Below are positions 1 to 64,000 of a stretch of DNA of 64,000 bases, piece after piece (the stretch's first letter is position 1; every line of letters starts with the position of its first letter). The translations under genes were made by a program, and so were the position numbers. The stretch is from Limonium bicolor. Lineage: Eukaryota > Streptophyta > Magnoliopsida > Caryophyllales > Plumbaginaceae. Under the pieces are notes generated by a model. That model ran no database searches, was not told the origin of the DNA, and saw only the letters and a program-made list of their open reading frames with translations. The DNA is taken from positions 116,483,793 through 116,547,792 of the forward strand of contig CM041776.1 of assembly GCA_023374045.1 (NCBI GenBank), in the 5' to 3' direction.

Positions 1-1
1 G

Positions 2-987
2 GTGGTGGATATCCTTACCAAAGTAGCCCGATTCATACCGATGAAGGATACTTGGAAGGTGACCAAATTAGCTGAGTTATTTGAGAAAAAATCATGAGAC
101 ATCACGGGATACCAAAGACCATAGTGTCAGATAGAGATACCTGATTCCTTTCGAGGTACTGGAGAGCTACCAGAGAAGCGTTGGGTACAGAACTCAAGCT
201 GAGTACCGCGTTCCATCCTCAGACAGATGGTCAGACTGAGCGTACTATTCAGACACTCGAGGACATGCTGAGAGCATGTGCCTTAGACTTCCAGGGCAGT
301 TGGATTGACAGATTGCATTTGATCGAGTTTTCATACAACAACAGCTATCACGCTTCGATCAAGATGGCACCTTTTCAAGCGTTGTACGGTAGACCATGTC
401 GTACACCGCTCTGCTGGGATGAGTCGAGTGAGACAGTCATTATAGGACCAGAGTACTTAGAACAAGTTAAGGCTGAAGTTCAGCAAATCAGGGAGAACAT
501 GAAAGCTGCTCAAGATAGGCAGAAGTCGTATGCTGATGTTCGACGACGGGACCTGGAGTTCGCAGTGGGCGACCAGGTATTTCTACGAGTTTCACCGATG
601 AAGGGTGTATTCAGGTTTGGGCAGAAGGGCAAATTAAGCCCGAAATTTGTTGGTCCTTATGAGATTACAGAGTGGGTGGGCCCGGTTGCTTACAGGTTAA
701 ATTTACCTGCTGAGCTGGGTAAAGTGCATGATGTTTTTCATGTTTCACAGCTAAAGAAATACATGCACCACCCCTCCCATGTGTTAGAACCTAAGAGGTT
801 GACTTTGGAACCAAATATGAGATCCGTGGAGACTCCTCAAAGAATCTTGGACAGTAAGACTAGGGACACTCGCCACAAGTCAGTGCGACTGGTGAAGGTT
901 CTCTGGTCCAACCAGGATGTCGAAGAGGCCACGTGGGAATTAGAGGATAAGATGAGGGCAAAGTACCCTTCTTTGTTTACTGACTAG
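2..987 (+). pseudogene. Element B: integrase core C-half plus chromodomain (Tekay-like chromovirus)
   Basis: This is the 3' end of a Ty3/gypsy pol gene. The integrase catalytic core is visible from base 2 (VVDILTKVARF), then SDRDT, then FHPQTDGQTERT, which holds the catalytic glutamate. The GPY-type module (GKLSPKFVGPY) and a C-terminal chromodomain (VRLVKVLWSNQDVEEATWELE) follow, ending in a stop at 985-987. The open stretch is 181-987. Upstream of it the frame is broken by a one-base shift near base 93 and a TGA at 142-144, so the gene is dead. The rest of the element lies left of the window. In this family the enzyme inserts cDNA and the chromodomain steers insertion to chromatin marks. 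The chromodomain places it among chromoviruses; the Tekay assignment is from overall resemblance. Confidence 0.9.
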
Positions 988-1299
988 ATCGTCTGTATAG
1001 GGTACGGGGCGTACCTCCTTTTTAAGGGGGGTAGAGCTTCCTCGCTTTTGAGTTAGGAAACGATCATGTATGTCGTTTGTTTGGTTGTTTAAGATGTGAA
1101 TTTGTGTAAGTCGCTACACTTAGGTGTAAGTTTGAGTTATGTATAATACTTATGTATTGTATTTGAGATTGACCTTTGAGTCTTGAGATGTGTGAATGTG
1201 AATATAAGATGTGGTGTTAAGATTAAGGGAATTGAGTACCGTGAATGATTAAGCACATATGTGAACTTTGAGGACAAAGTTCTTTTAAGGGGGGTAGAT
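988..1299 (+). other. Element B 3' untranslated region and polypurine tract
   Basis: This is the non-coding stretch between the pol stop and the LTR. It holds two copies of a TTTTAAGGGGGGTAGA-type purine run, at about 1019-1034 and 1283-1299. The second directly abuts the LTR start and is the plus-strand primer (PPT). The first is an internal duplicate that is also seen in elements A and D. Confidence 0.85.
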
Positions 1300-3609
1300 T
1301 GAAATACCCCAAACTTAGATGTGGTGTTTAAATGATAAACTAAGATATAAGGAGGCTAAATAATTCCTTAGAAACATTAAGAAACATTTCTAGTCAATGA
1401 AAATATAAGGAAACACCAAAAGAGCAGTTTAAGCAAAAACGTGCTCTAAGCTTGGAGAGACTTGGGAGAGTACCCAAATATTGTTCTAAGACCTTAGTAA
1501 TATCCTAATGGTCATCTTAAATCAATTACCAAAGAAAACCAAGCTTGAAAACAAGTTAAAACACAAAATGTGCTTTAAGGAGTCTTAAAGCACGTTTTTG
1601 AAAAATTGTCTTGTAAATGAGTTTTGAATGGCTAAATGTCCATCATTACTCTTTAATTAACATGTGTACTATATAGTATCACATTTGGAAGTCTATATCA
1701 ATGGGAAATCAAAAATTTCCAACAATGTGCCTTGTTTTGTGAATAGTAAATTAATTAAGCTAGTTTATAACATAAGACAATATAAGTGAGATATTAGGTC
1801 AACAAAGACTTAAGTACCCCTTGTTACTAATGGGGGCCGGTTTCTTATAAGGTGAGTCACCACCTTTATGACTCATTAATCAAATAAAGACTTATAAAGC
1901 AAGTAAGTTAACTATTCACCTTTTTAACATAATATCTCACCTTTAGTGGTTCTCTCTCCTCACTTCTTCATTCTCCCTTGTTTCCCATGGTTTCTTGCTC
2001 TCTCTCCCTTCTCCATTAACGTGAAGCATACCTCCATGCTAGCTTCATCTAGCCTTGTAAACAACTCACTCATTTTAGCTCCAAAACCAAAACAAATTAC
2101 ATATTCTCCTTAGTTAGCTCAAGCTCTCTCTTTCTATCTTTTCAAAACTTCAAGAGCTTCATTTCGGTGCCAAGTCAAACCACCATTAGAGGAGGAAATT
2201 CAAGTTTGGAGACTCCATTGGCTTCTCCATTCTCTTAAGGTAAAGAAAGTGTAAGAAAATCTAGGTTTCCATCATTTTCTTCCTTGTCCGAAAATTTGCA
2301 CTCATGGGACTCCATGTTTATGCCTTGTTCTAGCTTGTTTTCTACTCTTCAAAGGATTGAGGAGGTCCTTCTTGCTTCATATCCAAGCTTGTCTTGAGAA
2401 ACCAAGGTAAACAATTACCTTAATACCTTAAAGCACATTTTTAACCTAGGGTTTGTTCCTTGGGGTTAATGTATTATCTAGTACTCATTGGAGTCATTGG
2501 ATATTTGTTAGAACATTGGCAAGGAGATATATATCGGTGACCGAGATTGAGCAAGGAAAAACCTAAGGAAGAAAGCTTTTAAAGCTTGTAAAAGAACAAG
2601 GTAAATTACTTACCTTAAGGTGTTTTATTGTTTAAGGGAATGAGATTTAGATATGTGATGAGTCTAGTAGAGAGTTTACATTAGAAAAGGGTCGTATATA
2701 ACCTTGGAGAAACAATGACTATACTTGTGAACTTGTGACTAAGGTGCAAATGAGAAAAAGAGATAGTTTAAGAACATCAAGGTGAATTACAAGAAGCATT
2801 TTATTTCAATGGGAGCCTTGTTGTGTGCATTCGCAGGTTGAAGGCAAATATATGAGGAAATTCAGTGGTTAAGATTATTGTCATTTAAGGGCCTAAGTGC
2901 CAAGCATTTAAATTTATGCACTATAAGATGATGTGGTGTAGTTTTGGTGTAAATTGTGTGTTAAGGTGTTGTGATGAGAATTGAGTGTGGTTTGGTTGTT
3001 TGATGGAGAAAAACCAAGTGTTAGGATGTACTATATACTAGAGAACCCATGGCAAAATTTAAAGGAGAACTTAAGTGTTTAAGATATTCTAAGGGGATTT
3101 AATGACTAAGGAAGTACTAGGATGTTCTATAGGTTGTCTTGATGAAAAAGGGTGAGATTAAGGTGTTCTAATGACTTACGATGACTTAGGTATTACTATG
3201 AAGGATTTAGGAATCAAGAGAATGTAATTGAGTATTTGGGACTTAGGCAAATGTTGGTAAACAGCTAGGAAGGAAATAATGTGTTGATGGATGGAAGTTT
3301 AAGCTTGTGAAGGAACTTTAAGTAAATGCAAAAAAGAGTTTTAGATGGTGAAAGATGCTTGGGAGATGATGTTGTAGTGGTGAGGAAAACATTTGGCATA
3401 GTGGTTACATTAGGTGTGAACCACCACCTAGAAACCTAGTGGAAAACATTACAAGTGTTAGCATTATTACAAAGAAAATGCATAATGACTAAGGTGGATC
3501 TTGGCGAATGTTTTAATGTGTTTAGAGGAGGGCTTAAGGTGTATTTGAGGTGCCCAAATGAGGTTATAACATATTAGGATATGTGAGGAGAAGTTTGGAG
3601 TTAAAAGAG

Positions 3610-3880
3610 AATTTAGAAACAAGATTCTGGAGCCGACCGACCTTAGGATCGGACCTGCAAGGTCGGTCGAGCTCAAATTACACTACCGGAGAAAGTTTCG
3701 GGAATCGACCGAACATGGGACCGGACTTGGCAAGTTCGGTCGAGCTCAAATTTCCCTCGGGGAAACTCTCAGGAATGGACCAACCTTGGGGACCGGACTT
3801 GCAAGGTCGGTCGGGGTAGAATTTTCAAACGGTAATGTGTTCTGGAATGGACCGACCTTAGGTAAGGTCGGTCGAGCCTA
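3610..3880. repeat. Cluster of GGTCGGTC/GACCGACC inverted repeats inside LTR B
   Basis: Four successive units of about 65-75 bp each contain a GACCGACC-like arm and a GGTCGGTCG-like arm, separated by conserved spacers. Each unit could fold as a hairpin. Homologous clusters sit in all other long Tekay-like LTRs of this window. Confidence 0.8.
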
Positions 3881-4958
3881 AAAATAAAAAAAAAGAAATT
3901 TTGAATTCTAAGAATGGTAAAAGGTAATAAGGTATACCTTTGGTAGGGTGGTAATGATTAGGACCCTAAGAACTTGAGGGATTAAGTTAAGTATAAATTT
4001 TAATGTTTAAAGTTAAGTTTGTAAGCTAAGTGGCAAAGACTTAAGAGGGTATTGAATGGGAATCTTTAGGGACTAAGTGAGTTAAGTAAGGTGCAAATAA
4101 CTAATGACCTAAAAATGAATGAATGTTTTAGGTTTGTGAATTGGGACCCCGAAGAAGGTTAATCAAACAACGATCATCCTTCTTGTGACCTACTTGCTAA
4201 CGAGGTGTCCCTCGGCTTGTGTGCTATCTGTTTAATTGCTGTGACTAAAACAAGATAAAGCATGCAACCGATTATATTTGTTCTCGTTGAGTATGTGTTA
4301 CAGTTACACTAATCCGCGAGACTTGAGATGGTTACTAACCAAGTTTAGTACTTACTGAGTTAAGAATAAGAGTTAAGTTTGGTGGTTGTTGGTTAATGCC
4401 CGTTAAGGCTTAGCTAGCACATGGTGATTAAGATGTCTACTAACTAAAACTTGAGTGAGGAAACTCGGGACCGATCTCCGGTCATGCATGCTAAGGAAAA
4501 AAGGGGGACGGTATCTGAATCAGATCCGCCCTCCGCTTAAGGACTTGTCTTCGGACTTGTAGCCTAGGGCCGGTTGCCGGCTCAGCTACGCTGGACTCCC
4601 GTCCAGAGTAGGTGGCATTAAGATGGTGCGGTGGGATCGCCTAAATCCCAGGTTCGAATTGAGCTACAACCATTCCCTTCCAAGAACGGTTTGTACACTG
4701 AGAATAAGTTAAGATTGAGACTAAGGTAAGGAACTGAGATTAAGGAAATAAGGACTAAGGAGGGGGTTACTAACCCACTTGATAAGGGAACGCTTGAGTC
4801 GTTCATTGTTTGTGAACTATATGTGTTCATCTGTGGTTATTGTTATTGCACTTCATATTATGCTTATGTATGTAATCAATTTCCATGCTATCGACAATTA
4901 GTTGTCGTAGCCCCGTTAGCTTGGGGGCCATGAGAGGGTGTACCAGCATTCGTGCTGA

Positions 4959-4990
4959 CCCCCTTTGGGGGCTGTTTTTACACTTGCAGG
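4959..4990 (+). promoter_or_regulatory. Conserved LTR hairpin plus pyrimidine tract and CAG|GTAAG
   Basis: CCCCC-TTT-GGGGG can pair as a stem-loop and is followed by CTGTTTTTACACTTGCAG and then GTAAGAG. The arrangement recurs in every Tekay-like LTR here. It resembles either a 3' splice acceptor or an RNA-end hairpin; function is inferred only. Confidence 0.45.
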
Positions 4991-5334
4991 TAAGAGACCC
5001 ATGAGGACGCACTACGAGAGTAGGAGCGGTTAGACTTAGGATGGGCTGTTTATTTTGAGTACGGGTTGCGCCTGTGCACCCGTCTGTTTATATTTAAACT
5101 GATGTAAGGTTGTGACCATGTCTTAGCCATTTGTACTCGGTTGGTTGTGGTATTATGGATGGTGATGTTTTGGATTGGTTAAGTATTTTGGATAAGTATT
5201 GTAAATGTTAAGGCCGGTATATTCTAACGATCAGACCGTGGCAAGGTCCAGGTGTTTATTATCTCCGCTGTGACGTATTCGATTAAGGGTTTAGTTTTGC
5301 GATAACCACGATTGGCTTTGGATGGGGTGTTAAA

Positions 5335-5670
5335 GGCCCGTACACCATTACTGAGAGGATTGGAGCTGTGGCTTATAGGCTAGCATTACCTGAAGAATTG
5401 GGGCGTGTTCATGATGTCCTTCATGTATCACAACTCAAGAAATACATAGCCGATCCTTCTCATGTATTAGAACCCGAGCAGCTATCCCTAGATCCGACGA
5501 CGAGATATGTCGAGACTCCACTACGAATCCTTGATATGAAGACGGGAGACACTCGCCAAAAATCTGTACGAATGGTGAAGGTCTTGTGGTCTCACCACGA
5601 TGTCAAGGAAGCGACTTGGGAATTAGAAGACGCCATGAAGGCAAAGTACCCAGATTTATTTGTAGACTAG
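5335..5670 (+). pseudogene. Element A' chromodomain end (truncated by insertion B)
   Basis: This is the C-terminal end of a Tekay-like integrase: the GPY-like region (GPYTITERIGAVAYRLALPEELGRV read from 5337), a linker, and a chromodomain (VRMVKVLWSHHDVKEATWELED), ending in a stop at 5668-5670. It is nearly identical to 49190-49520 of element A. Its upstream part is separated by element B and lies outside the window. It matters because it shows that the LTR that follows is the 3' LTR of a second element copy. Confidence 0.9.
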
Positions 5671-6100
5671 ATGTCTAGTATCCGTATAGTACAGAGAGTA
5701 CGGGGCGTACCCCTTTTTAAGGGGGTAGAGCCATTTTGTTTTTGCATTGCTTCGGGATAGCATTGCATAGTATGTATGTACTGTAATACATTTTGTTGGC
5801 ACATGTAGTGCTAATTGTATTTCCTTTAGCACAGTGTAGTGCTCAGTATGTCGTACAATGTGTATGACATGTGTATAATGTGTAATGCATTTGTGTTGTA
5901 CGGTATATGACATGAATGGTATTATGGAATGTGTGAATTGTATTGTGTGTTGTATTTGGATTGTGTATGTTTGCAGTGTAGGAATTGTGAACACCTTGTA
6001 AGGTGGTAGTAAAGTGCATTGTGGCAATTGGTTTGCCAAATGAGTAGAAATAGTAAACCTTGAGCAACTTTGAGGGCAAAGTTCCTTAAGGGGGGTAGAT
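5671..6100 (+). other. Element A' 3' UTR and polypurine tract
   Basis: This is a non-coding stretch with a GGGGG run near 5717 and the PPT (TTAAGGGGGGTAGAT, 6086-6100) abutting the LTR. It is almost identical to 49521-49950. The antisense reading frames across it are shadows. Confidence 0.85.
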
Positions 6101-7999
6101 TGAAATACCCTGTAATTTAAAATAGTGATTAATTAGGCTAATAAGTATTTTAGAGGCTTAATTACATCTAAATTAACATGAGGGAACAAATCCCGAAGAA
6201 AACGGATCCTTAAAATGGATTAAAAGCACAAACGAACCTTAAAGCGTGTTTTTCGAGGAAACCGGGAAAACACGACTTTAAGTGGGTCAAATAGACTTGT
6301 AACGATTTTGGTCAGCCAAATAGTCATTAATAAACATTAATGAAGGGTAAGAACCAATAAAATTAATTAAACGAGAAATTTCCGGAAAACGGGTTCCGGT
6401 TAGTAAAAACTGTAAAAACCGGTAAGTTGTGGGGTGAGAGTGTAAATAAACAAAACTAATCTGTCCACTTTTGAAAATAAAAATTAGTAATAGTGTGTGT
6501 GTGCAGGGTGTGGCCGGCTCCCTCCCTCTCACTCACCCTCTTTATTCTTTTTAACTCACAAAAGAACAAATAAATAAAGAAAGAAAAAACAACTCTCTCT
6601 CCTCCCCACTCTACTCTCCCTCACGTTTGACTCCTCCTCCTCCCTTCTGATTTTTCCCTCCTTCCTCAGCCATTAATGGCGATTTGAGAAACCACCACCA
6701 ACACTCTCATTCTCTCCCATTTTTGAAGGCTCAAAACTCCTCCAAATGCAATAAAAATTACACCGTTGGAATCCCCTTGCCAAGGGGAACATCTTTCTCC
6801 ATTCAAAAATCCAAAAGCTCCATTTTTGTTTACATGGCTGGAGGCCATTTGAGGATTTGAGTCCACCATTAGAAGCTCCTTCTTCACCTTGTTACTTTGA
6901 GGTAAAAGAAGTTTAAAAATCCACCATTTCTAGCCCTTATTTGCTTTATAAGAATTTCTGAAAATTGAACTCCATGTTCCTTGTTCTCCAGCCGGTTTTA
7001 GCTTCATCATTGGGCTAGAAATCTTGCTCTTTTGCTAACCAAGAACTTCATTCATTGGTTGGAAGGTAATGCCCTTTTCTAAACTCTAAAAACATGTCTA
7101 AATTCTAGGGTTAGTTAAGAATGAATTCTAAACTAGCAATAGTATGTATGGGTTGTTGTAGCATTGCCTAATTATTGAACAAGAAACCGAGAGCAAGAAG
7201 AAAGAAAGAAGAAGAAGGAAAAGAAAGAAAGGAGAAACTAAAATCACAAGGTAAATGCTCTTACCTTGAGTTGGTTTTAGGTATTGTAGTGTAACATATT
7301 TTTGTGTGTTAAAAATGAGTAATGTATGTAGTTTGAGTAGTAGCTATGTTGTAGTGTAATGAAGAAGAGAATAAAACTGTTTTGAAGCTTTGAGTGATGA
7401 ATAAAAGCTTGGGAAAACCTTGGGGAATAAGTGTGTATGTGCAGGAAAATGTATTGTGTTGTTAGTGCTTAAATGGATGTGGAAAATCTGGAAATGAATG
7501 TGAGCTGAAACAATGTGTGGGCAATGTTAAAAATATAGGGGAAACTCTGTCAAATTTTGTCTAGAAATTAGAGGACTTAATTGTGTAAGAAGAGAAAACA
7601 ACCTAGGTAGTAACTAGGTGTATTTGGAGAGCTTAAAGTGAGTAGTCTAGCACTTTGAAACAGATTTGGAGTGGAGCTAGATAATGGGAAGAACTAGAGT
7701 GGAAAAATAATGCATTTTGAATGCTAGTAATGGCATTAGTTGAGGGGTATTAAATGGTAAAGGTTAGAACAAAAATCTGTAGCATTGAAGAAAAAAAATT
7801 AGCATAAGTGCTGGAATGAAGATGAGAGAAAAGTGTAAGTTAACATGGGAATGAGAAATGAATTTAGTAATGAGTTTAATGGATGAACTAAGGTAATTTA
7901 GAGGGTATAATTAGTACTAAAACATGTTAGGATGTATGTAGGAAGATTGGGGAAGAAATGGGTAAGAGAATAAAGCTGAAACAAATTCAATAGGAGAGT

Positions 8000-8270
8000 T
8001 TTGACCTCGACCGACCCAGAGGGTTGAGTCGGTCGTGGGTCGGTCGGACTAAAACTACTGAAACGTAAACTTTCTGACTTCGACCGACCTAGACGGGTGA
8101 GTCGGTAGTGGGTCGGTCGGGTAAAGAATTTTTTAAAGTTGAAGTTTCTGACTTCGACCGACCCAGGAGGAATGGGTCGGTCGTGGGTCGGTCTAGATGA
8201 ATACTAGGGGCTGAATTCTTTCTGACTTCGACCGACCCAGAGGGGCACACATGGGTCGGTCGGGCCCCAA
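8000..8270. repeat. GGTCGGTC/GACCGACC hairpin cluster in LTR A (left)
   Basis: Four units of the form CGACCGACCCAG...GGGTCGGTCG are separated by TTTCTGACTT spacers. The cluster matches the one at 51855-52140 in the right LTR and is related to those in LTRs B, D and E. Confidence 0.8.
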
Positions 8271-8491
8271 ACCAAAAAAATGGTAATCGTATATATATAT
8301 GTATATGTATATGTATATATATGTATATGGGACTTTGGTAATGCACCATTAATAACATTAAATGGTGAGAAAATATGTATATGAGTAAGAAAGCAAGTGT
8401 GAGAAATAATGAGAAAGGAATGATTTGCATAATCAAGTACGAAATGTAAGAACTAGTAAGTATACCTCGAAGGTATTAAAGAAGGAATGAG

Positions 8492-10271
8492 TGTGAGCCT
8501 CGATTTTAAACCCTATCCTATGTTGATTAAAGCTGATTAGGATCTAAACGGGTTTTAGGTCCACTTATAGCCTAAGATTAATAACTATGTCATATAACAA
8601 TAATTATTAAAACCTAAGCTAGCTCACTGGAACCTATTATGAGTCGCCACCTAATTTTAACCTAGATCAAATTAGGAAAGGAGAGTTCGGGTTCGGGGGC
8701 TTGATATTCGACTTAATTAGGGTTCAATTACTTTCATTACCCTTCCTAGGTCGTTTTTCCTCTACTCAGTTTATTCACGGCTTATTACGAGTCGTTTTAA
8801 CCTAAGTGCGCGAGCTTCTGTTTTTTTGTGTTTTTAGCATTTTTTAACAGAAAATAAAAGTGAAAAGTGAAATTACCTAAACTAGGGTTTCGGGGGCAGA
8901 AATAGGTCGAATTTTGATTCTGTCCGTGGCCACGGACCTAATGTCCGAACCCTCGGACCCCAGTTAACCTAATTACGCAGAAAAAGTCGAAGTTAAAGGA
9001 AACAAAAAATTTCAAAGTCCGGGGCCACGGACAGGCTGTCCGTGGGCCCGGACATTATTAGAAAACCTAAGTTTTTAAAATTTAAAATCCCGCCGCGTCC
9101 TGGGTGTCCGTGGTCTCGGACAACGCGTCCGAGGTCCCGGACCATGGGTCCGAGGTCACGGACCACCCACGGACAGGGGTTTTCAGAAGGTTCCGAGGGT
9201 GTTTTGAGCTCAAATTTTATGGGTGTGAAGCCTGAAAGATTTACAAGACGTTTAGTGATTGAAAGTTTTCAATTTGAATTTCGAATTAATCACGAAACTT
9301 AGCAAACAAGTTATCTGACAGAGACTCAAATAAACAGCAATATCAGAAGCCTACGAAGGTTAGTTTGAGTTCAAATTTCGAGGCAAGACAGATAATACCG
9401 TGGAGAATTAGGGAAACTGAGTTCCTACCTGTTTTCCTTCGGATTCACAACGTTTCTTCACACCAGATTCGTTGAGCGCTCCGTTGATGGCAAACCCGAA
9501 AGGACTTCGAACCAAGCTTCTGGTTGTTGGTTGTTCTTGCTGTTCTTCACGTGTTGGTGGTGTTTTTGTGAGGTTTTAATGGTTATTGGTGCTTTGGGAA
9601 TTGGAAAACGTGTTTAGATGATGATTTCGGGGGATTTTCAGTATGATTTGGGTGGCCGGGTGTTGGAAACGTGAGAGAGAGAGGAAGCCGTGTTTTCTGA
9701 CTCTCTAGGGTTCTTGAGCATATGAAGTTCTGATTTTATCCAAAAACCTATCCCTTATATAGACTTTCTTAAAGATAAAGAGAATCTAGTAAAAGTAAGA
9801 TTTTCGATATTTTAACTAGTAACTTCCCAAAGGAATTTTGCTATGAAATTTTTAACCACATGTCAAGAATGGATATTATGAATTTTCTTGAGGTGGAACG
9901 AATTTTTTTAATGCTGGCGCATTTTTAAATTGACTTTCTCGTCAGATTCAATCAGAAATTGCTAGAAAATTAGTGGAATTCGAAAAATCAAAATTCCAAC
10001 GCCATTATCTTAAAATGTCATCCTCTATCATGGGTTAAAATATCAAGCATTTCGAGCTGATTTGGGCACCCTTTGGAGGAGAGAGAAAGCTTACAAGAGG
10101 TCTTAGGAGCCTTTAAAGATTACCAAAACGCCCCTGAAAGTGACGAAGCTGCTCCCCATGCCATGGAACGTGCCGATCGGACCGGGATCCCTCACCGCTT
10201 GATTACAATGCCTCTCACAACACCGGTACCACGTAGACCCTAACCAGGGGGTCAAAATTTTGGGTATAACA
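8492..10271 (-). repeat. G1 3' LTR (left copy)
   Basis: It runs TGTGAGCCTCG...GGGTATAACA on the plus strand, 1780 bp. It matches 16086-17874 over its whole length, with scattered mostly one-base indels. To its right (plus strand) is GATTGCCCCCCGTCAAC, which on the minus strand is the polypurine tract ending at the LTR. Confidence 0.88.
8920..9180. repeat. GTCCGTGG/CCACGGAC inverted-repeat cluster in G1 LTR
   Basis: There are repeated palindromic blocks of the CCGTGGCCACGGAC type, plus CGTCCGAGG/CCCGGACCATGG units. Equivalents are in the other three G LTRs (about 16515-16775, 25430-25690, 32095-32355). The layout resembles the GGTCGGTC clusters of the Tekay-like LTRs but with a different core sequence. 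Confidence 0.75.
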
Positions 10272-10290
10272 GATTGCCCCCCGTCAACTG
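10272..10290 (-). other. G1 polypurine tract
   Basis: On the minus strand GTTGACGGGGGGCAATC directly precedes the LTR start TGTTATACCC. This is the expected plus-strand primer position for a minus-sense element. Confidence 0.7.
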
Positions 10291-10379
10291 GACTTTGTAA
10301 CGAATGTGAAAAGTCTGGTTGATGCTTGAGTGGTGCCCCAAAATTTTGGACCCCACAGAATCCTCCACGTTGTATGAAA

Positions 10380-10790
10380 CCGGGTTAACGATGCCCAGCT
10401 ATTCGGAGGCGCTGACTACCTAAGCTACAAAACATTGTCGAGCTATTCTAAGGCGCTGACTGCCTAAACTACAAAGCGTTGTCGAGCTATTCTAAGGCGC
10501 TGACTACCCAAAATACAAAGCATTGTCGAGCTATTCTAAGGCGCTGACTACCTAAAATGATGAAAATGATGTCGAGCTATTCTAAGGCGCTGACTACCTG
10601 AAATGATGATATGCTGTCGAGCTATTCTAAGGCGCTGACCACCTAAAGTGATGAAAATGATGTCGAGCTATTCTAAGGCGCTGACTACCTGAAATGATGA
10701 TGTGCTGTCGAGCTATTCTAAGGCGCTGACCACCTAAAGTGATGAAAATGATGTCAAGCTATTCTAAGGCGTTGACTGCCTAGGGTGTGA
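10380..10790. repeat. G1 tandem array 1 (TCGAGCTATTCTAAGGCGCTGAC)
   Basis: Roughly eight copies of a unit of about 50-60 bp with the constant core GAGCTATTCTAAGGCG and variable AAATGATGA spacers. Tandem arrays between the last gene and the PPT are typical of Tat/Ogre-type elements. Confidence 0.85.
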
Positions 10791-10811
10791 AAACTGGATG
10801 CAAATGCAAGA

Positions 10812-10905
10812 ATGCTGAAATGCTAATGATGCAAATGATGCTGATGCTGATGATAATGCCGATGATGTTGATGATGCCGATGATGCTGATGATGCTCGGA
10901 TGCTT
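10812..10905. repeat. GAT/GCT-rich trinucleotide microsatellite in G1
   Basis: A run of ATGATGCTGATGATG-type repeats. It is also present in G2 at about 27478-27572, where it is longer. Confidence 0.8.
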
Positions 10906-11129
10906 CAGGGGGACCGAAACCCATGTCGATGCTCCTGGCTGGACCCAATGTGGACTTATTGCCATCGCCCCCCAAGCCGGTGTGCAGGGATAACTCCTGG
11001 TAAAAACCCTGGGGACTTATTGCCTTTGCCCACCATTCGTTGATCCCAAAAATAAGTTGACATCGCAAAAGGAGGATTTATTGCCATCACCTCGCCAACT
11101 TTCTGTCGCCAGGTCTTGTGACGCGCCTG

Positions 11130-11640
11130 GATAATGCAACTAGGTCTTATGACGAGCCTATATGAATGAGATGAATGCAATGTGTTTGATGAGAGTGGGT
11201 AAGCTAAAAGGTAATGCTAGGTCTTACTACGAGCCTAAGGGAATGCAACTAGGTCTTATGACGAGCCTAAGGGAAAGCAACTAGGTCTTACGACGAGCCT
11301 AAAGATGGATCTAGGTCTTATGACGAGCCTAAGGGATGCAACTAGGTCTTATGACGAGCCTAAAGGGAGGTTCTAGGTCTTATGACGAGCCTAAAGATGG
11401 ATCTAGGTCTTATGACGAGCCTAAGGAATGCAACTAGGTCTTATGACGAGCCTAAAGGGAGTTCTAGGTCTTATGACGAGCCTAAGGATGGATCTAGGTC
11501 TTATGACGAGCCTAAGAGTTGACTAGGTCTTATGACGAGCCTAAAGGGTAGTTCTAGGTCTTATGACGAGCCTAAGGATACTAGGTCTTATGACGAGCCT
11601 AAAGGATGGTTCTAGGTCTTATGACGAGCCTAGGGTTGGT
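11130..11640. repeat. G1 tandem array 2 (CTAGGTCTTATGACGAGCC)
   Basis: About 18 copies by eye of a 24-31 bp unit with constant core TAGGTCTTATGACGAGCCTA and variable short spacers. The spacing looks CRISPR-like at first sight, but the spacers are short variants of one another. Confidence 0.88.
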
Positions 11641-11699
11641 TCTAAGTGAAAGTGAGTAAAATGTATTGGGTCAAACGGATGTAGAAGGATTAGGGTTTA

Positions 11700-11895
11700 T
11701 GCCAAACCTGGAAATGGTGGGACTCAAGACGGGCCTGTGGACGTTTGAGTGTGAAGGTAGGGCTCAGGACGGGCCTGAGGAATTTGATGTGGAGGTAGGG
11801 CTTAGGACGGGCCTGGGAATTTGATGTGGAGGTAGGGCTTAGGACGGGCCTGTAGAATTTTGATGGAGGTAGGGCTTAGGACGGGCCTGTGTGTG
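11700..11895. repeat. G1 tandem array 3 (AGGGCTTAGGACGGGCCTG)
   Basis: About five copies of a unit of about 40 bp with core GGTAGGGCTTAGGACGGGCC. G2 has a matching array at 28175-28415. Confidence 0.85.
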
Positions 11896-13667
11896 ATGAG
11901 AGGGTTTGACCCTTTGGGTTTTGGATTTTTGGGACTCAATCGGTGTCTTCGTTGCAATTGTTGGGACCAACAATTGCCCCCAGTATTTTCCTTAAGGCAA
12001 TCCGAGTCTTTCAGAATTTTATGGCAATCGATCGGAACGATCGATTGCCCCCAGTATTTTCTTGATTAACACAAAACAAGTCTCACTCTCACAAGGTCAG
12101 GGTTTATCTCGATGTGGTGCTTTCTATCTACACTCAAAGTTTGATGCTTGCGCTCGTACTCTCCTTCTGGTCAAAAACATCTCAACCGTTGAATTTGACA
12201 TTTGTTAGATTTACGCGTTCAACCTGTTACTTTCACGTGATTGGATACACAACTACTGAGTCGGAAGTCTTTTGAGCTTATAACATGGCTATGGGGTGTG
12301 ATGAAAGACAATGGGACGATGGAGGAATGTTCAGGATATGTGGAGCTAAAGGGTGACCAAAGCTGCAACTTGCGCCGTCTCTCGGACTTGCCTTCTTTGT
12401 CCTGAAGTCGTTTGGCTACTTCGTGATGACTTCGCTTACGAGCTTGGAACTTGGATTTTTGAATTGTTCCTTGCATCCTTTCTCTTCTTCCAATTTTTGA
12501 TTTCTTCAAGGCTTTTCAGGTTTGCCTTTCTTTGATTTTCTTTCCTTTCGGGGTTCTTGTGTTTCCCGGTTTTGAACTTTGAGAGCTTTTTTAATGTTAG
12601 CTCATTTGGATCCTGTGTCACTTTGGGACCATTTACGGATCGCTTTGTCATGCTGGTAGCGGTTTTGCTTCTTTGGAGTTGTGAAGTTGTTGCTCAAAAG
12701 TCGGGCTCCTTGCTTCCTTTGGTCACCGGGTCGGTTATTCATCATTGGCGGGCTTGTTTGTGGAGCCTATAGTGTTGTAAAAGAGGTGATATATGAAAAG
12801 CTCAGCGGGGGTGCCTAGGGTTTAATGTCAGGGTTCACAAGCTTTTGGCTGTGTGGTGCTGTTTCCTAGGTGCTTCGTCATCCCTAATAGTTGTGTATCC
12901 GTTCTTTGTTACTTTTCACAGGTTTAAGTGTAAATTTACAAATTATCTCCTTCGGTCGGAGTCATGCCGTTTACCTCACCTTTGGATGTGACCTCTCTGG
13001 AGTCGTGTAAAAATGACACGCTCTTTCGCTCTTGGTTTTACCGCTCAAGGCACTCTCGCGAAACGTTCACTCAGAGACTTGTTTGCGCATCTAAACAAAG
13101 GAAATAAACATTATCGTTCCTTAACTCAGATTGCCCCCAGTATTGTTGCGGGGTTTTTCTTGACAGACCTTAGAATGCCCAAGCTATTTGTGGAGGGTGA
13201 CCGCATGTGCGGTGAACAATGGTGGTGAGTGGTGATGGGGTGGTTGCTGAGTGATTTTTTTTTTTGCGGCAGCAGCTCCTTTTTTTTTAAGATGAAATGG
13301 TAGAATGAAGGACGCTGCGACATGTGGGATGACTGGGGGGGGAGGTAGCAAATGTGTGGATGGGTAGGCGGTTTTGTACAGGGGGGTTTCGTGAAAGATG
13401 AAGGTTCTTACTCTTATATGCTTGTGGACATGCCTTATGAGAGAGTTTTCTCTTCCTTTCTTTTCCTTTTCCTTTTAGCACATGAACGGAAGTATAAATG
13501 TTGAAACATGAACAAAGAAGAAATTTTATTGATAATCAGAAGTAGTAACAACGACAATGAGTACCATCTAAAAAGGAGAAACAACTAAACTAGCTAAAGG
13601 ACTAAAAGAAAAGACAAAACAAATGCTACGCAAACAACAAAAGAGAAAAGAAAAGCAACAGCGATCC
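11896..13667. other. G1 internal non-coding region
   Basis: There is no supported gene. Conserved motifs ATTGCCCCCAGTATTTTC recur near 11974, 12044 and 13132 and also in G2. Short reading frames here do not resemble known proteins and are disrupted in G2. Confidence 0.6.
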
Positions 13668-15335
13668 TTAATGGTGTTTTGGCATAGGATTCCCGAAGAT
13701 ATTTCCGCGCTCTGAGAACTGAAGCCCCTGGTCAATCAGGTCTTGGATCTTATGCTGTAGGGCCCTGCAATGATCGGTGTCATGACCTGGCAACTGATGG
13801 TAGAGACAGAACTGATTTGGGTTCCTGCCCAAACAGGTGACTCCTGGTCGGGGCGGAAGAGGCTGTAAGATGTTCTGCTCCTGGAGTTTTTTCAAAGCAT
13901 GACTCAATGGCCGACCAATATCTGTGAATTCTCGTTGACTGAAATCCGGTCTGGGCGGTCAGGTACCGCTCGATAGTTCCTCCCTTGCTCCCTTGGCTGC
14001 TGGACTGCATTCACCTCGTACTGTCCCGCGTACCTCTGCGGTGCGCTTTGTGCATAAGCTGTGGTTGGGTAGGAAGCTTTCGCCGGTTCGGATTTTGAGA
14101 ACTTTGAGTTACCTCCGGCTCCTCGAGAATATCCAAGCTTTAGGTCCCCCCTGTGGATCTTCTCCTCCAAAACTCCTACCTGGCCCATGAGCATGTCAAA
14201 GCTTGGAAAGTACATATACTTTAATTCATCATTGTACTGCTTTTGCATGTTCTCAACAATCATGCGGATTTGTTCCTGCTCATCCATCCTTGTAGGCATG
14301 CCTGCTGCCTTCCTCCTCCACCGCTTTATAAAATCAGACATGGACTCACTTCCCGTTTGGCGTGTGCTAGCAAGGTCAGATCGGGTGATTTCCAGATTTT
14401 TAGCATACTCAAAGTGAGTCAGGAAAGCTTCGCATATCTCCTCATAGGTCTTGGTGTTCATCCTCTGAGTTAGGTACCATCGTTGAGGGATCTCATCTAG
14501 GTATCGGGCGAAGACCTTGGCCTTCTGCATATCATTGAGCCTCAGGATAGACATTTCTCGATCAAACATCGCCAAATGAATTTGGGGATCGGTCGAGCCT
14601 TTGTAGAGAGCCAAAGTGGGGAGCTTCAGTTTTGCGGGTAGCTCAACATCTGGATAGGATCCCATGGAAAGATAATCAAACCCAGCGGGTTTACTAGCCT
14701 TTTCCATGCGCTCAATGCGCCTCAAAGCCCTCTGAACTTCGGTGGCTAGTTGGTTCCCAGGAGCACCACCACTGTATCCAACTTGGGTGTCATGCCCTTC
14801 TAGGGAGATATTGTCCATGCCGTATAAAGGATTGACAAATCCTTGTAGCGGTCTTTCCTGTCTTGCCGCCTCCAAAGATCCTATTTTCTCGTGGAGCTCA
14901 ACCGTTGCCGCCGTATGCCGTGCCTCCAAGGCTTCAATGGCGGCTTGATGTTTCCGTACCAGGCTGGCTATTTGATCCTGCTCCCCTGCCAGACCCTCAG
15001 TGGCCCTGCTTTGGGCTGCCGTTTCCAATGCAGCCAACTTATCCTCTAGCTTGGCGATTGTGTCCACATATTTATTCTCGAGCGCCTGGATCGCTTCCTG
15101 GTGTTTCAAGTCAAAGTTTTTCATGAGTTCTTCAACAGAAGTGTTCCGGTTTTCTCCCCCGCTGGTTGATCCTCCTGAGAGATATCGTCATGTGCTTGGA
15201 CTGACATGTCAGATGAGCTAGAGTCTGCCTCGGGCTGAAATAACGGAGGTGGAGGAGTAGGCAGTCGGGTCAAGCGTCCGGAACTTCTGTCCCAGCGCCT
15301 TTCTGAAATCTTGCCTTCTTTCTGTTTTGGAACAT
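13668..15335 (-). pseudogene. G1 gag (capsid plus zinc-knuckle-like end), frameshifted
   Basis: The main open part is 13904-15124 (406 aa). Its N-terminal 80 residues or so are coiled-coil-rich (repeated EALE, KLEDKLA). The retrotransposon-gag capsid segment follows around residues 150-330 (LYKGSTDPQIHLAMFD, RWYLTQR, FLTHFEYAKN, RWRRKAAGM). A frameshift near 13960 moves the end of gag to the frame of 13668-13907, which holds a C..YHQLPGHDTDHC knuckle-like motif. Another shift near 15150 joins an N-terminal segment reaching about 15335. The closest family type I recognise is Ogre/Tat Gag. The capsid packages the element RNA; with no pol in the element it would have to combine with polymerase supplied in trans. 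Confidence 0.82.
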
Positions 15336-16063
15336 AAAAAAGAAGTATTAGGGCACGGGCTTTAAGAGACGTGGAAAGGTTTTCCTATGAGGGCCCTTGT
15401 GTTCTAATTACGGGACTCTTTTGCTTCTTCAGGCTATTCAGGCCGTTTGAAACATTCAAGCATTTTAATCGGGCTGGGGGAGATTGATGGGTCGATGCAG
15501 ACATTGGGCCTGAGGCCCAGGAGAAAGAGAACACATACATAAGTCTTACGTAAGGCGGTGATGCAAATGTCCTCACAAGATGACTCAGTCCAACAGGTAT
15601 AGGTCGATCCGGAGAGGTGCTTGGGGCGCGGGCCCAGGTCACCACAAAGGAATAGGGCTTGCACGCTATTCTCTTTGGGCTTCCCCCACTTTTTTCACAT
15701 CACCTAAAAGGCGTGCGTCTACGGTCGGGTCTTTGACTGACCAAACAATGGGCTTGGTAAGGGTACTGCCAGGAAAATGCTTGGGGCTAAAGCCCAGGTA
15801 TTAAGGGGGTGTGGTTAGACGACACCCTCCTCTTTTCCCCCATTTATTCACATCACCTAAAAGGTGTGAGTCCCAGACAGGGGACCCTCAAACGGGTCCC
15901 AGAGTGGAATTGGTTTGCGTGGACCCTCGCTCTCATATGATGCAAGGGTGCAAAAATTAAAGTGCGCACAGAAGTAAACAAACAGAGTAATAAAGCCATA
16001 AATAAACATCTTCGAGTTAAGCCCTCTTTCTTAAAATCAAACAAGTTTAAAATTAAGAAGTTA
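15336..16063. other. G1 5' leader between PBS and gag
   Basis: This is non-coding in element sense (minus). It contains GGGCC-rich stretches and short inverted blocks such as GGCCTGAGGCCC near 15508. About 15590-16063 is conserved in G2 (31190-31654), so this leader was kept when gag was lost there. Confidence 0.55.
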
Positions 16064-16085
16064 GTCCCCAGCAGAGTCGCCAGTC
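16064..16085 (-). other. G1 primer-binding site
   Basis: On the minus strand GACTGGCGACTCTGCTGGGGAC directly follows the LTR end GGCTCACA. The TGGCGACTC...TGGGGAC form resembles the tRNA-type PBS of Ogre-like elements. It fixes the orientation of G1 as minus. Confidence 0.8.
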
Positions 16086-17874
16086 TGTGAGCCTCGATTT
16101 TAAACCCTATCCTATGTTGATTAAAGCTGATTAGGATCTAAACGGGTTTTAGGTCCACTTATAGCCTAAGATTAATAACTATGTCATATAACAATAATTA
16201 TTAAAACCTAAGCTAGCTCACTGGAACCTATTATGAGTCGCCACCTAATTTTAACCTAGATCAAATTAGGAAAGGAGAGTTCGGGTTCGGGGGCTTGATA
16301 TTCGACTTAATTAGGGTTCAATTACTTTCATTACCCTTCCTAGGTCGTTTTTCCTCTACTCAGTTTATTCACGGCTTATTACGAGTCGTTTTAACCTAAG
16401 TGCGCGAGCTTCTGTTTTTTTGTGTTTTTAGCATTTTTTAACAGAAAATAAAAGTGAAAAGTGAAATTACCTAAACTAGGGTTTCGGGGGCAGAAATAGG
16501 TCGAATTTTGATTCTGTCCGTGGCCACGGACCTAATGTCCGAACCCTCGGACCCCAGTTAACCTAATTACGCAGAAAAGTCGAAGTTAAAGGAAAAAAAA
16601 AATTTCAAAGTCCGGGGCCACGGACAGGCTGTCCGTGGGCCCGGACATTATTAGAAAAACCTAAGTTTTTAAAATTTAAAATCCCGCCGCCGTCCGTGGG
16701 TGTCCGTGGTCTCGGACAACGCGTCCGAGGTCCCGGACCATGGGTCCGAGGTCACGGACCACCCACGGACAGGGGTTTTCAGAAGGTTCCCGAGGGTGTT
16801 TTGAGCTCAAATTTTATGGGTGTGAAGCCTGAAAGATTTACAAGACGTTAGTGATTGAAAGTTTTCAATTTGAATTCGAATTAAGCACGAAACTTAGCAA
16901 ACAAGTTATCTGACAGAGACTCAAATAAACAGCAATACAGAAGCCTACGAAGGTTAGTTTGAGTTCAAATTTCGAGGCAAGACAGATAATACCGTGGAGA
17001 ATTAGGGAAACTGAGTTCCTACCTGTTTTACCTTCGGATTCACAACGTTTCTTCACACCGGGATTCGTTGAGCGCTCCGTTGATGGCAAACCCGAAAGGA
17101 CTTCGAACCAAGCTTCTGGTTGTTGGTTGTTCTTGCTGTTCTTCACTGTGTTGGTGGTGTTTTTGTGAGGTTTTAATGGTTATTGGTGCTTTGGGAATTG
17201 GAAAACGTGTTTAGATGATGATTTCGGGGGATTTTCAGTATGATTTGGGTGGCCGGGTGTTGGAAAACGTGAGAGAGAGAGAGGAAGCCGTGTTTTCTGA
17301 CTCTCTAGGGTTCTTGAGCATATGAAGTTCTGATTTTATCCAAAAACCTATCCCCTTATATAGACTTTCTTAAAGATAAAGAGAATCTAGTAAAAGTAAG
17401 ATTTTTCGATATTTTAACTAAGTAACTTCCCAAAGGAATTTTGCTATGAAATTTTAACCACATGTCAAGAATGGATATTATGAATTTTCTGAGGTGGAAA
17501 CGAATTTTTTAAATGCTGGAGCATTTTTAAATTGAATTTCTCGTCAGATTCATCAGAAATTGCTAGAAAATTATTGGAAATTCGAAAAATCAAAATTCCA
17601 ACGCCATTATGCTTAAAATGTCATCCTCTATCATGGGTTAAAATATCAAAGCATTTCGAGCTGATTTGGGCACCCTTTGGAGGAGAGAGAAGCTTACAAG
17701 AGGTCTTAGGAGCCTTTAAAGATTACCAAAACGCCCCTGAAAGTGACGAAGCTGCTCCCCATGCCATGGAACGTGCCGATCGGACCGGGATCCCTCACCG
17801 CTTGATTACAATGCCTCTCACAACACCGGTACCACGTAGACCCTAACCAGGGGGTCAAAATTTTGGGTATAACA
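16086..17874 (-). repeat. G1 5' LTR (right copy)
   Basis: 1789 bp, TGTGAGCC...TATAACA on the plus strand. It is the 5' LTR in element sense because the PBS abuts its left edge. It matches 8492-10271 closely. Confidence 0.88.
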
Positions 17875-18820
17875 ATGAGTTAGGTCAATAATAGATCATT
17901 GACCATACAACTCCATGTATGTTGTAGGAATCGAATAGTTGAATTCCGTAGGGAAACCGGAAGAACAAGTACGACGGTGAACGGTATGATTTTCTCATGC
18001 CCTGTATTCTAACCTGGTTACCCCGATTTGTGTGCTTATGTGATCGCCAAAATAAGATAAATACACGAATCAGACTTTTACTGCACTTATTTGTGTTTGA
18101 GTTATATTGTTCTTGTTGTAATACCTTGAACATTTAGTTTGTATAATTCATGAAATGAATGGATGAGGATGAAGTGTATGTGTGGCTTGATGTGTAATGT
18201 ATTAACCCTTGGTATGGAGGTAATGACTTGTACTAATTCCTAACTATCTAACCCACTAACATGAGTAATTGGTAAAAATGGAATGAGTAGAAGTCCGATA
18301 TAGTTTCGGCCACGCATGAGGATAAGGAGACACAAGAGGTTGGATCCGAATCCTGGCCTTAATCTTTTCCATGGACCAAACCCCTTAAATGGGTAGCATC
18401 CTTGATTAGTGAGCCACCCTAAAGCCCGGTGGTGGGATATAGTAGTCCCTACCCGGAGGTCATACCAACTTCACTTGAGTAAGTAAGTAAAGTATTGTAT
18501 GAGTAATGGTCTTGGCTAGCGTAAGTCATTGACCACGAGTAATAGAGTAAAGCACCCCGATTAACCCGGGCGTGTAAAGAAGCTAACAAGCCCTGTGTAT
18601 GTATTAGAGAAGTGTATCTCCGTATTCCGGTAAGTATGAATGGGTGACTTGTAATGTCCTCCCATGGAATGTATGTATGTTTTGAGATATGAATGTGTTG
18701 TATTGTATAAGAGCATGTATGTATGTATGAATAAACCGAACCGCATGTATTCAACTAAATAGTCGGCGTACCCTCGCTAGTACGCGGGGTATGCGGATTT
18801 CATATGCAGTGTTAGCTGAG

Positions 18821-18851
18821 CCCCTTGGGGCACTGTTTTTATTTCTACAGG
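18821..18851 (+). promoter_or_regulatory. Conserved LTR hairpin plus pyrimidine tract and CAG|GTAC (LTR A left)
   Basis: CCCCTTGGGG is followed by CACTGTTTTTATTTCTACAG and then GTACTCG. It is homologous to the sites in LTRs B, C, D, E and the right A LTR. Confidence 0.45.
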
Positions 18852-19329
18852 TACTCGTGAGATTTGAAGGTCGAGTAAGGACCGTGATGAATTCTTTTTG
18901 GTATAGTTAGTAGATTTGAATGGTGTACCGAGTTGTACACGGCTTGACGCCTTTTTGAGTAGCCGGTGTACCATGTGGTACACGCTTTTGAGAGAATTGA
19001 ATTGTGAAACTTAGAATGAATGAGGGATTGTGTAAACTCATAATTTTTTGGTGTAGACTTGTAGACTTGGAATGTAATTCGTATTTTGGATACTCGGTAA
19101 TCAAAGTTGTAAGTAAGTATTGGAAGCGTATGGTAAGTAATTAGTTACTCGGTATTTCTTAATCGTCAGACCGTAACTGTATGTAAGTAGTAGTAGCCTT
19201 GTTAGTCTTGGAATGGCTAACGATGTTGTATCACCCGCGAGGAGAATGTAAGTATCCGCTGGATGTGGAGTAATTATGAGGACGGTAAGAAGATAATGGA
19301 AGGATTAGCGATTGGGGTGTTACAAAAAG

Positions 19330-19342
19330 TTGTATCAGAGCG
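19330..19342 (+). other. Element A primer-binding site (initiator-Met tRNA type)
   Basis: TTGTATCAGAGCG lies five bases after the LTR end TGTTACA. One base differs from the usual TGGTATCAGAGC, the PBS complementary to plant initiator Met tRNA. Its presence proves that the shared LTR also acts as a 5' LTR. Confidence 0.8.
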
Positions 19343-20182
19343 CTACTGCGCTCTGAAGATTAGATTACCGAGTGTAGTGATTACCGAGTTAGGATTACAA
19401 ACCGTTTTACAACGGAAAATTTGAAACCTAACTAGGAATGACCGTTAATGATAACAGATACCCTTGACGTCTGAAAAGACGATACCATTGTTTGAATCAA
19501 GACCACATGGTCACAGTATCTAATGTAATCCACACTTGTTCAGATGTTAGGAAAAGGATGTGGTCGAGGCCGATCCCGGGGAGAGCAGGCTGATGAGCCT
19601 GGTGCGCAGACGGTCACTGAGATCGTCGTTACCACCATGGCACAACTGATGCCCCAACTAATGACTGCAGCCCAGCAGCAAGTCCAACAAAACCAACAAC
19701 AACAGCCCGACCCGCCTCAGCCCCCGTGAAACCAATTGGGTAAAGGCAGTCGCCGACCTTCGACCTCCCTGCTTTAGAGGCGAGAGCGACCCCGCCAAGC
19801 TCGAGGCCTATATCTCCGAGATGGAGACGACTTTCGAGTGAGGATAGCTGCGTACTACCTCAAGGACGCGGCTATGGACTGGTGGAAGCTCGTCAAGGCC
19901 GAGCACGTAGCCGACCCCACATTCGGCTGGGAAGCATTCACCTCTCTCCTCCGATCTAAGTATTATCCCGAGCATGTCAAGACCAAGAAGAGGCTTGTGC
20001 TCGATGCCCTTAAGATGACGGAGAAGATGACGGTTGATGAGTATTACCGTACCTTTACCTCCATTCTCAGACTCCTACCCGACCTTGGGTATACCGGCCA
20101 AGTCTTGGTCGACCGCTTCTACGGCAAATTGAGCCATCAACTCCGGTATGGTATGGGACTCACACGGTTTACCTCCCTTCAG

Positions 20183-20271
20183 GTAAACATTGTTTAAACC
20201 CTTAGATGCCATGAACAATACAAATTCGTATCCCCGTATGTAAATGCGTAAGCTAATGTCGAATACTTCAG
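20183..20271 (+). other. Candidate spliceosomal intron 1 in gag A
   Basis: CTTCAG|GTAAAC...ATACTTCAG|CAG, 89 nt, phase 0. It contains in-frame stops and removing it restores the gag frame. CAGCAG at the acceptor allows a 3-nt alternative. Seen in sequence; splicing itself is inferred. Confidence 0.65.
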
Positions 20272-20551
20272 CAGTGTTACCACGCTGCATCTCGAGTTGA
20301 GATCACCTGCCAGCTAAGAGATGAAGAGCAAGCGCTGAAGCGCAAGGTGAGCAGCAAAGGTATCAACTCCGACGAACAAAACCAGAATAAACCTTGGAAG
20401 AAGAAGAAGGGGAAGTACTCCCACCAAAACCAGAAGAACACCTCTAGAGACAGTAGTGCCCAGGAAGAGAAGGGCAAGGCAGCTGAGCCGTTGCAGCTCG
20501 CCTATACTGGGCCAGTGGCAGCAAAGCCACTGAGGTCTCAGCCCTACAAGG

Positions 20552-20644
20552 GTAAGAACCCGAAATCGAACTAGTAAACTTGTGAATCGATGTGTATGTG
20601 AATTAGTGTAATTGTGCCGAACCTCGCTAACTTAGAAGCTACAG
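20552..20644 (+). other. Candidate spliceosomal intron 2 in gag A
   Basis: ACAAGG|GTAAGAAC...AAGCTACAG|GTTCTGG, 93 nt, phase 1. The 5' site matches the plant consensus. The interior holds stops, and the flanking frames join correctly when it is removed. Confidence 0.65.
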
Positions 20645-20983
20645 GTTCTGGCTATGGCAAGAGCCAAAATGATGGCCGAAGCTATGTGTGCCGAAGTTGC
20701 AACAAGGATCATCCCGACACCGATTGCCAAGGAAGAGAGATCCGATGCTACAACTGCCAGAAGCCATGGCACCATGCGAATGTATGCCCGGAGAACTCGA
20801 AGCCCAAGGGAAACTACCAGGGCTACAAGCAGCGTGAAGGCAAGGAGGTTGCATTTGGCGATGCTTAGGCCCAGCAGACCTCACAGGGACAGGGGTCCCG
20901 AGGTGCTCAGAAGGGCGGACCATAGAGGCAGCCAGCCTTGCACATTATTGATCGCGACGGGACCGGTACTAAGTCCAGCCTAG

Positions 20984-21173
20984 GTATTAACTGTAACCTT
21001 TGATCCTTGGAGAGCATGTCTAAGTATTGAATTACCTGTATGAATGAATGCATGAATGTGTAAGTACTTGGAGTATGAATTTAAGCATAAGTAAGTAGAA
21101 TTGAAGTATGAATTTGAGCATGAAACAAACTAGTTGAGACTAGAACTTACGTTAGATGAATTTACCACCATAG
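20984..21173 (+). other. Candidate intron 3 between gag and AlkB-like exon
   Basis: CCTAG|GTATTAAC...CACCATAG|GTAGGTT, 190 nt, AT-rich, phase 1. If spliced, the end of Gag is joined in frame to the FNIC-containing start of the AlkB-like segment. The interior has many stops and ATGAATG-type repeats. The joining is inferred from phase and splice-site form only. Confidence 0.55.
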
Positions 21174-21607
21174 GTAGGTTTAATATCTGCTACCCGATAC
21201 CTTCAAACCTGCTCCATGAAGAAACCGACATCACCACTACACCGACGAGCAGTGTCAGGTTATCCGCCCAGGTATGATTTTATTAAAAGGATACCTGACA
21301 CCCGAAGCACAAATTTCGATCATTAGACGATGCAATGAACTAGGGATGGGTCTAGGAGGATTTTATACACCCGAATTCCCCGGTGGGGCAACAATGAAGC
21401 TGAAGATGATGTGCTTGTGAAAGGATTGGAACCCTTATTCCAAGACATACCAGAAGACACGAGCAGGAGACGGAGCAACACCTCCATCAATACCCACTGA
21501 ATTCCAAATGCTTCTTACTCAAGTTGTAGAACTTGCACAACAATGTGTAGATGACCCAATCCCTGCACTGGAAGCAGACCTATGTATCATCAACTTCTAT
21601 GAGAAAG
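21174..21607 (+). pseudogene. AlkB-like 2-oxoglutarate/Fe(II) dioxygenase domain, N-terminal half
   Basis: This is the first half of an AlkB-family domain, split from its second half (34963-35270) by solo LTR E. It reads from RFNIC (frame 2, 21176), shifts to frame 1 near 21255, then gives VIRPGMILLKGYL, the GLGGFYTPEF loop, KLKMMCL, and ends DLCIINFYEK at the insertion point. The order matches bacterial AlkB and plant ALKBH1-type proteins, where this half forms the nucleotide-recognition lid and the first core strands. A TGA at 21418-21420 replaces what is normally a glycine-type position. AlkB enzymes oxidatively remove methyl or alkyl groups from nucleic-acid bases. The domain lies between the Gag knuckle and the protease, on the same strand. 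A host gene captured by the element is the favoured origin. Confidence 0.87.
21603..21607 (+). repeat. Target-site duplication GAAAG (left) of solo LTR E
   Basis: GAAAG here and at 34963-34967 directly bound LTR E, a perfect 5-bp duplication. Only one copy is needed to keep the AlkB reading frame, showing that the domain predates the insertion. Confidence 0.92.
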
Positions 21608-21964
21608 TGTAACACCCCAACTACAACAATACACTTGACAACCATTTGTAGCGGAAAACATAACTCATCACATTACTTAACTCATTGGTGTTACACGCCG
21701 TTAACCACCCACGTGGCTAACAAGGCTAATACATATACATTGTATCGGTCTGATGGACCAGATTCCCGAGCAACTACACATTACAATCCTGTTCCATTTC
21801 CGACAGTCAATATACATTTACATTCCAACTGTACCGAGTATTTACAAACTAATGCTGACAACAATTTCGGTCTTACTACACCTACAATCCATAAGTAACT
21901 AAATGAACTACCCATTTGCAAACAACTACCCCGTCCTACTCTCGAACGGCTTCCAGCTCCTTGT

Positions 21965-22003
21965 ACCTGAAAAGGAAAGAAAGCGTGGCCCCCTAAGGGG
22001 CTC
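21965..22003 (-). promoter_or_regulatory. Conserved LTR hairpin plus pyrimidine tract and AG|GTAC (LTR E)
   Basis: On the minus strand GAGCCCCTTAGGGGGCC is followed by a TTTCTTTCC-rich tract and TTCAG|GTAC. It is homologous to the sites in the other Tekay-like LTRs. Confidence 0.42.
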
Positions 22004-23529
22004 AGCGCCTTTGCTGGTATGGTAATCGTGCAGCCCGCATACTACTGGGCCACGCACTACTAATTGTCGTCTAAGCATGCGGTTGATTATATTTAAATCA
22101 TGCATGAAAACTGTAAACACATAACACATTACATACCCACAACAATGGGGCTCAACAAATCAGTCAACACATCTATACTCGTTAGATAACTCATTGTGTT
22201 CTTTAACCCTTTAGGGTTTCTCCTTTAATGGAGCTAATTCCTTATTAGACGACACTTACCCATTAGTCGGGTTACACTTAAATTCCTTTTATTATAACCT
22301 GGGATTGATACCCATGATCCATATACTCCACATAACAACTCATATCACATTTTAACGTACATACAACATAAATTGGAGAGGGTCATGTGAGGACACGTAC
22401 CCCGAGATGTGAGTTAGTAATCTCATTGGAGCCTAGAGAATCTTTTATTTCCATGCTAAGCTCGTTATACAATAACTTATTGTTCTACACAGAGAACATA
22501 TATTTACTTAAGATGCGTCAGATAATATAGTTCCGAACCCACCGTACATATTAACTTTACTGAGATGTGTTGGTCTTAATATAGTACCGAACACCGTACA
22601 TATTAACTTTACAGAGATGCGTCGGTCTCACTATAGTACCGAACACACCGTACATATCCCCCGAATCTGACATGAGTCAGTAAATAGCCTTGGTTAAGCT
22701 TGAGGGTGATTGAAGACCAAAAAGGAAAACAACCAATAGAGAGAGTTAAAGAAACTGTATACATCAACTCCCAAACAATGCGTGACCAGAACGACCGGAT
22801 TCCTTACCCCCATAATATGTATATATATAGTTAAGAGCTCCATTATGGAACCTATCACATCCACGCACCATATGGTGTTACAACTGGGTTAAACACACAA
22901 GGGAGGTAAACATACTTACACGCACAAACAACACACAACTAACTCACGCATAGCCGTGGTTAGAATGTTCCCATGGTTTGGGTCATTAAATCCGAATACC
23001 AATCTCTTATGTGATCCTCGATTTGCTTAGCTATGGCTTAACACTTTCGAGGTTAAACGGTATTGGAACCAAACACGCCACCTAATTGAATTACTATAAA
23101 CTCATTACATGTTTTTATCTTATAAGGTAGCAACATTCAGAAAAACACATTGACATACAAGCCGGTGTAATCCGGTAGAACACAGGTTGCAAGAAAACCA
23201 TACCTGTCACCAAGGTCCACTCTATTGTGTCCTCTTATGTTCCTCGAATAATTCTTGAACAACTGGTAACATTACAATTGTTCCCATTAACATCGGGATA
23301 CTACGATTATTTAACGACTAGTGTGCCATAGTTAATCCTGTTAACTAGTTAAATAACTTCACATTGTTAACTTGTTTTACTTTCACATTTTACTACAACT
23401 TTTCACCCACTTAATTGTCATTATAACTCACCGAACTTGTATTTCCATTTGAGCTTATACTTATTCATCCACATTATACTCACTAGGGTTCACCACTTAA
23501 ACCACATTTTCTTTTCTGTTTTTTTACAT

Positions 23530-23825
23530 GTATGGGCCGACCGACCCATCGACCGACCCAACCCCTGGATCGGTCCATTCCAGTAACATTCGGGTTCACT
23601 GATTTTTGCCTGACCGACCGACGCCTACTTCGACCGACCCAAAGTCCTCTGGGTCGGTCCGTTCCTGAAACATTTTGATTCAGTGTTTTTAGCCCGACCG
23701 ACCCACCGACCTACCGAACCCCTTTCGATCGGTCGATTCCAGAAACATTCCCGTTGCCTTAACACTGTCCGACCGACCCAGCCATGGTCGGTCCCCTGGG
23801 TCGGTCGACTGCAGAAACTTCCCAA
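23530..23825. repeat. GGTCGGTC/GACCGACC hairpin cluster in LTR E
   Basis: Four units combine GACCGACCCA-type and GGGTCGGTC-type arms with TTCCAGAAACATT-like spacers. This is the same architecture as in LTRs A, B and D. Confidence 0.8.
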
Positions 23826-25004
23826 ACATTGTCAAACTTTCTCCAAACTTTCCCTCAAGCCTCCTAATGTGTTTTAACACCATTTGGCACACTTAAACCT
23901 TCATATAATATCCACCAAACTCTTTTCCCAATTCACTTCTAATCTCCTCAAACAATTACTCATTTACATACCAAATTCTTAACACTTGTAATGTTTTTCC
24001 TTAAGTTTCTAAGTGGTAATTTTATACCTATTACATCTACTAACCAAAGTGTTCTCCACCACATAATAACTTCTCCAAAGCATTATTTTGCATCCCTATC
24101 ACTCCTCTTTCATAAACTTCCTAAGTCTTCTTCACAAGTTCATTCTTATCCCTTACAATACATTATTTTCCCTTGTTTTCTAAAACTTGCAAAAGTCTTA
24201 AATACTTCACATAACATAACTTTGGTGTGTTTAAAACACCCATTTGATCTCTAAATCTTCGAAGACCATTCCTAGGTCATCCTAGGACTCATGAACTCCT
24301 TAATTCACTTCCTTTCATCAATTTAACATTTAAATAATTCCTAGTACAACCTAGGTCACCAAACTTCATTTAACCTCCTAAAACTCCTTGTTTACTCACC
24401 AAATTTTGACATAGCTTCTCTTGTATCACCTTACACCAAAACACATAGTTTTTTCAACTTCTATACAATCCAAGAACACTCAATCCCTTAATACACATCC
24501 TTACACACAAACATATGGTTTTTCCCATCCTTTAACCATCAAAGACATTCATCTTCACAAGGAAGGTTCTTCACACACAACTAAGCCTTAGATCACACTA
24601 CAACACAATATAGTGCATAAACTTAAATTGCTTGACACTTAGGCCCTTAAATTGCATTAATCTTAAACACTGAATTTCCACGTTTAAATGCCTTCAACCT
24701 ACAAATACACACAACATCACATATGCCCTTAATAACCTCCTTGTGGGTATTTACTAACTCATTTCCCTTTGGCTCTTTAGGTTGTTTATGAACCAATTAT
24801 AGCTCAATTTCCTAAGGCACAAAACTAGATTAAGAGAGGTCATTTACCTCTTTATTTTCCAAGCTTCCTCACTTGTTTTCTCTTGTTCTCTCTTGATTGA
24901 AAATCGGCAAGGAGCTTTTATCACTTGTCAATCTTCTAACTAATACACACATATATGGGTAATGAGCATCAAGTTTTATACTTTAACTCATGATTAAACC
25001 CTAG

Positions 25005-27035
25005 TGTGAGCCTCGATTTTAAACCCTATCCTATGTTGATTAAATTTATTGGGATCTAGTCGGGTTTTAGGTCCACTTATAACCTAAGATTAATAACTAT
25101 GTCATAAAACAATAATTATTAAAACCTAAGCTAGCTCACTAGAACCTATTATGAGTCGCCACCTAATTTTTACCTAGATCAAATTAGGAAAGGAGAGTTC
25201 AGGTTCGGGGGCTTGATATTCGACTTAATTAGGGTTCAATTACTTTCATTACCCCTAGAAGTCGTTTTTCCTCTACTTGGTTTAATTACGGCTTATTACG
25301 AGTCGTTTTAACCTAAATGCGCGAGCTTCTGTTTTTTTGTGTTTTTTAGCATTTTTTGACATAAAATTAAAATATAATTAAAGATTCCTAAACTAGGGTT
25401 TCGGAGGCAGAATTAGGTCAAATTTTGTTTCCGTCCGTGGCTACGGACCTAATGTCCGAAACCACGGACCCTAGTTAACCTATGTGAACATAAAAGTCGA
25501 ATTAAAAAGAAAACAAAATTTTGCAAGGTCCGGGGGCCATGGACAGGATGTCCGTGGGCCCGGACATTAATTTAGAAAACCTAAATTTTGAGAATTTTGA
25601 AATACCGCCACCGTCCGGGGGCGTTCGGGCTTACGGACAAGGTGTCCGGGACCCCGGACATAGCGTCCGTGGGTGCGGACCGCCCTCGGACGGCGGCGTT
25701 TGGGATGTTCCCGATGGTGTTTTGAGCTCAAATTTTATGGGTGTGTAGCCTGAAAGATGTACAAGATGTTAGTGATTGAAAGTTTTCAATTTGAAATCGA
25801 ATTAAATGCGAAACTTAACGAACAAGTTAGAAGGCAGAAACACAAACAAACCTTAATTCAGAAGCAAGGAAAAATCAATTCGGTTAGCAATTTTAACCAG
25901 AAGTGTATTTAGACCAGAAGGGTTAGAGAATTTGGTTTTTACCCTGTTTTGATTTCGAAAATTTGTTGTTCCTTCACGTCGGGAATCTCTGAAAGCTTCG
26001 TTGGTGGCCGATCCGGTTCGACTTTGACCTGAGCTTCTGACCTTTCTTCCTTGTGTTTTTAAGCACGTTTTGGTTCTGTATTTGTGGTGTTTTGATGCTT
26101 GGAAGTTCAATGGGAGAAGAAAGAATGGTTTTTGGTGATTTTGGGATGATTTGGTAGAGTTTCGGTATTGGGAGTGTTGAAAACGTGGGAGGCAAGTAGA
26201 CGGCTGTGTTCTCTGACTATGGGAATGTTCTCTCTGCCCTAGGTTTTTTTGGAAGGTCCTTTTATAGAAAGAGCAAGGCCATGTTGATAGAACAAGATTT
26301 TATCTAAAACCCTGATTTTGTGCTCTAAGGGAATCTGATTTTTTAAAATATGTTGCAGGCCGATAAAAATTATGGAATTTTAACTGAAGGTAAAGGATGA
26401 TTTTTAAGAATTTTGAGAGTTTGAATCGGGTTATTTTAATAAATAACCTATTAGATAAAAATCTCACAATCTGGAATCTCCCATAATTAATAACTTATTA
26501 TTGGAAAGTCGAAATAACGAAATTCCAACGGAATTAGTCTCTAATAATCATCCTCTATCTTGTGTTAAAATTTCATGACGTTTTGTTTTGATTTCGGTAT
26601 TTTCCATAGGAGAGAGAAAATTGCAAAAATGATTGAATTTCTCTTATAAATTTTGGGTTAAGGTTCCAAATAAAATAATTTCAGGTTTATGACTGTATGT
26701 AGTCATGCTAACCATGTGACAATTTTATTTTAATTTTGGAAACCTTTTATTATTTCTATTTTGAGGTTATTCATGTGTTAATTAAAGAAATTAGCTTATA
26801 ATATGAATTAAAAGCTAAATTTCCAGAATAAATATTATCAGAAAATCATGAAATACATTTCATAATGACTATGATATTCGGAAGTGTTTAGAGATAATAA
26901 ACAAGTCATATGAAAATAGAAAATCCCGATAATGTCCTTGGATAATCCCGCCTTGGTGCTTTTTGACCCCTTTTGCCCTTTGTAACACGTATGCCTTAGA
27001 GACTACTCCGGGGGGTTGAAATTTTGGGTATAAGA
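25005..27035 (-). repeat. G2 3' LTR (left copy)
   Basis: 2031 bp, pairs with 31677-33642. The terminal CA is mutated (TATAAGA where G1 has TATAACA). It contains the CCGTGG/CCACGGAC inverted-repeat cluster at about 25430-25690. The PPT complement GATTGCCCCCCGTCAAC follows. Confidence 0.86.
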
Positions 27036-27139
27036 GATTGCCCCCCGTCAACTAGGCTTTGTAATGAAGATGAAAAGACTAGTTGATGCCTGAGTGACAC
27101 CCCAAAATTTTGGGATCTTAAAAGACCCTGTATGTGGAT

Positions 27140-27430
27140 TGTGTCGAGCTGTTCTAAGGCGCTGACTACCTAAAAACGAAATGACGAAGTAAATGTCAAG
27201 CGATTCTAAGGCGTTGACTACCTAAAAATGAAATGACGAAGTAAATGTCAAGCGATTCTAAGGTGTTGACTGCCTAAAAATGAGAAACAAAAATGAAATA
27301 ATGCCAAACGGTTCTAAGGCGTTGACTACCTATAAGCGAAGATGAAGTTATGTCGAGCTATTCGAAGGCGTCGACTACCTAAACTGAATGAAAAGATGTC
27401 AAGCTATTCTAAGGCGTTGACTACCTGAAG
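27140..27430. repeat. G2 tandem array 1
   Basis: About six diverged copies of the TCAAGC(T/G)ATTCTAAGGCGTTGAC unit, corresponding to array 1 of G1. Confidence 0.82.
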
Positions 27431-27477
27431 ATGATGAAAATGAAAAAATATGTAGATGCAGGAATGCTGATATGCTA

Positions 27478-27572
27478 GTGATGCTTATTATGTTGATGAT
27501 GTTGATGATGCTGATGTTGATGATGCTGATGCTGATGATGCAGATGATGCGGATGATGCGGATGATGCTCGG
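27478..27572. repeat. GATGAT(G/C) trinucleotide microsatellite in G2
   Basis: GATGATGCTGATGTTGATG-type run, corresponding to 10812-10905 of G1. Confidence 0.8.
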
Positions 27573-27799
27573 ATGCTTCTGGGGACCGAACCCGTGCCAA
27601 TGCTCCTAGCTGGACCCAATGTGGACTTATTGCCATCGCCCCCCAAGCCGGTGTGCAGGGATAACTCCTGGTAAAAACCCTGGGGACTTATTGCCTTTGC
27701 CCACCATTCGTTGATCCCAAAAATAAGTTGACATCGCAAAAGGAGGACTTATTGCCATCACCTCGCCAACTTTTGTCGCCAGGTCTTGTGACGCGCCTG

Positions 27800-28110
27800 G
27801 ATAATGCAACTAGGTCTTATGACGAGCCTATATGAATGAGATGAATGCAATGTGTTTGATGAGAGTGGGTAAGCTAAAGGGTCTTACTACGAGCCTAAAG
27901 GAATGCAGCTAGGTCTTATGACGAGCCTAAAGGATGGTTCTAGGTCTTATGACGAGCCTAAAGATTGGATCTAGGTCTTATGATGAGCCTAGGTCTTATA
28001 ACGAGCCTAAGGATGGATCTAGGTCTTATGACGAGCCTAAAGGTTGGATATAGGTCTTATGACGAGCCTAAAGGTTGGATCTAGGTCTTATGACGAGCCT
28101 AAAGGTTGGA
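27800..28110. repeat. G2 tandem array 2 (TAGGTCTTATGACGAGCCTA)
   Basis: About nine copies with the same core as G1 array 2 but fewer in number, so copy number has changed between the two elements. Confidence 0.85.
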
Positions 28111-28174
28111 TCTAAGTGAAAATGTGTTAGGTGCATGATGAATGTAGAAGGACTAAGGCTTATAGCAAACCTGG

Positions 28175-28415
28175 AGATGGTAAGGCTCATGACGGGCCTG
28201 TGGGTGTTTAAATGTGAAGGAAGGGCTTAGGACGGGCCTGAGGATGTTTGAAAGTGGAGGAAGGGCTTAGGACGAGCCTGTGGATATTTGAATGTGGAGG
28301 AAGGGCTTAGGACGGGCCTGTGGATATTTGAATGTGGAGGTAGGGCTTAGGACGGGCCTGTGGATATTTGAATGTGGAGGAAGGGCTTAGGACGGGCCTG
28401 TGGATATTTGAATGA
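28175..28415. repeat. G2 tandem array 3 (AGGGCTTAGGACGGGCCTG)
   Basis: About six copies of a unit of about 40 bp (GTGGATATTTGAATGTGGAGG spacer type), homologous to G1 array 3. Confidence 0.85.
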
Positions 28416-29749
28416 GAGGGTTTTAAAACCTTTGGGTTTCGGGTTTTTGGGCCTCCATCGGTGTCGTTGTTGCAATTGTTGGGACCAACAATTGCCCCCA
28501 GTATTTTTCCTTGAGGTGATCTGAGTTTTCAGGGCTTCATTGCAATCGAACGGAACGATCGATTGCCCCCAGTATTTTCTTTGATTAATTGCGCAAGAAC
28601 AAATCTCATCCTCACAAGGTCAAGGTTTATTTTGGTGTGGTGCCTTCTATCCTACACTCAAAGTGTTTGATGTTTGCACTCGTGCCCTCCTTTTGGTCAA
28701 GACATCTCAACCACTGAATTTGACATTTGTTAGATTTACCGTTCAACCTGTTACTTTCACGTGATTGGATACACAACTACTAAGTCAGTCTTTTAAGCTT
28801 ATAACGTGGCTATGAGGTGTGATGAAAGACAAAGGGATGATGGAGGAATGTTTAGGATATGTGGGCCATAAGGGTGACCAAAGCTGCAACTTGCACCTTC
28901 TCCCGGCCTTGCTTTCTTTGTCTTGAAGTCGTTCGGCTACTTCGTGATGACTTCCCTTATGAGCTTGGAACTCTGGATTTTCAGGTTGCACCTTCTCTTT
29001 TTTTTTTCTGATTTTGGATTACTTCGAGGTGTTTCAGGTTTGCCTTCCTTTGAATCTCTTTTCCTTCGGGGTTCTTGTGTTTCCCGGTTTTGAACTTTGA
29101 GAGCTGTTTTTTGATGTTAGCTCATTTGGATCCTGTGCCACTTTGGGGCCATTTACGGATTGTTTCGTCATGCTGGTGGCAGTTTGCTTCTTCAGACTTG
29201 TGAAGTTGCTGTTCGGAAGTCGGGCTCCTTGCTTCCTTTGGTCACCGGGTCGGTTATTCATCACTGGCTGGCTCGTTTGTTGAGTTTGTAGTGTTGTAAA
29301 AGAGGATGTACACGAAAAGCTCAGCGGGGGTGCCTAGGGTTAATGTCAGGGTTCACAAGCTTTTTGGCTGTGTGGTGCTGTACCTAGGTGCTTCGTCATC
29401 CCTAATAGTTGTGTATTCGTTCTTTGTTACTTTTCATAGGTTTAAGCGTAAATTTACAAATTATCTCCTTCGGTTGGAGTCATGCCGTTTACCTTACCTT
29501 TGAATGTAATCTCTCTGGAGCCATGTAAAAATGACATGCTCTTTCACTCATGGTTTTACCACTCAAGGCACCCTCGCAAAATGTTCACTCAGAGACTTGT
29601 TCGCGTGCTTTAAACTAATGAAAGAAACGTTATCGACCCTTAACTCAGATTGCCCCCAGTATTGTTTTGGGGTCTTTTGACAAGCCTTTTGAATACCCAG
29701 GTTATTTGTTGGAGGTGGCTATATGTGTGGTGGTACATGGCGATGAAGT

Positions 29750-31180
29750 CTTGTTGTTTTGGTGGAGTATGTAGTGATGAAAGTAAAACATGGCAGTGGG
29801 ATGCTTTCAGTGTACGGTGAAATTTTCCATTGAGAGGTGATGAGTGGTGGAAGCCAACAAGGTGGTGAGATATTCCTTGCACAAGAATGAGTTTCATGTG
29901 GAGAGGGGAGTGTGGTGAGACACATAGGATGTATGTGATGAAGGTAGTGGATGTGGGTGAAATGACGTGATGACTTATTTATTTTTTGGTGTTCTGGTTT
30001 TGTGAATAAATGCACAAAAAATAATGAAAATGGAACTATGCTCTAATTCATGAATGGAAAGACAACATAAAAAATTGTAATCTTAAGAAAACTACCTAAA
30101 ATGATAAAGGAATCTAGCTACCATAAAAGTTGGGAGAACGACTGGGAAAAGAAAACTACCAAATCGAGAAAACTTCTAAAATAGTGATGTTGGGCTGTCT
30201 GATGCCAACATACTGAAGACTCGAGCTCTGGACCGTCGGGACGTCATTGAGATGACCGTGATTGTCTTCCTTCTGAACTTCGAATAGGCCTCATAAAATG
30301 ATTGAACTAGGAATGCCTATGAGTCATGTAGGAGGAACCCGGGTCTGAATCTTTTCCAAGCTGCGAGTGAAGTGCATGAGCTAGAGTGACTCCTAGGATA
30401 GAACAGATTTGCGCCTGAATACCCTTAATCTAGAAGTGAAGCAAACGGGCTGAAGGAGGCCACACGAACCGTGAATGGGCCACTGGGCCGAGAGGGAAAG
30501 CCTTGAAGTCTGAGATTCGTTTGATGTTCCTGTCGGGCCTTGACGCTAGAAACTGGAATGAATGAGTTATGTAACCTATCTTGGATTCAAATGTTTTGTG
30601 CTATGGGCCAAACTTCTAGATTGAGAGCGAAGCTTATGGGCCAAAACTATGAATTGGTCTACGGGCCCCAAATAGAATGAGTCATGAGTGTGGTATTTGG
30701 GCCAGAATGATTGCTGAACAAAACCCTAGGTTGGAATTTGGACTGAAACCTGAATGAGTAGTATTGACTGAACCTGAAAGATGATGCCTAGATCTAGGAT
30801 TTTGGGCTAAAGCCCAAGTGAAGAGTTTTCCTATACTAGAATAGGCCCTGGGTCGGAAGAATTTCAGTGGAAGGCTTGGTTGGTTTACATATCTCATGGA
30901 TTACTTTTAGGTGGACTTTTATGGGCCTAGAACTAAATGGATAAACCAAATTGGGCTGAAAAAGAAACCTCCTAAGTCTAAACTTTTGGGCCGAAGCCCA
31001 CATAACTCACATGTTGAACCAAACAGAGCCTTTAGGCTGCAAACAAATAGAACTGACAATTCGGGTTGGGCTAGGTTGATGTAGGAGAAATTCCTATCAG
31101 TTTCTAGGATGGGTAGTGGGCCGATCACACAAGCAAACAAGGCCCACACAGATTCAACATGTCCTCACTAGATGTTTAAA
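29750..31180. other. G2-specific non-coding insert replacing gag, rich in TGGGCC/TGGGCT
   Basis: There is no similarity by eye to the gag region of G1 and no convincing reading frame. The right part (30470-31280) holds about 14 TGGGCY motifs on either strand (for example near 30475, 30604, 30640, 30923 and 31117), some as near-palindromes such as TTGGGCCGAAGCCCA at about 30987. TGGGCY is the plant 'site II' motif bound by TCP factors, but the match is only compositional here. Confidence 0.5.
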
Positions 31181-31654
31181 TCAAACCAGGTATGGATCGA
31201 TCCGGAGAGGTGCTTGGGGCATGGGCCCAGGTCACCACAAAGGAATAGGGCTTGCACGCTATTCTCTTTGGGCTTCCCCACTCTTTTCACATCACCTGAA
31301 GGTGTGCGTCTACGGTCGGGTCTTTGACTGACCAAACAATGGGCTAGGTAAGGGCACTGCCGGGAAAACGCTGGGGGCTAAGGCCCAGGTATTAAGGGGA
31401 TGTGGTTAGACGACATCATCCTCTTTTCCCCCGCTTATTCACATCACCTAAAAGGTGTGAGTCCCAGACAGGGGACCCTCAAACGGGTCCCGGGGTGAAA
31501 TTGGTTTGTGTGGACCCTCGCTCTCATGTGATGCGAAGGTGCAGAAAATTAAAGTGCGCACGAAAGTAAACAAACAGAGTAATAAAGCCATAAATAAACA
31601 TTTTCGAGTTAAGCCCTCTTTCTTAAAATTAAACAAGTTAAAATTAAGAATTTT

Positions 31655-31676
31655 GTCCCCAGCAGAGTCGCCAGTC
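31655..31676 (-). other. G2 primer-binding site
   Basis: On the minus strand GACTGGCGACTCTGCTGGGGAC follows the LTR end, identical to the G1 site. Confidence 0.8.
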
Positions 31677-33642
31677 TGTGAGCCTCGATTTTAAACCCTA
31701 TCCTATGTTGATTAAATTGATTGGGATCTAGTCGGGTTTTAGGTCCACTTATAACCTAAGATTAATAACTATGTCATAAAACAATAATTATTAAAACCTA
31801 AGCTAGCTCACTGGAACCTATTATGAGTCGCCACCTAATTTTTACCTAGATCAAATTAGGAAAGGAGAGTTCGGGTTCGGGGCTTGATATTCGACTTAAT
31901 TAGGGTTCAATTACTTTCATTACCCCTAGAAGTCGTTTTTCCTCTACTTGTTTAATTACGGCTTATTCGAGTCGTTTTAACCTAAATGCGCGAGCTTCTG
32001 TTTTTTTTGTTTTTTAGCATTTTTTGACAGAAAATTAAAATAAAATTAAAGATTCCTAAACTAGGGTTTCGAGGCAGAATTAGGTCAAATTTTGTTTCCG
32101 TCCGTGGCTACGGACCTAATGTCCGAACCCACGGACCCTAGTTAACCTATGTGAACATAAAAGTCGAATTAAACAGAAAACAAATTTTGCAAGGTCCGGG
32201 GCCACGGACAGGATGTCCGTGGGCCCGGACATTATTTTAGAAAACCTAAATTTGAAAATTTTGAAATACCGCCACCGTCCGGGGGCGTCCGGGCTTACGG
32301 ACAAGGCGTCCGGGACCCCGGACATAGCGTCCGTGGGTGCGGACCGCCCTCGGACGGCGGCGTTTGGGATGTTCCCGACGGTGTTTTGAGCTCAAATTTT
32401 ATGGGTGTGTAGCCTGAAAGATGTACAAGACGTTAGTGATTGAAAGTTTTCAATTTGAAATCGAATTTAATGCGAAACTTAACGAAGAAGTTAGAAGGCA
32501 GAAACACAAACAAACCTTAATTCAGAAGCAAGGAAATATCAATTCGCTTAGCAATTTTAACCAGAAGTGTATTTAGACCAGAAGGGTTAGAGAATTTGGT
32601 TTTTACCCTGTTTTGATTTCGAAAATTTGTTGTTCCTTCACGTCGGGAATCTCTGAAAGCTTCGTTGGTGTCCGATCCGGTATTTGTGGTGTTTTGATGC
32701 TTGGAAGTTCAATGGGAGAAGAAAGAATGTGTTTTTGGTGATTTTGGGATGATTTTGGTAGAGTTTCGGTATTGGGAGTGTTGAAAACGTGGGAGGCAAG
32801 TAGACGGCTGTGTTCTCTGACTATGGGAATGTTCTCCTCTGCCCTAGGTCTTTTTTGGAAGGTCCTTTTATAGAAAGAGCAAGGCCATGTTGATAGAACA
32901 AGATTTTTATCTAAAACCCTGATTTTGTGCTCTAAGGGAATCTGATTTTTTAAAATATGTTGCAGGCCGATAAAAATTATGGAATTTTAACTGAAGGTAA
33001 AGGATGATTTTTAAGAATTTTGAGAGTTTGAATCGGGTTATTTTGATAAATAACCTATTAGATAAAAATCTCTCAATCTGGAATATCCCATAATTCATAA
33101 CTTATTATTGGAAAGTCGAAATAACAAAATTCCAACGGAATTAGTCTCTAATAATCATCCTCTATCTTGTGTTAAAATTTCATGACGTTTTGTTTTGATT
33201 TCGGTATTTTCCATAGGAGAGAGAAAATTGCAAAAATGATTGAATTTCTCTTTTAAATTTTGGGTTAAGGTTCCAAATAAAATAATTTCAGGTTTATGAC
33301 TGTATGTAGTCATGCTAACCATGTGACAATTTTATTTAATTTTGGAAACCTTTTATTATTTCTATTTTGAGGTTATTTCATGTGTTAATTAAAGAAATTA
33401 GCTTATAATATGAATTAAAAGCTAAATTTCCAGAATAAATATTATCAGAAAATCATGAAATACCTTTCATAATGACTATGATATTCGGAAGTGTTTGGAG
33501 ATAATAAACAAGTCATATGAAAATAGAAAATCCCGATAATGTCCTTGGATAATCCCGCCTTGGTGCTTTTTGACCCCTTTTGCCCTTTGTAACACGTATG
33601 CCTTAGAGACTACTCCGGGGGGTTGAAATTTTGGGTATAACA
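31677..33642 (-). repeat. G2 5' LTR (right copy)
   Basis: 1966 bp, TGTGAGCC...TATAACA. Compared with the left LTR it has a deletion of some tens of bases near 32680 and otherwise matches closely, with few substitutions. Confidence 0.86.
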
Positions 33643-34962
33643 CCTAGATTTACATAAGTGTTCTAAACCACTAAAATGGAAGTTTACCTTGGAATTTGAA
33701 AGAGAACTTGATTAAGAAGCAAGAGAGGACTCAGCCTAGCCCTTTGAAGATTGAATCAAGCTAAATGAAGAGCAAGATAATGCACCATTAAGAGGTGAAT
33801 TTTCGGCTAGATATGATTATGAAGGGAAGCATGGACTTTCTTTTATTTTTCCTTACATTGAAGCAAAGGAGAATGACAAGGCATGAAAATGTGAGCTCAA
33901 GCTCCTTCAATGGTGATTCTTCATGGCACCAAAATGGAGCTCTTGAAGATTTGAAAAGAGGGAAATGGAGGGCTTGGTTTAACTAAGTCAAGGGTGGTCT
34001 TAGAATTAATTTTGGAGCATTAAGCTAGAAGTTACAAGCATTCTAAGAAGGAGAATGTGTGGTTGCTGTAGCAAAACTATTTTGAGAAGGGAGGTGAAGG
34101 TTGGAGACAGTGGGAAACAAGAAGGAAAGAAGAGAATGAGGAGAGAGGTTAAGTTTGTAAGATATTTTATATATAAAGCTAATAGTACTTTACTTTATCA
34201 ATCTTCCTTCCTTAATAAACTAACAAGGGGGATGACTCACCACATATAAAATCAGCCCCCTTTTGTATATAGGATGATTTTTGGTCTTTGTTGACCATTT
34301 AATTAACTTATGTTGACTTATGTCTTAAACTAGCACTATTTGAGTACTATTCACTATTTAGTGCACATAATTGTGAAACTTTTGATTTCCCATTGACTTA
34401 GACTTCCTAATGTGATACTAAGTAGTACACATGTTGATTAAAGAGTAATGATGGGCATTTAGCCACTCCAAACCCATTTACAAGACAATTTTTCAAAAAT
34501 GTGCTTTAAGACTCCTTAAAGTACATTTTGTGTTTTAACTTGTTTTCCAGCTTGGTTTTCTTTAATAATTGATTTAACATGTTCATTAGAATGTTACTAA
34601 GTTCTATAAATGACCTTTAGGTCTTATACAAAGTTACACCAAGCCTAGAGCAAGTATTTGCTTAAATCGACTTTATGGTGTTTTCTTGTGTTTTGTTTGG
34701 TTTAAATTGTCTACCAATGTTTATTAAGGACTTAAATAGTCTTATAAAATCATATTTTTATGTTATTAAGTCTTGGCATGCTCTTTGGGTCCTAACCAAG
34801 TTCATTCCAAGCTTAGAGCATATTTCTGCTCAAACTGTCTTTATGGTACTTTATTGTTTATATTATGGTTTAATTTACTTAATAGCATTTCTAAGGCACT
34901 TTTTAGCCTTTATATACCATAATCTACTATTTAAACAACATAACAAGGTCTGGGGTATTTCA

Positions 34963-35270
34963 GAAAGAAGGACGAGTTGGGTTACACCAAGATAAGGACG
35001 AGACGACGGAATCTCTTGAACAAGGAGTGCCCGTAGTGTCTTGGTCCATTGGTGATGACGCCGTATTTTTGTATAGCGAGCAGAAGTGTGTGGACCTCGC
35101 AGAGAAATTGGTATTGAGATCAGGAGATGTCCTAATCATGGGTGAAAAATCAAGGTTGCTGTATCACGGGATCTAAAAGATCAAACTGAATACGGCACCA
35201 CCGGCAATAATCAATGCCACACACATGAAACCTAGACGCTTGAACCTTACCTTTAGGAAGTATTAATCTT
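34963..35270 (+). pseudogene. AlkB-like dioxygenase domain, C-terminal catalytic half
   Basis: This is the catalytic half of the AlkB-like domain. Seen in frame 2: GLHQDKDE with the iron ligands H (34985-34987) and D (34991-34993); VVSWSIGDDAVFLY; LRSGDVLIMG; SRLLYHGI with the third iron ligand H (35165-35167); and PRRLNLTFRKY, carrying the R-x5-R pair that holds 2-oxoglutarate (35237-35257). These spacings match E. coli AlkB and plant ALKBH1-type proteins. One stop (TAA 35174-35176) interrupts it, and the natural end appears to be TAA 35264-35266 or a splice near 35270. Chemistry known for the family: 2-oxoglutarate and O2 dependent removal of methyl groups from RNA or DNA bases. Substrate and activity of this version are unknown. 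Confidence 0.92.
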
Positions 35271-35409
35271 GTAGTATCATGTAATATATTAGTAACGTGT
35301 ATTAGAGACACGGTATGTATGATGGTTGGTTTATCAATAAAGAGTAGTGTTGATTATTAAATTCCACTTGTGTCCTACCATCATTACTTATGAACTTGTG
35401 AATCGTTAG
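35271..35409 (+). other. Candidate intron 4 or AlkB 3' untranslated region
   Basis: AT-rich, stop-filled, 139 nt. Read as an intron (TCTT|GTAGTATC...ATCGTTAG|GTTGTGG, phase 1) it would place AlkB in frame with the protease, apart from the TAA at 35264. An AATAAA at 35336-35341 suggests the alternative that the captured gene kept a 3' UTR with a poly(A) signal. The donor site is weak, so both readings remain open. Confidence 0.42.
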
Positions 35410-36878
35410 GTTGTGGATTCAGCACCGAAGGTAACCTGAGTATCCTCACCGAAGCACAAGCCGATAAGAGCGGCACCATTCTAACGGGAACCTTCCCAGT
35501 AAACGGCATTGATGCCTCCGTACTATTTGACTCCAGCGCCTCTCACACTTTTGTATCGCCATCTTTTGCGAAGAGGTTGGGGCTAGACGCGGATGAGCTA
35601 CCAAACTTCTTGGTTACTCTCCCATCGAAGGAGCGAGTAAGATGTACCAAGTATTACCAAACCACCACAATTTGAATCAAGGGCGAAGAGTTTCCCATCT
35701 CCTTCATCGAATTTAATGGGTTGGGATTCGACTTGATAGTCGGGATGAACTGGTTGGAGCGGCATAAGGGGCAAATCCTCTACGCCGAGCATAGACTACG
35801 GCTCAAGAGTCCATCTAGGGTCACTATTTCATACCGCCAGAGGCCGAGAGAGCCATCCACTACAGTCATCTCTACTATGGCTATGTACCGGGAGCTCAGA
35901 AAAGGACATGATGTGTATTTATGCCATGTGCAAGATCTGGAGAGAGATCCAGAATTCAGTACCGATGTATCAGTTGTATTTGACTTCCCTGATGTATTCC
36001 CGAAAGAGCTGCCTGGTATGCCACCCCCAAGAGTAGTTGAGTTCGAAATCGACCTTGTCCCTAGTACTGGTCCCATTGCTAGGGCACCGTACAGTATGGC
36101 ACCTGAAGAAATGACTGAACTTAAGGAGCACTTGCGCGACCTACTCGACAAAGAGTTTATACGCCCGAGCGTACCACCCTGGGGAGCACCGGTCCTCTTC
36201 ATGAAGAAGAAGGACGGTAGCCTCCGACTCTGCATCGACTACCGTGAATTGAATGCGGTCACTGTAAAGAACAAGTATTCGTTGCCACACATCGATGACC
36301 TGTTCGATCAGTTAAAGGGAGCTTCAGTCTTCTCCAAGATTGACCTCTGATCCGGGTATCACCAGATTGCTATCAAAGAGTAAGACATTGATAAAACAGC
36401 ATTCCGAACGAGATAAGGCCACTACGAATTCACCGTGATGCCATTTGGTTTGTCAAACGCACCAGCAAAGTTCATGGACTTAATGAATCGGTTATTCAGC
36501 GATCAGTTTGACACTTTGGTAGTAGTATTCATCGACGACATCCTTGTGTATTCGAAGTCAGCAGAAGAGCATGAAAAGCATTTGAGAAGAGTACTTGAGA
36601 CACTACGCGAGAACCAGCTTTATGCAAAGTTCTCCAAATGCGAGTTTTGGCTAGATCAGGTATCCTTCCTCGGTCATGTCATCTCGAGCGCGGGTATTTC
36701 AGTAGATCCATCCAAAGTCGAAGCAGTATGATCATGGCCTAGACCTAAGACTGTTACCGACATTCAGAGCTTTCTTGGTCTATCCGGTTATTATCGGAGG
36801 TTTGTAAAGGACTTTTCTAAAGTCGCAAAGCCCATGACGACACTGATGAAGAAAGATGCACCATTTATATGGACTGAT
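35410..36878 (+). pseudogene. Element A protease and reverse transcriptase (5' part of pol)
   Basis: The aspartic protease core is read as VLFDSSASHTFVS (35523-35561); the usual D-S/T-G is changed to D-S-S. RT follows: [59 protein letters not shown], and the catalytic FIDDILVYS with aspartates at 36534-36539. The connection region ends WTD at 36878, where element F is inserted. The frame is constant (frame 0) with stops at 35673, 36348, 36381, 36414 and 36729, several looking like CGA-to-TGA changes. RT copies the element RNA to DNA and the protease matures the polyprotein; both are dead here. The frame continues at 47610 after the insertion. Confidence 0.92.
36874..36878 (+). repeat. Target-site duplication CTGAT (left) of element F
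   Basis: CTGAT precedes the 5' LTR and is repeated at 47605-47609. One copy restores the pol frame of element A. Confidence 0.92.
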
Positions 36879-37316
36879 TGAAGTGGGGTTCCACCACGTG
36901 TAATAATCAAGTAACTAGCGGAGGATACATGCTGCCTGCGGAGACAGCAGAAGGGTCTCCTTCCGACCGAATCTCCTTCCGACCGCAACGATCGGACCCA
37001 TGCTTCCAGAGAACCATTCTTTGGATAGACTGCGGAAGAACGATAAAGCTATATGGTCTTCCCCACCACCGAAGCGAAGCAAGGCCCTCTCCGATAGATT
37101 GGGAGTAACTATTCGGCAAAAGGAGTAAATTATAGGAAAGCCTTGTATATTTGAGAATATTCTAAAGTAGTGTAGACCCACAGAAACGGTTATACTCTAT
37201 AGGGGGGCCTATAAATAAGAGTGATAAGCTATGTAATTGGACATGCTTTTTAATCAATACATCGCCAGGCACTCTCTTTGCAACCTTTGTCTGAGTACGT
37301 GTTCTATATCATCTCA
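36879..37316 (+). repeat. Element F 5' LTR
   Basis: 438 bp, TGAAGTGGGG...ATCATCTCA, same length as the 3' LTR at 47167-47604. It contains a TATAAATA box at 37210-37217. Confidence 0.93.
37210..37217 (+). promoter_or_regulatory. TATA box in F 5' LTR
   Basis: TATAAATA lies about 100 bp before the LTR end, a normal position for the U3 promoter. It is also present in the 3' LTR at 47498-47505. Confidence 0.7.
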
Positions 37317-37318
37317 TT

Positions 37319-37337
37319 TGGCGCCGTCTGTGGGAAT
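37319..37337 (+). other. Element F primer-binding site
   Basis: TGGCGCCGTCTGTGGGAA starts two to three bases after the LTR end. This form of PBS is common in Tat-lineage plant elements. Confidence 0.82.
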
Positions 37338-37400
37338 CAAACGTCGAAAGACAACCGCGATTCAATCCACAGAGTCACGTTTCTTGTCTCTCGTTCGACC

Positions 37401-38462
37401 ATGGCACCACGATCAAGCAAAGGGAAGGGAAAGATGGCTGCAACCGGAGAAAGCTCGTTCTCAAAGGAAGACCTCACCGATCTGATGAGGAGTTTTGCGC
37501 AGGAGGTTAATGAGAAGATCGCTGAGAGCAATGAACGGTTCCAACAGGAGATGACGGATAGAGATCTAGAGCATAAGAAAATTGACGAAATAGCGAGCGT
37601 AATTGAGAACCTGAAAACGAAGAACGGATCAAAGAGTGAAGAAAGCTGGAAAGAGAAGTCACCGCCAAAAGATGCAGAGGAGGACCTCATCGACATGTCG
37701 CTATATCCCTTCACCGAAAATATTCAGAAGGTGAAGCTCCCACCGTTCTTTATCGCTCCGACAATAGAGAAGTACGATGGAACCGGGGACCCCGCTCAAC
37801 ATATCAAGAAGTTCATCTTCGCGATGAACACTCAAGGGATCAGCTCCCAGGCACTCTGCAATTTGTTTCCAGGAACACTTGCTAAAAGAGCTCTAAATTG
37901 GATCTCCTCTCGAAAAACACAATCCATCTCAAGCTTCAAACAGCTTACAGAGGAATTTCAACTTTACTTTGCAGCAAGCAAAAAGATCCAGAAAGATACG
38001 ATCGAATGGATGGACATCAAGCAGAAGTGGGGAGAGACGGTGAAAGAGTACAGCGAACGTTTCCATAAGCTAGTGGCTGAGGTAGATGATGTGGATGAAA
38101 AAATACTGGTAAAAGCTTTTGGAAATGGATTGGCGAATCCAAGATTGGCAGGGAAAATTGCTACCAAAGCACCACAAACTCACGGAGAGCTAGCAGAAAT
38201 GCTGCACGATTTCTTGAAATCGGAGATTGCGGAAAATAAGGCAAAAGAATTGGCCAATAGTTTCAAACTGGCAAACGAGAGGAAGCAAGGAGGAGCGCTG
38301 TCTGTTGGCGCGAGTTATGGGGAGGCGTCTGCTTCAAAACCTTGGGGAGCAAGATACAGGCCGTATGGGAAGGATCCGGTCGCAACTTCCCATACTGGAG
38401 GCAAGTCGACATATGGAGCAAAAGTTATTACTATCGCCCAGGGAGGTACGCAGCCGCAGTAA
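37401..38462 (+). pseudogene. Element F gag (capsid)
   Basis: The start chosen is ATG 37401 (MAPRSSKGKGK), since the open frame upstream runs through the PBS. A charged N-terminus with short coiled coil (to about residue 110) is followed by the Retrotrans_gag-type capsid segment (KYDGTGDPAQHIKKFIFAM, LAKRALNWI, FQLYFAASKK, KEYSERFHKL, LVKAFGNGL). It stops at 38460-38462 in frame 0, while the knuckle and protease continue in frame 2, overlapping from 38342. A frameshift therefore separates the two; it may be a mutation or a programmed shift. Gag assembles the particle. Confidence 0.88.
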
Positions 38463-41400
38463 GGGAAGGCTATCTTCCGCCCCCTAAGAAGCCTTCCTTA
38501 GGAGAGAACACATTGGCGTATTGTGAATTCCACGGGCACTACAACCACAGGACGACCAATTGTGTGACATTGTCAAGAGAACTGAACAAAATTGATGAGC
38601 AAAAAAGGAAACAAGAAAAGCAGAGGCAGGAAGCTTCCAAACAGCAAAAGAGTAACAACGATTACCAGCACCGATCTCGTTACGGGCATAGCGGAGATGG
38701 CATGAGGAACGAGGATCATCCTGAGTTAGACCATAGCAAATCTTTCGATTTTGGGGTCATAACTGGTTTGTTCTCAGAAAAGGGGCCATTCACGGCAAAA
38801 GAAAAGAAAAGGCACGTACACGAAGTCCATGAAAGGCTACCGGAGAAGAAGATCCAAAAAAGGGAGCCCCTACCACCTATCTACTTCACGGAGGAAGACG
38901 AGGTGGGAGTTTACTATCCCCATAATGACTCTCTCGTCATTCGAGCTCAAATCAATGATAGGATGGTAGGAAACATCCTTGTCGACAGCGGAGCAGGAGC
39001 AAATGTGATCTCCCTTGCGGCGTTCCAGAAACTGGAAATCCCGGACGAAAAGGTCAAACCATTTACTGCTACATTCACAGGGTTCATCGGAGGAATCACA
39101 GCTCATGCCAACGGAAGTGTCGATGTCACAATGACGTTAGGCCAAAAGGATGACCGGAGAACAGAAAAAATAACCTTGTACATCATGCGAGATCTGTCCG
39201 GGTACAACATCTACTTAGGGCGACCCGGGATCAATGCTTTCGGAGCTGTTTGTAGCACCTATTATCTCAAGCTCAAATACTTGACAAGGGGCGGAAGGTT
39301 GGTATCCATCCCCTGAAGCCAGAAAACAGCAAGGGTGTGCGAAGTGCGGATCACCGAGGACTTTCTGGAAGAAGACGTAGTCAAAGAGGTCGGCTCCAGT
39401 CGGGAATATGGAGAGGGAGAGGCCAGAGCATGGATGCCTGGAGAAACCTCAGAGAAGGTAGTGGTACCGGCGGAACAACCAAAAGAGGTACCCTTGAACA
39501 CCGATCCTTCTAAATTTTTCAAAATCGGGAATGCTTTTTACCATGATGAGAAGATTCGCTTAATGAGATTTTTGGAAAAAAGAAGAAAGACGTTCGCTTG
39601 GAGTCCAAAGGACATGCCCGGAGTGGACGCCAGCGTTATCCAGCATAGCCTGAACGTCGATCCGAAGTTTCCTGCCATCCGACAGAGGAAGAGGATTGTA
39701 GGAAGAGAAAGGGACGAAGCTGCCCGGGCGGAGGTCGAAAGGTTACTGGAAGCCGGTTTTATTAGAAAAGTTTTTTATCCAAAATCGATATCAAATGTAG
39801 TTTTGGTTAAAAAGGCAAACGGGAAATGGAGGATGTGTGTGGATTTCACAGATTTGAATAAAGCCTGTCCAAAATATTTCTATCCTTTGCCGTCCATAGA
39901 TAAACTCGTAGCGGCAATAGCGCAGAGTAGTGTGATGAGCTTTTTAGATGCGTTCTCCGGGTATAACCAAATAATGATGAACAAAAATGACCAAGAGAAA
40001 ACATCCTTTGTCACCTCGACCGGTATTTTTTGTTACAAGGTCATGCCGTTTGGATTGAAAAATGCAAGGGCAACTTTTCAGTGAATGATTGACGAAGTGT
40101 TCCGGGAACAGTTGTCCCGAAATGTGGAGGCATATGTGGATGATATAGTAGTGAGGAGTAATTCTATAGCCCAACACATGGAAGACCTTGAGGAAACCTT
40201 CAACACCCTGGATTAATACAAGATCAAGCTAAATCCTGAAAAATGTGTCTTCGGGGTCACTCAAGGAATGTTTTTGGGATTTATAGTCGGGCAGAGAGGA
40301 ATCGAGGATGATCCGGAAATAACTCAAGCGGTTCTCAACCTTCCGCAGCCAAGAAACATCAAAGATGTGCAAGCCCTGAATGGAAGGCTCACTGCTTTAA
40401 GTAGATTTTGCTCCAAGCTTCAAGAAAAGTCTATCCCATTTTTTAATGTCCTCCGGAAAAATAAAAAGTTCCAGTGGGATATGGATTGTGTAGATGCCTT
40501 CGAACAAATCAAGAAAATGCTTCATGAACTTCCAAAGCTTGGTGTTCCGTCACCAGGCTAGGATTTATTCCTATATCTGTCAGTTTCGGAATGGGCGGTG
40601 GCAGCGGTCCTAGTCATGGAAGAGGAAAAGAAGGAAATCCCTGTCTATTTTACCAGAAAGATCTTAACTGCCGCGGAAACAAGATACTCTAATATCGAAA
40701 AAGTGTTGTTTGCTCTTGTGATCGCATCCAGGAAACTGAAACCATACTTCCAGTCGCACCGAATCACCGTCCGAACCAATTGGCCCTTAAAGCAAATCAC
40801 CAATAACCCAAACGCCTCTGGAAGGATGATTACTTGGACGGTAGAGCTTACTCAGTTTGAAATCCATTATGTTCCTCGGACAGCAATAAGAGCCCAGGCC
40901 CTGGTTGATTTCATCACCGAGGCAAGTTTCTTCCGTCAAGAGGAGCGGGAAGTCCCGTACAAGATGTGGGTGGATGGAGCTAGGTGTAAAACCGGTGCGG
41001 GGGTTGGGGTTGTAATCCAGACCCCCGATGGAAGGAAAATGAATCATGCGGTAAGATTGGAATTTGAAGTAACAAACAATGAAGCAGAATACGAGGCGTT
41101 CATACAGGGGCTGGAAATAGCCTGTGCTCTGGGGGTGTCGGAGCTGGAAATACAATCTGATTCCTTGCTTGTGGCAAGGCAAAGTGAGAACATCTTTGAA
41201 ACAAAGGAGGAAAAACTAAAACTCTACTTGATAAAGGTACAAGATCTAAGAGCAAGATTTTCAAAATGCAATCTCCGACATATATCCAGGGACCAAAATT
41301 CGGAGGCCGATGTACTGGCTAAATTAGCAAGTATAGCGGAAGGAATACCGGTGGATGTCCAGCTACAATTAAAGAAATTCTCGAGTATAGGAAAGACGGA

Positions 41401-42709
41401 GACAGTGGTAGTTGAAATAACCGATTTAAGTGAATCATGGATGATCCCCATTGTCCGGTACATCCAGCAAGGGACATTACAAGAGGAAGAAAAAGAGGCC
41501 AAAGCAATAAAAAGAAGGGCAGCATCATTCTTTTTTGAAAACAGCCAGCTGTACAAGCGATCTTTTGGCAGACCATCACTGAAGTGTGTGATAGAGAGTC
41601 AAGGACTAGAGCTTGTCAACGAAGTCCATAACGGGGTGTGCGGCAATCACCAAGGAGGAAGGGCGGTAATGCATAAAATTTTAAGGATGGACTACTTTTG
41701 GCCGACAATCCAAAAGATATGCGGAGATTATGTCAAAAAATGTGTGCAGTGCCAGTTACACGGTCCAAGGGTTGGAAACCCTCCTGCGGAGATGAAATCT
41801 ATCACCTCTCTGATCCCTTTTGCGAAATGGGGATTGGATATCATCGGACCATTTCAAGAGGCTTCTCCCGGAAGGTATAGATACTTGTATGTGGCGGTGG
41901 ACTACTTCACCAAATGGGTAGAAGCTCTTCCGGTAGTAAATATAACTGCGCGAAAGACAGAGGAGTTTGTTTGGAAGAACGTCATGTGTTGGTTTGGCAT
42001 ACCAAGGGTAATCATAACGGACAACGGCGCACAATTCAATTGCAAAAGCTTTAGGGAGTTTTGCGAAGAATGGAAGATCGAATTGAGGTTTGCGTCTTTA
42101 GCTCATCCACAAGCGAATGGCCAGGTTGAAAATACTAATGGACATATCGTGAAGGCTCTAAAAAGAAAGTTGGAAGGTAAAAGAGGAAGGTGGGCGGAGG
42201 TGCTACCGCAAGTCCTATGGGATAACAGAACGACTGTCAAGGGGCCAACCAGAGAAACCCCTTACAGATTGACGTACGGTCTGGAGGCGGTGGTACCGGC
42301 GGAAATTATGATACAGTCAAAAAGGATTGAATGGTACAAAGAAGAAGAGAACGACGAAAGCATCCGAGATGAGTTGGATGTCTTGGATGAAAAACGGATG
42401 ATCGCTGATTTAAAAAATCAAAATGACAAGTTGAGAATTGAACGTCATTTCAATAAAAGGGTAAGGGAACGGTCTTTTTCCGCAGGTGACTTGGTACTTC
42501 GAGAGGTAAAACAACCAGCAAAATTACAACCTCAGTGGGAAGGCCTATATATCGTTCATGCTAAGACAGACCGAGCATCTTATAGGCTCCGAAATGTGGA
42601 CGGGAGTGATTGCCACATTCCTGGCACGCTGAGTGCCTCAAGAAGTTCTATGTGTAGTATCCTTTTTGGCTACAAGTTAATGAATTGTTTGTTGAAAGCG
42701 CAGGAATGA
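38463..42709 (+). pseudogene. Element F pol: knuckle, protease, RT, RNase H, extra RNase H, integrase
   Basis: One frame (frame 2) with four stops (39314, 40082, 40214, 40559). In order: a knuckle-like C-x2-H motif (YCEFHGHYNHRTTNC) near 38520; protease ILVDSGAGANVI (DSG at 38984-38992); RT with RMCVDFTDLNKACP, MPFGLKNA and catalytic YVDD at 40133-40144; a first RNase H in decayed form (TRKILTAAETRYSNIEK); a second, archaeal-type RNase H at about 40965-41345 (MWVDGA, NNEAEYEA, QSDS, NSEAD); and an integrase with HHCC zinc finger (H-x-GVCGNHQG, CVQC) and D-D-E residues (WGLDIIGP, ITDNGAQF, GQVENTNG). From 40598 to 42709 the frame is open for 703 aa. No chromodomain follows, as expected for Tat. 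The stops make it non-autonomous now. Confidence 0.93.
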
Positions 42710-43260
42710 TCTCATATGGATATCCGAAGATCTCACAATCAGTAGCAATGAAGTGTTTTACCCGACGATCTCAGTTATCTTGTTTTCGAAATGTTTTACT
42801 CTCCGGTAATGACGTATAATGTTTTCGGACAAAAACAAAAAACATTGCAAAAACAATTTTTTACTTATTCAAAAGACAAGGAACAAAGAGTTATAAGAAA
42901 AGAAAAGAAAGACAAAAAATAGGACCGACGATCTCACCATCAGCGATGGTAGAGTGTTTTGTATCCGATGATCTCACCATCAGCGATGGTAGAGTGTTTT
43001 GTATCCGACGATCTCACCATCAGCGATGGTAGAATGTTTTGTATCCGATGATCTCACCATCAGTGATGGTAGAGTGTTTTGTATCCGACGATCTCACCAT
43101 CAGCGATGGTAGAGTGTTTTGTATTCGACGATCTAACCATCAACGATGGTAGTGTATTTCATTCAACGATCTCATGTCTTAAAGACAAAAGAGTGTTAAA
43201 CCGACGATCTCACCGTCTCGAAGTCGGTAGAATGTTAAATCGATGATCTCACCATGTGTA
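42710..43260. repeat. Tandem repeat block downstream of F pol (40-bp unit)
   Basis: About six good copies between 42924 and 43165 of a 40-bp unit with core GATCTCACCATCAGCGATGG and GTGTTTTGTATCCGA, with degenerate copies on both sides. It separates the sense pol gene from the antisense gene. Confidence 0.85.
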
Positions 43261-43557
43261 TAGTGGTAGAGTGTGTGTAACTAAAAGGTTACCGAAAAGA
43301 AATCTTGGCAAAAATAAAAAGCAGTTTAAAGATTCCACATTAACAAAAGTCTCCAACTTTCGGGAGACCGGTCACTCCGGTCATGCCCGAAAGATCTGGC
43401 TGATCCATTTTTTTAAAAAAGAGGATGTGATTTATAAAGTAAAAGTACTCCGAAACAAAGTATATGATGACTATAACAAAAGCTATAACAAAAAAAAAGT
43501 TTATGATGCAGGCCCTGCAGGATCTTCCGCAAGCTTCTCGGATTCTTGTGTCCGCTT
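43261..43557. other. F spacer between repeats and antisense gene
   Basis: No supported gene. It includes the downstream flank of the antisense gene, whose stop is at 43558-43560. Confidence 0.45.
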
Positions 43558-46500
43558 CTAGGGGGTTGAGGTGCTTCCTCCGGAGTGTTTCTTGTTCTCG
43601 CCTACCAGAGTAAGAGCAACGTCACTCCGGGCCCGTGCAATAGCTGATCTTATAAAAGATGGGGCGAAACATGTGTTCCCTGCGGGGTGTGAGAACCTCC
43701 CCAGCTCTTCGTGATATCCGGTGGAACGAGCAAGAGCCTCAAACTCTAAACTGTCGTAAAGGGCTGCGTCCACAGATTGTTGCTTCTCAGATACGACTCG
43801 TTGGCTCTCCCCGGCGAGTTTTCTCAACTGAGAAGAGAGTGTCTCTTTGAGACCTGAAACAGTGCGGTCCTTTGTTTGGAGTTCCGACTGCGTCTCTTTG
43901 AGAACCCCCTTTAACTTCGCAACCTGACTCTCGTAGGATAAGGCAAGGCTCCGGTATCGTTCCCTCTCCGACTCCGAAGTAATTAACGAAGCTTTAAGGC
44001 CAGACACCATTTTAAGCCAAAAGTCGGAACTTCTGGCAGTCTCCGACGAAGGACTTGGATTTTCTGCATAAAGTACAAAGGATTAGCGGATAATATGAAA
44101 GAGAAGAAAAAATGGAAGCTTTCGGAGGTATAAAGATTACCTGAAGCCTTTTTCTTCTATGCTTCCAGCTCTTCCTCAAGCTCTTTAATTCGAAAAGTTG
44201 CCTGCACAAGTTTTTCCCTCTCCGTTTCAAGGCTGGCTTGGAGATCATTATGTTTGGCCTCAGCTGCTTGCAAGAGTTGGTCCCTTTTTTCCAACTCCGA
44301 TTCAAAAGAAGACCGAAGATCCTTAGTAGATCTCCGGATCTCTTCAGCGGCCTTCCGAACGTCTTCGGCTTCCTCTTCCAACACCCGCTTCTGATCATCG
44401 AAAGAAGCCTGCAGCTTGCTGATAGTATCCTCTTGGTCGATGGATGCAGCTTCTTGGAGTTCCTCCCGGAGGGCGGCCTTTTCGGCCTCAAATTGAGTCT
44501 CCGCTCGTGTAAGGATTTCCTGAGCCTTGGCCTTTTCTTCATCGACACCCTTCTTGTATCTCTCCGCTCGGGCCTCATGGGAGCGGAGGGCTTGGGAAGA
44601 GTATTGAGACTGGGTCTCAACGCATTGGGCTATCACCATGGCCTAAAGAGACAAAGGTGTTAGAGTCAAAAATAAAAGGTAAAACAAGATAAACATATAT
44701 CAAGAAGTCAAACGTGAATTAAAGCACTCCAGAGGCGCTCAAAAGCCTCTCTCTTCGGAAGAGAGTGGCGGACAATGGCGTTAGAGCTACTCTCCCCAAT
44801 CCGGAGTTTTTGTTTTAAGGGAGTCGGATGTGAAGCAGGGGCAAAAATGCCATTGTCATTTTTTCCTGTCTACGCAGCAGTAGACCAGAGGGTCTTGTAC
44901 CCCATACCGCGAACATATCGAATATGAGGAATCGGGTTTCCCCGATGATAGCCCCAGTCCAGTTTTGAAGAAGGACCGCAGACCGAAGGATCAACTCGTG
45001 GTGGGGGAGAGGATCTGTCGCCCGCATGCTTGCTCCTAGCTTCGGACTGAGGGGCCTCTTGGGAAGGAGCGTCGGACGACTCCGAAGAAGAGCTTCCCTC
45101 CGCACTACCCTCGGTGATACCTTTGCCTTTGCCATGCAGAATTTCACGAGCCTTTTTTCCCTCCGGGGCTCCACCATCCTTTATTACGACACCACGCACA
45201 GGTCGACGTGCCCTTTCAGGCTCAGGGTCTACGGAGGGCGGAACAGCAGCTACGAGAGGCAAAGTCAAAAGTAATCAAACAAGTACAAAGTTAAAGCAAA
45301 AGAGAAAAAAAAGGCTGTGAAAAAGGTATGCCAGTGGAAAAAATGGAATCGGTATTTTGAGTTAAAGCTTCATCAACGCAAAAAAAGCCATGCAGATCAG
45401 GGAATAGGGATGATATGGGAGTTAAATCGACATCTTTTTTAACTCCACCCGGACTGCAGGCAGGAGTAGACACGGGAGTACCTGTTTCCGAAGGGACAGC
45501 AGCAAGGGGACCAGTGGAACCAGTTTCGGTAACAAGCTTTTCCCTTCGTACTAATTTTATTTTTGACTGATCAACTTTCTTGAGCCCCTCTAGGGCTTTC
45601 CTCTTAGTACCAGTTGTTTTGCTACCGGAAGGACTCCGAGCTTTTCTACCGGAAGGAGCAGGAAGGGCTCCTTTTTTCTCTTCGGTGGCCCTGTAGTCAA
45701 CAAGCTCCCAATTGTACCGGAGGGAGAATTTTCCGCCCGATTGAACAAAAGCTGCGGTACAAGGAGGAAGTAAGAAAAATAACCGAAAACCAATAAGGAA
45801 GGAGGGCGCTCAGGAAAAACACATACGGTCAATCTTCGTCCGAGTTTTGTTCAGCTTCTCTTCGGAGAGGAAGAAGGTGATGGGATGGAGCGCTGATGAA
45901 CTCAGCTTCTTAATTATGTCTCCAATTGGAGAAGAATTGGTGGAGGGGGGTAGCGGAGTGGCAAGCTGCCCCTTAGCTATGTCTCCGATGTGAGAGACTC
46001 TGATGAAAGTCCCCCTCGGCGGATAAAAAACAAACCAGTTGGAGGACCAGCCGCTCTCCAGGCTCGCACGCTTGAAAAAGGAATACCCGGACACGGCCAG
46101 GACGGATATGTCCTCCTCCGTAGTAGTAGTAGTGTTCACCCTGGTTGTAAAGAAATTCACAAACTCCCGCGCATCGGGAGTAATGTCGTTCTCCGCACAG
46201 ACGGTGAGGAAGGCGTGCAGACATCCTAGGGCGTTGGGGTTCAGATGGGCAAGAGTACATCACCGACGCGAGAGGAAACCGAGAACAAAGGGGTGCGGAG
46301 GAAAACGCAAGCCACGGTGAAGATGTTCCCGATACACCACGAAACCATCCCCAAAATATTTAAAGGGATGCGCCGTCGGCTCCGGCACATGAATCTTCGA
46401 CCCTAGTGGGACTTGCACACCTTTCATGAGTTTTTTCAAATCTTTCACGGAAATACTAGAACCGGTACCCTGGCGAGGGTAGTCCCCGCCGATATCTTTG

Positions 46501-46601
46501 GCAAGAATGGCAGAATCTTCTACGACACAGTTTCCCCCGTCAGTAAAAAGTGTCGATCCCGCCGGTGCCGGGGCGGAAGAGCTTGGGTTTGACAGGTCCA
46601 T
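43558..46601 (-). pseudogene. Element F antisense multi-exon gene (plant transposon-protein type, coiled coil)
   Basis: Start ATG 46601. The first exon block is open to about 45826 apart from one in-frame TGA (46260-46262). It contains LRFPPHPFVLGF, LNPNALGCLHAF, ENDITPDAREF and WSSNWFVFYPP, resembling the 'putative gypsy-type transposon' family (Pfam Transposase_28 type). Likely exons follow at about 45760-45480 (basic, S/T-rich), 45268-44870 (acidic, serine-rich), 44639-44157 (long coiled coil, EAEKAALREELQEA) and 44010-43558 (coiled coil). GT-AG-like borders are visible, for example C|GTATGT at 45826 and TCTCTTTAG|GCC before 44640. Antisense genes of this kind are known in some Tat-lineage elements; their function is unknown. 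Exon borders are approximate. Confidence 0.72.
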
Positions 46602-46856
46602 TGTGAACAGAGAAAGCTGAAAGATTCAGGCGAACGAGAAACAGGGAAGGGCACGAAGGAGAGAAGATGGAAGAACGGAAAGCAGGGAATTGGGGAAGTA
46701 GGGAATAGAAGAAGAGGAATGGCCGCCGTATAAGAAAGAAAGCGAAAGATCGAGGTCAAGAAGCAAGGAAGAAAATGGAGGACAAATGCGTGAAAGTTCA
46801 GAGAAGTTCGAAAGTTTGAAAAAGTAGAGGGAAGAGAAGAAGGAGGGAGAGTGGGC

Positions 46857-46863
46857 TTAAATA
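46857..46863 (-). promoter_or_regulatory. Possible TATA box for the F antisense gene
   Basis: TATTTAA on the minus strand, about 260 nt upstream of the ATG at 46601, within an otherwise non-coding stretch. Position and sequence fit; nothing else supports it. Confidence 0.35.
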
Positions 46864-47166
46864 GGCGGAAGTTGGGCACGCTCTACCAAAAGTAATCATA
46901 GCCTACTACTGCAAGAGTGTCAGGAAAAGTAGCTTCAGAAGATGAGGAGGCGATAGTTGAAGCAAGGCGCGTTGCTGAGCCTCCGGTAGATCTCCAACGG
47001 GAGGAAATCCAAACAAAAAAGAAACAATTCCAAGACCTCTTTTCTTTTCTTTCGAAAAAAAGAGATCTTGTGGGACTAGGAGGAGTAGAGCAGAACGCCA
47101 AAATTTAAAAAAAAACAACAAAAAGATCTTTCCTTGCAAGAACAAGAAAAGATCTTGTGGGACTGA
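46864..47166. other. F 3' non-coding stretch before the LTR
   Basis: No gene supported. A-rich, with a duplicated AAGATCTTGTGGGACT block (about 47062 and 47150). The second copy abuts the LTR, in the place where a PPT is expected, but it is only partly purine. Confidence 0.45.
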
Positions 47167-47604
47167 TGAAGTGGGGTTCCACCACGTGTAATAATCAAGT
47201 AACTAGCGGAGGATACATGCTGCCTACAGAGACAACAGAAGGGTCTCCTTCCGACCGAATCTCCTTCCGACCCCAACGATCGGACCCATGCGTTCAGAGA
47301 ACCATTCTTTGGATAGACTGCGGAAGAACGATAAAGCTATATGGTCTTCCCCACCACCGAAGCGAAGCAAGGCCCTCTCCGATAGACTGGGAGTAACTAT
47401 TTGGCAAAAAGAGTAAATTATAGGAAAGCCTTGTATATTTGAGAATATTCTAGAGTAGTGTAGGACCACAGAAACGGTTATACTCTATAGGGGGGCCTAT
47501 AAATAAGAGTCATAAGCTATGTAATTGGACATGCTTTTTAATCAATACATCGCCAGGCACTCTCTTTGCAACCTTTGTCTGAGTACGAGTTCTATATCAT
47601 CTCA
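47167..47604 (+). repeat. Element F 3' LTR
   Basis: 438 bp, same ends as the 5' LTR, about 14 mismatches by eye. The TSD CTGAT follows (47605-47609). Confidence 0.93.
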
Positions 47605-47609
47605 CTGAT

Positions 47610-48092
47610 GACTGTGAGCAATCCTTCCAGAGCCTGAAAGACTCAATGACCTCAGCACCAGTTCTCACTCTCCCAGAGGGCACAAAGGGATTTGAGGTGT
47701 ATTGTGATACATCGGGCAAGGGCATGGGATGCGTACTCATGCAACATGGCAAGCTAGTAGCTTATGCCTCTCGCCAGCTGAAAAAGCATGAGGAGAATTA
47801 CTCGACACACGATCTAGAGTTAGGAGCCATTGTCTTCGCCCTGAAGATATGTCGACACTATTTCTATGGGGTAAGCATCACCATCTACTCCAACCACAAA
47901 AGTTTACAGTATGTATTCACACACAAAGAACTGAATTTGAGACAAAGAAGGTGGATGAAATTCTTATCTGATTACGACATCAACCTTCAGTACAAAGAAG
48001 GGAAGGCAAACGTTGTAGCCGACGCCCTGAGCCGTCGAGCACACTCGCTCCATTCACTACTCGCTTCTTCTAGCTTGGTTGACGAGGTATGA
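47610..48092 (+). pseudogene. Element A RNase H domain
   Basis: Continues the RT frame after insertion F (frame 0). Visible motifs are [46 protein letters not shown], and [16 protein letters not shown]. The third acidic residue of the active site is changed, [10 protein letters not shown] where the family has D-H-K. The frame stops with TGA at 48090-48092 and resumes at once. RNase H removes the RNA strand after first-strand synthesis. Confidence 0.92.
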
Positions 48093-49520
48093 GACGCTCA
48101 GTTGAGCGACCCTTACTTCATAGAGATCAGACAGAAAATCACAAAGGATACCTTCGAGAACCAAAAGTACAACTTCAAATTGCATGAAGATGGTCTGTTC
48201 CGGTTGAGTGGAAGATTATGTGTCCCCCAAAGCAATGCTGAGCTAAGGGATCACATTCTGCGAGAGTCACATTGTTCTACATTGCATGTCCATCCGAGAG
48301 CCTCCAAAATGTACAAAGACAAGAAGAGGTACTTCTGGTGGCCAGGAATGAAATCCGATGTGACTGAATATGTACTGAGGTGTCTCACATGCCAGAATGT
48401 GAAATTCAAGCACCGAAGACCGGGAGGAATGGTACAATCTATGCCAATTTCAGAGTGGAAATTCCATGATATCTCCAAGGATTTTGTCGTAGGACCCCCA
48501 CCTGCCAGGGGAGGACTCAACATGATCTGGGTAGTAGTCGATCGCCTCACTAAGGTTGCCCAATTCATACCGATGAAGGACACCTGGAAGGTGGCGAAGC
48601 TCGCTGAGCTATTCGACAAGGAGATCATTCGACACCACGGAGTCCGGAAAACCATAGTATCTGACCACGATACCAGATTTCTTTCGAGATACTAGAGAGC
48701 AACACGGGAAGCGCTTGGTACTGAGTTAAAGCTTAGCACCGCCTTCCATCCACAGACCGAAGGTCAGATAGAAAGGACCATCCAGACACTCGAGGACATG
48801 CTTAGAGCATGTGCCTTAGACTTCCAGGGGAGCTGGATTGATAAGCTTCATCTTATCAAATTTTTGTAAAACAATAGCTATCACGCTTCGATTAAGAAGT
48901 TGCCATTCCAAGCTTTGTATGGTAGACCCTGTCGTACCCTGTTGTGTTGGGATGAGTCAAGCGAAGCGGTCATAATTGGATCGGAGTATCTAGAACAAGT
49001 ACAAGCTGAAGTTTAGCAAATCCGAGCGAACATGAAAGCAGCCCAAGATAGAAAGAAATCCTATGCGGATGTGCGATGACGTGACCTTGAGTTCGTCGTG
49101 GGCGATCAAGTGTTCCTGCATGTTTCACCTATGAAGGGCGTATTCTGATTTGGCCAGAAGGGCAAGCTGAGCCCGAAATTTGTAGGCCCGTACACCATTA
49201 TTGAGAGGATTGGAGCTGTGGCTTATAGGCTAGCATTACCTGAAGAATTGGGGCGTGTTCATGATGTCCTTCATGTATCACAACTCAAGAAATACATAGC
49301 CGATCCTTCTCATGTATTAGAACCCGAGCAGCTATCCCTAGATCCGACGATGAGATATGTCGAGACTCCACTACGAATCCTTGATATGAAGACGAGAGAC
49401 ACTCGCCATAAATCTGTACGAATGGTGAAGGTCTTGTGGTCTCACCACGATGTCGAGGAAGCGACTTGGGAATTAGAAGACGCCATGAAGGTGAAGTACC
49501 CAGATTTATTTGTAGACTAG
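48093..49520 (+). pseudogene. Element A integrase and chromodomain
   Basis: HHCC zinc finger (RESHCSTLHVHP, CLTCQNVK), catalytic core (KDFVVGPPPARGG, SDHDTRF, QTEGQIERT), the GPY-like module (GKLSPKFVGPY) and a C-terminal chromodomain (VKVLWSHHDVEEATWELEDAM) ending at 49518-49520. The frame is constant but carries stops at 48693 and near 48867, 49014, 49077 and 49146. The last open part is 49218-49520. It pairs with the A' remnant at 5335-5670 at very high similarity. The first catalytic region reads SKDFV where relatives have a methionine before the aspartate. Confidence 0.92.
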
Positions 49521-49950
49521 ATGTCTAGTATCCGTATAGTACGAAGAGTACGGGGCATACCCCTTTTTAAGGGGGTAGAGCCATTTTGTTTTTGCATTGC
49601 TTTGGGATAGCATTGCATAGTATGTATGTATTGTATTACATTTTGTTGGCACATGTAGTGCTAATTGTATTTCCTTTAGCACAGTGTAGAGCTCGGTATG
49701 TCGTACAATGTGTATGGCATATGTATAATGTGTAATGCATTTGTGTTGTACGGTATATGACATGAATGGTATTATGGAATGTGTGAATTGTATTGTGTGT
49801 TGTATTTGGATTGTGTATGTTTGCAGTGTAGGAATTGTGAACACCTTGTAAGGTGGTAGTAAAGTGCATTGTGGCAATTGGTTTGCCAAATGAGTAGAAA
49901 TAGTAAACCTTGAGCAACTTTGAGGGCAAAGTTCCTTAAGGGGGGTAGAT
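49521..49950 (+). other. Element A 3' UTR and polypurine tract
   Basis: Non-coding; two G-runs (about 49560 and 49937-49947), the second being the PPT TTAAGGGGGGTAGAT abutting the LTR. Nearly identical to 5671-6100. Confidence 0.85.
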
Positions 49951-51854
49951 TGAAATACCCCGTAATTAAAAATAGTGATTAATTAGGCTAATAAGTATTT
50001 TAGAGGCTTAATTACATCTAAATAAACATGAGGGAACAAATCCCGAAGAAAACGGATCCTTAAAATGGATTAAAAGCACAAACGAACCTTAAAGCGCGTT
50101 TTTCGAGGAAACTGGGAAAACACGACTTTAAGTGGGTCAAAGAGACTCGTAACGTTTTTGGTCAACCAAATAGTCATTAATAAACATTAATGAAGGGTAA
50201 GAACCAATAAAATTAATTAAACGAGAAAATTCCGGAAAACGGGTTCCGGTTAGTAAAAACTGTAAAAACCGGTAAGTTGTGGGGTGAGAGTGTAAATAAA
50301 CAAAACTATGTGTCCACTTTTGAAAATAAAAATCAGTAATAGTGTGTGTGTGCAGGGTGTGGCCGGCTCCCTCCCTCTCACTCACCCTCTTTATTCTTTT
50401 TAACTCGCAAAAGAACAAATAAATAAAGAAAGAAAAAACAACTCTCTCTCCTCCCCACTCTACTCTCCCTCACGTTTGACTCCTCCTCCTCCCTTCTGAT
50501 TTTTCCCTCCCTCCTTAGCCATTAATGGCGATTTGAGAAACCACCACCAATACTCTCATTCTCTCCCATTTTTGAAGGCTCAAAACTCCTCCAAATACAA
50601 TAAAAATTAGACCGTTGGAATCCCCTTGCCAAGGAGAACATCTTCCTCCTTTCAAAAATCCAAAAGCTCCATTTTCGTTTTCATGGCTGGAGGCCATTTT
50701 AGGATTTGAGCCCACCATTAGAAGCTCCTTCTTCACCTTGTTACTTTGAGGTAAAAAGAAGTTTAAAAATCCACAATTTCTAGCCCTTATCTGCTTTATA
50801 AGAATTTTTGAAAATTGAACTCCATGATCCTTGTTCTCCAACTGGTTTTGGCTTCATCATTGGGCTAGAAATCTTGCTCTCTTGGTAACCAAGAACTTCA
50901 TTCATTGGTTGGAAGGTAATGCCCTTTTCTAAACTCTAAAAACATGTCTAAATTCTAGGGTTAGTTAAGAATGAATTCTAAACTAGCATTGGTATGTATG
51001 GGTTGCTGTAGCATTGCCCAATTCTTGAACAAGAAACCAAGAGCAAGAAGAAAGAAAGAAGAAGAAGGAAAATAAAGAAAGGAGAAACTAAAATCACAAT
51101 GTAAATGCTCTTACCTTGAGTTGGTTTTAGGTATTGTAGTGTAACAGATTTTTGTGTGTTAAAAATGAGTAATGTATGTAGTTTGAGTAGTAGCTATGTT
51201 GTAGTGTAATGAAGAAGAGAATAAAACTGTTTGGAAGCTTTGAGTGATGAATAAAAGCTTGGGAAAACCATGGGGAATAAGTGTGTATGTGCAGGAAAAT
51301 GTATTGTGTTGTTAGTGCTTAAATGGATGTGGAAAATCTGGAAATAAATGTGAGCTGAAACAATGTGTGGGCGATGTTAAAAATATAGGGGAAACTCTGT
51401 CAAGTTTTGTCTAGAAATTAGAGGACATAGTTGTGTAAGAAGAGAAAATAACCTAGGTAGTAACTAAGTGTATTTGGAGAGCTTAAAGTGAGTAGTCTAG
51501 CACTTTGAAACAGATTTGGAGAGGAGCTAGATAATGGGTAGAACTAGAGTGGAAAAATAATGCATTTTGAATGCTAGTAATGGCATTAGTTGAGGGGGTA
51601 TTTAATGGTAAAGGTTAGAACAAAAATCTATAGCGCTGAAGAAAGAAAATTAGTATAAGTGTTGGAATGAAGATGAGAGAAAAGTGTAAGTTAACATGGG
51701 AATGAGAAATGAATTTAGTAATGAGTTTAATGGATGAACTATGGTAATTTAGAGGGTCTAATTAGTACTAAAACATGTTAGGATGTATGTAGGAAGATTG
51801 GGGAAGAAATGGGTAAGAGAATAAAGTTGAAACAAATTCAGTAGGAGAGTTCTG

Positions 51855-52140
51855 ACCTCAACCGACCTAGAGGGTTGAGTCGGTCGTGGGTCGGTCGGAC
51901 TAAAACTACTGGAACGTAAACTTTCTGACTTCGACCAAGCCAGACGGGTGAGTCGGTCGTGGGTCGGTTGGGTAAAGAATTTTTTAAAGTCGAAGTTTCT
52001 GATTTTGACCAACCCAGGAAGAATGGGTCAGTCGTGGGTCGGTCCAGATGAATTCCACGGGCCGAATTCTTTCTGACTTCGACCGACCCAGAGGGTTTTT
52101 GGGTCGGCCTGGTCACACATGGGTCAGTCGGGCCCCAAAC
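51855..52140. repeat. GGTCGGTC/GACCGACC hairpin cluster in LTR A (right)
   Basis: Same unit structure as 8000-8270, with substitutions that break several of the palindromes (for example GACCAAGCCAG at 51936). Confidence 0.8.
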
Positions 52141-53311
52141 AAAAATAATGGTAATCATGTATGTATATATGTATATGTATATATATGTATATGCGACTTT
52201 GTTAATGCACCATTAATAGCATTAAATAGTGAGAAAGTTTGTATATGAGTAGGAAAGCAAGTGTGAGAAATAATGAGAAAGGAATGATTTGCATAATCAA
52301 GTACGAAATGTAAGAACTAGTAAGTATACCTCAGAGGTATTAATGAAGGAATGAGTTAGGTCAATAATAGATCATTGACCATACAACTCCATGTATGTTG
52401 TAAGAATCGAATAGTTGAATTCCGAAGGGAAACTGGAAGTACAAGTATGACGGTGAACGGTATGATTTTCTCATGCCCTGTATCCTAACCTGGTTACCCC
52501 GATTTGTGTGCTTATGTGATCGCCCAAAATAAGATAAATACACGAATCAGACTTTTATTGCACTTATTTGTGTTTGAGCTATATTGTTCTTGTTGTAATA
52601 CCTTGAACATTTAGTTTGTATAATTCATGAAATGAATGGATGAGGATGAAGTGTATGTGTGGCTTGATGTGTAATGTATTAACCCTTGGTATGGAGGCAA
52701 TGCCTTCTACTAATTCCTAGCTGCCTAACCATCTAACGTGAGTAATTGGTAAAAATGGAATGAGTAGAAGTCCGATATAGTTTCGGCCACAGGTGAGGAT
52801 AAAGAGACACAAGAGGTTGGATCCGAATCCAGGCCTTAATCTTTTCCATGGACCAAACCTCTTAAATGGGTAGCATCCTGGATTAGTGAGCCACCCTAAA
52901 GCCCGGTGGTGGAATATAGTAGTCCCTGCCCGGAGGTCATACCGACTTGACTTGAGTAAGTAAGTAAGTAAGTAAAGTATTGTATGAGTAATGGTCTTGG
53001 CTAGCGTAAGTCATTGACCACGAGTAAAAGAGTAAAGCACCCCGATTAACCCGGGCGTGTAAAGAAGCTAACAAGCCCTGTGTATGTATTGGAGAAGTGT
53101 ATCTCCGTATTCCGGTAAGTATAAATGGTTGACCTGTAATGTCCTCCTTGTATGAATGGAATGTACGTATGTTTTGAGATATGAATGTGTTGTATTGTAT
53201 AAGAGCATGTATGTATGTATGAATAAAACGAACCGTATGTATTCTAATAAATAGTCGGCGTACCCTCGCTAGTACGCGGGGTATGCGGATTTCATATGCA
53301 GCGTTAGCTGA

Positions 53312-53343
53312 GGCCCTTGGGGCACTGTTTTTATTTCCACAGG
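53312..53343 (+). promoter_or_regulatory. Conserved LTR hairpin plus pyrimidine tract and CAG|GTAC (LTR A right)
   Basis: GGCCCTTGGGGC followed by ACTGTTTTTATTTCCACAG and GTACTCG. The stem has one change compared with the left LTR. Confidence 0.42.
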
Positions 53344-53814
53344 TACTCGTGAGATTTGAAGGCCGAGTAAGGACCGGGATGAATTCTTTTTGGTATAGTT
53401 AGTAGATTTGAATGGTGTACCGAGTTGTACACGGCTTGACGCCTTTTTGAGTAGCCGGTGTACCATGTGGTGCACCCTTTTAAGATAATTGAATTGTGAA
53501 ACTTAGAATGTATAAGGGATTGTGTAAACTCATAATTTTTTGGTGTAGACTTGTAGACTTGGAATGTAATTCATATATTTTGGATACTCGGTAACCAAAG
53601 TTGTAAGTAAGTATTGGAAGCGTATGGTAAGTAATTTGTTACTCGGTATATCTAAATCGTCAGACCGTTACTGTAGGTAGTAGTTGCCTTGTTAGTCTTG
53701 GAATGGCGAACGACGTTGTATCACCCGCTGGGAGAATGTAAGTATCCGCTGCGTGTAGAGTAATTATGAGGACGGTAAGAGGATAATGGAAGGATTAGCG
53801 GTTGGGGTGTTACA

Positions 53815-54594
53815 AGAGTAAGAGAATTTGAGTAGGAGTACCCAAGAGAGTGGGTAAGACAATGAGTAATTGAGTAAGGCATAGTGGGGTAGAAACCCTC
53901 AAGGCCTAAGATTAAGTAGTACAAACTAACAAACGTATTGCGTTAGTGTGATTGTATTCCTTGGTTGAATGTTGAGTATTTGTGTTAATGTACATCTATA
54001 ATGTATGTTGTCTGCATGTTGATTGAATTAAAATGTTACGCATGCTCTCGACCAAAATAGTCGGTGTACCCCCGTTAGCACGCGGGGTATGCGAATTTCA
54101 TATGCAGCAATTTTGCTGAGCCCCTAGGGGCACCGTTTTTATTTTCCTGGTACTTGAAGCTGAACACCGTTCAAGTGTAGGACGGGGTTGCTACATAAGC
54201 GTGGGTAGAAAGTTAAGAATAATTGTATTAATTTGTAAATGTTGAATTGTAAGACCGATTAATTATCGGCTTGAGGAATTTAGATACTCGGTATAGTTTG
54301 AAGGAATATTGCATTTGTATAGGATTGAATTTAAGTTGTAGTTGAATTGTGATTGATCAAGTAATGGAATGTATAGTTTGGTTTGTAGTACTCGGTATAT
54401 TCAAGTCATCAGACCGATATGGTATTCGGATATTGCAATTGTATTGTTTGTTTGGATTGGATTTGGCCTTGTTAGTCACGTGGGTGACTAACAGCATTGT
54501 ATCACCCCTGGTTGTATTGGAATTCCGCTGCTTGAGTGTTGATAAGTAAGACAGATTAGGGGGTAACGACTGGATAACCGGTAGGGGTGTTACA
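53815..54594 (+). mobile_element. Element C: 3' fragment of a diverged Tekay-like LTR
   Basis: The last 780 bp of an LTR related to LTR A: it shares the TAGTCGGTGTACCC...CACGCGGGGTATGCG block (about 54060-54092), the CCCCTAGGGG hairpin with T-tract (54121-54150), a KCATCAGACCG block near 54406, and the end GGGGTGTTACA at 54594. The beginning was separated by the insertion of A'/A, whose right border is 53814. Confidence 0.82.
54121..54152 (+). promoter_or_regulatory. Conserved LTR hairpin plus pyrimidine tract (LTR C)
   Basis: CCCCTAGGGG, CACCGTTTTTATTTTCC then TGGTAC. The terminal AG of the other copies is lost here. Confidence 0.38.
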
Positions 54595-54599
54595 AAAAG

Positions 54600-54612
54600 T
54601 GGTATTAGAGCG
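54600..54612 (+). other. Element C primer-binding site
   Basis: TGGTATTAGAGCG lies five bases after the LTR end; it differs at one position from TGGTATCAGAGC. Confidence 0.78.
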
Positions 54613-57407
54613 AATTATCGCTCTGATGGTTGAAATACCGAGTTAGGAATTAGAGGCTTAGGGCTAAGGGTTGAGTGATAGCGTAGGAGGTACGCTAGTA
54701 AGGAACTTCCATGTGAACCGAAAACCTACAATAACCATTCCCGCCCTCCGCAGCCCACGGTATTAAGTTGGGAGAAGAACGCCGGAGAGATGGAAAGACC
54801 TCTCATACTCGGAAAAACCCAATCTGGCAGTTGTTAAATAAACCTTGTAAGAGAAAGAACCGGTCATACGGTAGATTCCGATAGCTGGAAATGTCGGAGA
54901 CGGTTCCCATTGAACGACAATAACCGCGCTTATTAGCAGTAGATTGAGAATCCTAACCATAGGATAATGTAATTTATGGCACCATGGGGTGACATGCTTC
55001 GCAGTCGCGAGAACCATGTGTAGCCAGCAAGAAGAGGAGCACAACCGTGCAATGGAGCGAAAAGACGGAATGACAGAACCCGAGAAAAGAGAGTCCGCGG
55101 ACTGCAATGCTTGATAATACCAACAACGGTACACAAACCGACTATGGAACTAGTCGAGGCTGCATAACTCCAAACCTACAATGCCAAAGGGCAGTGATAC
55201 CCGAATAACCTAGCTTAGACGACTATGAGAGTATTCATGGAGCATACACCAATGGGACTACAACGTAGTTCCTAAGGATAAGTCAAGTCTCGATAACCAC
55301 TGCGAAGGTGTGGGACACCCGGATTGATGACATATCATGTCAAGAACACTGAGTAGCTACTCAGGATCAGTTGACCACTAAGATCAAAAGATCAAAGTAA
55401 GAACCAATAAAACCACCAAATATGGATGGAAACAATACCGTCAGCGGTATAGGTTAACCTGAAAACCGACTTACCCGCGCACTTGCAAGGGCAAGTGCAG
55501 CAACAACGAGACAAATTGGAAACTTTTAACGACCAACAAGTACTTATTAAAGTACCACCAGGGCAGAGAAGCAAAAACAGGATCCCGAATCCTAAGGACT
55601 TTAAGAATGAAACCTTGGAAAGGCCTAACGGCCTGACCATTATATTAAGAACATACCAGTCAGCGAGAAGCTAGACTTGGTCAAGACCTCAGACATGGCA
55701 ACACCTTGAAAATTATCTTTCAAACAAAATTTTTTTTCTTTTAGACACTAAACCTATACATTTCTTTTAAAACCTCAGATTTTAAAACCAAACCAGAGAA
55801 TCATGGCAAGTTATCATAGAACGATATAAGAGGAGTTGACAATAGAATACTTCACCTAGGCTTGCGACGAGCACTACGAGTGTACCCAAATACGAGATGT
55901 GGGACGACCGCACTCCGAAGGAGCTTGCGGGCCGGACAGACCATTTGTGAGTTAGTCAGGTAGGTGGTAACGTACCAATAAGGTACCCCACATATTTATA
56001 CAAGTGGTGTACGAAACACCGGAAGTAGTCAACTCCATACTACGGACCACAAAATAAATTCAAACCGGAACAGTTGGACACCTCGAACGATCGATGGAAC
56101 TCAGATAAACTTATAAAGCTAAAGGAGTCAAGAACTTACTCCAAGAGGATGATTAAGAGTTAAGAAGTGCGAGAAGCACTAACAATTGAGTAAAGACATT
56201 GGATATGTCTAGAGAATTTTGAAGCAAAGCATGTTAGCTGGAATGAATACCCAGCCTAAACACACTAAAGCAGACGCCTAATGTTAACACATCAAGGGTC
56301 AATGAACGGGATAAATACTCATAACGATCCTATAAGGTACCGGAGAATACCACTCATCACCGAGGAGGATATCAAACTGACCAAGAATATAAAGGGAAAA
56401 CCTTAACGGCCTACCCTAAGAACGGGAGACGTGAGAACCCCAACGGGATAATTTGACATCTAAAACCGCAAGCGGGGTAATAAACTGAACATACCTGAGT
56501 GTGAGCCAAATGAAATAGCATCACTTAACAACACCCAGGAGCAATCCTAAAAGGGTGTCAGTAGCGTGATAAGAGCGCAAGAGCTAGAACGAACACTCGG
56601 TTAGAACACCGAAGGGATCCCACTTGTTAGAGGATATCCTAAATTGACAATTGGCACTGTCAGCAACAAAACACCTAAAGGGCCTCCAATGAACAGATGC
56701 GTGATACGACAATCTTATCATGGAGCCTAGTATTACCTCCAAGCCATTTGATGGTATATGGGTAAAGCAAGCTTGTGAACAGCCTAAGATGAGTAGAGCT
56801 CTACGTAACGTGGCTAGTATGCCATGAACCCACTACAATACATAGATCAAACGGTTGAAAAACCTACTACGAATCATATGGGAGTTTCCAAGAACGGTGC
56901 CAGTAAGATTGTTTAATGAATAACAAGCGAGGATACCACTCATTAATGTGAGACCGTGAGAGCGGTGAACACATAGATTCCAAAGAAGAGGATATCATCA
57001 GTAAATGTCTGATAATACATCTCTTTCAGAACTACTAATGTAGTGAAGCTTGAGCATACAATTATCACCAGGCAATGTGGGATTAAGCTATTATAGCAAT
57101 TGTTGAAAACCGAAGAGTAATCGGGTTGGAAGAAACACTGTATGTGTGAACGTGAAGTGTAAAGTAAATAATGCTCAAGGAGCCCAAAGACATAGAAGAA
57201 TGCCATATTCGGTAAACAACCAAGTAAATGGCGAACCATTGCCTAAATGTTAGGAATACATGAGCAGAAGTTAATGCAATAGCGAACGCCATGGAAACCA
57301 AAGTCGTAAGTAAATATGAATATGGTGCGCAACGAGCGACCAATGTATCCCAATAATCACATAATGATATGGAGTTGTTACATAAGAGATGGTGGACAGA
57401 CCCGACA
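54613..57407 (+). pseudogene. Element C interior, highly decayed
   Basis: By position this should be leader, gag and the start of pol of a Tekay-like element. I find no frame longer than about 120 codons and no domain motif that can be defended. A stretch near 54885-54905 (GGAAATGTCGGAGACGG) faintly recalls the EME segment of gag A. It is cut on the right by LTR D at 57408. I could not see an AlkB-like segment in it. Confidence 0.4.
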
Positions 57408-57701
57408 TGTAACACCCCAACTCAATCCAAATGTGGTCTCGCAACTTAACAGTATATATATACACATGTCACAGCGGAATTCTTTACAATCCAGGACCTT
57501 GCCACGGTCTGACTACAGAATATACCGAACATTAGTCCAACAACCTTAACCATTTACATAACCTTCTTACAACCCCCTCACATCCTATACATCTTACTAA
57601 CTCAGATTGCCATACGAGTGTACATGCACAACTCGTAGGCCATACTAACCCTTAACAGCTGTATCCTCTTCTTACTCTCGCGACGGCCGCCTCCTGATGT
57701 T

Positions 57702-57738
57702 CACCTGTGTAGTAAAAAGAAGCCCCCGAGGGGGTCAG
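57702..57738 (-). promoter_or_regulatory. Conserved LTR hairpin plus pyrimidine tract and CAG|GTGA (LTR D)
   Basis: On the minus strand GACCCCCTCGGGGGC, then TTCTTTTTACTACACAG and GTGAAC. The loop has changed but the stem is kept. Confidence 0.43.
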
Positions 57739-59324
57739 CACGAATGCTGGTACTATCCTCTCATGGCCCCCAAGCTAACGTGGCTACGACGACTAATTGT
57801 CGATAGCATGGAGGTTGATTAGATGCACAATATAATAGTAAGTGCAGTAAACAACAACTCAGATATGAACAATCAAAGTTCACACACAATGAACGACTTA
57901 AACGCGTTCCCTTAATTAGAGAGTTAGCTGTTTAACTCCTTAAGTAGTGTTCCCTCTTAATCTTAGTTCATCCTTATCTTACCTCGATCTGATTCTTATC
58001 TTAATCTTAGAAACAACCATCCTTTAATAAGGAGTGGGTGTAGCTTATCTTAATCTTAGTATTACAAACCATCCTTTAAAAAGGAATGGTTGCAACTTAT
58101 CTTAACCTTACCTTAATCTTAATCTTAATAATACAAGTCATCCCTTAAACAGGAATGATTGTAACTTAACTTAATCTTAATCTTAATCTCAATCTTAATC
58201 TCTATATACAAACCTTTCCTGGAAGGGATTGGCCGTATCTAATTCGAACCTGGGATTTAGGTGATCCCACCGCACCATCTTATCTCAGTCTTAGAATACA
58301 AACCATTCTTTAAGTAGAGATGGTTGTAACTTATCTCGAACCTTACCTCAATCTTATCTCAGTTCTTATCTCAATTAAGTCAACCGTTCTTTTATTAGAA
58401 TGGTTGTACCTTAATCCATTGTTTATCTGTCGGGTCACGTAGCCCTAACCAATGAGTTATCGGCTCCATTGGTTTACATAAACAATATTTATTAGAATTA
58501 GTTGGGCATTTAGGTAGATCCCACTACACCATCTCAGTATGCCTCCCTCCTAAAACAAGAAGTCCGAGGAGGTCGAGTCTATTTGTCGACTCTAGGCGAC
58601 GAGTCCGAGGACAGGTCATCTTTGGAAGACGGTATTTGATAAGGATACCGACTTCCCCCAATACACATGTGCCGGTACCATTCCGGATTCCTCACTCAAG
58701 TTCAGTTAGTAATAGTCTCAAGACCATGTTTGTTGGTTAACCTCTTTCGGTTCATATCGTCCCTCATTAGGGGGCGTTCCTTATTCTCACTCAATTTCTT
58801 ACTAGACATCGGTTAGTAAGTTCTCACGGTATGTTGTGTTAGTCTTCAAACATCACACAACAATATAATATATATGTATATATATTCCGGTTGCATGCTT
58901 TATCTTGTTTAGTGAGCACACAAAAACAAATAGCACACAAGCCGAGGGACACCTCGTTAGCAAGCAGGTCACAAGAAGAAACAACTGTACCGTTCACCGT
59001 TGGCCGTTTGGTTGCTTACTCTCTTCCGGAGTCCAAATTCCAAGTCCTAAAACATTCATTCAGTTTTAGGTTGTTAATCACTTAACTTAATTCAACTTAC
59101 TTAATTTGTTTAACTTACTCAGTTCCTTAATGATCCCCACCTAACACCTCTTAGGTCTTACACTTAATCTTACAAACTTAATCTTAAACTTTCAAGTTTA
59201 TACTTAACTTAGCTTAATCTCTTAAGTTCTTAGGGTCTCAATCATTACTACCCTACCAAAGGCATACCTTATTACCCATTGCCATTCTTAGAATTCAAAA
59301 TTTCTTTTTTTTTTCTAAGTGTTA

Positions 59325-59610
59325 AGGGTCGACCGACCCACCGACCGACCCACCCCTGGGTCGGTCCATTACAGAAACTCTTCCGTCTCTTGAAACTCAT
59401 CCGACCGACCCAAAGCTAAACCGACCGACCCAAAACCCTCTGGGTCGGTCCTATGCCGAAACATTTTCCTCCATTAAATCTTGCCCGACCGACCCACCGA
59501 CCGACCCATCCTTATGGGTCGGTCTATTACCGAAACATTTCTGCTGGGTTAACAAGGTCCGACCGACCCAGAACTGGGTCGGACCCTGGGTCGGTCCACT
59601 ACAGATTCTT
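59325..59610. repeat. GGTCGGTC/GACCGACC hairpin cluster in LTR D
   Basis: Four units of CCGACCGACCCA...TGGGTCGGTC with CAGAAAC/CCGAAACATT spacers, matching LTR E 23530-23825. Confidence 0.8.
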
Positions 59611-62175
59611 CTATTAAATTGCTCTTCCAATTCCAAACTCTTCCACAAGTGTCCTAATAGGTCCAACACCATCTTGGCACCTTAAACCCACCTTATAACC
59701 TCCTTTAAATACCTTAAATCATCCACCAAAGTCCACCTTAGTCATTATGCATTTTCCTTGTAATAATGCTACTCTTGTAATGCTTTCCTCTAGGTTTCTA
59801 GGTGGTGGTTCATACTTAATGTAACCACTATGCCAATGTTTTCCTCACCACTATAACATCATCTCCCAAGCATCTCTCACTATCTAAAACTCTTTCAAGC
59901 ATTTACTAAAAGTTCCTTCACAAGCTTAAGCTTCCACACACCAACACCTTATTTCCTTCCTAGTTGTTTACCAACATTTTCCTAAGTTCTAAATACTCAA
60001 ATACATTCTCTTGATTCTTAAATCTTCCATGGTGATACCTAAGTCATTATAATACCTTAACTTCACCCTTTTTCATCAAGACAACCTATAGAACATTTCC
60101 TAGTACTTCCTTTGTCATTAAACTCCCTTAGAACATATCTTAATCACCTTAAGCATCATACCTTCTCCTTAAACTTATGCTCACGTCTTATATTCCTCAT
60201 CTCATGATTTTGGTGTGCTCAAAACACTCACCCATCTAAACTCTAACTTCCTCGTAGACCATTCTAGGTCATTCTCATTCTCAAGAACTCCTTAGTTAAC
60301 TCATTTCCACTCAAATTCTTCCTAATGACTCCTAGTAAATCCTAGGTCATATTAATTCACCACCTTCACCAAAACACTTATTTTCTACTCAAATTTTGCC
60401 ATAGCTCCTCTAGTATATTCTCATGCCCAAATGCATTGTTTTTCTCACACAATAACCTCACACACACCAAGTCCTTTCTCATCACATTTCCTCATCCAAA
60501 TCAACTCATTCTTAATAACTCAATATAGTGCAATAATCTTAAATTGCATAGCACTAAGGCTCTTAAATGACATGGCTCTTAGGCCCTTAAATGACTTAAA
60601 CTTAAACACTGAATTTCCACATGTATAAGCTTTCAACCTGCAAATACACTCATCAATCTCATAGTAGTTATAATGCTCTTAAAATCCACCTTAAACTTAT
60701 ATTACTAACCCATTCTCATTAGCTCCTTAATCACAAGTTCATAAGCTTGTTTAAGTTCTTTTTCCTTAGGTTATATAACCCAATACACAATGTAAGCTCT
60801 AAGCCACATTGGTATTTATCTAAAACTCATTCCTTAATCTTAAACCACCATTAGGTAAGCATTTTACCTTGTTTCCTCAAGCTTAACTCAATCTCCTCCT
60901 TAGACCTTCTTCTTGAATGAATATCGGCCACCACTCAAACTTCTCTTGCCAATGTTCTAATCAATAACCAATGACTCATATGAGCACTAAACAATACACT
61001 AACCTTAAGGAGTAAACCCTAGGTTAAAAATGTGTTCTAAGGTATTAAACTGAATGTTTTACCTTGGATTCTCAAAGCAAGCTTGGATATGAATTAAGTA
61101 GGACCTCCTCTAGCCCTTGGAGAATAGAATCAAGCTAGAACAATGGATAAAAATGAATCCCCATGAGAAGGAATTTTCGGTAATGTGTAGAAATGGTGGA
61201 AACATGGTTTTTCTTACATTTTCCTTACCTTAAGAGAATGGAGAAGCTAATGAGCTCTTCAAACTTGATTTTCCCCCATCAATGGAGTTTTCTCATGGCA
61301 CCAAAATGGAGCTTTGAAAGATTTGAAAAGATAGGAAGATAGGTCTTGGCCTAACTAAGAGAAATCTACACTTAGTTTTTGATTTGGAGCAAAGATGAAT
61401 ACTTGGTGAGCATTTGAAGGTGGAGCACCCATGGAAGAAGCTCTCTCGGTTTGGAGCAAGGAAGGAGAAAGAAAAATCGTGGAAGGAAGGAGAAATGAAG
61501 AGAGAAGGAAGAAAGGTGGCTAATATGTGATATTTGCTTTAATAAAGCAAATAGTAACTTTCTTACTTACTCTTCTTTTCCTTTCTTATTTGTCTACTTA
61601 TGGTGACTCATGTGGTGACTCCCCACTTAAAAACCGGCCACCCCATTAATATTAGGCTAACATGGTCTTTGTTGACCAATTAATTGACTTATATTGATTA
61701 AAACTTAAACTAGTCTCTAAATAGTTACTATTCACTAATCAAGGCACATAATCGGGAAATTTTTGATTTCCCATTGATTTAGACCTCCTAATGTGATACT
61801 AATTAGTACACATGTTGATTAAAGAGTAATGATGGACATTTAGCCACTCAAAACTCAATTCTAAGACAATTTCTCAAAAATGTGCTTTAAGACTTCTTAA
61901 AGCACATTTTGTGTTTTAACTTGTTTTCAAGCTTGGTTTTCTTTGCTAATTGATTTAAAATGACCATTAGAATATTACTAAGGTCTTACCATGATATTTG
62001 GGTACTCACCCAAGTCTCTCCAAGCTTAGAGCACGTTTTTGCCCTGATTGCCTTTAAGGCACTTTCTTATGTTTTCCTTGGTTTAAATTGTCCACCAATC
62101 TTTCTAAGGCATCTCTTAGCCTTAATACATCATGATTTGATGTTTACTTAGCATACTTAGGTTTGGGGTATTTCA

Positions 62176-63320
62176 ATCTACCCCCCTTAAAAGAACTTTG
62201 TCCCCGAAGTTCCCATGCATCCTATCTCATTAGAATACATGTCTTACCTCATTCCTTAGATCATATAAATCATACTTATGTATACTTAATCTCATTGAAT
62301 CCTTAAGTCCACCATATGCTTATTCTTAAATATCACACAACATGCTTAAGCATGTGTAGCACTCAAAATTCCTTTTTGTTCCTTTTTGATGATTAAAACA
62401 TTCACATAACTTCCAACGTATTCTCCCATGTCACCGGTCCGTAGACAATGGCTCATTCGTCCTCGTCACCATGGGCTAGAATACAAAACACTCTGCTCTC
62501 CCCATGTCACCGGTCCGAAGACAAAGGCTCGTGCGTCCTCGACTTCATGGGCGAGACTCAGTAAAAAGGTAATCCTTTTTACGAGGTCATGTGAGGAATA
62601 ATTCCTCTAATTAAAAATACAAGCAACTCCAATTTCATTTTTATCCTAAGGCCTCTATCCTTAGTGTGATTACTTGTGACCACCGGTAGGGAGTTTCAGG
62701 AATAATCCTACCCTGATGTGATCAGCATCAGTGTAGAACCATCCTTCCACTCCAATTTGTGTTCGGTTTCCCTTGATCCCTAGAAAATCAAGTTCCACCT
62801 CCCACGTCATTTTCAAACATCAGTTAATTCACTCATGTCCAATTTTCTATCTTTTTTAGTTCTTCTAATCATAATCAATACATCTCCAAAGTGTGGACTA
62901 AGTCCATCAAACATCCTCAATTCATCTCTTAGTAACTACCTCCAGACTTAAGTTCCTACTAAATTCCATATCAGTCTCATACCACATATCATTACTATAT
63001 CCTTCCTCATGCTCATATCAAATAATATCTCATAGTGTTATCTTATTCTTATCTCACACATAGTCTCATATCGACTTATACCTCATATTTTCCTTATTCC
63101 TTAAGTCTCCTTAATCCTCTTCCTTAATTCTCTTAACTTGTACTCACACCGGAGTTAACAAGATAGGTACTTAATATGTATGGTATTCACATCTTCTGTG
63201 TGCAATAACCATGGTTTATCTTAAAATGTTTATGTAAAACATATTCTCAAATTATTTTGTGCTATGCACATCGTAGTTTATGTACTCAGTACACAAACAT
63301 ACGCTAAGCGGTTTTCGCTC
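62176..63320 (-). other. Element D polypurine tract and expanded 3' UTR
   Basis: The PPT on the minus strand (CTTTTAAGGGGGGTAGAT, 62193-62176) abuts the LTR. A second GGGGGG run (about 63320-63335, minus strand) is the counterpart of the internal run in element B, but the distance between the two is about 1.1 kb instead of about 0.27 kb. A 60-70 bp duplicated block (CATGTCACCGGTCCG, 62437 and 62503) lies between them. No gene visible. Confidence 0.6.
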
Positions 63321-63329
63321 TACCCCCCT

Positions 63330-64000
63330 TAAAATGGATTACGCCCACGTAATCAGCGTTATATCATCCTTGAACATAAGTTCAAGATGTCTAATTCTCA
63401 CTAAGCATTCTAGCTTCCACGTCATCTATCTTACTTATAATTCAATCAGAAATGACTTAGTCTTTGTATCGAGGATTCTTAACGGTACTTATACCGTTTC
63501 CTTAACTTAGTTTGGTCTAATCTCAAAGGTAGTGATCTGCTAGCTTCCGCTGCGCCACTCTGATGTTCTTAGGCTTAACTGCCTCACTTAGCTTTTGATA
63601 GCATTGTATATCCTTCTGCATCCTTACTGTTTAGGAATATTAGTCTCTTAATGGACACGTGTTATCTTTATATATACACGGCCTTGATGAGTTGTAACTC
63701 GTCTATCCAGTCTCCTTGGAGATCTAATGTTCATACTCTCAGTATTTCCTCGAATGTCTAAATTGTTCTCCCCAAATGACCTTTGGTCTGAGGATGATTC
63801 TTAGTCTGAAACCACTGTTTAGTGCATATCGCGCTTTACAGTCTTAATCCCTTACATCTTAAGACATGTCCAATGTCTGTACTTAACAATCCGTGCTCTT
63901 CGCACCTCATAGTTCTTAATTATCTGTCCTCTGGTTCCTCTGTGTTGCTGGTTCAACTAAATTCTTCTCTTCGACTGTCTGTGGTAGTAGCTGTTCTTGT
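63330..64000 (-). pseudogene. Element D chromodomain and integrase, heavily decayed
   Basis: On the minus strand a short RILDTKTK-coding stretch (about 63484-63460) matches the linker before the chromodomain of elements A and B. Further right, about 63795-63680, the sequence matches the integrase region coding PQTDGQTERTIQT...DFQGSWID...LHLI of element B, with many stops and changes. No open frame remains. Order and strand are as expected for a minus-strand Tekay-like element continuing beyond the window. Confidence 0.62.

What the first reader, a model, noticed from the sequence alone, without database searches (positions are those of the whole stretch)
21174..35270. AlkB-type RNA/DNA demethylase domain carried between gag and protease of a chromovirus
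Seen: two segments (21174-21607 and 34963-35270), separated only by a solo LTR with a perfect TSD, together give an AlkB-family domain with GLHQDKDE (iron H and D), SRLLYHGI (iron H) and RRLNLTFR (2-oxoglutarate arginines) in the right order and spacing. It lies on the same strand as, and between, the gag knuckle and the protease of element A. Known: AlkB domains occur in cellular repair and demethylation enzymes and in the replicases of some plant RNA viruses. I know of no standard Tekay/chromovirus element that carries one. Inference: the element captured a host AlkB gene and may have used it to strip methyl marks (for example m6A or m1A) from its RNA, or to repair alkylated RNA or cDNA.
Basis: partly seen in the sequence, partly recalled or inferred. 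Interest (0 to 1): 0.95.

Follow-up and report, generated by a model that had tools for sequence, protein, structure and literature searches.

The report
Retrotransposon family carrying an AlkB exon
A very large family of jumping elements in this plant genome carries a well-preserved AlkB-type gene between its coat gene and its protease gene, and some genomic copies have that AlkB exon joined directly to the coat gene while others have the coat gene joined straight to protease, so the element likely makes a coat-AlkB fusion protein that would remove methyl marks from its own RNA or DNA.

Summary
Window 21174-21607 and 34963-35266 are two halves of one AlkB exon (PF13532; closest solved structure rice OsALKBH1) between the gag knuckle and the protease, split by a 13.4 kb insertion with a GAAAG duplication. 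This copy is broken, but it belongs to a huge family: in the window's own genome 8053 places match one subfamily's AlkB word, and 64 of 76 gag exon-3 sites chosen without regard to AlkB have AlkB at a fixed distance downstream. Four subfamilies share the order gag-AlkB-protease; AlkB dN/dS between two of them is near 0.1, so AlkB was kept by selection. Gag carries introns. Its last donor and the acceptors before AlkB and before protease are all phase 1, and both predicted joints exist in genomic copies: gag-AlkB at 13 places, gag-protease without AlkB at 15. I infer alternative splicing that yields Gag-AlkB or Gag-Pol, with AlkB likely carried into particles to demethylate element RNA or cDNA (untested). 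An AlkB-bearing gypsy element is already published from Phalaenopsis, in another lineage, with an ALKBH5-type domain in a separate ORF. This looks like an independent new variant, fused to Gag by splicing.

The parts
5334..8492 (+). first part of the 5' LTR of element A, preceded by a short end of another copy's pol (tandem, LTR-sharing arrangement inferred); cut by a nested element
   Evidence: 95.6% identical to 49184-52356; the first bases match the chromodomain end of pol in the 3' copy
17874..19325 (+). second part of the 5' LTR, followed by a site like the initiator-tRNA primer-binding site (recalled motif)
   Evidence: 94.0% identical to 52350-53815; sequence
19560..20182 (+). gag exon 1 (start not mapped; decayed)
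20183..20271 (+). gag intron 1
   Evidence: GT...AG; intron 1 precisely absent from S1 copies L025 and L027
20272..20551 (+). gag exon 2
20552..20635 (+). gag intron 2
   Evidence: phase 1, GT...AG; absent from S1 copy L049
20636..20983 (+). gag exon 3 with zinc knuckle, phase-1 donor at its end
20984..21173 (+). intron 3 before AlkB
   Evidence: GT...AG, phase 1 on both sides; its S1 counterpart is absent at 13 genomic places
21174..21607 (+). AlkB exon, 5' half (frame change and one in-frame stop)
   Evidence: PF13532 pieces; 5xeg match
21608..34962 (.). later LTR-type insertion with TG...CA ends and GAAAG duplication, itself holding a nested repeat pair
34963..35266 (+). AlkB exon, 3' half, with HQDKD, YHG and RRLNLTFR; one in-frame stop before the natural stop
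   Evidence: PF13532 59.5 bits; 5xeg E 1.5e-21
35267..35409 (+). non-coding stretch between AlkB stop and protease acceptor (intron 4)
35410..36870 (+). protease-RT exon of pol, first part (phase-1 acceptor TTAG|G at its start)
   Evidence: RVP_2 match from 35676 (20.1 bits, just under the cut-off of 20.3); acceptor
36871..47604 (+). nested element in pol (Retand-like by its layout, recalled)
   Evidence: 446-base LTR pair 96.6% identical
47605..49520 (+). rest of pol: RNase H, integrase, SH3, weak chromodomain
   Evidence: Pfam
49521..53815 (+). 3' LTR (start not mapped exactly)

Best explanation
The window holds a broken member of a large gypsy-type retrotransposon family that carries an AlkB exon between gag and protease, and some genomic copies show gag exon 3 joined directly to AlkB while others show it joined straight to protease, so the element likely makes a Gag-AlkB protein and a Gag-Pol protein by alternative splicing and would carry AlkB into its particles to remove methyl groups from its RNA or cDNA. 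Shown: order, copy number, purifying selection, catalytic residues, predicted AlkB fold, phase-matched splice sites and both joints in genomic copies. Inferred: that the joints come from splicing followed by reverse transcription (no transcript was read), that the fusion protein is made and packaged, and that it is an active demethylase. The exon choice would also set the Gag to Gag-Pol ratio, since the AlkB exon ends in a stop and the skipped form reads on into pol. The gene most likely came from a plant ALKBH1C/1D-type gene before the subfamilies split.
For: Family: PF13532 gives 38325 first-look candidates in the 2.92 Gb own genome; 150 were scored, all over the cut-off, 149 of 150 with no stop inside (ranked by AlkB score, so biased). 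Order: 31 of 36 distinct AlkB loci show a zinc knuckle upstream and a protease motif downstream. Sample chosen without regard to AlkB: 64 of 76 exact gag exon-3 donor sites in the first 34.7 Mb of C1 have an exact AlkB core (54) and/or acceptor (39) at fixed spacing, wrong-side control 0. Counts with up to 3 mismatches: donor 6840, AlkB core 8053, AlkB acceptor 3661, reversed controls 0. Selection: S1 against S2 AlkB dN 0.20-0.22, dS above 1.7, ratio 0.08-0.12. Catalysis: H153, D155, H213, R237, R243, N142, Y144 invariant in 9 of 9 S1/S2 rows. Fold: AlphaFold pLDDT 93.2; Foldseek best OsALKBH1 5xoi, E 9.7e-28. Splice sites: 24 of 24 aligned rows keep GT at the exon-3 donor and AG at the AlkB acceptor; same phases in one or two copies read by eye in each of four subfamilies. 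Joint gag-AlkB: 9 exact, 1 with one and 3 with two mismatches, control 0; copy L048 reads through it in one frame. Joint gag-protease: 15 places, 4 exact, control 0; copy L049 also lacks intron 2 and is 93-99% identical to its closest S1 copies L021 and L024. Intron 1 exactly absent in L025 and L027, two gag introns in L044 by its reading frame. S4 gag-protease joint: 5 places at 1-3 mismatches, control 0.
Against: No transcript, protein or activity data. The gag-AlkB joint was not found in subfamily S4 (0 places). Joined copies are rare (13 and 15 against 6840 unspliced S1 donors), and some share descent (pairs about 9-10 kb apart), so the number of independent events is unknown. Many copies are decayed: none of the 19 ten-kb copies has the whole of pol open in one frame, and indels in their gag exons are nearly all frame-breaking (10 of 11, 28 of 28 and 6 of 6 runs in exons 1-3 against reference L014, which itself lacks one base in exon 2). 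These copies were chosen by AlkB score, so the absence of AlkB indels in the 19 S1 rows is biased. dS between subfamilies is near saturation, so the ratio is rough. The chromodomain scores below Pfam's cut-off (20.4 and 21.3 against 25.1 bits). The host's own ALKBH1 gene was not found under the element copies, so host origin rests on the tree, where support for the element branch is moderate (83/77).
Confidence: 0.72

Rival explanations
1. The joined copies are AlkB-less or deleted elements made by ordinary deletions or by an older element without AlkB, not retrocopies of spliced RNA, so the introns are not real.
For: The gag-protease joint by itself could be an ancestral state; variants such as TCGAGACCAG recur, which suggests some amplified as a lineage. 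The S4 gag-AlkB joint is absent.
Against: The joints fall exactly on GT...AG borders predicted beforehand. L049 also lacks intron 2 and is 93-99% identical to its closest S1 copies, which have AlkB. Intron 1 is exactly absent in two other copies and two introns in an S4 copy. The third codon position holds 0.54-0.65 of the differences in the gag exons and AlkB, but 0.24-0.35 in the introns.
Confidence: 0.1
2. AlkB is expressed as a free-standing protein from its own start or RNA, like ORF2 of the orchid element, and acts in trans on element or host RNA.
For: The AlkB exon ends in its own stop, and the orchid precedent is a separate ORF with m6A demethylase activity in vitro (PMC9289625).
Against: The exon opens in phase 1 directly after a splice acceptor and joins gag in frame in a natural copy; in the four subfamilies an acceptor stands at its beginning.
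Confidence: 0.15
3. AlkB works on DNA rather than RNA: it removes 6mA or alkyl damage from single-stranded cDNA or from the integrated element.
For: The closest solved relative is rice OsALKBH1, and a paper describes rice ALKBH1 as a 6mA demethylase of single-stranded or unpaired DNA (PMC10469495, passages).
Against: AlkB enzymes often take both RNA and DNA (recalled); nothing here separates the two. A Gag fusion points to particles, where both RNA and single-stranded cDNA occur.
Confidence: 0.35
4. The AlkB stretch is a passenger picked up by a dead copy, with no role.
For: The window copy itself is broken.
Against: Thousands of copies, four diverged subfamilies, dN/dS near 0.1 between two of them, invariant catalytic residues.
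Confidence: 0.02

Closest known systems
Gypsy_Pa_2799 of Phalaenopsis orchids (PMC9289625; parts 1-4 of 7 of the text and the Discussion read)
   Same: A plant Ty3/gypsy element with an extra 2OG-Fe(II) AlkB domain, high copy number, catalytic residues kept.
   Different: There: Tat/Ogre lineage, 25 kb, separate 565-aa ORF2, ALKBH5-type, active on m6A ssRNA in vitro. Here: weak chromodomain, AlkB between gag and protease as a phase-matched exon, ALKBH1C/D-type, activity untested. The paper did not detect such a domain in any other genome of its 121-assembly screen.
Plant ALKBH1C/1D, rice OsALKBH1 (5xeg/5xoi)
   Same: Fold, iron and 2-oxoglutarate residues, N-terminal FDIC motif; the S1 AlkB is about 43-53% identical to the named plant proteins among the 120 listed hits.
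   Different: The element profile lacks about nine residues that rice has before the DICLVNFY segment, and the element versions form their own branch.
Splicing for Gag excess in plant LTR elements: EVADE, BARE1, Ogre (PMC12786077, passages; PMC3735527, abstract)
   Same: Alternative splicing used to make Gag apart from Gag-Pol (EVADE, BARE1); functional introns (Ogre).
   Different: Here the alternative terminal exon is a captured enzyme domain, so the Gag form would carry AlkB.
AlkB domains in plant RNA viruses (named in the Discussion of PMC9289625)
   Same: A parasite genome carrying AlkB, proposed to act on its own RNA.
   Different: RNA viruses, not LTR elements.

Membership tests
AlkB 2OG-Fe(II) dioxygenase (PF13532) | Profile match above the curated cut-off | tested here: met
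   L003 169.5, L008 168.6 bits, L041 157.8, cut-off 31.2; window 3' half 59.5, the two 5' pieces 15.9 and 19.7
AlkB 2OG-Fe(II) dioxygenase (PF13532) | HxD...H iron site and two 2-oxoglutarate arginines | tested here: met
   Invariant in 9 of 9 S1/S2 rows; H153, D155, H213 invariant and R237, R243 at least 90% in 70 rows
AlkB 2OG-Fe(II) dioxygenase (PF13532) | Demethylase activity | not testable with these tools
   needs an assay
Plant ALKBH1C/1D | Falls within the plant clade in a tree | tested here: inconclusive
   37 plant-like, element and ENA/lgn rows are apart from 4 bacterial-type rows (100/100); the element branch (83/77) lies beside, not inside, the 24 plant-like rows (20 named plants, 4 unnamed), with an open base
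Chromovirus (Ty3/gypsy) | PR-RT-RH-IN order with a chromodomain after integrase | tested here: inconclusive
   Order met; chromo 20.4 bits (window) and 21.3 (L010) against cut-off 25.1, 2 of 2 tested
Tekay clade | RT groups with Tekay references | not tested
Orchid AlkB-gypsy (Gypsy_Pa_2799) | AlkB in a separate ORF apart from the gag-pol ORF | tested here: not met
   AlkB lies between a zinc knuckle and a protease motif in 31 of 36 loci examined
Orchid AlkB-gypsy (Gypsy_Pa_2799) | ALKBH5-type domain | tested here: not met
   best match OsALKBH1; zebrafish ALKBH5 far lower by fold (rank 48, E 3.7e-8)
Intron-bearing plant LTR elements with alternative splicing | Spliced RNA detected | tested here: inconclusive
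   joined genomic copies only (S4 gag-AlkB joint 0); no RNA data

The most novel reading that the evidence does not exclude
A lineage of plant retrotransposons turned a captured ALKBH1-type demethylase into an alternative last exon of gag: including it makes a particle-borne Gag-AlkB eraser, skipping it makes Gag-Pol, so one splice choice sets both the Gag:Pol ratio and the dose of an on-board demethylase that clears methyl marks from the packaged RNA or cDNA. With the orchid case, plant retrotransposons acquired AlkB at least twice.
Probability: 0.45. Interest if true: 0.92.

Novelty: new variant of a known kind. Interest (0 to 1): 0.82.

Why it matters
If true, an apparently independent capture of a different AlkB type by a different retrotransposon lineage makes the orchid case a pattern rather than a curiosity: erasing methyl marks would be something plant retroelements repeatedly need. 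It makes a concrete question testable: does m6A, m1A or 6mA restrict LTR elements inside virus-like particles? The genome also keeps DNA records of both predicted splice outcomes, a rare chance to read transcript isoforms from genomic copies.

Tried and rejected
AlphaFold with only nine close rows failed (pLDDT 30.6) and was replaced by a 70-row alignment. The protein search with the 71-aa window piece found nothing, and viral contigs gave no relative. The host's own ALKBH1 gene was sought with a rice piece and a Senna piece; of the 12 loci fetched, 10 show a zinc knuckle and/or protease motif and the other two (L035, L045) have long ORFs downstream that I take for pol by eye; hits were not fetched, and no host gene was identified. 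The 644-aa open frame at C8:10214793 is not a spliced copy for the AlkB joint: AlkB runs into protease after loss of the stretch between them. I considered that the 5' LTR starts inside pol; a tandem, LTR-sharing arrangement fits better because the LTR of S1 copy L025 starts after its pol frame. The S4 gag-AlkB joint was sought and not found. The 3-mismatch hit (C4:145768635) looks unspliced and was left out of the count of 13. A first codon-position count for exon 2 (0.12, 0.54, 0.34) used reference L014, which lacks one base there; it was redone with three other references. PMC12736721 (NbALKBH1L, passages) was not used for substrate choice, since it calls that protein a homologue of ALKBH9B. 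Print searches for another AlkB-bearing LTR element: 14 of 14 papers listed; 26 of 27; 4 of 4; 15 of 60; judged by titles and abstract starts, none beyond PMC9289625, and PMC12786077, which cites it. The library holds only open-licence papers.
Full report
What is there. Pfam PF13532 matches the pieces in consecutive order (15.9, 19.7 and 59.5 bits, the first two below the cut-off taken alone), and the 3' half matches rice OsALKBH1 5xeg at E 1.5e-21. The halves are parted by a 13.4 kb insertion with TG...CA ends and a GAAAG duplication. Gag with a zinc knuckle lies upstream; protease, RNase H, integrase and a weak chromodomain lie downstream on the same strand, with a further nested element at 36871-47604. 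This copy is broken by in-frame stops and a frame change.

It is a family. In the window's own genome (2.92 Gb, 2686 contigs) the AlkB profile has 38325 first-look candidates; 150 were scored and 149 of 150 carry no stop in the match (biased, since ranked by AlkB score). Of 36 distinct AlkB loci examined, 32 have a zinc knuckle upstream, 33 a protease motif downstream and 31 both. For a sample not chosen by AlkB I used gag exon 3. With up to 3 mismatches, 6840 places carry the unspliced S1 exon-3 end, 8053 an S1 AlkB word and 3661 the S1 AlkB acceptor, whose pattern includes variable intron bases. Of the 76 exact exon-3 sites listed within the first 34.7 Mb of C1, 64 have an exact AlkB core (54) and/or acceptor (39) at fixed distance on the same strand, with 0 on the wrong side. 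Copies occur in tandem at about 10.1 kb, for example four at C1:497.44-497.47 Mb and five at C1:18.345-18.386 Mb. LTR stretches compared for L025 and L027 are 97.8-99.1% identical (L027 stands in a tandem), so some insertions are young.

Age and selection. Four subfamilies were seen: S1 (most of those fetched), S2 (L001, L008), S3 (the window) and S4 (L035-L047). S1, S2 and S3 are about 60% identical in DNA over this region. Between S1 and S2, AlkB has dN about 0.20-0.22 and dS above 1.7, ratio 0.08-0.12 (dS is near saturation, so the ratio is rough). The iron and 2-oxoglutarate residues are invariant in 9 of 9 S1/S2 rows. Third codon positions hold 0.65, 0.57 (0.54 with another reference copy), 0.59 and 0.62 of the differences in gag exons 1-3 and AlkB, against 0.26, 0.24 and 0.35 in introns 1-3. 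AlkB showed no indel in 19 S1 copies, but those were chosen by AlkB score. The sampled copies are decayed elsewhere: the gag exons carry frame-breaking indels, and none of the 19 ten-kb copies has the whole of pol open in one frame.

Enzyme. A 70-row alignment gave a confident model of the S1 AlkB (pLDDT 93.2, pTM 0.91) whose best structural matches are the two OsALKBH1 entries (E 9.7e-28 and 2.3e-27) and then E. coli AlkB; zebrafish ALKBH5 comes at rank 48. Of 2571 protein hits, 120 were listed: the four best are unnamed ENA or lgn proteins (60-72% identity), two shorter proteins of the same kind (P0041, P0083) stand lower, and named plant ALKBH1C/D-like proteins have about 43-53%. One unnamed protein, P0002, carries a leader like the element's own, so the family probably also exists in other sampled plants (inference). 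In the tree the element and these unnamed proteins (P0083 was left out) form one branch (83/77) beside 24 plant-like rows (20 named plants, 4 unnamed), far from 4 bacterial-type rows. Rice ALKBH1 is described as a 6mA demethylase of single-stranded or unpaired DNA (PMC10469495, passages read). The antigen peptide printed there resembles a stretch near the start of P0009, whose domain is nearly identical to the 5xeg stretch shown, so the two are probably the same gene (inference).

How it is expressed. Gag is cut by introns. In S1, S2 and the window, exon 1 ends CAG|GTA (phase 0), exon 2 ends AAGG|GTA (phase 1) and exon 3 ends in a phase-1 donor; the AlkB acceptor (AG|G) and the protease acceptor (AG|G) are both phase 1 (phases read by eye on one or two copies each). 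GT at the exon-3 donor and AG at the AlkB acceptor are kept in 24 of 24 aligned rows. S4 has the same phases at AlkB and protease with partly different gag introns. So exon 3 can be read into AlkB, which ends in a stop, or into protease. The genome holds natural copies with these joints. Gag-AlkB: 13 places (9 exact, 1 with one mismatch, 3 with two; a fourteenth hit looks unspliced), reversed control 0; one of them, L048, reads from the zinc knuckle into AlkB in one frame while intron 2 is still present. Gag-protease without AlkB: 15 places (4 exact, 2 with one, 7 with two, 2 with three mismatches), control 0; L049 lacks intron 2 as well and is 93-99% identical to its closest S1 copies, so it is unlikely to be an ancestral AlkB-less element. 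Intron 1 alone is exactly missing in L025 and L027. In S4, L044 lacks two gag introns that L041 has, by reading frame; the gag-protease joint occurs at 5 places with 1-3 mismatches, but the gag-AlkB joint at none. Precise loss of several different introns at GT...AG borders is what reverse transcription of spliced RNA leaves behind. The number of independent events is unknown, because some copies are neighbours about 9-10 kb apart.

Mechanism. The most likely reading is that alternative splicing yields a Gag-AlkB fusion and a Gag-Pol polyprotein, that Gag brings AlkB into virus-like particles, and that it removes methyl groups from packaged RNA or cDNA. The splice part is well supported by DNA; packaging, activity and substrate are inference. 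Support from known systems: in Arabidopsis the demethylase ALKBH9B frees m6A-marked ONSEN RNA from stress granules, and EVADE and BARE1 use splicing to make Gag (PMC12786077, passages; PMC3735527, abstract).

Known or new. AlkB in a plant gypsy element is published for Phalaenopsis (PMC9289625; parts 1-4 of 7 and the Discussion read): Tat/Ogre lineage, ALKBH5-type, separate ORF, active on m6A RNA in vitro, and not detected in the other genomes of its 121-assembly screen. The present family differs in AlkB type, position and expression, so it is probably an independent acquisition. My print searches (listings only, 15 of 60 shown) showed no other case. Limits: no RNA or protein data, unnamed source plant, lineage label Tekay untested, host gene not found, chromodomain below the Pfam cut-off.

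Noticed in passing
window 36871-47604: Nested element with 446-base LTRs 96.6% identical, gag-pol on + and long antisense ORFs between pol and the 3' LTR, Retand-like by layout (recalled).
   Followed up: partly
window 8490-17874: Young nested element (LTR pair 98.2% identical) inside the 5' LTR of element A, with a gag-like ORF on the minus strand at 13904-15187.
   Followed up: no
window 25003-33640: A repeat pair 97-98% identical (25005-27033 / 31677-33640) nested inside the insertion that splits AlkB, so insertions lie within insertions.
   Followed up: no
L047 (G000 C8:10212700-10215700): A copy in which AlkB and protease stand in one open frame after loss of the stretch between them.
   Followed up: partly
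G000 C1:497439466-497470353 and C1:18345094-18385807: Tandem arrays of the element at about 10.1 kb spacing, four and five copies, which fits shared LTRs.
   Followed up: partly
proteins P0001, P0002, P0003, P0004, P0041, P0083: Element-like AlkB proteins (60-72% identity to the S1 AlkB) in unnamed ENA or lgn sources; the five placed in the tree (P0083 was not) group with the elements rather than with plant ALKBH1C/D.
   Followed up: partly
window 10397-10793, 11207-11644, 42925-43174: Short-period direct repeats inside the nested elements.
   Followed up: no
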